A stretch of DNA of 41,841 bases. Source: Methylocystis sp. (lineage in GTDB: Bacteria; Pseudomonadota; Alphaproteobacteria; Rhizobiales; Beijerinckiaceae). Each line of letters begins with the position of its first letter. Position 1 is the stretch's first letter. The DNA lies in NCBI GenBank assembly GCA_024506175.1, contig JAMBEQ010000069.1, forward strand, positions 1-41,841, in the 5' to 3' direction. The position numbers and the translations under genes are program-made. The notes under the pieces were generated by a model, which was not told the origin of the DNA, ran no database searches, and was given only the letters and a program-made list of their open reading frames with translations. This document shows, piece after piece, positions 1-41,841 of the stretch.

Positions 1-230
1 AGGTGAACATGGTCTCCCAAAGCTGGGACGGCAAGCGCGTCTACTTCACGACCTCGCTTCTGGCCAATTGGGACAAGAAGGGCGCGGACAACGAGCAGTT
101 TCTGAAGGGCTTCTCCTGGGACGGCAACGACCTGAAAGAGGATTTCGTGGTCGACTTCCACGAGGAAGGACTCGGCCGCGCGCATCACATGAAATTTACC
201 GCCCGCCCGCAAAAGGCGGAATTGCATTGA
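1..230 (+). CDS. mtoX: Methanethiol oxidase / SBP56 family, C-terminal end (partial)
   Basis: Only the last ~75 residues are in the window; the 5' part lies upstream. The tail matches the C-terminus of the selenium-binding-protein 56 / methanethiol oxidase family: a QSWDGKRVYFTTSL block, then VVDFHEEGLGRAHHMKF, which corresponds to the conserved DF-x-x-EPLGPALAHE end of SELENBP1; a His in this block belongs to the metal site in the family. Bacterial MtoX is a periplasmic copper enzyme that oxidises methanethiol to formaldehyde, H2S and H2O2 (family knowledge). The next two genes encode a SCO copper chaperone and a MauG-like protein, the partners reported beside mtoX in methylotrophs, which supports MtoX over a generic SBP56 label. 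The stop TGA overlaps the TTG start of the next gene. Confidence 0.85.
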   Translation, partial: VNMVSQSWDGKRVYFTTSLLANWDKKGADNEQFLKGFSWDGNDLKEDFVVDFHEEGLGRAHHMKFTARPQKAELH

Positions 231-925
231 CTACGACTTGCAACAAGGTAAGGGGGCTGCGCGCCTCCTTCGCCATGCTCGGCGCAGTTGCAATGCTTTT
301 ACTGACGCATGGGCGCGCGGAAGCGATCGAGAACTTGCCAGCGCCCGGCGCCTATATTCTCCAACGCATCCAGCGTATTCCCGAGGCGCAGCTGCTCGAC
401 GCCAATGGGGCGCCGGTCGCCCTCTCCTCTCACGCCGTCGGCGCTGTGACGGCGCTCGGTTTCTTCTACGGCCATTGCGAGGACGCGACCGGATGCCCCG
501 TCGCATGGGCGACATTCGAAGCGGCAAGGAAGGCGGCGGGAGCCGATCCGCTGCTCAAAGACAAGTTGCGGCTGGTTTTTGTAAGTCTCGATCCCCAACG
601 GGATACGCCAGCCGTATTGCGGATTCTCGAGTCGTCGGAGCGCGACAGCCGCGCGCCGCCGTGGATCTTCCTGACCGGCAAATCCGAGGTGCAACTTGCT
701 CCCCTGTTGCGCGCGATGGGCCAAGACGTCGGATACGCGCTCGACCCCTCGGGGCGGCGCACGGGCACGATCAACCACATGCTGAAGGTTTTTCTGATCG
801 ATCCCGAGGGATGGGTGCGCGAAATCTACAGCACGGCTTTCCTCACGCCTGAAAACCTGCTGAACGACGCCCGCACGCTCGCTCTCGTTTTTCGCGACGC
901 GACCAACCGTTTGCCGGAGAAGTAA
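227..925 (+). CDS. SCO1/SenC-type copper chaperone of the mtoX cluster
   Basis: A 232-residue exported thioredoxin-fold protein. I place the start at TTG 227, which overlaps the mtoX stop by 4 bases and has AAGGCGGA at 213-220; this gives a clean signal peptide (basic n-region, MLGAVAMLLL core, AEA cleavage site near residue 33). SCO proteins deliver copper to copper sites and have thiol-disulfide activity. The expected histidine is present in INHMLKVFLIDPEG. The cysteine pair is unusual: GHCEDATGCP gives Cys84 and Cys90 with five residues between them, where SCO normally has CxxxC. The context suggests it loads copper into MtoX rather than into a cytochrome oxidase (inference). A longer frame running back to position 68 would overlap mtoX heavily and is rejected. 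Confidence 0.82.
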   Translation: MTTTCNKVRGLRASFAMLGAVAMLLLTHGRAEAIENLPAPGAYILQRIQRIPEAQLLDANGAPVALSSHAVGAVTALGFFYGHCEDATGCPVAWATFEAARKAAGADPLLKDKLRLVFVSLDPQRDTPAVLRILESSERDSRAPPWIFLTGKSEVQLAPLLRAMGQDVGYALDPSGRRTGTINHMLKVFLIDPEGWVREIYSTAFLTPENLLNDARTLALVFRDATNRLPEK

Positions 926-926
926 A

Positions 927-1997
927 TTGAGGGCGAAGACCACGCGCGCCCTCTCCTTCTTCGCCGCCCTGCTCACGGCCGTCAACCTCGCCGCAGCCCG
1001 CCACGCCCAGCATCCACTCGGCCTGCCGGCGGTTCCCGCTTCAGTCGCCGGCTCTCTGGCGATGCAGCAGCTGGGCGAGAGGCTGTTTTTCGATCGCAGC
1101 CTCTCCGCAAACGGCACGCTATCCTGCGCCATGTGTCACATTCCATCTCAGGGATTCACGTCGAACCAGAGCGCGCTCTCCATCGGCATGGAGGGGCGCT
1201 TGCTGCGGCGCAACGCGCCTTCGCTTTACAACGTCGTTTTCAAGCGCTTCCTATTCCACGATGGCCGCGAAACCGATCTCGCGGCGCAGGTATGGGGCCC
1301 GCTGCTGGCGCGCGACGAAATGGGCAACGCCGCCATCGGCCCCCTTCTCGAGCGGCTGCGTCAAGATCCAGTTTATGGCTCGTCCTTCGACGCCGCATTT
1401 CCGGGCGAAGGGATCACGATGACAACGCTTGGCCGCGCCGTTGCCGCTTATGAGGCGACGCTTTTACGTGCAGACAGCCGTTTCGACCGCGCCTTTTTCG
1501 GCGGCGACAAAACGGCGCTCACGGCGCAGGAGCAGCGGGGCTACGACATATTTTCGTCCAAGGGCGGCTGCGCTTCTTGCCACCTGATCGGTTCGGAAAG
1601 CGCTCTTTTCACCGACCAATCTTGGCATAATACCGGCGTCGCCTTTGCGCGGAAAAACGCCCCGGCGGTCGTCAAAGTCGAGCTGGCGCCAGGCGTTGTC
1701 CAGGAGGTCCGCCTTTCCGCCATTGGCCTCGACCAAACCGAAACGCGCAACGACGTGGGTCGCTTCGAGATCACCAATGACCCTGCAGATCGCTGGGCTT
1801 ATACGACCCCCATGCTGCGCGGCGTGAAGGATACTTGGCCCTATATGCACAATGGCAGCTTGAAAACGCTCGAAGAGGTCGTGGACTTTTATGATCGAGG
1901 CGGCGGCCCCAATGCGGCGCTCGATGATAAGATCAAGCCGCTCGGGCTAACTGCCGAAGAAAAAGCCGCGCTTGTAGCGTTTTTGAAGGCTCTTTGA
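927..1997 (+). CDS. MauG / di-heme cytochrome c peroxidase family protein
   Basis: A 356-residue periplasmic di-heme protein. It starts at TTG 927, two bases after the SCO stop, with GGAG at 916-919. A signal peptide covers about residues 1-26 (basic start, SFFAALLTAVNLAAA). Two CxxCH haem c motifs are visible: CAMCH at 67-71 and CASCH at 215-219. The conserved late block PYMHNGSLKTLEEVVDFY typical of the MauG/BCCP superfamily is present. MauG makes tryptophan tryptophylquinone in methylamine dehydrogenase; other members reduce H2O2. Next to mtoX it could mature MtoX or remove the H2O2 produced by methanethiol oxidation; sequence alone cannot decide. The length suits either subgroup. Confidence 0.88.
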   Translation: MRAKTTRALSFFAALLTAVNLAAARHAQHPLGLPAVPASVAGSLAMQQLGERLFFDRSLSANGTLSCAMCHIPSQGFTSNQSALSIGMEGRLLRRNAPSLYNVVFKRFLFHDGRETDLAAQVWGPLLARDEMGNAAIGPLLERLRQDPVYGSSFDAAFPGEGITMTTLGRAVAAYEATLLRADSRFDRAFFGGDKTALTAQEQRGYDIFSSKGGCASCHLIGSESALFTDQSWHNTGVAFARKNAPAVVKVELAPGVVQEVRLSAIGLDQTETRNDVGRFEITNDPADRWAYTTPMLRGVKDTWPYMHNGSLKTLEEVVDFYDRGGGPNAALDDKIKPLGLTAEEKAALVAFLKAL

Positions 1998-2023
1998 GTA
2001 AGGGTCAAGTTACGGGGACCAAG

Positions 2024-2581
2024 ATGGATGTAATGCAAGCCATTCGGCATCGCCGCTCGGTCAGAGACTATGAGCCGGAAGCGCCGTCCCGTGAGGATAT
2101 CGAGGCGCTGATCGACGCCGCTATCGCAGCCCCCACCGCCGCAAATAGGCAGTTCTGGTCCTTCAGCGTCATCTCGGATCGGGCGCTTCTCGATCGGATG
2201 TCCCGAGAAGCCAAAGCCTATATGACGACGAGCAAGCCTCTGGATCTGCCGGAGCATCTTTATGAAAAGCTCGCGGATCCCGCTTTTCATGTTTTCTATC
2301 ATGCGCCCGTTCTTATCCTGATCTCGGCAAAGAAAAACGCGCCCTGGGGCGCCGAGGACTGTGCGCTCGCCGCTCAGAACATCATGCTGGCGGCGCTCGC
2401 GTCGAATCTCGGGACGTGCTGGATCGGCCTTTGCCAGCCCTTCCTCGACGCGCCGCAAGGCAGAGCGCTGATCGGCCTCGCTGACGACGAGGCGCCGGTT
2501 GCGCCGATCATCGTCGGCCGCCCGGCTTCCATCGCGCCGCCGACGCCACGCAAGCCGCCGAACATTCGCTGGATCTCCTGA
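2024..2581 (+). CDS. Nitroreductase family protein (FMN-dependent)
   Basis: A 185-residue protein starting MDVMQAIRHRRSVRDY, the classic N-terminal FMN-phosphate-binding block of the nitroreductase fold, followed by the AAPTAANRQFWSF and NLGTCWIGLC segments of the family. I chose ATG 2024, which has GGGGA just upstream; a TTG at 1994 overlapping the MauG stop would add ten residues. Members use NAD(P)H and FMN to reduce nitro compounds, quinones or other acceptors; the substrate here cannot be told. It follows the MauG gene within about 26 bases on the same strand, so it is probably the last gene of the mtoX operon. It converges with the next gene, leaving only 4 bases between stops. Confidence 0.85.
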   Translation: MDVMQAIRHRRSVRDYEPEAPSREDIEALIDAAIAAPTAANRQFWSFSVISDRALLDRMSREAKAYMTTSKPLDLPEHLYEKLADPAFHVFYHAPVLILISAKKNAPWGAEDCALAAQNIMLAALASNLGTCWIGLCQPFLDAPQGRALIGLADDEAPVAPIIVGRPASIAPPTPRKPPNIRWIS

Positions 2582-2585
2582 GTGG

Positions 2586-3851
2586 CTAGGTCCCACCAGG
2601 AACATTGCTTGCCCTCGGCTTCAACGCCCCAGAGCCAACCACATCGAACTCGGTTCCGCGCCAATTGATGCTTCCTCCAAAGAAGCTCAAAAGAAAGACG
2701 AGGAACGAGAGAAGGTCTCGTACCGGAAGCAATGCGTAGGGCTGCCGCGGCAGTCCAAATACAAGCTCAACGGCGACACACAAAAGCACGCGCAAACATA
2801 GAGCCCCGGCGCCCAAAGCCAGCGCGTCGCCGCCACCAGAGAGCGCGCCCGCAAATGCGAGCGAAAAGGGATGGGTGATGAAGGCTCCGACATAGCCGAG
2901 CGGGTCGATGCATTTCACGGTTCTGGCGGCGCGTAGCTCTTGGGCGAGGAGCGTTTTTAGGTTTTCGGAGAAACAATGGTGCCCGACCGTGAATGCTGGC
3001 ACCGCTACCTCATATCCTGCGCTACGAACCGCCTTGCCGATTTCGTAATCATCCGCCAGACGTCCGGCGAAGAGTTCAAATCCGCCAACCGCCTGCAATA
3101 TGTCCCGCCGGATGGCGATTGTGGAGCCGCAGCAGGGCTGCGCGAAGTCGAAAGTGATCGCGACGATCATGCTCGGAAGGAAGTGGCTATTGATCGCAAG
3201 CGCCGCGTGCTGCGACCAGGCGCCAGTCGCAGCGACGCCGTGGTAAAGGCAAGTGACGGCTCCGACGTTATTCTGTTGGAGATGCGCGACGACGGTTGCG
3301 AGGTATGTCGGCCCCACCTCTATGTCGCTATCGGAAATGATCAGGACATCATTACAAGCGCTGTGAAACATGTTTACGAGATTCGAAACTTTTCGATTTG
3401 GCCCATGCTCACGGGCGCTAACGACCAAATCCACCGCTTCGCCGTGCGATTTTGCAACCTCTTGCACATGTGCGGCCGCAGGATCGTTGTGGTCACGAAC
3501 GCCGCAGACCATCTGAATGGCCCCTTCATACCTCTGCTCGAAGTTCGCAGAGAGTCTCTTGAACAGCTCCGGCTCGTCGCCATGCAAGGGTTTGAGTAAG
3601 CTCACCGGCACATGGGCGCCAAGATGCGCGTCTCGATGCTTTGAGAAATTCAGCACAGCAAAAATCGCGACAAGCAGGTAACAGCAGCCTAGACACGCGC
3701 TCGCTTCGCAAAGCGTGGAAAACGCGCTTAGCCACGTGCCCATTTCTCTTTGCCCGTAAAGCATCGATGCGCAGGTAAGAGACCATACGGCGCAAGATGC
3801 AACGACGATCTCTATAGCTCCTAATTTGCAAGGGGAGCCAAAGAGCCTCAT
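2586..3851 (-). CDS. hpnI: HpnI-like hopanoid / ceramide-glucosyltransferase-like GT
   Basis: A 421-residue membrane-bound GT-A glycosyltransferase of the GT21-like group. Hydrophobic segments lie at about residues 11-30 and 47-68 and again towards the C-terminus (about 325-400). Catalytic motifs: LLKPLHGDEP near 85-93, the metal-binding ISDSDIEV with Asp174 and Asp176, and LADDYEIG with Asp267/268. The pattern fits HpnI, which transfers N-acetylglucosamine to bacteriohopanetetrol in hopanoid side-chain synthesis. The closing Q-x-x-R-W motif reads QELRA (304-308), so the tryptophan is replaced by alanine. No other hopanoid genes are adjacent. An in-frame ATG at residue 30 is an alternative start. 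HpnI rather than a generic ceramide glucosyltransferase is inferred from the LADDYEIG and PLGYVGAFITHP blocks. Confidence 0.75.
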   Translation of the reverse strand: MRLFGSPCKLGAIEIVVASCAVWSLTCASMLYGQREMGTWLSAFSTLCEASACLGCCYLLVAIFAVLNFSKHRDAHLGAHVPVSLLKPLHGDEPELFKRLSANFEQRYEGAIQMVCGVRDHNDPAAAHVQEVAKSHGEAVDLVVSAREHGPNRKVSNLVNMFHSACNDVLIISDSDIEVGPTYLATVVAHLQQNNVGAVTCLYHGVAATGAWSQHAALAINSHFLPSMIVAITFDFAQPCCGSTIAIRRDILQAVGGFELFAGRLADDYEIGKAVRSAGYEVAVPAFTVGHHCFSENLKTLLAQELRAARTVKCIDPLGYVGAFITHPFSLAFAGALSGGGDALALGAGALCLRVLLCVAVELVFGLPRQPYALLPVRDLLSFLVFLLSFFGGSINWRGTEFDVVGSGALKPRASNVPGGT

Positions 3852-4240
3852 TGAGCGTGTCGCATTTCCAACTGGTCACGCAAGACTGGAAAATGATGGC
3901 ATATCGGCTTGAAGCGCCCCGCAGCCGCCAAAGCCTTCCAAGGCGTCGCCAGGATATTCCTGAGGTTTGCTCGACAGGATATGTATTCCATCAGCTCGCC
4001 AAATACGCCACAAGCGGCGCGCGATCGATTTCGCGGCCTGCGTCAGAACCCGTGCCCTGCACTCGGCCGAGTCGTCGCTCTACGAAGCCGCTCACGCAAG
4101 CATACGCCTCCTTGTCAGCAAGGCTATTCGTACTTGCCGCAATCACACGGCTGTGGTCGCGCACTTTGGAGCTTCGCAGGCAGCTCCTGATGACGCATGA
4201 GCAGGCCACAGCCTCCCGACCTCCACCCCCGCATAAAGAG

Positions 4241-4270
4241 ACAAGGGAACCAAGAGGCGGTTCCTTTTGT
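4241..4270 (+). terminator. Terminator-like hairpin
   Basis: GGAACC at 4246-4251 pairs with GGTTCC at 4259-4264 across a 7-base loop. The stem is extended outward by ACAA (4241-4244) pairing with TTGT (4267-4270). A short T run (TTTTG) follows the core stem on the + strand. It looks like an intrinsic terminator, but no gene is called immediately upstream on the + strand, so it may end an unannotated small transcript. Confidence 0.4.
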
Positions 4271-4375
4271 TCGTCTCCGACCCCGCGGAGGATGAAATGA
4301 CGCTTTCCTTTTCATGTGTCGCCCCAGCCGTAATCGCTGCATCCCGCTCATGACACAAGGTATTGCATTAAGGCG

Positions 4376-4392
4376 GCTGATATCTCATCAGC
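4376..4392. repeat. Short inverted repeat before the AI-2E-family gene
   Basis: GCTGAT (4376-4381) and ATCAGC (4387-4392) form a perfect 6-base inverted repeat around ATCTC, ending 23 bases before the ATG at 4416. The position fits an operator or a leader hairpin, but no regulator is implied by the sequence. Confidence 0.3.
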
Positions 4393-4415
4393 TCACAGAA
4401 GGCGTTTGCTGACCC

Positions 4416-5513
4416 ATGAAAGTCCCCGGGCGCCCAGAGCTTGAGAACCCCGATGGTCGACGCCTCGACAGCGCCGCTTTCGTCCTCGCCCTTGGGCTCC
4501 TGGGATTCGTTTTTCATGTGCTGCAATGGGTTCTTTTACCGTTTGTTCTGGCTGCATTGCTGGCCTATCTCTGTAATCCCCTTGTTGAAAAGCTAACGCC
4601 GGCATCCGAAGGGTCCCGTCTACGCGGCGCCGTGATCGTGTTCATTTCTGTTGCAGTAATTGCTAGCATTTTCGGATGGTTGGGAATCCCACCTTTGATG
4701 CAGCAGATCGCGCATGTAGTGACGGACATTCAATCGACGTTCAGAACGCTTGCGCACAGCCTCGTCGACGACAAGTCTGTCATGGTTTTTGGCAGGAGCA
4801 TGAATGCGGATCAAATAGCGCAGTCGGCAACGACCGGCGTGCACGATTGGATTACACAGACCGGGCGAATAACCGAGCTTGCGACGGTGACGTTTACGAC
4901 GCTTTTCGGCGGCGTGCTAATCCTCGTGCTGCTTTTTTATATGCTTCTAAAAGGACCCGAGCTTTTTCGCGGGCTTTTGTGGCTTGCCCCTAAAGAGCGT
5001 CGCCCGACAATCGAAAAGATCTGGTTGCGCTTAGGGCCGCTGCTGTGGCGATACATTCTGGGTGTGATGATCGTGGTGGCCTATGCGATCGTCGCGGCCT
5101 ATATCGGATTGGGGCTTGTCCTTGGATTAAGACATGCCGTCTTTCTCGCGATTCTCACCGGCATTCTCGAAATGATTCCCGTCGTTGGTCCGGCCGCGTC
5201 TGCGGTCATCGCAGGCCTTGCCGCAATCCGCAGCGCGACAGGAATTGGTCCGGTGATCGGCTATGCCATTTACGCGATCGCCCTTCGCCTATCGATCGAT
5301 CAGGTGCTCGGGCCGATCGTTCTGGGGACCGCTTCAACTCTCAGCCCGGTTTTGATTATTTTTTCCTTTCTTGTCGGCGGGGCGCTTTTTGGCGTTGCCG
5401 GCATCATTCTCTCCGTGCCGGTGGCGCTCACTGTTCGGACTTCATTGGCCGTCCTGCGGGGGGAATCGTTATCCTCTCCTTCGCTCTCGGGGCAAACCTC
5501 CAACACGCTATAG
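4416..5513 (+). CDS. AI-2E family (PerM/TqsA-like) membrane transporter
   Basis: A 365-residue polytopic inner-membrane protein. Paired N-terminal helices (about residues 22-50) and another near 70-90 are followed by a soluble region (about 95-150) and then helices to residue ~345. The family signature is visible in LGLRHAVFLAILTGILEMIPVVGPAASAV and in SIDQVLGPIVLGTASTLSPVLIIFSFLVGG, corresponding to the conserved E-x-x-P-x-x-G-P and P-x-x-x-G blocks. Family members include E. coli TqsA and PerM and the sodium/proton antiporters of the same fold; the AI-2 name should not be read as evidence of quorum sensing. It stands alone on the + strand. A second paralogue lies at 20479-21492. Confidence 0.85.
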   Translation: MKVPGRPELENPDGRRLDSAAFVLALGLLGFVFHVLQWVLLPFVLAALLAYLCNPLVEKLTPASEGSRLRGAVIVFISVAVIASIFGWLGIPPLMQQIAHVVTDIQSTFRTLAHSLVDDKSVMVFGRSMNADQIAQSATTGVHDWITQTGRITELATVTFTTLFGGVLILVLLFYMLLKGPELFRGLLWLAPKERRPTIEKIWLRLGPLLWRYILGVMIVVAYAIVAAYIGLGLVLGLRHAVFLAILTGILEMIPVVGPAASAVIAGLAAIRSATGIGPVIGYAIYAIALRLSIDQVLGPIVLGTASTLSPVLIIFSFLVGGALFGVAGIILSVPVALTVRTSLAVLRGESLSSPSLSGQTSNTL

Positions 5514-5684
5514 TCGAGAACGCTTCGGTGGATCAAGGTCAAGCTTGCGCGCCAATAGGACGCGGGCATGGCGCGCGGATTTGTCTGAATTTCCCGCTCC
5601 ATTGTGAATGCGCTTCCCTATCGGAACCCAACCGCCGGTCTCGATGTTCGTATGAGAAGCCCGCTCGAACGCCGGGGGTAGAAA

Positions 5685-6152
5685 ATGAAGCATTATACAA
5701 CTCGGGAAATCGCCGAAAGCGCTCGCATTGCCAGGCCCGAACACCCCGACTGGGTCCTGCGGCGGCAGCGACTGCAGCGGTTTGCGAGCTTGCTGGACGC
5801 AACAAGCGATACCGTCACGCTGTTCTCGACGATGGAATGTTATCCTCGAAAGCAGCGCTTGGAGTTGCGCCATAATGGATCGCCATTGGCGGTCGCCTTC
5901 AATGACCCTCTGTTCCGCGCTGAAGGCCTTGCGGGCGATCGGGTTCGCGACGGGGTGGCCTTTTTTAAGCTTTCCCTTGGGGAAGCGCATGCGCTGCTCT
6001 GCGATTGCCGCTATGCGGACATCGCGCAAATTCGGCAACCACTCGCTAAGCAAATCGCCATGAGAGCGCGGCGTCTTGCCGACAAGCGAACTTTCGCAGA
6101 AATATGCGACGGTCTTGGTAGCAGGTTCAGCTCTTGGATGAGCTCGCGTTAA
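5685..6152 (+). CDS. Protein of unknown function
   Basis: A 155-residue, probably cytoplasmic protein; I do not recognise the family. Support for a real gene: GGGGGTAG sits 3-10 bases before ATG 5685, composition is balanced, and the sequence alternates charged and hydrophobic residues as in a folded domain (for example ECYPRKQRLELRHNGSPLAVAF near residues 51-72). There is no signal peptide or membrane segment. It contains three cysteines, two of them close together in LLCDCRY. The opposite strand is also open across this region (5508-6254), but that frame is Arg-rich and looks like a shadow. It follows the AI-2E-family gene after 171 bases, so it may have its own promoter. Confidence 0.6.
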   Translation: MKHYTTREIAESARIARPEHPDWVLRRQRLQRFASLLDATSDTVTLFSTMECYPRKQRLELRHNGSPLAVAFNDPLFRAEGLAGDRVRDGVAFFKLSLGEAHALLCDCRYADIAQIRQPLAKQIAMRARRLADKRTFAEICDGLGSRFSSWMSSR

Positions 6153-6351
6153 CCCGTCGGGGCCGCCGAACTGCGCTGGCAGGAATGCCCTACGGCGCGT
6201 CGGCGGCTGCGCGGAAAATCGGCCTGCGGATAGGGCGCGCCTAGGCCAGACCACTGACGGGCTCAGTCAGACACTTGCTTTGCATGGAAGCGCGCCTTGG
6301 CAGGCCGCAACGTGTTGCTTTTAGGCATCCCCCACTTGGTCTCAGTCGAGA

Positions 6352-6969
6352 TCATGCCCGCAAGTATCGGCGCTCCAACTTTCTCCTTGAGAAATAGACA
6401 ACCGTGCGGCTGCGCCAGAGGCTGTCAATCCGAAGACCCGAGGGATTATATGTGAGAACGAGCATCGATATCAGAATGTTTTCACCAAACCAATGAAGCC
6501 CCTTCGCCTCAGATTGATCGGGGCCTAAACGACGCTCGAAGCCGAACCGGCCCACTAGACGGGCGACCTGGTCTTCTCCCAAAGCAGCGAGGCCAATCCG
6601 CCCGCGGATAATCCGGACATCATCAAGATCTCTTCTCTCTTCGAGATGCCGGGCGAGCTCACGAAGGGAAAACTCGAGCTTTCGGCTGATCTGCTGCGCC
6701 CACGCCCAAGTGGCGCCCGCGCGAGGAATGACCGGCATATGCTCGTTCCAGAAATGAATTTCGAGGAGACGGTCGCCTCTTGTCGTCCGTGTCCCATCAG
6801 GCAAGGCGATATCCTCCTCGCTTCTTTCGACGACCTGCATGCGAAGAATGCAATCGGTCGAATTCGAGAACTCGGTTATTCCCTGGCGTCTTCGCAAGTA
6901 GTAGTCAAGCGCCATAATGGGAGCTGTCAGCAGCTTCTTGCCGCCACGCCGGAGCAAATCGTTTTGCAT
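6352..6969 (-). CDS. YkoP-like domain protein
   Basis: A 205-residue soluble protein. The pattern ALDYYLRRRQGITEFS, then CILRMQV, then GDRLLEIHFWNEHMPVIP is that of the YkoP-like domain family, whose biochemical role is unknown. In Bacillus subtilis, ykoP sits beside the glycosyltransferase ykoT; here too the gene lies just downstream of a GT2 glycosyltransferase on the same strand, with 57 bases between (27 if the GTG start at 6999 is used). I prefer ATG 6969, which is preceded by GAAGGG; ATG at 6915 is a further alternative. A role in the same lipid or envelope glycosylation step is inferred from context only. Confidence 0.65.
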   Translation of the reverse strand: MQNDLLRRGGKKLLTAPIMALDYYLRRRQGITEFSNSTDCILRMQVVERSEEDIALPDGTRTTRGDRLLEIHFWNEHMPVIPRAGATWAWAQQISRKLEFSLRELARHLEERRDLDDVRIIRGRIGLAALGEDQVARLVGRFGFERRLGPDQSEAKGLHWFGENILISMLVLTYNPSGLRIDSLWRSRTVVYFSRRKLERRYLRA

Positions 6970-7026
6970 AGCGCCCTTCGGGGAGAGACCACGTAACACT
7001 AAACTTTCTCAGAACGTTTGCGGGAG

Positions 7027-8199
7027 TCAACTTGACCTTCCTGGATAAACCCGGCCTTTCCAGGGAACGCGACGGCGAAACCGTTGCTGAATGCTATCTG
7101 CGGTCATCGCAATCCCGACCGTGTAAGCGACCGGGAAAAGCAGGCCGTACCAAAGCGGGATGTCGAAATACGCAGCGCCGGCGACATGCAAACCGATCGC
7201 GGCCGCGGAACCCGCCAGCACCGCGGTCATCGCGATGCAATCTCCATTGACGCCATTTGCACATCTAGCGACGGCTGCTACTGGAACCAACCACACCGCC
7301 CACGCTAGACAAAACGCGGCAATCGCCACCCCAATTGTGCGGCCCGGGCCGCCGAGAACGTCCACGAGGTTCTTCGTCAACCCGGGCCACAGCGATTTCC
7401 AGCCGTCGTACATCCTTGTCGCGAGAAGCTGCTTTCCATCCCACAGCTCGACGCGGGCGCGATTTTTTTTCATGAGTCGGGCGAGGGCGACATCTTCGGC
7501 GACATATTCGCGAATGGCCTGGTGACCCCCGACAGCGTCGTATATGCGCCGACGTATGAGCATGAATTGTCCGGTGACTGTGGCGTCGAAGCTGGATCGA
7601 GACTGAACCTTCCGCAAATCCCTGCAGAAGCTCAGGCAAAATAGGCCGCAGGGAATAATCAACCTCTCTGCAAAGCTCACGAGCTCGTGACGCGGCGCTA
7701 GAGACAACAGATCGATCTCGTTTGACTCTGCGACCGCTATCGCGCTGAAGATAAGCTCACGAGCCGCTCTCATATCCGCGTCTATGAAACACAGCCATTC
7801 AGCGTCAACCGAGGCAGCGCGAGCGCCCGTCCAGCAAGCGTAGGATTTGCCAACCCAACCTCGCGGCAGCTGGGGACTGGACAGGAGCTTCAGCCTCGGA
7901 CAATTGCGACCGACCCCCTCGACGACATCAAGCGTGCGATCCTCGGAATGATCGTCGACCACGATTAGCTCCAGGCGCTCGGGCGGATAGTCCTGCTCGA
8001 GCAGGGACCGGATGCAAGGCTCTATGTTGGATTCTTCGTTTCTCGCCGGGATGATGATCGACATCCGCTTCGAGGCGGTTTCTCGCCCGAACGGGGGTCT
8101 CAGGGTTGGCAGAAGTCCATTCTGACTCGTGGCGCGCGCAATGAGCCACATAACGATGGCCGGCCAAGCCCAAAAGCCCCAAAACCAAAAGACCTCCAT
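7027..8199 (-). CDS. GT2 glycosyltransferase, membrane-anchored (CrtQ/HpnB-like)
   Basis: A 390-residue family-2 glycosyltransferase. An N-terminal membrane helix (about residues 3-22) is followed by the GT-A domain: MSIIIPARNEESNIEPC (46-62), VVDDHSEDRT (80-89), the DxD motif FIDADM (Asp140 and Asp142), and a late AEDVALARLMKK acid. Two or three C-terminal helices (about 295-365) follow, and the protein ends WKGRVYPGRS, an ending I associate with carotenoid/hopanoid-type transferases. ATG 8199 is chosen because GGAG lies 9 bases upstream; GTG 8205 is the alternative. Likely acceptors are polyprenoid or other membrane lipids (inference). It precedes the YkoP-like gene and is divergent from the cytochrome oxidase operon. 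Confidence 0.78.
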   Translation of the reverse strand: MEVFWFWGFWAWPAIVMWLIARATSQNGLLPTLRPPFGRETASKRMSIIIPARNEESNIEPCIRSLLEQDYPPERLELIVVDDHSEDRTLDVVEGVGRNCPRLKLLSSPQLPRGWVGKSYACWTGARAASVDAEWLCFIDADMRAARELIFSAIAVAESNEIDLLSLAPRHELVSFAERLIIPCGLFCLSFCRDLRKVQSRSSFDATVTGQFMLIRRRIYDAVGGHQAIREYVAEDVALARLMKKNRARVELWDGKQLLATRMYDGWKSLWPGLTKNLVDVLGGPGRTIGVAIAAFCLAWAVWLVPVAAVARCANGVNGDCIAMTAVLAGSAAAIGLHVAGAAYFDIPLWYGLLFPVAYTVGIAMTADSIQQRFRRRVPWKGRVYPGRSS

Positions 8200-8394
8200 A
8201 GACACAAACTCCGGCGGGCGACCAAATCGACGGGTCAGAGCAGCAACGCATTCGCCTCCATTGTCTCAAAGATCGATCGCGTCATGAGAAAGGCAAGCCC
8301 ATCCGCGGCAAGTTCCTGGTTGCCCCGGGTAGGATGTATGGAACCTTCCGACAAACTGATTGTTGTAGCGCAGATTCTACTGGAGGGGTGGGGA

Positions 8395-9216
8395 GTGAGG
8401 CGATCGACCAGATCTCTAGCACGAGCCGGCTCGCGCCTCGCCCTGGTCGCCCTCCTATCGTTCATGGGCCTAACCGCGCTTCCTGTTTGCGCAGGTGAGA
8501 CTCTGTCGGACCTGGCCAAGGTTTCCGCGCGACCCAACTCCGAAAGCCGCCTGCCTTTGGCCACGACTTTCACCGACCAGTTCGGCAATTCGAAGGAGCT
8601 GGGTCAAGCGCTCGATAAAAAGCCAGCGGTTCTGCTGTTCGTCGATTACGCGTGCAGGAACATGTGCAGCGCAATGGTGCTTCTCGCGAGCAACGCATTG
8701 GCGAACTCAGGCCTTGTCCCAGGCGACGAGTTCGGTCTGTTGGCGATTGGCCTTGCACCCGATGTTCGAGTCGTAGCCGCCCGGGAATTCAAGGATAGCG
8801 TCATAGACCCGGGCTCTCCGCTTTCGGCGGCGACGCAATTTTTTACCGGCGACGCAGCGGCGATCAAAAAAGTCACAGACGCGGTCGGCTATCATTATTC
8901 TCGGGACGGGGAAAATGCGCAGTTCGCTCACGCCGCCACGCTGTTCGTCATCTCCGGCGAGGGAAAGGTCATGCGCGCGATTCCCGCCGCAAACGTTGAC
9001 AGCGACTCCCTGCATGAGGCGCTCGTCGGGGCCCAGCATGGCGCAGGCGACTCGAGTTTCAATCCGATAAACCTCCTGTGCTATGGATATGCGGCCAGCC
9101 ATGGCGGCGCCAATCGCCCTGTCCGCCTCATCCTCGAGACCGCGAGCGCCGCCATGCTGATTTTCATGGCGGGGATCATTTTTCGGCTAGCGCGGCGCGC
9201 GCGCCCGATTTCGTGA
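8395..9216 (+). CDS. SCO1/SenC copper chaperone of the oxidase operon
   Basis: A 273-residue protein with a signal/anchor (LALVALLSFMGLTALPVCAG), a thioredoxin-like periplasmic domain and a C-terminal membrane helix (about 245-263). It has the standard SCO copper site: CRNMC (Cys87 and Cys91, CxxxC) and a histidine (His179) in the FAHAATLFVIS block. GTG 8395 is the best start, with TGGAGG at 8381-8386; an upstream frame to 8284 lacks a ribosome site. It is the first gene of the caa3/ACIII block, and its TGA shares a base with the ATG of subunit II, so it very probably inserts copper into CuA. It is distinct from the SCO protein at 227-925, which has CxxxxxC. Confidence 0.85.
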   Translation: MRRSTRSLARAGSRLALVALLSFMGLTALPVCAGETLSDLAKVSARPNSESRLPLATTFTDQFGNSKELGQALDKKPAVLLFVDYACRNMCSAMVLLASNALANSGLVPGDEFGLLAIGLAPDVRVVAAREFKDSVIDPGSPLSAATQFFTGDAAAIKKVTDAVGYHYSRDGENAQFAHAATLFVISGEGKVMRAIPAANVDSDSLHEALVGAQHGAGDSSFNPINLLCYGYAASHGGANRPVRLILETASAAMLIFMAGIIFRLARRARPIS

Positions 9217-10148
9217 TGGAGGGTTTCGCGCCAAAGGCCTCGTCATACGCATCCCAGTGGGATTGGTTCTTTTTTGTCCTCGTTACGGTGAGCTCGATCG
9301 TTGTCGCCACCGTATTCGTCGCGATCGTCCACTTCTCCATCCGCTATCGGAGGGGGGTGAACGCCAGGCGCGAACCTGTGTCGGAAACCTTCTCGAATCG
9401 ACTCGAGTTCAGCTGGACTGCGGGGACCGCCCTCGCATTTTTGGCAATTTTTTGGTGGGCGGCCGCATTCCAGCTACGCGATTTCGTGCCTCCCGAGGGG
9501 GCGCTCCAAATTCATGTCATTGGCAAGCAATGGATGTGGAAGATACAGCAACCAAATGGCGTTCGTGAGATCGATGAGATCCATGCGCCGATCGGCCGGC
9601 CTGTCCAGCTCATCATGACGTCCGAGGATGTGATTCACAGCATGTTTCTGCCGGCGTTAAGGCTGAAACAAGACGTATTGCCGGGCCGCTATACCTATTT
9701 GTGGTTCAATGCTGACAAGCCGGGCGTTTATCATCTATTTTGCGCGGAGTTTTGCGGGACTTCTCATTCGCGGATGACCGGCCGGTTCGTACTCATGACC
9801 CCGACCGAATATTCTCGCTGGAGCGCCGCTCAACCAGAGGCGGACAACCTCGCGAGACAAGGACAAGCGCTATTCTCCTCACTGGGTTGCTCGGGCTGTC
9901 ACTCGAAAAGCTCGAGCGTTCCCGCTCCTGATTTGCACGGGGTGTTCGGAAATCCGGTCCAGCTTTCAGACGGGAGAAGCATTATCGCAGACGAGGCCTA
10001 TATTCACGACTCTATTGTGTTGCCGGAAAAAGACATCGTCGCTGGTTTCGCGCCAATCATGCCAAGTTTCGCCGGCCAGGTAAGCGAAGAGCAAATCATC
10101 AAGCTGGTCGCCTACATCAGGTCCCTGTCCACGGAGAGACACCCATGA
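9216..10148 (+). CDS. coxB: Cytochrome c oxidase subunit II with fused cytochrome c (caa3 type)
   Basis: A 310-residue subunit II. Two transmembrane hairpin helices (about 17-40 and 67-86) are followed by the cupredoxin domain with a complete CuA site: His141, Cys176, Glu178, Cys180, His184 and Met187 (in CAEFCGTSHSRM). After residue ~210 a cytochrome c domain follows with CSGCH (225-229) and a methionine in PIMPSFAG, so this is a caa3-type oxidase that carries its own electron-entry haem. There is no cleavable signal peptide; the N-terminus goes straight into helix 1, as in other ACIII-linked oxidases. ATG 9216 overlaps the SCO stop. Subunit I starts within its last codons (ATGA at 10145). 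Confidence 0.95.
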   Translation: MEGFAPKASSYASQWDWFFFVLVTVSSIVVATVFVAIVHFSIRYRRGVNARREPVSETFSNRLEFSWTAGTALAFLAIFWWAAAFQLRDFVPPEGALQIHVIGKQWMWKIQQPNGVREIDEIHAPIGRPVQLIMTSEDVIHSMFLPALRLKQDVLPGRYTYLWFNADKPGVYHLFCAEFCGTSHSRMTGRFVLMTPTEYSRWSAAQPEADNLARQGQALFSSLGCSGCHSKSSSVPAPDLHGVFGNPVQLSDGRSIIADEAYIHDSIVLPEKDIVAGFAPIMPSFAGQVSEEQIIKLVAYIRSLSTERHP

Positions 10149-11830
10149 GCGAGACCGTTTCTGCGGCTGAGCCCGGAAAGGCGCCGGAGGAGAGCGAACA
10201 ATGCGAGAGCTACCTCGAAGCCGGCGGCCACACTTTGATGTCCTGGCTGACGACCACCGACCACAAACGCATCGGCATCCTCTACGCAATCGCGATTACA
10301 TTCTTCTTCTTCATTGCGGGTATCGCCATCGGCCTCGTTCGGCTCGAGCTGATGTCGCCGAGAGGGTTGTTCCTTTCCGACGATGAATACAATCGTCTGT
10401 TTTCGCTGCATGGCATCGTCATGGTCTGGTTCTTTCTCGTCCCGTCCATTCCCGCAACATTCGGGAATTTCTTTCTCCCTTTGATGATCGGCGCCAAGGA
10501 CGTCGCTTTTCCGCGTCTCAATCTTTTGTCTTGGTACGTTTATCTCCTGGCCGCCGGGTTTGCGTGCTATGCGATCGTCGCCGGCGGTGTCGATACGGGA
10601 TGGACCTTCTATACGCCCTTTTCATCTCTATACTCGAACGGAAATGTCCTGGCAGCGGCGGCGGGCGTCTTTGTCGCCGGATTTTCGTCGATCGCCACTG
10701 GCGTCAATTTTATAACCACCACGCATATGCTGCGGGCGCCAGGAATGACCTGGTTCAGGCTGCCGCTTTTCGTCTGGGCCATCTACGCAACGAGCGTGGT
10801 GATCGTGCTCGCGACTCCGATTCTGGCAATGTCGCTTTTGCTCATCATCGCCGAAAGGCTCTTTGGCTTGCCCGTCTTCAATCCAAATGACGGCGGCGAC
10901 CCCATCTTATTCCAGCACCTCTTTTGGTTCTACAGCCATCCTGCCGTCTATATCATGATTTTGCCGGCGATGGGCGTCATCTCCGAGGTCTTCACCTGCT
11001 TCGCACGTCGTCACATCTTCGGCTACGCGATGATGATTTACGCGATCCTCGGCATCGCCGTCATCGGTTTTTTTGTTTGGGGCCACCATATGTTTGTTTC
11101 CGGCGAGTCACAATTTGCGAATCTCATGTTCTCGCTTCTTTCCTTCCTAGTCGCAGTCCCTTCCGCCATCAAGGTCTTCAATTGGACCGCCACTCTCTAC
11201 CGCGGCTCGATCAGCTTCGAAGCGCCGATGGTTTACGCCATGGGTTTCGTTGGGCTTTTCACAATGGGAGGATTGACGGGGCTTTTCTTAGCGTCGATAC
11301 CGATCGACGTGCACGTCACCGATACTTATTTCGTGGTCGCACATTTCCACTACATCATGGTGGGCGGAAGCGTGTCCGCGTTTTTTGCGGCCTTGCACTT
11401 CTGGTGGCCAAAAATCACCGGAAAGCTCTATTCGGAAGCGTGGGCGCGCTTTGCGGCGGTGATCATGTTTCTCGGCTTCAACTCGACATTTCTGCCGCAA
11501 TATATAATGGGCTACACCGGGATGCCGCGCCGCTACCATGTTTATCCCCCCGAGTTTCAGGCTTATCATGTCCTCTCATCGATGGGCGCGCTCGTGCTCC
11601 TTACCGCCTACATGCTCCCTCTCGTCTACCTCACCTGGTCGTTGTTCCACGGCAAGAAGGCGCCAGCGAATCCCTGGCGCGCGACTGGTCTTGAATGGCA
11701 AACGCCGTCGCCGCCGCCGGAATATAATTTTGAGGAGATACCGAGGGTGGATACGTTGCCGTACGAGTACCATCCTGAGAACCAAGGCGGGCCTTTCCGG
11801 CCTCAGGGGAAAGTGATCGGCGGCAAGTGA
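10145..11830 (+). CDS. coxA: Cytochrome c oxidase subunit I, A2-type
   Basis: A 561-residue, twelve-helix haem-copper oxidase subunit. Ligands: His89 (HGIVMVWFF, low-spin haem), His265 in YSHPAVY with the His-Tyr cross-link pair (Tyr269), His314/His315 (WGHHMF, CuB), and His400 and His402 (VAHFHY, haems a3 and a). Helix VI lacks the glutamate of A1 oxidases (HPEVY) and instead has YSHPAV (263-268), the signature of the A2 subclass of proton-pumping oxidases. The K-channel lysine is present in SAIKVFNW (Lys343). It reduces oxygen to water in the cytoplasmic membrane. It overlaps coxB by 4 bases. Confidence 0.96.
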   Translation: MSETVSAAEPGKAPEESEQCESYLEAGGHTLMSWLTTTDHKRIGILYAIAITFFFFIAGIAIGLVRLELMSPRGLFLSDDEYNRLFSLHGIVMVWFFLVPSIPATFGNFFLPLMIGAKDVAFPRLNLLSWYVYLLAAGFACYAIVAGGVDTGWTFYTPFSSLYSNGNVLAAAAGVFVAGFSSIATGVNFITTTHMLRAPGMTWFRLPLFVWAIYATSVVIVLATPILAMSLLLIIAERLFGLPVFNPNDGGDPILFQHLFWFYSHPAVYIMILPAMGVISEVFTCFARRHIFGYAMMIYAILGIAVIGFFVWGHHMFVSGESQFANLMFSLLSFLVAVPSAIKVFNWTATLYRGSISFEAPMVYAMGFVGLFTMGGLTGLFLASIPIDVHVTDTYFVVAHFHYIMVGGSVSAFFAALHFWWPKITGKLYSEAWARFAAVIMFLGFNSTFLPQYIMGYTGMPRRYHVYPPEFQAYHVLSSMGALVLLTAYMLPLVYLTWSLFHGKKAPANPWRATGLEWQTPSPPPEYNFEEIPRVDTLPYEYHPENQGGPFRPQGKVIGGK

Positions 11831-11845
11831 CCAGGGGCAAGTGAA

Positions 11846-12481
11846 ATGAGCGACGATCCATCCGTGGTTCAATTTCCCTGGCCGACCGTTGCTAGACAAC
11901 GGGAGGGCGTGGCTTTTGGGATGTGGACCTTTCTCGGAAGCGAGATTCTTTTTTTCGGGGGCCTGCTTCTCACCTATGCAGTCTACCGCACGCTTTATCC
12001 CCAGGCGTTCAACTCCGGCTCTGCTGCAACCGATATTTTCTACGGCACAATCAACACAGCCCTACTGTTGACGAGCAGCTTCATCATGACCATGGCGCTT
12101 CGTGGGTCTGAAAGCGGATCGCGCGGCGTCGTTGCAGCGTGCATGTTGACCACAGCGGCGTTCGGGCTCGCGTTTTTGGCGGTCAAAGGGCTCGAATATG
12201 CCGAGGACATCGACAAGCACCTTGTGCCGGGTCCGCACTTCCCCTTGCATCCGCCGGCGCGGCTCTTCTTTGCATTCTACTGGGTTGCAACCGGAGTACA
12301 CGCGATCCATCTCCTGGTTGGAATCCTGGTGGCGGTCTTCTTGGGAATTCGAGTGGCTCTAAGACAAATGGCTCCTGAGAGCACCGCGATCGAAGCGGCC
12401 TCTCTTTACTGGCACTTCGTAGACAGCGTCTGGATCGTGCTTTACGCGCTGATCTACCTTCCAGGTCGAAGCGGCGCATGA
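11846..12481 (+). CDS. coxC: Cytochrome c oxidase subunit III
   Basis: A 211-residue membrane protein with about five helices. Typical subunit III blocks are visible: FGMWTFLGSEILFFGG near residues 24-39, GLEYAEDI, FYWVATGVHAIHLLVG and a final YWHFVDSVWIVLYALIYL. The two N-terminal helices of seven-helix mitochondrial subunit III are absent, as is common in bacterial caa3 oxidases. It starts at ATG 11846, 15 bases after coxA, and its TGA overlaps the ATG of the next gene. Confidence 0.93.
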   Translation: MSDDPSVVQFPWPTVARQREGVAFGMWTFLGSEILFFGGLLLTYAVYRTLYPQAFNSGSAATDIFYGTINTALLLTSSFIMTMALRGSESGSRGVVAACMLTTAAFGLAFLAVKGLEYAEDIDKHLVPGPHFPLHPPARLFFAFYWVATGVHAIHLLVGILVAVFLGIRVALRQMAPESTAIEAASLYWHFVDSVWIVLYALIYLPGRSGA

Positions 12482-12792
12482 CCTGGGGCGTGCTACGACA
12501 TGCGGGAGTCTGGATCCTCCTGCTTCTTCTTCTCGGCGCAACGGCCGCCAGCTCGTCTTTTGATCTCGGCGAAAATGGGGCCGTGCTTCGTCTCGGCATC
12601 GCGGGCCTGCAGGTGCTCCTCATCTGGCTCTTGTTCATGGATTTGCTCGGCTCCAGCAGTCTCGTCCGGCTTTGCGCAATCTCGGCATTCCTTTGGATTT
12701 TATTGCTCTTCGGGCTTACGTTTTCCGACTACTTCACCCGCGGTTGGAACGGGACGTCCACCCGCTACCCTGCGCGCACGGCGACATGGTGA
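12478..12792 (+). CDS. Cytochrome c oxidase subunit IV (CtaF / COX4_pro type)
   Basis: A 104-residue protein with three hydrophobic helices (about 9-26, 36-58 and 63-83), the size and topology of the small prokaryotic subunit IV of caa3 and bo3 oxidases. The family is weakly conserved, so the call rests on size, topology and position directly after subunit III with a 4-base ATGA overlap. It ends the cox part of the block; 194 bases without a gene separate it from actA, with no clear terminator, so readthrough is possible. Confidence 0.78.
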   Translation: MTWGVLRHAGVWILLLLLLGATAASSSFDLGENGAVLRLGIAGLQVLLIWLLFMDLLGSSSLVRLCAISAFLWILLLFGLTFSDYFTRGWNGTSTRYPARTATW

Positions 12793-12986
12793 GCTCGACC
12801 TACGATTTTGGATTCAGCAGCGCCAGAGCAACAAAAGCGCCGGTGGCGTCTCATAACTAAGCTTTTTCTCATCGGCCTTCTGAGCCGAGCAATAGGAACA
12901 TCTCGAGGCGAGTAACGTTTCTCAGCTTGCTTGTGTCTACCGGTTGGAGGCCCGCGTGAACGCCCACGCATGCTCGGGATCAGGCA

Positions 12987-13639
12987 ATGGCGCAGATTTT
13001 CCGGCCCTACGCAGATTCGGTCGTCCGTGTGGTGATGATTGCGATCCTCGTTCTTCCGTTTGCGATCGTCGGCGTTGCCTATGGAGTCATGTCGTCTCCA
13101 TACATTACCGGAGAGCATCTGACGCTGGAGCAGCCGGTGCCATTCAGCCACGAGCACCACGTCGGCGAGCTCGGCCTCGATTGCCGGTACTGCCACAGCT
13201 ACGTCGAAAAGTCAGCTTTTGCGGCCGTTCCGCCGACGCACACCTGCATGACATGTCATTCTCAACTGTTCACCAATGCGGAGCTGCTGGCGCCGGTGCG
13301 CAAGAGCTTTGCCGAACGCATGCCCATCAAATGGACTCGGGTTCATCGTTTGCCGGCCTATGTCTATTTCGACCACTCCGTTCACATCGCCAACGGCGTC
13401 GGTTGCTCTACCTGCCATGGCCATGTCGACCGGATGCCGCTCATGCAACAGACGGAGCCGCTGACAATGGCCTGGTGCTTGTCGTGCCACCGTAATCCCG
13501 CGGCGCATCTGCGTCCTCCGGAGGAAATCTATAACATGAGCTGGAGCCCGCCGGACAATCAGGAGCAGAAAGGTCGCAATCTGATCGAGCGCTATCATAT
13601 ACGCGTCGAACATCTTTCCGACTGCTCGGTGTGCCACCG

Positions 13640-13643
<4 letters not shown>
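12987..13643 (+). CDS. actA: Alternative Complex III pentahaem cytochrome subunit ActA
   Basis: A 218-residue multihaem cytochrome with an N-terminal signal-anchor helix (about 13-36). Exactly five CxxCH motifs are present: CRYCH, CMTCH, CSTCH, CLSCH and, at the very end, CSVCH. This number, the order and the block FSHEHHVGELGLDCRYCH identify ActA of Alternative Complex III, the quinol:electron-acceptor oxidoreductase that replaces the bc1 complex. The haem chain carries electrons on the periplasmic side towards ActE and then to the caa3 oxidase. The gene overlaps actB by 4 bases if ATG 13640 is used. Confidence 0.95.
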
Positions 13644-16473
<2,830 letters not shown>

Positions 16474-16477
<4 letters not shown>

Positions 16478-17847
16478 GCGCAGCGAACGATCCCCCGGCA
16501 GCGGTGGAGCGTTGGGTGCAGCCGGCGGCGCGCTCTTACGAGGCAGTCAACGAGCTTGTCAGCCGGCCATTGCTAAAGCCCGAAGAATTGAATTGGAAAT
16601 TCTGGTGGATTGCATTCATGGCAAGCCTTGCCGCCACGGCTTTGATGCTTGTTTGCATCTTATGGCTTTTCACAAAAGGTGTCGGACTCTGGGGCGTCAA
16701 CACCACAATTGTGTGGGGCTTTGCGATTGCGAACTATGTCTGGTGGATCGGCATCGGCAACGCTGGCACGCTGATTTCGGCGATGCTGCTGCTGATGCGC
16801 CAACATTGGCGCGCGTCGATCAACCGCTTCGCCGAGGCGATGACCATCTTCGCCGCAGGCATCGCGGGGCTTTTCCCCATTTTGCACCTTGGACGCCCGC
16901 TATATTTCTACTGGCTCGCGCCCTACCCGAACACGATGGCGCTTTGGCCTCAATGGCGCAGCGCGCTTGTTTGGGATTTCTGGGCCATCCTCAGCTATAT
17001 ACTTTTTTCGATTCTATTCTGGTACGCCGGGCTTATCCCCGATCTCGCATGCATGCGGGACCGGGCCAGAACACGCGGCGCGCGGTTTTGGTTTGGCGTT
17101 TTCGCTCTTGGTTGGCGGGGATCCGCCCATCACTGGCAGATCTACCACGTCTATCACACGACCATGGCCTGCCTTGGCGTGCCGTTGGTCGTTACCTTGC
17201 ACAGTGTCGTCGGCATGGATTTCGCGGCGAGCCTCATGCCCGGTTGGTCGGAAACCATCTACCCCCCGTATTTCGTGGTCGGGGCCATGTATTCTGGTTT
17301 CACCATGGTTATCGCGCTGGCGGCGGCCGTCCGCTGGGGCTTCTCGCTAGAGGCGCTGATCACCGTCGACCACTTCGAAGTTATGGCGAAGATATTGCTG
17401 GCTGCGTCTATCATCATGTCGCTTTCATACATGACGGAATGGTTCGGCGCCTGGTACAGCGGCGCGCACGAAGAGCGCAGCCTGGTCGCATATGAGTTCG
17501 AAGGCCATTATCGCGCGCTTTATTATGCGATGCTGTTCTGCAACTGCTTTCTCCCGCAAATCTTCTGGTTCAAAGCGGCGCGCCGCAGCATCGCCGTGGT
17601 CGTCGTCGTGGGGCTCATGATCAACATTGGGATGTGGATCGAGCGCATCAACATCGTATGGATGACATTGTCTCACGGCTATGCGGTGAGCATGTGGCGT
17701 ATCTTTCACCCGACCTATTGGGACTATCTCCTAATGTTCAGTTCGCTCGGGCTGTTCGCCTTATTGTATCTGCTCCTTTGCCGTATCGCGCCGATCGTGT
17801 CGATGCATGAAACCCGGCGGCTTCTCTCACAGGGCGCGCAGCAATGA
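16474..17847 (+). CDS. actC: Alternative Complex III membrane subunit ActC (NrfD/PsrC family)
   Basis: A 457-residue integral membrane protein with about ten helices, starting at GTG 16474 inside the actB stop. NrfD-like features include the WWIGIGNAGTLISA block near residues 90-103, HLGRPLYFYW, and the HWQIYHVYHTTMA histidine-rich segment. ActC and ActF carry the quinol sites and are thought to couple quinol oxidation to proton movement. It is followed directly by actD with an ATGA overlap. Confidence 0.94.
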
Positions 17848-18368
17848 CAAAAATGTTGCTCGCCCAATTCACCCAGCCCGAAACCATGGTCGCGGCGGCG
17901 CGCAAGAGCGATCAATTCGGTTGCAGGCTGGCGGACGCTTTCACGCCATTTCCGGTGGAGGAAATGCCGGAGCTACTCGGCGCTGATTCGACATCGCTAC
18001 GGGTCTACATGTTTTTCGGCGGCCTGATCTTTGTCGTCGCAGCCTATGCAACGGAGAGCCTAAGCGCTGTCTTTTTATACCCCATCAACAGCGGCGGACG
18101 GCCGCTAAATTCCTGGCCAACCTTTGTTCTGTTTCCTTTTGCAATCGGAATTTTTGGCGCGGCTTTGATAGGTTTTATCGTTCTGATGATCAAAACGGGG
18201 TTGCCAAGGCTGCACCATCCGCTTTTTTCCGTCGAGCTTTTGGAGCGGGCGACCCAAAACCACTTTATCCTCGCGCTCGAGCCGCCTCGCGGCGCGGCGC
18301 TGGAGGCGCGAGCGAAAGTCTGGCTCCGTGAGGCTGGAGCAGTCGAAGTCACGGAAGTCGAGATATGA
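17844..18368 (+). CDS. actD: Alternative Complex III subunit ActD (DUF3341)
   Basis: A 174-residue protein with two transmembrane helices (about 55-75 and 92-114) between soluble ends, as in the DUF3341/ActD family. The typical N-terminal block is visible as AARKSDQFGCRLADAFTPFPVEEM, and the LPRLHHPLF motif follows helix 2. Its role in the complex is structural, with no cofactor. It overlaps actC and actE by 4 bases each, so translation is coupled. Confidence 0.92.
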   Translation: MTKMLLAQFTQPETMVAAARKSDQFGCRLADAFTPFPVEEMPELLGADSTSLRVYMFFGGLIFVVAAYATESLSAVFLYPINSGGRPLNSWPTFVLFPFAIGIFGAALIGFIVLMIKTGLPRLHHPLFSVELLERATQNHFILALEPPRGAALEARAKVWLREAGAVEVTEVEI

Positions 18369-18886
18369 GCGCGCGGATCGCTTCCGCTATTCTCGGCGCG
18401 TTCTTGCTGAGCGGCTGTGGACTGAGCATGACCGAGCAGCGCAAATATAAGAACTACGACCCATCGACCTTTTGGGATAATGGCGCATCGGCGCGACCGC
18501 TTCCTGAAGGCGTCGTAGATCAAGAGGCGCTTGCGAGAGAAGCGGCATTGGCGCGGCCGCCCGTGATCAGGGCCGAGATTATGGCGCAAGGCCGCGAGCG
18601 CTACGAAATTTTCTGTGCGCCCTGCCATGGCTTGGCGGGCGATGGCGACGGCCTCATCGTCAAGCGTGGCTTCCCCGCTCCGCCCTCTTATCATTCGGAG
18701 CAACTTGTCAACGCGCCGGCGCAACACTTCGTAGACGTCATCACGAGCGGCTATGGCGTGATGTATTCGTACGCGGACCGCGTCGCGCCCGCTGATCGGT
18801 GGGCGATCGCCGCCTATATCCGCGCTTTGCAGCTGTCGCGGCTTCCTGCGGCAGCTTCCCAGCTGCGGCAGGGAGCGAAACAATGA
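18365..18886 (+). CDS. actE: Alternative Complex III monohaem cytochrome c lipoprotein ActE
   Basis: A 173-residue lipoprotein. A lipobox LLSGC ends the signal sequence at Cys18, so it should be anchored to the periplasmic face of the membrane. One haem c site (CAPCH) is followed by GLAGDGDGLIVKRGFP, and a methionine in GYGVMYSYADRV is the likely sixth ligand. ActE is the probable exit cytochrome of ACIII that feeds the cytochrome c domain of oxidase subunit II (family knowledge and inference). Overlaps with actD and actF are 4 bases each. Confidence 0.94.
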   Translation: MSARIASAILGAFLLSGCGLSMTEQRKYKNYDPSTFWDNGASARPLPEGVVDQEALAREAALARPPVIRAEIMAQGRERYEIFCAPCHGLAGDGDGLIVKRGFPAPPSYHSEQLVNAPAQHFVDVITSGYGVMYSYADRVAPADRWAIAAYIRALQLSRLPAAASQLRQGAKQ

Positions 18887-20004
18887 GCGTTCAGGTTTCC
18901 GCGAGGCCTAAACGCCGTGCCGCAGGGGGTGGCGAAAAGGCGCCAATGACTCCGGAGACAACGTCGCCCCCGCCGCGAACTCGCGCTCTGTTTTTATTGC
19001 TTATCCTGGGCGCGGCGCTCGGTTTCGCGGGGATGGTCGCTTTTTTGATCTTCTTGCCGCACGAGGCCGCAGGAGGATGGCTGGCGGGTTTCGTATTCTG
19101 CAGCAGCGCCACGATCGGCAGCGTCTTCGCTCTCATGATCCATGCGCTCACCGGCGGCCGCTGGCTATCGGCGTTCAGCGACATATTCGCCGCCGCAGCA
19201 GCCGCCACCCCCGTTTTAGGCCTTCTGTTCATTCCGGTTCTCGTGTTCCTTCCGCATTTTTATCCCTGGGCGGCAAACACACACCCGCCTCCCGAGGACG
19301 TGCGCAGCCTGTATTTGAACGCGCCTTTTTTTGTAGGCAGATCGGTCGGGGCGTTGTGCTTCTGGAGCTTCCTGGGCATTCTTCTGCCGCGGCTCGAGGG
19401 AGGCCGAAGAGTGCTGGCGGGGGCAATCGGCCTGACAATTCATGCCTTCATCATCGGGCTGATCGGCGTCGATTGGATCCTGTCGCTGCAGCCGGAATTC
19501 TGGTCGAGTTCCTTCGGCGCGACTTTGGCTTTCACGCAATTCGCTGCAGCGCTCGCTTGGGTCGCGGTCGTTTCGCCGAGAGAGCGCGACGCCATGGCAA
19601 TCGGCGATATCGGCGGCCTGCTCCTCGCGACGCTTCTGGGCTTGCTCTACCTGAACTTCATTGCTTTCCTGGTGACCTGGTATGGAAACATACCGGATCG
19701 AGTATTCTGGTTCTCCTTCCGCGAAAGGTGGCCGTGGATGCTGATCGTCTGGCTGACTTTCGTCTTTGGTTTCGTTGTTCCTATATTTTTGCTTTTTCTA
19801 AAACGCATTCGCTCGAGCCGCCTGGGGATACGTTTGGTCGGCTCCGTAACGCTTGCAGGCATAGCCCTCTACTACGCTTATTTGATCTTGGCGCCATTTG
19901 GCGCGCTCTCGCTCGGCGCGGGCGCTCTTGCAACAATCGCAATGGGATGCCTGCTGGGAGCGCTCACGCTTGCGCCCCGTTGGCGACCACGCTTGAACGA
20001 GTGA
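18883..20004 (+). CDS. actF: Alternative Complex III membrane subunit ActF
   Basis: A 373-residue membrane protein with about ten helices, preceded by a Lys/Arg/Pro-rich cytoplasmic tail of ~40 residues (SARPKRRAAGGG...TSPPPRTR). Family blocks seen are FLPHFYPWAA, NAPFFVGRSVGALCFW and FLVTWYGNIPDRVFWF. ActF resembles ActC without its quinol site and is placed last in the conserved operon. ATG 18883 overlaps the actE stop (ATGA) and is the obvious start; an upstream in-frame ATG at 18799 would lie inside actE. Confidence 0.93.
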   Translation: MSVQVSARPKRRAAGGGEKAPMTPETTSPPPRTRALFLLLILGAALGFAGMVAFLIFLPHEAAGGWLAGFVFCSSATIGSVFALMIHALTGGRWLSAFSDIFAAAAAATPVLGLLFIPVLVFLPHFYPWAANTHPPPEDVRSLYLNAPFFVGRSVGALCFWSFLGILLPRLEGGRRVLAGAIGLTIHAFIIGLIGVDWILSLQPEFWSSSFGATLAFTQFAAALAWVAVVSPRERDAMAIGDIGGLLLATLLGLLYLNFIAFLVTWYGNIPDRVFWFSFRERWPWMLIVWLTFVFGFVVPIFLLFLKRIRSSRLGIRLVGSVTLAGIALYYAYLILAPFGALSLGAGALATIAMGCLLGALTLAPRWRPRLNE

Positions 20005-20012
20005 GGTTCCAC

Positions 20013-20474
20013 ATGCCCGAGGCCGATGCGGAAAAGGACAAGGTTGCTCCCGAGGGCGTTCACGCCTTAAGGGTTTTCTCCATTGGCCTTGGAATTTTGG
20101 TCGCCCTCGCCGCCGCGCTCGCTACGATGGTCGGGTTTTTCAGTTTGTACGCGCCATCGAGACAATTCGCCCGACCCGAGACCTTTCCGTCTCCGCGGAT
20201 TTTCGAAAGGCAAGGAGCCGAGCGAAAAGAACTTTACGCCGAGCAAAGGCGGCGTCTCGATCAGGCTGCTGTTCCAATTATGGAAGCGATGGGTTTGGTG
20301 GTCGCACGAGGCTCGTCCGCCTACTCACCCCTCAACCAAACCCAGGAAAAAAAGACGCCGGCGCCGGCGGTCAGCAGTCAGGAAAAGCCGAACGTCGCGG
20401 CGCCGCCCGCCCATCCGAATGTTGGGCAGAGGACCAGACAGCGACACCGCCAACGCCCGCGCGGCGTCAGATAG
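20013..20474 (+). CDS. Small ACIII-linked membrane protein of unknown function
   Basis: A 153-residue protein with one hydrophobic helix (about 17-42), then a short amphipathic part (QFARPETFPSPRIFERQGAE, EQRRRLDQAAVPIMEAMGLV) and a long Pro/Gln/Arg-rich, probably disordered tail ending in a strongly basic stretch. It starts at ATG 20013 with GAGG six bases before, nine bases after actF, and so belongs to the act operon. I do not recognise the family. Small extra subunits such as ActG are known in some ACIII complexes, so an accessory or assembly role is possible (inference). It converges with the next gene with only 4 bases between stops. Confidence 0.7.
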   Translation: MPEADAEKDKVAPEGVHALRVFSIGLGILVALAAALATMVGFFSLYAPSRQFARPETFPSPRIFERQGAERKELYAEQRRRLDQAAVPIMEAMGLVVARGSSAYSPLNQTQEKKTPAPAVSSQEKPNVAAPPAHPNVGQRTRQRHRQRPRGVR

Positions 20475-20478
20475 TTGG

Positions 20479-21492
20479 CTACTTTTCACCAGGCATCAAG
20501 GTTGGCTCGCGCAGCGTATCGCGAACATACAGTTTCTTTACTGCAATGAACGCCAGCACGGTCATCGGCGCCGCGAAGATCGCGCCGGCCAAGCCGAATA
20601 GAGCCGTGATCGCTGCGATGCTGAACAGCATTACCGCAGGCGGGATGTAGACAAGCTGTCTCTGGATCAAGGGCATGACCAGATGGCCCTCAGACTGATG
20701 GATCAGAGCATAAGCGACGACTGTCCAAATTATCGAGGTTAAATCCACCGTGACAGCAACCATTATGGCGGGCAGCGCGGACAAGATCGGCCCGAGATAG
20801 GGAATGAACTCCAGCACTCCGGCAATCACGCCTAAAGCAAGCGGCGAGGGAAGCCCAACGAGCCATACGGCCAAACCCGAGAGACAGCCGATGATAACCA
20901 TTTGGATGAGTTGCCCTAGAAGCCAAAGACGCAAGCCATCCTCGAGGTGGTCGATCACCTCCGCAACTTTCTCTCGCCGATCTTCAGGAAAGAGCTTGCA
21001 GATCCCGACACGATAAAGGATTGGCTGGGCGGCTATATAGATTCCAGCAAAGACCGTCACCAAAATACCGAGAAGGAAGACTGTGCTGATTCTGAAGATG
21101 CCGCCGATCAATTGACCAATGGGCACGTTCGCGTTTTGGAGATGGCTTATGATCGTGTGGCCAAGCGGCGAACCTTCCATTGCTTTTGCGATGTTTTGCC
21201 GGGCTTCCTCGATGCGGCTGAAAACCAATGACAAATCCGAAACCGTGCTTGAGCCGAAAAGGTAGCCGGCTCCGCTTATCACGCCGACGATCAATACTCC
21301 CGAGAGAACGAGCGCAAAGCTGTAAGGTATCTTTATTCTGCGGAACGGGCGCGCTCCCAGGTTCAGCAAAGTCGCGACCAACAACGCGCCGACCACAATG
21401 AGAAGCACGTCGAAAAGATACCAGATCAAAGCGGGCACAAGCGCCAATGTAATAAAAATCGCCGCACGTTTGGCGAATTCGATTGTAGTCAT
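20479..21492 (-). CDS. AI-2E family (PerM/TqsA-like) membrane transporter, second copy
   Basis: A 337-residue polytopic membrane protein with the same plan as the one at 4416-5513: paired N-terminal helices (about 9-45), a helix near 58-80, a soluble region, then helices with the signature LGVIAGVLEFIPYLGPILSALPAIM and EGHLVMPLIQRQLVYIPPAVML. The two copies are clearly divergent in sequence, so this is not a recent duplication. Substrate unknown; the family name does not prove AI-2 export. It stands alone on the - strand, convergent with the respiratory block. Confidence 0.85.
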   Translation of the reverse strand: MTTIEFAKRAAIFITLALVPALIWYLFDVLLIVVGALLVATLLNLGARPFRRIKIPYSFALVLSGVLIVGVISGAGYLFGSSTVSDLSLVFSRIEEARQNIAKAMEGSPLGHTIISHLQNANVPIGQLIGGIFRISTVFLLGILVTVFAGIYIAAQPILYRVGICKLFPEDRREKVAEVIDHLEDGLRLWLLGQLIQMVIIGCLSGLAVWLVGLPSPLALGVIAGVLEFIPYLGPILSALPAIMVAVTVDLTSIIWTVVAYALIHQSEGHLVMPLIQRQLVYIPPAVMLFSIAAITALFGLAGAIFAAPMTVLAFIAVKKLYVRDTLREPTLMPGEK

Positions 21493-21730
21493 TGCTGCGC
21501 CTTTGGATCAGACAAGGCTCGCCTCTGGCTGGCCCTCCAGCGCCTACTCATGAACCCGCTTTTCAATGCCCGGTTCCGGCGCGGGGCGACTGATCAAGAG
21601 AGCGGAACGAAAGAAAATCTCGCGCGTTCCGGCGCAATCGGGACCTGTTGGCGGGCTGGTTTGGCTCCTTTTTCATCGAGCGCAACGCTGGCCGCCGGGA
21701 GCGAGCGCTAAGCTTTCGCGGGGGGCTACG

Positions 21731-22468
21731 ATGAACCAAATGCTCTCCCGCCTCCTGGAGATCGATCCTAGCCTACGAAATTCAACCGAGCGCGTTTGGC
21801 TCAAGGGGAGCCAGCTCATACACCATACCGACCGCGAAGCGGACCACGTCTTCTTTCCCGAGGGCTGCGTCCTGGCGATGACGGCCAAGAATGGGCGCGG
21901 GAAATGGACAGACGTATGGTTGAGCGGGCGCGAGGGGCTTTTCGGCGCCACGGCGCTTCTTGTCGATGTGCGCTACCCGTTTCGATCGCAGGTGCGCGCG
22001 TCCGGACACGCCTGGCGCCTCAAGCAGAGCGTCCTAACAGGCCTTCTGCAACAGTCAGCAGCTTCTCGCAACCTTATGCAACGCTATTCGAATTTTGTTC
22101 TTGTGCAGACGGCGCAGATCGGGCTCTGCAATGCCGCCCACGCGCTGGATGAGCGCATTCGCCGCTACCTTCTTTTTGCACATTGGTTGTCGGGCTCACG
22201 TCATCTTGAATTCACCCACTTACGGATTGCAGATGGTTTGGGCGTTCACAGGCCGAGCGTAACCCGTTGCCTGCATCGGCTCGAAGACGGCGGGGGGTTA
22301 AGCCTTGGGCGCTCGCGCATTTCGATAGATGACGGATCGAAGCTGGAAAGCGCGACATGTCCCTGCTGCAAAACGGTTCTTGCGCATTATGAAAGGCTGT
22401 TCGCTGCGCCTTCGCCGAGCACTGCTTCAAACGAGGCGGTCGCGCTGTCCTCGTTAGAGGCGCCTTGA
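21731..22468 (+). CDS. Crp/Fnr family transcriptional regulator
   Basis: A 245-residue regulator with an N-terminal cyclic-nucleotide-binding-like domain (about 1-120) and a C-terminal winged helix. The dimer helix is followed by the helix-turn-helix ADGLGVHRPSVTRCLHRLED (167-186). There is no N-terminal FNR-type cysteine cluster, so it is not an obvious oxygen-sensing Fe-S FNR. Near the C-terminus is a Cys group, ATCPCC (Cys210, 212, 213). ATG 21731 starts a normal-length protein; an upstream extension to 21566 is not supported. Targets are unknown; it is transcribed towards the secreted-protein gene and lies near the respiratory operon. Confidence 0.85.
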   Translation: MNQMLSRLLEIDPSLRNSTERVWLKGSQLIHHTDREADHVFFPEGCVLAMTAKNGRGKWTDVWLSGREGLFGATALLVDVRYPFRSQVRASGHAWRLKQSVLTGLLQQSAASRNLMQRYSNFVLVQTAQIGLCNAAHALDERIRRYLLFAHWLSGSRHLEFTHLRIADGLGVHRPSVTRCLHRLEDGGGLSLGRSRISIDDGSKLESATCPCCKTVLAHYERLFAAPSPSTASNEAVALSSLEAP

Positions 22469-22582
22469 AAAGCAATGGCGTTCCGCTGGCTTCTTCCTCC
22501 GCCAAAGGGCGGGGACCCGAGGCGTCTGCGTAAAAGCATGCGCAAAAGGTACGCCAGGTGACAGAGAAACTCGCTTTCAGGC

Positions 22583-22607
22583 GAACACACTTTCGGCAGG
22601 TGTGTTC
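22583..22607. repeat. Perfect 8-base inverted repeat
   Basis: GAACACAC (22583-22590) and GTGTGTTC (22600-22607) flank a 9-base spacer between the Crp/Fnr-type gene and the small secreted-protein gene. There is no T run, so it is more likely an operator or mRNA hairpin than a terminator. Its position downstream of a Crp-type gene invites a test as a regulator site, but the spacing differs from the usual TGTGA-N6-TCACA. Confidence 0.35.
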
Positions 22608-22733
22608 TCACAAACACTGACGGCATTTCCAATCGGAGGCCGGCAATGTAGGCGGCGGCGGTCAGAGCGGCGCAGGCGGCGAGGAGGGCGCCCATTGACG
22701 CCCGCGCCTTCTCAACTTCTACGGAGTCGAAAC

Positions 22734-23021
22734 GTGAAACGGCAGCTCATCTTAGCCTCGGTCGCAGCCTTCTTCTTGGGGGTTTCTCTACCGGTCTTTG
22801 CGCAGAACCTGAGCGGTCAGTCAGGCAGACAGGGCGCGACCGCCGGTCAGGCAGGCAGCGCGCAGAGCGACACCGGAAAAACCACCAGGGGCAAGAAGGG
22901 TACCTATGGCGCCGCGCAGACGGACGAAACGACGGGCGGCCAAGGCGTCGAAGGAGAGCAGACGACGAAAAAACACACGACGAAGCATAAGGCGAAACAT
23001 CACAGGCGCCATATGCACTGA
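22734..23021 (+). CDS. Small secreted His/Lys-rich protein
   Basis: A 95-residue exported protein starting at GTG 22734 with GGAG at 22723-22726. The signal peptide is clear (MKRQLILASVAAFFLGVSLPVFAQ, cut near residue 23). The mature part is low-complexity and rich in Gly, Gln, Ser and Thr, and the last 19 residues hold six histidines and seven lysines or arginines (TTKKHTTKHKAKHHRRHMH). It has no cysteines. Such tails bind metal ions, nucleic acid or acidic polymers, but no function is assigned. Monocistronic, with a strong hairpin after it. Confidence 0.7.
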   Translation: MKRQLILASVAAFFLGVSLPVFAQNLSGQSGRQGATAGQAGSAQSDTGKTTRGKKGTYGAAQTDETTGGQGVEGEQTTKKHTTKHKAKHHRRHMH

Positions 23022-23335
23022 AGAGCAAGCCGCGGCCCAGATTTGAACCCCGGGCTTAGGCTGCCGACAAAGTGGCGACAAGCCCGGGAGCTGCGACGAA
23101 GATGGGAGTCCGGGTCTGACCGGACTCCTTCCGTGCTTTAGGTCTGCGCCGTAATTACAAGCGCTTCTATTTCGCTTTCCGCTTCGGAACTCCCTGCAAG
23201 TCTGGCAGTTTTTCGGTGAGACGTCGAGGTCTCCGCATCCCGCGCGAGGACAGGAAATCCGCTTCTGTCCGATGGAGACGCTGCGCTTGCTTCGCGGAGC
23301 GACGAGCAGTCCAGCCACCCGGTCAAGGAGCAACG
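23022..23335. other. Intergenic stretch with two strong hairpins
   Basis: 314 bases with no supported gene. The first half holds a 9-base inverted repeat (CCCGGGCTT at 23049-23057, AAGCCCGGG at 23080-23088) and a 9-base terminator-like hairpin (23105-23128). The second half should hold the promoter of the five-gene operon that begins at 23336. Confidence 0.5.
23105..23128 (+). terminator. Terminator-like hairpin after the small secreted-protein gene
   Basis: GGAGTCCGG (23105-23113) pairs perfectly with CCGGACTCC (23120-23128) over a 6-base loop. The following sequence is TTCCG, so the U tract is weak. With the separate inverted repeat at 23049-23088 it probably ends transcription from the 22734 gene. 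Confidence 0.5.
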
Positions 23336-23767
23336 ATGGAAAACACCCGATCAATTCCCGATATCGTCGCAGACGTCATGCGACAAGCTTCGACCTTGAT
23401 GAGGGCGGAAGCCGGCTTGGCCCGCGTCGAAATCTCCGAGAGCCTGGACGCCATCGGAAGCGGCCTCGGAATGCTCATCGTTGGGGCCATGCTTATCATC
23501 CCTGGTCTCGCGCTGGGATTGCAGGCCTGTGCGGCCGCAGCCATGGCGGCGGGGCTTGCCGACTATTGGTCGCTGGCCATCTTCGGCGGCGGCGCGTTCA
23601 TCATCGGAATCGTGCTGGCGATACTTGGGCGCCAACGCATGAGTTCTTCCAAACTGAAACCTTCGAAGACCATCGACGAGCTCAACCGAGATATGGCGAT
23701 GGCACGCGATGTGGCGACGACAAAGCAACAGGTGGGACCGACACATGCAACGCAGCGCGCAGCTTGA
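23336..23767 (+). CDS. Phage-holin-family (DUF1469-like) membrane protein
   Basis: A 143-residue protein with an amphipathic N-terminal half (IVADVMRQASTLMRAEAGLARVEISESL) and two adjacent transmembrane helices (about 44-68 and 75-100), the layout of the Phage_holin_3_6/DUF1469 family. Despite the name these are chromosomal stress or envelope proteins; there are no phage genes around. AAGGAG at 23325-23330 is a strong ribosome site for ATG 23336. It opens a five-gene operon and overlaps the next gene by 23 bases. Confidence 0.78.
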   Translation: MENTRSIPDIVADVMRQASTLMRAEAGLARVEISESLDAIGSGLGMLIVGAMLIIPGLALGLQACAAAAMAAGLADYWSLAIFGGGAFIIGIVLAILGRQRMSSSKLKPSKTIDELNRDMAMARDVATTKQQVGPTHATQRAA

Positions 23768-24431
23768 GAGCGAGGCCAGCAGGGCCCGGGCAGAGCTTAA
23801 GAACTCGATCGAGGAGCTTCGTACCAGCATGTCTCCATCCAATGTTTTCGACCGGCTGAAGACGAGGCAACAGGAGGCCGTCGGCGACTTCGCCAAGAAT
23901 GTCGGCCAGAACGTGCGCGACAACCCGTGGCCTTACGCCTTGGCCGGCCTGGCGTTGGCGGGGTTCGTTGCGAGACGGATGTCCCGCGAATCGAACGAGA
24001 GCGAGTTGAGAGAGCGCCTGGAGCGCCTCCTGGGCGACCGGGAGGATCTGAGCGATCGGATAAGCCGGATGGCCAGAGCCGCGCGCTCGGGCGTGCAGTC
24101 GGCGAGCGATTGGGCGAGCGATCAGCTGGAGAACGTCGAAGTCGAGAGCGATTCCGGCTTCCTGGGTTTTGTCAGGCGACATCCCTTATGGTCCGTGGGT
24201 CTAGGACTGGGGATCAGCGCGGCGGCGGCGGCGTGGCTGCCAAGCAGCCTAAGGAGCCGCTGGTCGATCGAGAAAGCGAGAGAAAACGTGGCCGAGACGG
24301 CGGAGGCAATTGCCCGTGTGGCGCGTGCGGAAACGCCTCAGGCTGAGCAAACGATTACGCCAGCGGCCGCGCCAAGCGCTACGAGCGCGGGCGTCACGTC
24401 GCCCACAGGCGACGGCTCTTACACACGATGA
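23745..24431 (+). CDS. DUF3618-like membrane-associated protein
   Basis: A 228-residue protein. The N-terminus SEASRARAELKNSIEELRTSMSP is the DUF3618 pattern, then an amphipathic helical stretch leads to a hydrophobic helix (about residues 64-78) and a heptad-like acidic/basic helix (about 83-118). A second hydrophobic segment (about 143-166) and an Ala/Pro/Thr-rich tail follow. ElaB/YqjD-like and DUF3618 proteins often sit beside DUF1469 genes. ATG 23745 lies inside the preceding gene, and the stop overlaps the next gene by 4 bases (ATGA), tying the pair to the dehydrogenase genes downstream. Confidence 0.75.
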   Translation: MQRSAQLESEASRARAELKNSIEELRTSMSPSNVFDRLKTRQQEAVGDFAKNVGQNVRDNPWPYALAGLALAGFVARRMSRESNESELRERLERLLGDREDLSDRISRMARAARSGVQSASDWASDQLENVEVESDSGFLGFVRRHPLWSVGLGLGISAAAAAWLPSSLRSRWSIEKARENVAETAEAIARVARAETPQAEQTITPAAAPSATSAGVTSPTGDGSYTR

Positions 24432-25405
24432 GCGAGAGGCGACCTCGCGACAGGGCTTCCAAGCTCCTCGGCGCGGTCGCACTCGGCCTATCATCGGCTG
24501 AAATGATCGAGATCGCCCGCCGAGGGGCGCCGCAAGCGCCGAGCGCGCCGCCGCCCCCAGGCCCCCCCGCCGGCAAGGGCATGTTGCAGGCCTCGGCGGC
24601 GCTGCTTGCCGCCTCGGTGCTCGTCGACAGCGCGATCGAACATTATCGCGGCTCTTTCAGGAACCCGGGCATGTACGTCCCGCTCCTCAGCTCGACGCTC
24701 GCGCTGCTGTCGGGCGTGGAAGGCGCGGCGACGGGCTCGGAGCCGGCGTGGCGGCCAGTCCGTCGAAGCTCCTACAAAATGGCCGTCGCGGTGGGCGCTG
24801 TCGGAACAGCATTCCATTTCTACGACATCTTCCGCCGGCCGGGAGGCTTCGGCTGGCTGAATCTGTTTTATGGGGCGCCGCTCGGAGCGCCACCCGCCCT
24901 GGCGGTGTCCGGCCTGCTCGGCCTTTGCGCCGAGGAGCTCCAGAACGCCCCCGACGGCTCAACGAAGCTGAGAGGCTTTTCGGCCGGTCGCGTCATCGCC
25001 GCGCTGAACGCCGTAGCGTTCGCCGGAAACGTCGCGGAGGTCGCGCTTCTTCACTTCAGGGGGGCGTTTCAAAATCCCTTCATGTGGGCGCCCGTGGCTC
25101 TTCCGCCCGTCGCTTCCGGCCTCATGGCGAAGGCCGCAGTCGAGCCCCCCGCCAAAAGCTACCCGCTGACGCGGATCTGGCTTTGGCTGACAACGGTGTT
25201 GGGCTTCGTGGGAATGGGCTTCCACGCCTATGGCGTCTCGCGCGCCATGGGCGGATGGCGGAACTGGAGCCAGAACGTTCTGGACGGCCCGCCCTTGCCT
25301 GCGCCGCCGAGCTTCTCGGCCCTGTCGGTCGCCTCGCTTGCGGCGGTCGGCCTATTGGAAGAGGAGGCGCGGGACGCCCTCCCGGAGGACAAGGCGGCGG
25401 CATGA
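24428..25405 (+). CDS. Internally duplicated membrane protein of unknown family
   Basis: A 325-residue protein with about 6-8 hydrophobic helices; I do not recognise it. It is made of two similar halves: residues 58-171 and 195-313. HYRGSFRNPGMYVPL (72-86) matches HFRGAFQNPFMWAPV (209-223), GAVGTAFHFYDI (123-134) matches GFVGMGFHAYGV (259-270), and APLGAPPALAVSGLLGL matches PPLPAPPSFSALSVASL. A histidine is conserved in each block (His72/His209, His130/His266). It overlaps the DUF3618-like gene and the dehydrogenase small-subunit gene by 4 bases each. It takes the place where other GMC dehydrogenase operons have a cytochrome c subunit, so a membrane anchor, possibly with cofactors, is inferred. 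Confidence 0.7.
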   Translation: MSERRPRDRASKLLGAVALGLSSAEMIEIARRGAPQAPSAPPPPGPPAGKGMLQASAALLAASVLVDSAIEHYRGSFRNPGMYVPLLSSTLALLSGVEGAATGSEPAWRPVRRSSYKMAVAVGAVGTAFHFYDIFRRPGGFGWLNLFYGAPLGAPPALAVSGLLGLCAEELQNAPDGSTKLRGFSAGRVIAALNAVAFAGNVAEVALLHFRGAFQNPFMWAPVALPPVASGLMAKAAVEPPAKSYPLTRIWLWLTTVLGFVGMGFHAYGVSRAMGGWRNWSQNVLDGPPLPAPPSFSALSVASLAAVGLLEEEARDALPEDKAAA

Positions 25406-25995
25406 AGTCTCCCTACCCCGGATACGATGTCCTCGAGAAATGGAACTCCCCCTCCTTCGACGACCGGACGCGCGCGGCGCTTTCCGGGCGGCTTCATGAC
25501 ATTCCGCCGCGGCGGTTCTTCACTGAAGAACAACTCGCTGCGCTGGAGGCCATCGTCGACCGGCTGGTCCCTGCTTTCGCGGGCAGGCCGCCGCCGATCG
25601 CGCTGTGGCTAGACGAGCGTCTATTCTTCAATCAGGGGGAAGGATTCCGTCACGAAAGCGAACTGCCGCTGCAAGAAAGCTGGCGCATCGGCATATCGGC
25701 GATCGACGGCGAGGCTCGCCGCCGCTTTTCCCGCGGCATGGCCGAGCTGGACCGTGATTCCAGGGACGAGGTTCTGCGCGCAGTCCAGAAAGGCGACGTC
25801 GACAAAGACCTCTGGCCTGGCGTCTCCGCCTCCGGCTTCTTTTCGAACGCATTGCTCAAAATGGCGGTCGGGCTCGTCTATTCCCATCCCTCCGCGTGGA
25901 ACGACATCGGATTCGGCGGTCCGGCGAGCCCGCGCGGCTATGTGCGTATCGGCTTCGACGAGCGTGACGAATGGGAAGCAAAGGAAGTCAGATGA
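25402..25995 (+). CDS. Gluconate 2-dehydrogenase subunit 3-like small subunit
   Basis: A 197-residue protein that resembles the small (gamma) subunit of flavoprotein sugar dehydrogenases: RRFFTEEQLAALEAIVDRLVPA near residues 37-58, then an RRRFSRGMAELDRDSRDEVLRAVQKG helix and a SNALLKMAVGLVYSHPSAWNDIGFGGP ending. In glucose and gluconate dehydrogenases this subunit carries a twin-arginine signal and helps export and fold the flavoprotein. Here the N-terminus (MKSPYPGYDVLEKWNSPSF) has no such signal. It is locked between its neighbours by 4-base ATGA overlaps. Confidence 0.82.
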   Translation: MKSPYPGYDVLEKWNSPSFDDRTRAALSGRLHDIPPRRFFTEEQLAALEAIVDRLVPAFAGRPPPIALWLDERLFFNQGEGFRHESELPLQESWRIGISAIDGEARRRFSRGMAELDRDSRDEVLRAVQKGDVDKDLWPGVSASGFFSNALLKMAVGLVYSHPSAWNDIGFGGPASPRGYVRIGFDERDEWEAKEVR

Positions 25996-27629
25996 GCTTC
26001 GAGCGCCCGCGCGCCACGAACGGCCGGGCGCCCGATCCATTCACCATCGGCGGATGGACGCCGATGCGTGAATATGCGGAAGGAGAACCGGTCGACTTCC
26101 TCATTGTCGGGGCGGGCGCCGGCGGAGCGACGCTCGCCTGCAAGCTTGCCGAGAAAGGCTTTTCCGTCGTTGTCTTGGAAGCGGGGCCGTTCTGGCGTCC
26201 TTTGGAAGATTTCGCCTCCGATGAACTCACCCAGGAAGTCGTTTACTGGATCGACGATCGCATCACCGCAGGCGACGACCCGATCGAATTGGGCGGCAAC
26301 AACTCGGGCCGCGGGGTCGGCGGCTCGACGATCCATTTCAGCATGATCTCACTTCGGTTTCGCCCTGAGTGGTTCAAGTCGCGCAGCAAGCTCGGATATG
26401 GCTTCGACTGGCCCCTCTCGTACGAGGAGCTGGCGCCCTATTATGAAGAAGCGGAGGACGCGCTCAAGGTCTCCGGGCCGGTGAACTATCCTTGGGGACC
26501 GCCGCGCCGGCGCTATCCTTACCGGCCGCATCCGGTCAACGCCGCCGGCCTTGTGCTGGCGCGCGGCGCGGAAAGGCTCGGCGTCAAATGGGCGCCGATT
26601 CCGCTCGCGACCGTATCTGCGCCGCGCGGCAAGTCGCCGCCCTGCGTCTATAGAGGGTTTTGCAACTATGGCTGCTCGACAAACGCCAAGCAGAGCGCCC
26701 TGATCACCTGGATTCCTCGCGCCTTGCACGCCGGCGCGGAGATACGAGACCTCGCGATGGCCGGGCGCATCGAGACCGACCCTAAGGGGCGCGCGCAAGG
26801 CGTCGAATACTTTCGGGAGGGAGGCTGGCGGTTTCAGCGCGCGAAAAACGTGGTTGTCGCCGGCTATGCCATCGAGACGCCGCGCCTTCTTCTCAACTCC
26901 GCCTGCCCGCGCTTTCCGAATGGCCTCGCAAATGGCTCGGGCCTCGTCGGCACGCATTTGATGACTCACGCAGGCCCGGGCGCCTGGGCCACATTCGAGG
27001 AGGAGATTCGCTGGTACAAGGGTCCGCCCAACATGGCCGTGACCGAGCATTGGAATTATACGGACGAAGGCAAGGACTTCGTCGGCTGCTATTCTTTCAT
27101 GAGCCAAGGCCCCTTGCCGATGAAATGGGCGCAGACCGTCGCGACGTCACGCGGTTTTTGGGGCGAAGAGCTGCAGCGCGAGATGCGCAAATATAACCAT
27201 ATGGCCGGTTTCGTTCCAGTTGCGGAAACCCAGCCCAGGCAGCAGAACCGCGTCGAGCTCGCCGACGAGAAGGACCGCTTTGGACTGCGCATCCCGAAAG
27301 TGACGTTCTCTTATTCGGACAATGACAAGCGCTTGCAGAAGCACTCCGTGCGATTCATGTGCGATGTTCTGGACGCGGCAGGCGGCTACGACATCTGGAC
27401 CAACTATCAGGACACGAGTCACATCCTCGGGACATGCCGGATGGGCGATAATCCGGAGACCAGCGTCGTCGACGGCGACGGCCGCAGCTGGGACATTCCT
27501 AACTTATGGATCTGCGACGGTTCGATTTTCCCAACCTGCGGCGGCGTTAATCCTTCGCTGACCATTCAGGCGCTCGCCTGCAGGGCTGCGGACCGCATCC
27601 AATCTCTCGCAGCCGCCGGCCGGCTTTGA
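25992..27629 (+). CDS. GMC-family FAD dehydrogenase (catalytic subunit)
   Basis: A 545-residue GMC oxidoreductase. The FAD-binding motif is DFLIVGAGAGGATLACKLAEKG (35-56), with a second FAD contact in GGNNSGRGVGGSTIHF. The C-terminal block GTCRMGDNPETSVVD, a histidine just before it (His477) and GGVNPSLT (Asn520) give the His/Asn catalytic pair. PPCVYRGFCNYGC places Cys218, Cys224 and Cys228 with C-x5-C-x3-C spacing, matching the [3Fe-4S] ligands of FAD glucose dehydrogenase. No signal peptide is present. The likely substrate is a sugar, aldonate or polyol (inference). It ends the operon, convergent with a hydroxyacid dehydrogenase gene. Confidence 0.9.
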   Translation: MSFERPRATNGRAPDPFTIGGWTPMREYAEGEPVDFLIVGAGAGGATLACKLAEKGFSVVVLEAGPFWRPLEDFASDELTQEVVYWIDDRITAGDDPIELGGNNSGRGVGGSTIHFSMISLRFRPEWFKSRSKLGYGFDWPLSYEELAPYYEEAEDALKVSGPVNYPWGPPRRRYPYRPHPVNAAGLVLARGAERLGVKWAPIPLATVSAPRGKSPPCVYRGFCNYGCSTNAKQSALITWIPRALHAGAEIRDLAMAGRIETDPKGRAQGVEYFREGGWRFQRAKNVVVAGYAIETPRLLLNSACPRFPNGLANGSGLVGTHLMTHAGPGAWATFEEEIRWYKGPPNMAVTEHWNYTDEGKDFVGCYSFMSQGPLPMKWAQTVATSRGFWGEELQREMRKYNHMAGFVPVAETQPRQQNRVELADEKDRFGLRIPKVTFSYSDNDKRLQKHSVRFMCDVLDAAGGYDIWTNYQDTSHILGTCRMGDNPETSVVDGDGRSWDIPNLWICDGSIFPTCGGVNPSLTIQALACRAADRIQSLAAAGRL

Positions 27630-27632
27630 TCC

Positions 27633-28907
27633 TCAGCGAGTCAGGAACTCGGGCCCGAGCGCAGCGAGCGAATTCACGCCCAACAGACCCATGTCGCGAT
27701 CGATTTCCTCGCGCAATATCTGAATAGCGCGGTCCACGCCCTCGCGTCCGGCAGCCGCCAATCCATAAAGCGTCGCGCGTCCCAGGAGCACGGCGTCCGC
27801 TCCAAGGGCGACGCCTTTCAATATGTCCGTCCCCCGCCGCATTCCCCCATCGACGATGAGCGTCAGCCGATCGCCGACGCGCCGGCGCGCCTCGGGCAGC
27901 GCGTCGAGTCCCGAAATCGTCCAGTCGAGCTGCCGACCGCCATGGTTGGAAAGGATGACGCCGTCGGCGCCGATCTCCGCCGCGCGTTGGATGTCGCCGA
28001 CGTTCAACAATCCCTTTATCAAAAGCTTTCGCGGCCATAACGATCGAATTTTGGACATTTCCTTCCAGTCGAGCGCGTAGTCCATATGGCCGCGGATCCA
28101 GAAGGCGCTTGCGAAAAAGCTTCGGTGCTCTTCGGGCACGAAGTCGATAACATTCGCGAAAGACGGCAGGCCCTGCTGCAACGTCGTCGCGATCCAGCCA
28201 GGATGAAAAATCGTTTCAAGAATAGATGCGAGCGTCGGCTTGTTTGATGGGGTGAGCCTCCGCGTCTCCCATTCGCGGTTCCCGTAGAACTGGGTGTCGA
28301 CGGTGACGACGAGCGCTTCGCAGCCAATCTTCTCAGCGCGGGCGATGAGCGCGTTTCGTACGTCGGGGCCTCCGAAGACATAGAGCTGCCACCAATGCCT
28401 CAAGCCCGGAATGCGCGCGATTTCTTCCATCCGGTCATTCGACATTGTGCTTTGGATGAAGGGAATGCCCGCTTCCGCCGCAGCTTCTGCGAGGAGAAAG
28501 TCCGCCTTATGCCTGAACAGTCCGTTCAGCCCTGTCGGCGCGATAGCGAAGGGAAGCGGCGTCTGTCTGCCGAACAGCTTCACGCTTTGATCTCTGTGGC
28601 GGACGTCGACAAGCGCGCGCGCGAGCAGCCGGTAGCTCGCGAGCGCGGCGCGATTGCGTGCGAGAGTCGCCTCTTCTTCGCTTCCTCCCTCGAGATATTC
28701 GATGGCGAAAGGCGGCAGCCTGCGGTGCGCCATTGCGCGCAAGTCTTCGATAGTTCGAACGCGCTCGAGATTGAAGCCCCTGTAGTATCGGCGCCCTGGC
28801 GACCCTTTGAACGTCGCCGGAGACGGGTTGAGCCGAGCCCCTGTCGCGCTTGCCTCCACAGAGTCTTCGACGCTTCGGGGGAGATTAGTTGTCGACTCGG
28901 GGCTCAT
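27633..28907 (-). CDS. FMN-dependent alpha-hydroxyacid dehydrogenase (LldD/mandelate-DH-like)
   Basis: A 424-residue TIM-barrel flavoenzyme. Family motifs are PFAIAPTGLNGLF, WQLYVF, the FMN lysine in KLLIKGL, the active-site SNHGGRQLD with His and Arg, and VDGGMRRGTDILKGVALGADAVLLGR. A region around residues 225-270 (FHPGWIATTLQQGLPSF) corresponds to the membrane-binding insert of quinone-linked L-lactate and mandelate dehydrogenases, so it probably feeds the quinone pool. It oxidises a 2-hydroxyacid to a 2-keto acid; the exact substrate is open. It lies three bases downstream of the lactonase gene on the same strand, suggesting that the lactonase product is its substrate. Confidence 0.88.
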   Translation of the reverse strand: MSPESTTNLPRSVEDSVEASATGARLNPSPATFKGSPGRRYYRGFNLERVRTIEDLRAMAHRRLPPFAIEYLEGGSEEEATLARNRAALASYRLLARALVDVRHRDQSVKLFGRQTPLPFAIAPTGLNGLFRHKADFLLAEAAAEAGIPFIQSTMSNDRMEEIARIPGLRHWWQLYVFGGPDVRNALIARAEKIGCEALVVTVDTQFYGNREWETRRLTPSNKPTLASILETIFHPGWIATTLQQGLPSFANVIDFVPEEHRSFFASAFWIRGHMDYALDWKEMSKIRSLWPRKLLIKGLLNVGDIQRAAEIGADGVILSNHGGRQLDWTISGLDALPEARRRVGDRLTLIVDGGMRRGTDILKGVALGADAVLLGRATLYGLAAAGREGVDRAIQILREEIDRDMGLLGVNSLAALGPEFLTR

Positions 28908-28910
28908 CGC

Positions 28911-29837
28911 CTACTCGTCGGCAAAGAGAAAGGGCGGCGTTCCCGTCACGCCTGGGCGGCAACGAAAAATGCCGCCGGCATGAGGCTCGCTGCCAGGGGC
29001 GAGGCCGTGCGCAGCCGTGGTGATGTAGAGCGCGTCAAAATCCCGGTCTCCGAAGGCGCACATCGTCGGCTGGCTGACGGGCAATCTGATTTCACGCTCG
29101 ATTTTCCCATCGGGGGCCATACGAACAATGCGGCCGCCGCCATAGAGCGCGCACCAGTAAAAACCTTCGTTGTCGACCGCAGCTCCGTCCGGCCTGCCCT
29201 CCGCATCTTTGAAAGTCGCGAAGATGCGGGACCCGGAAATGCTTGCGGTCTGCAGATCGAAGTCGAACTCCTTGATCTCCTGCGCCGGTGTATCTGCGAA
29301 GAGCATGACGTCGTTTGCAGGGCTCCAAGCGATCCCGTTGCCGATGACTGCGGTCGCAGGCCTTTCTCTCAACCCTTCCGCTTCCGTGAAAACATGAATT
29401 GGGCGCGCAGTAGCCCTCGTTTCTTGCAAGGGGTTGTGCAACGGATCGTACATCGTGGCGACCCAGAATCGTCCGCGAGCGTCGCACTTTCCTTCGTTAA
29501 AGCGGTGTGTGAGCGGATTGTACGGCGGCGAAGCCAGAAGCTCGATGGAGGCAGAATCCAGCGCAAGCCGCACGAGACCGGTTCGCAAAGCCCCAATGAC
29601 CCGTCCGCTTTTGCAAAGCGTGAATGCGCCGATTTGACTCAGCATTTCCCAGCTCAAATCCTCGCCGCTTTTGGGATCGAAGCGATGCAATGCAGGTTCC
29701 TCGATGTCAATCCAGTACAAAGCTTGTTCGCGTGGGGACCACGTTGGACTTTCTCCCGTTTGTGCATGGGCGTCGAGAACAAGCTCCACTGCGTCAGGGC
29801 TCAAATCGCGATCCGACCGCATGCGCCGCTTCCTCAT
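28911..29837 (-). CDS. SMP-30/gluconolactonase family lactonase
   Basis: A 308-residue six-bladed beta-propeller of the SMP-30/LRE family. Metal ligands typical of SMP-30 can be placed: Glu in TGESPTW, Asn in VIGNGIAWSP and Asp in GRPDGAAVD. RFNEGKCDARGRFWVATM is the other strongly conserved block. The enzyme hydrolyses a sugar lactone to the aldonic acid. I prefer ATG 29837; a frame extending to 29924 adds an Arg-rich stretch not expected for the family, and ATG 29822 is also possible. It forms a two-gene unit with the hydroxyacid dehydrogenase. Confidence 0.88.
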   Translation of the reverse strand: MRKRRMRSDRDLSPDAVELVLDAHAQTGESPTWSPREQALYWIDIEEPALHRFDPKSGEDLSWEMLSQIGAFTLCKSGRVIGALRTGLVRLALDSASIELLASPPYNPLTHRFNEGKCDARGRFWVATMYDPLHNPLQETRATARPIHVFTEAEGLRERPATAVIGNGIAWSPANDVMLFADTPAQEIKEFDFDLQTASISGSRIFATFKDAEGRPDGAAVDNEGFYWCALYGGGRIVRMAPDGKIEREIRLPVSQPTMCAFGDRDFDALYITTAAHGLAPGSEPHAGGIFRCRPGVTGTPPFLFADE

Positions 29838-30002
29838 TTCCAGGCAACCCTGCTCTGGAGCCACGAAAATAGGGCGTCGCCAGCGCCGATCATCCCTGGG
29901 TGCTAGCGAGCGCGAGCGCCGCAAGCTTCGTTCGAGATTCGGAACCAGCGGAAGCGCGTTGCGTTAGCCTATGGCGGAGTGGCAGCGCGAAAGCTTTTCA
30001 AG

Positions 30003-30281
30003 ATGGCGATCGAAGGCGAAAGCGTCGAATTCGGCGGAACCTACGAAGCGGAACCGTTATCCAGCCTGACTCCGGGCGGCTGGTATATCGGATTAGCCTG
30101 TGCGCGATGCAGCCAGCATTTTGCGATAATGAATGAACCGACCAACACGGGACGCCTTCGAATATCTGGAAGCGCCACTTTTCGCGCCGTCTGTCCGAAC
30201 TGCGGCGAAGTCAATGAACAAAGCGCGGCTAACCTTGCGCAATTCCAGGCCGCGCAGGGTGGCCCGACCTCGAGCGCCTGA
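30003..30281 (+). CDS. Small zinc-ribbon-like protein
   Basis: A 92-residue protein with two CxxC pairs, CARC (Cys33/36) and CPNC (Cys64/67), spaced as in a zinc ribbon, and an acidic/beta-rich sequence between them. It has no membrane segment. The start is uncertain: GTG 29979 with GGCGGA directly adjacent adds eight residues. A hairpin with the stop codon in its loop (CGAGCGCC at 30271-30278, GGCGCTTCG at 30283-30291) may end the transcript. Function unknown; it could bind RNA or be a minor regulator. Confidence 0.6.
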   Translation: MAIEGESVEFGGTYEAEPLSSLTPGGWYIGLACARCSQHFAIMNEPTNTGRLRISGSATFRAVCPNCGEVNEQSAANLAQFQAAQGGPTSSA

Positions 30282-30469
30282 GGGCGCTTCGACAACGCTT
30301 AACACACTCAACCAAAGATCGTTGCGCATATTTGAGGGGGCCAAGCTCGGCTTCGCGTGAGACTTTCCTCCTCATCCGACACTTGTCGCCGCGATTGCGG
30401 AACCCACCCTATCACTGGAGGCGTTCCCAGCCCCCTGGGAGGCCAAGCCTTATCGAGACGGAGCAGGAA

Positions 30470-31132
30470 ATGTCTGTCACCTTGCGAGAATCCTCGTTTT
30501 TCGAGGGGGCGGTCGGCACCGGGCTCGTAGATATCGCGGGCGGCGTTGCGACGATCGTCCTTGCGATCTGCGGACTGACAGGAATCTACCCGCCAGTATT
30601 GACCTCGGTCGCGACGATCGTTTTCGGTTGGGCGCTCGTCGCCCAGGGCGGGATGGTGATGTCCGGACTATCTGCAGCGGCGCGAGACGCCACGGCGGGC
30701 GCCCAATTCAGCGGCTACGGAGGCAGCGTCGCAATTTTGCTTCTAGCCGGCCTCGGTGGCGCAATCCTTGGCATACTCGCCCTTCTCGGGCTCAACCCGA
30801 ACGTCCTGACCGCAGTCTCCGTGATCTCCTACGGCGCCGCGCTCGTCTTGAGTAGCGGCGCAGGCTGGACGCTTCACGCCCGGACGAGACAAACTGCGCG
30901 CGGCGCCGACGTTTCGAGAATGAGCGGCATGTATCCCAGCCCGGAAAGCGTGCAGACCGTCGCCGGATTCGCCGTTGTGGTGCTGGGCATTCTCGCCCTC
31001 GTGGTCCCCGGCGCGGAGCCACACAAGCTCTCACTCGTTCTTGCGTCGCTGCTTATCCTCGGAGCGGCGCTCGGCGTGACAGGCGGCGGGTTGGGCACGA
31101 TGGCGCAAAACCTTATGCGCCGCAGCGCGTAA
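30470..31132 (+). CDS. Triple-hairpin repeat membrane protein, copy 1
   Basis: A 220-residue membrane protein with six predicted helices arranged as three repeated two-helix hairpins: residues 24-60 (GVATIVLAICGLTGIYPPVL...), 95-130 (GLGGAILGILALLGLNPNVL...) and 166-206 (GFAVVVLGILALVV...). Each hairpin has a helix ending in an LGILAL- or LAICGL-type motif, a short Pro-containing turn and a second helix ending near a Gly pair. Two homologues follow directly. I do not recognise the family. ATG 30470 has GGAG six bases upstream (30460-30463). No catalytic motif is visible. Confidence 0.75.
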   Translation: MSVTLRESSFFEGAVGTGLVDIAGGVATIVLAICGLTGIYPPVLTSVATIVFGWALVAQGGMVMSGLSAAARDATAGAQFSGYGGSVAILLLAGLGGAILGILALLGLNPNVLTAVSVISYGAALVLSSGAGWTLHARTRQTARGADVSRMSGMYPSPESVQTVAGFAVVVLGILALVVPGAEPHKLSLVLASLLILGAALGVTGGGLGTMAQNLMRRSA

Positions 31133-31173
31133 AGCAGCAACTGATGTAACCCTTAGAAAGGTGGTCAGGCCAA

Positions 31174-31845
31174 ATGTCCCCTGCTTCGATCTCCTTTCCA
31201 AGGATCCCTACATCCGAGTTGTTCGAAATGGGCGCAAGCCTCGCGGTTGTTGCAATGGCGATCTGCGGGCTTGCGGGCATTCATGCTCCCATCATGGCGG
31301 CGACTGCGACCATCGTCGTCGGCGCCGCCCTGATGGCGAACGGGAGTCGGCTGTTGGAAAGCTATCACGAGGCGTCTTTCCGGACCGATTCGAGCTATTA
31401 CGAAGCCTCTAACACCCCCCTTCCGGCTTCCGTTTTTGCAACGGGTTTCTTGGGCGCGGCGTTGGCGATCTTCGCCTTGTTAGGCATTTTTCCGGGGCTG
31501 CTCACGCCGGTCGCCAGCGTCATATTCGCCGCGGGACTCGTCTTGAAAAGCAATGTAGCGTGGCAGTTACACATGCTCAGAGTCGTCAGCGCGATCAAAA
31601 GCAGCCGCGAGGTCAATCGCCTCGCGCTCGCCAACGAAATAGTCGCCACCGACGCGGCGATCTTTGCGCTGTCGGGGCTTGTAGCTGGCGCGCTCGGCGC
31701 GATCGCAGCGGCAGGCGACGTAAATGATCTGGCGCTCAATCTGATTGCGCTTCTCGTTGTCGCCTCGACGCTCGCCCTTTCGAGCCAGACGACGTTGATC
31801 GTGACCGCGAGGCTCGCACACTCTCTACTGCGGGCTCAGGGTTAG
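31174..31845 (+). CDS. Triple-hairpin repeat membrane protein, copy 2
   Basis: A 223-residue paralogue of the neighbours, starting at ATG 31174, 41 bases after copy 1. The hairpins are at about residues 20-57 (AVVAMAICGLAGIHAPIM...), 91-125 (FLGAALAIFALLGIFPGLL...) and 165-204 (ALSGLVAGALGAIAAAG...). It is the most divergent of the three: the N-terminal glycine-rich lead-in is replaced by SELFEMGASL, and the loop between hairpins 1 and 2 holds ESYHEASFRTDSSYYEASN, with His and several Tyr. Function unknown; co-transcription with copies 1 and 3 is likely. Confidence 0.75.
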   Translation: MSPASISFPRIPTSELFEMGASLAVVAMAICGLAGIHAPIMAATATIVVGAALMANGSRLLESYHEASFRTDSSYYEASNTPLPASVFATGFLGAALAIFALLGIFPGLLTPVASVIFAAGLVLKSNVAWQLHMLRVVSAIKSSREVNRLALANEIVATDAAIFALSGLVAGALGAIAAAGDVNDLALNLIALLVVASTLALSSQTTLIVTARLAHSLLRAQG

Positions 31846-31935
31846 ACGCGCCGATAATCGGTTTTCAAATCGTCTTGCGGTTCTTGGTGGGCGCGCTAGC
31901 TGCAATCCGGGTCGAATGCTTGAAGGATTCAAAAA

Positions 31936-32601
31936 ATGACAGCTACGCCAGAAACCCTACCCCGTGAAACCTCTACAAAGGCGCTCGGCGGCCTTGCTGA
32001 CGTCTCCGGAGGGATCGCAACGCTCGTCCTCGCAATCTGTGGGCTGGTCAACATTGCCCCGGCAATATTGACCGGCGTCGCCGTTGTTGTATTCGGCGCG
32101 GCCCTGCTCATTCAGGGGGCGACCGTCACCGCAGAGTATGCGAGAATAGCCGAGGTCAATGCCGAGCCGATCGCAATGGAGCCGGGCTCTGACAGCGCCG
32201 CCGCCGTCATGATCATCGGCGCGGCCGGGATCGTGCTTGGGATCCTTTCTCTCCTCCGGATAGACGAACCCGTGCTCGCGCCCATAGCGATCATTGCATT
32301 CGGGGTGGCGATGGTCATGGGAAGCAACGGCGTTTGGCAGCTGCAGCAGCTTGGCGCTGTTGCTCGACAGGGCGCGAGCTTCCGTACGGGAAGCCAACTT
32401 CTGGAAAGCGAGATGGCGTCCGGATCCGCCGTCGTGCAATCGCTTTCGGGCCTGGCGGCGATCGTGCTCGGAATTCTTGCGGTGTCCGGCCTCAATGACC
32501 CCACCCTTGTCCTCGTGGCCTTGCTGCAGCTTGGTGGAACGCTCGCAGTGACAGGCGGCGCTCTGACGGCTACCGGCATGGTCGCTTCGGCGCACCGGTG
32601 A
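31936..32601 (+). CDS. Triple-hairpin repeat membrane protein, copy 3
   Basis: A 221-residue paralogue, 90 bases after copy 2. The hairpins are at about 25-61 (GIATLVLAICGLVNIAPAIL...), 94-131 (IGAAGIVLGILSLLRIDEPVL...) and 170-208 (LSGLAAIVLGILAVSGLNDPT...). The first hairpin matches copy 1 closely (DxxGGxATxVLAICGL), so copies 1 and 3 are closer to each other than to copy 2. The segment after hairpin 2 (SNGVWQLQQL) matches SNVAWQLHML of copy 2. A terminator-like hairpin follows the stop. Function unknown. Confidence 0.75.
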   Translation: MTATPETLPRETSTKALGGLADVSGGIATLVLAICGLVNIAPAILTGVAVVVFGAALLIQGATVTAEYARIAEVNAEPIAMEPGSDSAAAVMIIGAAGIVLGILSLLRIDEPVLAPIAIIAFGVAMVMGSNGVWQLQQLGAVARQGASFRTGSQLLESEMASGSAVVQSLSGLAAIVLGILAVSGLNDPTLVLVALLQLGGTLAVTGGALTATGMVASAHR

Positions 32602-32612
32602 ACCGAACCTTT

Positions 32613-32636
32613 CCCCGCCCCCGCCGGGCGGGGTTT
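32613..32636 (+). terminator. Terminator after the triple-hairpin gene set
   Basis: CCCCGCC (32613-32619) pairs with GGCGGGG (32627-32633) over a 7-base loop and is followed by TTT, 11 bases after the stop of copy 3. The GC-rich stem with a short T run fits a rho-independent terminator reading rightwards. Confidence 0.6.
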
Positions 32637-32686
32637 GGCCATTCGAGCTTTCTCCCAGTCAGTGAACGCGCCGCCCAGACTATATG

Positions 32687-32710
32687 AAAAGCGCGCGGCC
32701 CAGCGCCGCG
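32687..32710 (-). terminator. Possible terminator of the magnesium ATPase gene
   Basis: On the - strand, CGCGGC and GCCGCG arms (32694-32699 and 32705-32710) form a hairpin followed by GCGC and a four-base T run (the AAAA at 32687-32690 on the + strand), about 50 bases past the mgtA stop. The T run is separated from the stem, so the call is weak. Confidence 0.35.
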
Positions 32711-32759
32711 TCGCCTAAGCCCCCTTGCGCTCGAAGGTCCAGGGAGCCGCCCGGACCGA

Positions 32760-35351
32760 TCAATCGCTGCCGAACCACCTGAAGAAGGCGGTCTTCGCTA
32801 GATGCGCAAGGATGGCATAGCCAAAGAGAAAAATGCCGATCGCCGGCCAGTACGACCAGGGCAGCGGCGTGAAGCCGAAGATCGGCGCCAGTGACGAGTA
32901 TGGGAGAAACGCCCCGATCGAGCAGACGACGAAGGTCATCATCAGCAGCGCATTGCTCGCGCGGCTCTCGAGAAAGGGCACCTTGCGCGTGCGGATGATG
33001 TGGATGATGAGCGTCTGGGTGAAGAGCGACTCGACGAACCAGCCGGTCTGAAAAAGCTCCGGCTTGTTCCAGGCTCCGAATACGAAGAGCATCAAAATAA
33101 AGGTGGCGTAATCGAATATCGAGCTGACCGGGCCGAGAAACAGCATGAATTTGGCAATGCCTTGAATGTCCCATTTTCGAGGCTGAGACAAAAATTCTTC
33201 GTCGACGTTATCGGTCGGAATTGCGGTTTGAGAAAAATCATAGAGCAGGCTGTTGGTGAGGATCTGGATCGGCGTCATCGGAAGGAAGGGCAGAAAGACG
33301 CTCGCGCCCAGCACGCTGAACATGTTCCCGAAATTGGAGCTTGCGCCCATAAGGACATATTTCAAAATATTGGCGAAGACTTTTCGCCCCTCGACAACCC
33401 CTTCATTCAGCACGGAAAGGTCTTTCTCGAGCAGAATGATGTCGGCCGACTCGCGGGCGATGTCGACCGCTGTATCGACGGAGATGCCGACGTCTCCGGC
33501 TTTCAGCGCCGGCCCGTCATTGATGCCGTCGCCGAGATAGCCGACGACGTGCCCATTCTTGCGAAGCGCGGCGACCACTCTCGCCTTTTGAGGCGGCGAC
33601 AATTTGGCGAAGACCGTGATGTCGGAGACGCAAGAAGCAAGCGCCGCCTCGTCCATGGTTTCGATCTCGGCTCCGAGCGCGAGACGTTCGACTTCCAGCC
33701 CCACATCGCGACACACCTTCCGCGTCACGATGTCGTTGTCGCCGGTCAGGATTTTAACCGAGACGCCGGCCTTGCGCAGATCCGCGATCGCCTGTGCGGC
33801 GCTGTCCTTGGGCGGGTCGAGAAAAGCAATATAGCCGAGAAGCGTCAGGTCCTTTTCGTCAGACGGCGCGAAGACGTTCTGCTCGGGCGACGCAAGCTTG
33901 TAGGCGACGGCAATGACACGGAAGCCGTCGGCGTTGAGTGCGGCGGTTTGATGCTTTGCCGCGTCGAGGTGCGATGGATCGAGCGCGCCGCTCGCGCCCG
34001 CGGCTTCGTATCGGGTCGCGACGCCGAAAATTTCCTCGACGGCGCCTTTGCAGATCAAGAACCGCGCGCCGTCGTCGCGTTCGACGACGACGGAAAGGCG
34101 GCGCCGCTCGAAATCGAAGGGGATCTCGTCGATCTTCTTGTAGCGGCGCCCCGGCATTGGGCGTTCCCCGCCTTCGTCATGCTGCAGCACGGCGACATCG
34201 AGCAAATTGCGCAAGCCGGACTGAAAATGACTATTGAGACGAGCGAACTCCAGAACCCGGTCAGAATCCTCGCCAAAAATATCGAGGTGACGCTTGAGAA
34301 TGATTCGATCTTGCGTGAGCGTACCGGTCTTGTCCGTGCAAAGCACGTCCATTGCGCCGAAGTTCTGGATGGCGTCGAGGCGCTTGACGATCACCTTCTC
34401 CCGCGAAATGGCGATGGCGCCCTTTGCCAGATTGACCGTCACGATCATCGGCAGCATTTCGGGCGTCAACCCTACGGCGACAGAAATGGCGAAGAGAAAG
34501 GCGCTGAGCCAGTCCCCCTTGAAATAGCCGTTGATGAGAAAGACGAGCGGAGCCATCACAGCCATGAAGCTGATCATAAGCCAAGTAAACTTCCTCACGC
34601 TCTCGTCGAAGGCCGTGCTTTGGTCTGCTTCGGATATCTTTCCCGCGATCGCCCCGAACTGGGTCCGCCCGCCGGTAATGATAACGACCGCCTCGCCATA
34701 TCCGCTCACGACATTCGCGCCCATGAAGGCGAGATTGGCCGCCTCGAGAGGCTCTCCAGCAGCGAACGGGTGGGCAAATTTCTCAACGGGCATGGACTCG
34801 CCGGTGAGCGTCGACTGATTGACGAAAAGATCCTTCGTTTCGATCAGCCGCACATCGGCGGGGATCATGTCGCCCGCCGTCAAACGCACAATATCGCCGG
34901 GAACAAGGGCTTCGAGAGACGTCTCCACGAAAGGATCGTCGCCGGCGCCGGGTCGCCGCGCCGATGCGTTGGTGCGCACCATCGCGCGAAGCCGCGCAGC
35001 GGCGGCATTAGACCGGTGCTCCTGCACGAAAGCCAGGAGCACGCTGAGCGCCACGATCGCGGCGATGACCATGGCCGCGCGCTGATCGCTCAGGGCCCAG
35101 GTGGCCGCGGCCAGCGTGAGCATCAAACCGTTGAGTGGATTGAAGACGTGCCGCCCCAGTTCGTGCAGAATGCCGCCGCCCGTCTCCTGCGCGACCTGGT
35201 TCGGCCCGAAAATTTTCAGCCGGCGCGCCGCCTCGGCGTCAGGGAGCCCCTCGCGCGAGGAGCTTAGCACCAGAAGCAGCGTTTCCACCTCGCCTGCCGA
35301 AGCTTTCAGGAGCGTCGCGCGCGAGGATTCTTTGCGGCCGTTGAAATCCAT
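32760..35351 (-). CDS. mgtA: Magnesium-transporting P-type ATPase (MgtA/MgtB type)
   Basis: An 863-residue P3B-type ATPase of the inner membrane that imports Mg2+ with ATP. Order of motifs: actuator TGES (183-186), membrane motif LTPEMLP (295-301), phosphorylation site DKTGTLTQD with Asp340, nucleotide-domain KGAVEEIF, and the hinge GDGINDGPALKAGDVGISVD. The C-terminal helices include MTPIQILTNSLLYDFSQTAIPTD, typical of MgtA. ATG 35351 gives the usual length; the open frame continues upstream with Arg/Cys-rich sequence unlike the family. The 261-base gap before the gene contains a CCTGCA/TGCAGG hairpin (35385-35399), but I see no recognisable Mg2+ riboswitch. Confidence 0.93.
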   Translation of the reverse strand: MDFNGRKESSRATLLKASAGEVETLLLVLSSSREGLPDAEAARRLKIFGPNQVAQETGGGILHELGRHVFNPLNGLMLTLAAATWALSDQRAAMVIAAIVALSVLLAFVQEHRSNAAAARLRAMVRTNASARRPGAGDDPFVETSLEALVPGDIVRLTAGDMIPADVRLIETKDLFVNQSTLTGESMPVEKFAHPFAAGEPLEAANLAFMGANVVSGYGEAVVIITGGRTQFGAIAGKISEADQSTAFDESVRKFTWLMISFMAVMAPLVFLINGYFKGDWLSAFLFAISVAVGLTPEMLPMIVTVNLAKGAIAISREKVIVKRLDAIQNFGAMDVLCTDKTGTLTQDRIILKRHLDIFGEDSDRVLEFARLNSHFQSGLRNLLDVAVLQHDEGGERPMPGRRYKKIDEIPFDFERRRLSVVVERDDGARFLICKGAVEEIFGVATRYEAAGASGALDPSHLDAAKHQTAALNADGFRVIAVAYKLASPEQNVFAPSDEKDLTLLGYIAFLDPPKDSAAQAIADLRKAGVSVKILTGDNDIVTRKVCRDVGLEVERLALGAEIETMDEAALASCVSDITVFAKLSPPQKARVVAALRKNGHVVGYLGDGINDGPALKAGDVGISVDTAVDIARESADIILLEKDLSVLNEGVVEGRKVFANILKYVLMGASSNFGNMFSVLGASVFLPFLPMTPIQILTNSLLYDFSQTAIPTDNVDEEFLSQPRKWDIQGIAKFMLFLGPVSSIFDYATFILMLFVFGAWNKPELFQTGWFVESLFTQTLIIHIIRTRKVPFLESRASNALLMMTFVVCSIGAFLPYSSLAPIFGFTPLPWSYWPAIGIFLFGYAILAHLAKTAFFRWFGSD

Positions 35352-35612
35352 GGCGGGTTGTTCCGCGTTGCTTGCCCAGCGGTACCTGCACGCTGCAGGC
35401 TTCCATGTAAAGCCCAGCTGCTGGCGTCGGCGCGCGCAAAGATGCGGCTTGGCTTGCAGGACTTCGGGGCGGGCAAACGAGCAGATCGGGAGACGATCGG
35501 GCCCCACGCCATGTGCGCTCCCCGCATGGGGGATTTGGCGGCTGCCCGGCTTTTATCTCGCGCGCTGCCCCTCTCGGGAGCTCCGATGAGGCGCAGTCCG
35601 TGAGCGAATGCG

Positions 35613-36515
35613 CTAAAATGGCAAATTGAACACCCGCGACGGCTCGAGCGCGCCCTCGACTACCTCGCCGAACGCGACCGGCACGCCGCCGCAAGCGGCA
35701 TATATGACACCCTCATGCGGCGCATCGCGCCCGCGCAGGATCACCGAGCCGCCGCGCCGCAGCCGCGCTGCGGTGTCTCTGTCGACGACGACGCAAGGGA
35801 GCTCCGAGAGTCCGGCTTCGACCGAGAGCATGGCGTCGGCGGCCATTCCCTGCGATTCGATCTCGTCCAGCGTATAGGAGTCCTCCTCGTAGAAGGGTCC
35901 GACGCGCGTGCGCCGCAGCGCAGTGACGTGGCCGTAGCAGCCCATCAGCCGCCCGAGATCGCGGGCAATGGCGCGCACATAGGCGCCCTTGCCGCACTCC
36001 ATGAAGAAGACGGCCTCTTCCGGCGAAAATGCTTGGATCGTCAGCGAATGAATGGTTACCGCGCGGGCTTTGAGCTCCACTTGCTCGCCTCCGCGCGCGA
36101 GATCATAGGCGCGCTCGCCGCCGATCTTGATCGCCGAGAATTGCGGCGGCGTCTGCAGGATATCGCCGAGAAACTGCGGAACGAGCTTCTCGACCTCATC
36201 GCGGTCGGGCCTCTTCTCGCTGGTGCGCGTAATCTCGCCGTCAGAATCATCGGTGTTGGTCTCGGCGCCCCAGCGCACGGTGAAACGGTAGGCCTTCTCG
36301 CCATCCTGAACGAAAGGCACGGTCTTGGTCCCTTCGCCGAACGCCACGGGGAGAATGCCGGAGGCCAACGGGTCGAGCGTGCCGGCGTGGCCGGCCTTTT
36401 GGGCGTTGTAAATGCGCTTCAAGCGCGAGACAGCCTGTGTGGAGGTCATGCCCACAGGCTTGTCGAGCACCACCCAGCCGTCGACGACGGCGCGATTGGA
36501 TCTTTTTTGACTCAT
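35613..36515 (-). CDS. truB: tRNA pseudouridine(55) synthase TruB
   Basis: A 300-residue enzyme that makes pseudouridine 55 in the T-loop of tRNAs. Asp48 in GHAGTLDPLASG is the catalytic aspartate; VVLDKPVGMTST at the N-terminus and KGAYVRAIARDLG further on are family signatures. It lies 8 bases after rbfA in the standard nusA-infB-rbfA-truB order. rpsO and pnp, which usually follow, are not here; a magnesium ATPase gene on the same strand comes next. Confidence 0.97.
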   Translation of the reverse strand: MSQKRSNRAVVDGWVVLDKPVGMTSTQAVSRLKRIYNAQKAGHAGTLDPLASGILPVAFGEGTKTVPFVQDGEKAYRFTVRWGAETNTDDSDGEITRTSEKRPDRDEVEKLVPQFLGDILQTPPQFSAIKIGGERAYDLARGGEQVELKARAVTIHSLTIQAFSPEEAVFFMECGKGAYVRAIARDLGRLMGCYGHVTALRRTRVGPFYEEDSYTLDEIESQGMAADAMLSVEAGLSELPCVVVDRDTAARLRRGGSVILRGRDAPHEGVIYAACGGVPVAFGEVVEGALEPSRVFNLPF

Positions 36516-36523
36516 GCTCTTCT

Positions 36524-36943
36524 TCAGGCGTCTTGCGCGTCTTCGTCAGGCGCTTCGAGGTCGCGCTTGACGCGCTCGGAATTGAGGATCGCGTCGATGC
36601 GCGACACGTTGTCGAAACTGTCGTCGATTCGGAAACGTATATCCGGCGCGAACTTCAAATTCAGCTCATGGGCGATCTCGCCGCGCAGGAATTTCTTGTG
36701 GCGATCGAGCGCCGAGATGACCTCCGTCTCGTCTTTGCCGCCAAGCGGCATGACATAGACCGTCGCGAGCTTGAGGTCTGGGCTCATCTTCACGCGCGAG
36801 ACCGTGACGACATGCTTTTCGAGCACAGGATCGTTGATGCCGCCTCGCGCGAGCATCCGCGCCATGGCGTGGCGCACGAGCTCGGCGACGCGCAACATGC
36901 GCTGCGAGGGCGCAGCGCCAGCGGAATGATGGGATCGGGACAT
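36524..36943 (-). CDS. rbfA: 30S ribosome-binding factor RbfA
   Basis: A 139-residue cold-shock and 16S maturation factor with one KH-type fold. Conserved parts are [39 protein letters not shown] and [27 protein letters not shown] 36943 is preferred because the in-frame extension to 37042 runs into the palindromic repeat element and codes for unrelated sequence. The ribosome site is weak. It lies between truB and infB, but separated from infB by 256 bases holding that repeat. Confidence 0.95.
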
Positions 36944-36976
36944 GTCTGGTTTCTTAACTCGATATCGGCCCGCAAA

Positions 36977-37165
36977 GTCATTGCGAGCGAAGCGAAGCGA
37001 TCCAGAAATCTGCTGCCGCGCTTTCCGCTCGCATGGAATCATGCGAGCGACAAGAAATCGCGCAAATCAGAAATCTTGAGCGCATTCTTATTCGCAAAAG
37101 TTTGTCAACTTTTGCGGAATGCGCTCAAGGCTCTGGATCGCTTCGTCGCTTTGCTCCTCGCAACG
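36977..37165. repeat. Palindromic intergenic repeat element between infB and rbfA
   Basis: The outer arms are imperfect inverted copies: GTCATTGCGAGCGAAGCG...GATCCAG (36977-37005) and CTGGATCGCTTCG...CTCCTCGCAA (37133-37162). Inside are CGCTCGCAT/ATGCGAGCG (37026-37034 and 37041-37049) and a 23-base-pair stem: CTTGAGCGCATTC (37075-37087) with GAATGCGCTCAAG (37117-37129), and CGCAAAAGTT (37093-37102) with AACTTTTGCG (37107-37116), with a TTATT bulge and a 4-base loop. The outer arms look like the dispersed TTGCGAGGAGCGAAGCGAC-type repeats common in alphaproteobacteria. In the transcript it would fold into a large structure between infB and rbfA. Confidence 0.8.
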
Positions 37166-37199
37166 GCGGAAGGACGTAGGCGTTCTCGGGGCGGCGTTG

Positions 37200-39846
<2,647 letters not shown>

Positions 39847-39854
<8 letters not shown>

Positions 39855-40596
39855 CCAGCTTCCGATCCTCGGCCGCTTCCGACCCGCTTATTTCCACACT
39901 CTCGTCCGGCCGCCCGCCAGCGTCCGGCATTTCATCCCGCATCGTCTGCGCCGCGAGGGACGCGCCGTCCAGCGTCGCGCCCCTATACGCCGCCAACCGG
40001 CGGCATCGCGAAACAAAGCTCGTGCACGGTCCACCATGGGCGACCGCTGCATGTATCACATTTGTACGACCTAAAGCCAAATCCAATTGCGTCGAGGTAA
40101 ATAAGCCGATGATGGGCGGAGCGCCATCGTTTTCCTGCTTGCTTTCGCCCGCCGCCCGCCGCGCGCTTTGACGCAGCTTGCGCTTTCCGTCGGCGCCGCC
40201 GTCGCTCGCCTCGATAAGGAGGCCCACATCCCGCCTCGCAAGAAGATCCGCGACCTTATTGAAGCCAGCCGTCACCGCGCCCGCCTTGTTGGCGATCGCC
40301 AGCATCTGCAGGCAGTCCGCTTCGAGCAGCCGATCGACGTCCTCTGCGAGCTGGGGCGGGGTTTCAACCTGCTCTTTCAGGCTGCGCGCGAACATGCGCT
40401 TCTTCGCCGCTTCGGCGACGAGAGGCGCGCGCGCGCCGACCCACACCCCACGCCCAGGCAACCGCGCGCGAATGTCCGGCGCGATGACCCCATCGGGCCC
40501 GCGCACGAAGCGGATCATCGCCTCCGGCGGCTCGCGCCGCCTCGTGACGATGCAGGTCCGCTCGGACTCGCGCTCTTCCTTCCTCGCCAAGGCCAT
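39847..40596 (-). CDS. YlxR/DUF448 and L7Ae-like RNA-binding protein
   Basis: A 249-residue protein with an N-terminal YlxR (DUF448) domain ([29 protein letters not shown]) and a second L7Ae-like domain ([52 protein letters not shown]). Gram-positives have the YlxR part alone; the two-domain form is usual in alphaproteobacteria. It may bind RNA or RNase P-type partners (family data are limited). ATG 40596 has AAGGA five bases upstream; GTG 40599 is the alternative. A Glu/Asp-rich tail follows residue ~220. It lies between nusA and infB as expected. Confidence 0.92.
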
Positions 40597-40604
40597 CACT
40601 GTCC

Positions 40605-41841
40605 TTATTCGCCCTCCGCCGGGGCCGCCTCTTCAGCTTCGACCTCTTGCGCGGGCTCTTCGATCCAGCCGACGCGCACGCGCGCGGCCATGATCATCGC
40701 CTCGGCCTCTTCGCGCGACAGTTCGATGCCCTCGAGGAAGCCTTCGTGCTTCTTGGTCTCGCCGTCCTTCTTCTCGGTCCATCCGACAAGATCGTCAGGC
40801 ACGCAGCCGGCGAAATCCTCTGTCGTCTTGATGTCGTTCTCGCCAAGCTTGACCATCATCGCCGTGGTCATGCCGTCGATCTCGCGCAATTCGTCGGAGA
40901 CGCCCAATTCCTTGCGGCGGTTCTCGTTCTCCTGCTCCACGCGCTCGAGATAATTGCGTGCGCGAGTCTGAATCTCGTTCGCCGTCTCCTCGTCGAAGCC
41001 TTCGATCGAGGCGAGCTCGGGAAGTTCGACGAAAGCCAGCTCCTCGACCGAGCGAAAGCCCTCGGAGGCAAGCAAGCGGCCCACGACCTCGTCGACGTCG
41101 ATCGCCGACATGAAGACCCGGGTGCGCTCCTCGAATTCCCTCTGGCGGCGCTCCGACTCTTCGGCTTCGGTCATGATGTCGATGTCCCAGCCAGTGAGCT
41201 GGGAAGCGAGACGCACGTTCTGACCGCGGCGACCGATCGCCAGAGACAATTGGTCATCGGGGACGACGACTTCAATGCGCGATGAGTCTTCATCGAGGAC
41301 GACCTTCACCACTTCCGCCGGCTGCAGCGCATTGACGATGAAGGTCGCGGCGTCGGCTGACCAGGGGATAATGTCGATGCGCTCGCCCTGCAGCTCCTGC
41401 ACTACCGCCTGCACGCGCGAGCCGCGCATGCCGACGCAGGCGCCCACCGGATCGATCGACGAATCACGCGACACCACGGCGATCTTGGCGCGCGAGCCCG
41501 GATCGCGGGCGACCGACTTCACCTCGATCACCCCGTCGTAGATTTCCGGCACTTCCTGCTTGAAGAGCTTCGCCATGAATTGCGGATGCGTGCGCGACAG
41601 GAAAATCTGCGGGCCGCGCTGCTCGCGCCGGACGTCGTAGACATAGGCGCGGACGCGATCGCCAGGCCGGAACATTTCGCGCGGGATCATCTCGTCGCGG
41701 CGAATGATGCCTTCGCCCCGCCCGAGATCGACGATCACATTGCCATATTCGACGCGCTTGACGATCCCGTTGACGATGTCGCCGATGCGGTCCTTGAACT
41801 CTTCATATTGCCGGTCGCGTTCGGCCTCGCGCACCTTCTGG
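40605..41841 (-). CDS. nusA: Transcription termination/antitermination factor NusA (partial, N-terminus missing)
   Basis: About 410 residues are visible; the start lies beyond the right edge of the window. Order: end of the N-terminal RNA-polymerase-binding domain (YEEFKDRIGDIVNG), S1 domain (VKRVEYGNVIVDLGRGEGII), KH1 (ACVGMRGSRVQAV) and KH2 (LAIGRRGQNVRLAS), then helix-hairpin-helix repeats (EELAFVELPELASIEGFDEE and a second one around GMTTAMMVKLGENDIKTTEDFAG). The tail is acidic (EVEAEEAAPAEGE). NusA modulates pausing, termination and rRNA antitermination. It is the upstream gene of the ylxR-infB-rbfA-truB operon, 8 bases before the ylxR-like gene. Confidence 0.96.
   Translation of the reverse strand, partial: QKVREAERDRQYEEFKDRIGDIVNGIVKRVEYGNVIVDLGRGEGIIRRDEMIPREMFRPGDRVRAYVYDVRREQRGPQIFLSRTHPQFMAKLFKQEVPEIYDGVIEVKSVARDPGSRAKIAVVSRDSSIDPVGACVGMRGSRVQAVVQELQGERIDIIPWSADAATFIVNALQPAEVVKVVLDEDSSRIEVVVPDDQLSLAIGRRGQNVRLASQLTGWDIDIMTEAEESERRQREFEERTRVFMSAIDVDEVVGRLLASEGFRSVEELAFVELPELASIEGFDEETANEIQTRARNYLERVEQENENRRKELGVSDELREIDGMTTAMMVKLGENDIKTTEDFAGCVPDDLVGWTEKKDGETKKHEGFLEGIELSREEAEAMIMAARVRVGWIEEPAQEVEAEEAAPAEGE

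Follow-up and report, generated by a model that had tools for sequence, protein, structure and literature searches.

A conserved three-gene cassette links a GMC-family dehydrogenase and its small subunit to a new duplicated helical protein in Methylocystis and other bacteria

The solved structures closest in sequence to the dehydrogenase described here are a glucose dehydrogenase (PDB 6a2u, E 6e-57) and the large subunit of Gluconobacter fructose dehydrogenase (PDB 7w2j, E 4.5e-56). The latter is a periplasmic enzyme with a tri-haem c subunit. The former, from Burkholderia cepacia (BcGDH), is an alpha-gamma-beta complex (PDB 6a2u/8grj), whose gamma subunit presumably belongs to the Gluconate_2-dh3 family, and enzymes of this type have been studied for glucose sensors. 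PMC6719666 describes BcGDH-type enzymes as periplasmic and dependent on a haem-c subunit, and in it the BcGDH authors compare their complex with FrdC of W. succinogenes fumarate reductase. We use FrdC, a diheme cytochrome b, as an analogy alone, for the order flavoprotein, iron-sulphur centre, membrane protein with paired histidines.

We analysed a window of 41,841 nucleotides (the whole stretch of DNA under study) from Methylocystis sp., a methane-oxidising bacterium. A sequence-only reading had singled out five overlapping genes, here A to E, as an operon for a non-canonical GMC dehydrogenase. These genes, the two beyond them, and the residues discussed below are as follows:

23336..23767, plus strand: gene A, small membrane protein of the Phage_holin_3_6 family (PF07332, E 1.7e-22)
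23745..24431, plus strand: gene B, DUF3618-like protein (PF12277, E 9.2e-5, 23.0 bits, just below the cut-off of 24.9)
24428..25405, plus strand: gene C, new family, two repeats each of about four helices, four invariant histidines
24641..24643, plus strand: codon of C His72, end of helix 1, repeat 1 (EHYRGxFxNP)
24815..24817, plus strand: codon of C His130, late in helix 3, repeat 1
25052..25054, plus strand: codon of C His209, end of helix 5, repeat 2 (LLHFRGAFQNP)
25223..25225, plus strand: codon of C His266, late in helix 7, repeat 2 (GFHAYG)
25402..25995, plus strand: gene D, Gluconate_2-dh3 (gamma-like) small subunit (PF13618, E 3.6e-15)
25992..27629, plus strand: gene E, catalytic subunit, GMC FAD dehydrogenase (GMC_oxred_N/C, PF00732/PF05199, E 1.5e-20 and 5.2e-27)
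26643..26675, plus strand: C-x5-C-x3-C of E (Cys218, 224, 228), proposed [3Fe-4S] ligands
27633..28907, minus strand: gene F, FMN-dependent 2-hydroxy-acid dehydrogenase (PF01070, E 2.7e-120)
28911..29924, minus strand: gene G, lactonase of the SMP-30/gluconolactonase family (PF08450, E 1e-72)

A recheck of coordinates bore out the overlap of all five genes, by 23 bases between A and B and by ATGA junctions at positions 24428 (B/C), 25402 (C/D), and 25992 (D/E); E has an alternative in-frame ATG at 25971. Genes A to E are probably co-translated in this genome.

The catalytic subunit resembles that of BcGDH in being a GMC protein with FAD, a cysteine triad, and a His/Asn pair. Cys218/224/228 of E align with Cys212/218/222 of BcGDH, and His477/Asn520 with His476/Asn519; PMC6719666 assigns these BcGDH residues to [3Fe-4S] ligation and catalysis, respectively. 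The C-x5-C-x3-C motif is real, as originally claimed, and an iron-sulphur cluster is predicted from the alignment. The motif was found in all homologues compared, except for the truncated E of locus L004. The small subunit is likewise shared with BcGDH: the family match of D agrees with the earlier description of a subunit-3-like partner, even though neither a D profile searched against PDB sequences nor the predicted fold of D produced a match, the latter in comparison with the solved gamma subunit. Unlike BcGDH, the pair lacks cysteines for an inter-subunit disulphide. The first ligand cysteine of E is followed by Val219 (by V, M, A, or I, never Cys, in relatives with C), and D of the window contains no cysteine at all, so that the BcGDH-type bond cannot form.

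The small subunit also differs from its BcGDH counterpart in having no Tat signal. In the window, neither D nor E showed a hydrophobic segment. The start of D is conserved at the motif YPGYDVL. We scanned 33 D and 32 E proteins of other C-bearing loci, using for each the start codon closest to the conserved N-terminus and setting the six C-less loci aside, and found no RRx[FL] motif. No hydrophobic N-terminus was found in these D proteins (hydropathy values of 0.76 or less), and the two highest values for E, 1.46 and 1.39, came from L042 and L041. The claim that neither subunit has a Tat or Sec signal thus held for every D and E checked, and starts near the conserved N-terminus gave D no Tat signal either. 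The cytochrome c beta subunit of BcGDH and the tri-haem c subunit of fructose dehydrogenase are both missing from the cassette, and the new protein C stands in the place of the former. At the C-bearing loci, none of the three proteins has a CXXCH haem-c motif. Open reading frames of at least 120 aa with two or more CXXCH were present in seven of 34 loci and are not conserved: three encode ActA of Alternative Complex III (ACIII; L015, L033, L034), two adjoin a second GMC protein of 27-28% identity (L018, L021), and two lie in Methylocystis loci (L006, L031). Across these 34 loci, the absence of a conserved multi-haem c-type cytochrome near the cassette supports the view that this dehydrogenase has no cytochrome c subunit.

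The conserved system consists of three genes, C, D, and E, and not of five. Searching with C yielded 18 genome loci; 17 of them carry the three genes together, and the contig of the remaining one (L010) ends inside D. D directly follows C in 12 of those loci, the two are separated by a thiamine-diphosphate gene in five (L009, L011, L013, L014, L016), and E is truncated in L004. D and E also stand beside C in six of six further genomes with C. An E-like protein is encoded in 116 plasmid records, and all 22 in which it reaches 59.8% identity or above carry C within 0.9 kb of E (annotation was examined in 13 of them and the positions of C and E alone in nine). A survey of 385 genomes from the class found C and E (>60%) in the same four. 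The neighbourhood search that had been suggested as a check thus showed C kept beside D and E in genomes and beside E in plasmids, which sustains the description of a non-canonical GMC dehydrogenase with a new duplicated partner. C accompanies D and E in 16 or more named genera, which excludes chance reading frames, and the module is patchily distributed among bacteria. When 35 GMC proteins (E fragments shorter than 400 aa, from L004 and L023-L025, left out) were arranged in a midpoint-rooted tree, the 26 with full-length C fell into a single group (100/100), three with half-size or Acidobacterial C joined them (95/87), and six C-less proteins stood apart; the purity of the tree is partly due to sampling, since most E sequences were found through C. 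Distances among C, D, and E correlate over 23 loci (C-E r 0.67, reached in 0 of 2000 permutations). C is a new, helical, duplicated protein tied to this clade of E.

Protein C has no Pfam or NCBIfam match, the single protein matches no PDB sequence, and its profile reached only E 0.12-0.14 against PDB sequences. Comparison with PHROGs and phage records returned no credible match, and no treatment of C or of the cassette was found in the literature searched, which consisted mainly of titles and abstract openings of open-access papers. The only sequence trace of FrdC is a marginal Fumarate_red_C match (E 0.098) in one of 16 C proteins, and haem in C is putative. C arose by internal duplication: repeat 1 aligns with repeat 2 at an hhalign probability of 99.4% (E 1.8e-21). 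His72, His130, His209, and His266 are invariant in 28 of 28 aligned C proteins, an alignment that omits the partial or divergent C of L019-L021, L040-L042, and L045, as well as L055-L061. A conserved Glu lies near the histidines (E71 in 26/28, E204 in 28/28). Both histidines of the repeat are invariant in 24 of 24 repeat copies, drawn from ten C proteins, the Granulicella protein, and two half-size homologues. In Deinococcus and Frondihabitans, such half-size proteins are encoded next to D and E; the VKOR-like protein at L042:4161-4547, another Deinococcus neighbour, is not a C homologue. The AlphaFold model of C has a pLDDT of 82.5 and a pTM of 0.81. The histidine pair of each repeat is predicted on its helices 1 and 3 and would sit at about equal depth. 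Histidine pairs so placed bind b haem in other membrane cytochromes. The helices of C are moderately hydrophobic (mean best 19-residue Kyte-Doolittle value 1.0-1.5), the half-size homologues have clear peaks of 2.0 and 2.3, and positive-inside counts fix no topology. Thus, of the "duplicated membrane protein" of the sequence-only reading, the duplication stands firmly, and the membrane part is only moderately backed by hydropathy; we regard C as probably membrane-bound.

The genes around the cassette are consistent with a sugar-acid pathway. Frequent neighbours of C-D-E encode a thiamine-diphosphate enzyme, an acid-sugar-dehydratase-like enzyme of the enolase superfamily, a lactonase, a 2-hydroxy-acid dehydrogenase, and a trehalase-like GH15 protein, and relatives often have the thiamine-diphosphate and/or enolase-superfamily enzyme upstream of C, where A and B lie in the window. 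Genes of the F type are also found near C-D-E in L005, L006, L008, L014, L018, L031, and L037, and those of the G type in L005, L006, L009, L011, L013, L014, L016, L031, and L057; the available stretches of L007 and L012 contained none of the partner genes searched for. F and G are probable pathway partners of C-D-E. COX1, COX2, or ACIII genes lie near the cassette in ten of 34 loci, and in the window too, a link that was noticed first and tested afterwards, against a COX1 background of 58 matches in ~50 Mb.

On balance, we lean towards the view that C-D-E forms a cytoplasm-facing, membrane-attached FAD/[3Fe-4S] sugar dehydrogenase sending its electrons through C to quinone, a view in which we infer membrane insertion, haem, quinone, and substrate. 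E would act in the cytoplasm, oxidising a sugar or a hemiacetal resembling one to a lactone, and electrons would pass from FAD through [3Fe-4S] to C. C would be an eight-helix membrane protein with one histidine pair per repeat, handing electrons to quinone; such delivery is plausible from the sequence features. Quinone could then be reoxidised by Alternative Complex III or a terminal oxidase, genes for which adjoin the cassette in the window and several other loci, and the neighbouring enzymes would fit a conversion of sugar to lactone, sugar acid, and 2-oxo acid. The moderate hydropathy and unfixed topology of C, its structural likeness to a protein taken to be soluble (3d19, below), the missing structural matches of D, and the lack of partner genes at L007 and L012 weigh against this view. 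A bolder proposal, which we put forward tentatively, makes C the founding member of a new family of electron-transfer proteins in the membrane. Its building block, four helices with two histidines, would have undergone duplication and fusion on at least two separate occasions (giving the Proteobacterial/D. peraridilitoris type and the Granulicella type). C would bind two b haems or a quinone and would let GMC [3Fe-4S] dehydrogenases respire from the cytoplasmic face with no cytochrome c subunit.

Other arrangements have to be weighed against this one. The earlier suggestion that A, B, and C jointly replace the cytochrome subunit in a five-gene module draws on the overlap and probable co-translation of all five genes here, and it fails on conservation. 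No homologue of A or B was found at any other C-D-E locus searched (less than 0.7 kb upstream of C being covered in six of 18 genome loci: L013, L015, L018-L021). PF07332 matches occur in ten of 16 genomes examined, the host's own included, yet they lie on contigs other than that of C in G243, G292, and G529, the three genomes that could be compared. We consequently rejected the five-gene unit and consider such a module highly improbable; the holin-like and DUF3618 genes are probably local passengers, their transcript probably shared with C-D-E. The Pfam matches of the 9, 9, and 10 window proteins scanned named no other phage family. Export of D and E to the periplasm, by a cryptic signal or with the help of C, where they would act as classical enzymes, has more in its favour. 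The known members of both families are periplasmic according to PMC6719666, PMC10924467 describes quite wide conservation of the twin-arginine signal among small subunits of this family, and the conserved face of C could be periplasmic as its topology is not fixed. Against it stand the lack of RRx[FL] motifs, the low hydropathy of D (the two highest E values being those of L042 and L041), the impossible disulphide and, in our judgement, the cytosolic types of the partner enzymes. We therefore hold export to be distinctly unlikely.

Of the alternatives, the one we take most seriously, unlikely as we judge it, makes C a metal-binding or structural four-helix bundle, ferritin-like or DUF2935-like, which would hold or mature D-E, with a soluble carrier, oxygen, or direct quinone reduction as acceptor. 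AlkJ and BetA are believed to reduce quinone directly. The closest structural neighbour of C by VIA-align is Bacillus cereus 3d19 (Z 11.8, rmsd 4.2, 235 residues aligned, in the chance range for helical bundles), followed by 3dby at Z 11.0, ahead of 8.5 for the next entry. The two are titled conserved metalloprotein and uncharacterized protein, and we take both to be DUF2935/ferritin-like and 3d19 to be a soluble tandem four-helix protein. C resembles 3d19 in its tandem helical-bundle shape, with no sequence match; its moderate hydropathy and the conserved Glu near its histidines also suit a structural or metal-binding role. However, a Foldseek search with C returned nothing below E 0.001, none of the C proteins scanned against Pfam matched DUF2935, the half-size homologues have pronounced hydrophobic peaks, and the conserved Gly/Pro-rich loops are, in our judgement, atypical of ferritin-like bundles.

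The cassette suggests an unrecognised route by which sugar electrons enter respiration, with C replacing the usual cytochrome c. If this is true, a cytoplasm-side version of the enzyme with a dedicated membrane partner would be a further entry point into the quinone pool, and the question would arise of what the "hitchhiker" small subunit does where nothing is exported. It would also give a function to a set of "hypothetical proteins" encoded by plasmids from Caballeronia, Paraburkholderia, Burkholderia, Rhizobium, Nitrobacter, Komagataeibacter, and Deinococcus, and would suggest that sugar is oxidised within the cells of a methanotroph.

The sequence-only reading had described five overlapping open reading frames, and their coordinates and junctions were confirmed in the window. 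A Pfam/NCBIfam scan identified the products of four and gave no family match for C.

23336-23767, plus strand: A, Phage_holin_3_6 protein
23745-24431, plus strand: B, DUF3618-like protein
24428-25405, plus strand: C, no family match
25402-25995, plus strand: D, Gluconate_2-dh3
25992-27629, plus strand: E, GMC oxidoreductase
27633-28907, minus strand: F, FMN 2-hydroxy-acid dehydrogenase, facing E
28911-29924, minus strand: G, SMP-30 lactonase, facing E

Among solved structures, E is closest to the catalytic subunits of two enzymes, FAD glucose dehydrogenase (6a2u, E-value 6e-57) and fructose dehydrogenase (7w2j, 4.5e-56). Cys218/224/228 of E align on Cys212/218/222 of the Burkholderia cepacia enzyme (BcGDH), in agreement with the proposed [3Fe-4S] motif, and His477/Asn520 align on its His476/Asn519; the roles of these BcGDH residues are as described in the part of PMC6719666 consulted. 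According to the same part, BcGDH Cys213 is disulphide-bonded to the gamma subunit. The equivalent residue is absent from E. The window's D contains no cysteine; D proteins of relatives contain some. Conservation places the start of D at a YPGYDVL motif and that of E near PRAxxGRAPDVF. Both subunits had been proposed to lack export signals, and indeed no hydrophobic segment was found in either window protein, D has no Tat signal when started at its conserved N-terminus, and no RRx[FL] motif occurs near the nearest start in 33 D and 32 E proteins of other loci. No cytochrome c subunit was found with the cassette either, in line with the earlier claim: no CXXCH occurs in C, D, or E of C-bearing loci. 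Nor is a multi-haem gene conserved nearby, since open reading frames of at least 120 aa with at least two CXXCH (a count that excludes single-haem proteins) occur at only 7/34 loci. These are ActA of Alternative Complex III (ACIII) at L015, L033, and L034, neighbors of a second GMC protein (27-28% identical) at L018 and L021, and a gene shared by the Methylocystis loci L006 and L031.

C was expected to accompany the GMC genes, and C, D, and E occur together at 17 of 18 C-bearing loci from a genome-contig scan (the L010 contig stops inside D; those of L019-L021 begin inside C). D directly follows C at 12 of the 17, and a thiamine-diphosphate enzyme gene separates them at five. E is truncated in Methylocystis silviterrae (L004:9344-10000), where the GMC gene has an internal stop and nothing beyond the first 127 codons matches. 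A Caulobacteraceae MAG (L008:4637-9344) carries one C followed by two tandem D-E pairs. The proposed membership of A and B was not supported: neither was found by tblastn at the 18 genome loci (six with less than 0.7 kb upstream of C) or at later loci.

Counting the window's own genome each time, C was present in 1/199 genomes of the order, 4/385 of the class, and 5/398 of the phylum, and was not found in the single genome sampled from the same genus. D and E adjoin C in all six other C-bearing genomes (G243, G292, G529, G827, G864, G901). Among plasmids, 116 records encode an E-like protein (E-value ≤ 1e-50), and C lies within 0.9 kb in 22/22 records where identity is at least 59.8%. Any C match (E-value ≤ 1) was obtained in 27 records; besides the 22, four have a divergent or half-size C next to an E that is 43-47% identical (Granulicella, Frondihabitans, two Deinococcus), and a fifth has a decayed C fragment (Methylocystis sp. 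MJC1). The module is therefore rare, patchy, and often plasmid-borne. The MJC1 locus is a decayed cassette: the thiamine-diphosphate enzyme gene and C fragment are kept (L045:4025-6294), transposase genes are close by, and D and E were not found within 12 kb.

In a midpoint-rooted GMC tree of 35 rows, mostly found via C, the 26 proteins accompanied by full-length C formed one group (support 100/100), three with half-size or Acidobacterial C joined it (95/87), and six without C (L029 and L030 judged on ~1.5 kb of flank) fell outside. Distances of C, D, and E were correlated across 23 loci (0.67-0.84).

Judged by alignment, the two repeats of C are homologous (hhalign probability 99.4%, E-value 1.8e-21, 32% identity over 111 columns). 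H72, H130, H209, and H266 are invariant in 28/28 aligned proteins, and both histidines are preserved in 24/24 repeat copies. Deinococcus sp. AJ005 and Frondihabitans carry half-size homologues (154-156 aa) next to D and E, and Granulicella has a two-repeat form, both repeats of which cluster with the half-size proteins (support 99); most simply, repeat fusion would have occurred twice. Hydropathy is moderate for full-length C and clearer for half-size homologues. An AlphaFold model (16 alignment rows) shows eight long helices with the histidines near the C-termini of helices 1, 3, 5, and 7, which would put them on one side if all eight helices cross the membrane. Foldseek gave no significant PDB match to the model; a helical metalloprotein in the PDB scored Z 11.8, a similarity that by the tool's own note may reflect only a common arrangement. 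Beside the AJ005 half-size gene lies a VKOR-like 129-aa protein (L042:4161-4547; E-value 6e-6, slightly below cut-off).

Within a few kilobases of C, a gene for a thiamine-diphosphate enzyme is present at 9/9 plasmid loci (L031-L039), 4/4 loci L055-L058, and 11/18 genome loci, many of these clipped by contig ends. The L031 enzyme matches NF006129 (PRK08273) at 1042 bits (cut-off 724), followed by pyruvate oxidases. The window's genome, whose AMO/pMMO gene indicates methanotrophy, encodes a PRK08273-type enzyme on a different contig, away from C, D, and E (L050:13394-15181). Other recurrent neighbors are an enzyme of the enolase superfamily (197 bits to its best NCBIfam match, L-talarate/galactarate dehydratase, below the cut-off of 500), an SDR, a GH15 hydrolase that matches a trehalase best but below that model's cut-off, lactonases of the SMP-30 type, and FMN 2-hydroxy-acid dehydrogenases; none of these partner genes was found in the stretches covered at L007 and L012. 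A gene of the "sensory rhodopsin transducer" family recurs near C-D-E cassettes as well (L033:4085-4462, L037:5646-6023, L042:7708-8094, L052:4736-5107, L061:2661-3023); its product may be a sugar-responsive regulator or a binding protein.

Upstream of the dehydrogenase genes, window positions 9078-20004 encode an aa3-type cytochrome oxidase and ACIII (ActA-like pentahaem c, ActB Fe-S, NrfD, ActD, and mono-haem c). Genes for COX1, COX2, or ACIII are found close to the cassette at 10/34 loci besides the window, and at 3/4 further plasmid loci. Against a background of 58 COX1 matches in 13 genomes (about 50 Mb), about 0.25 were expected in 210 kb (12 loci plus the window) and three observed (L005, L017, window), an enrichment (Poisson 0.002) that was tested after being noticed.

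C-D-E comprises a flavoprotein with Fe-S ligands, a signal-less small subunit, and a constant companion, C. Sugar would be oxidized in the cytoplasm, and electrons may pass via the [3Fe-4S] cluster to C and on to quinone. What is new is that C-D-E is a variant of the FAD glucose dehydrogenase type with a new partner family, C.
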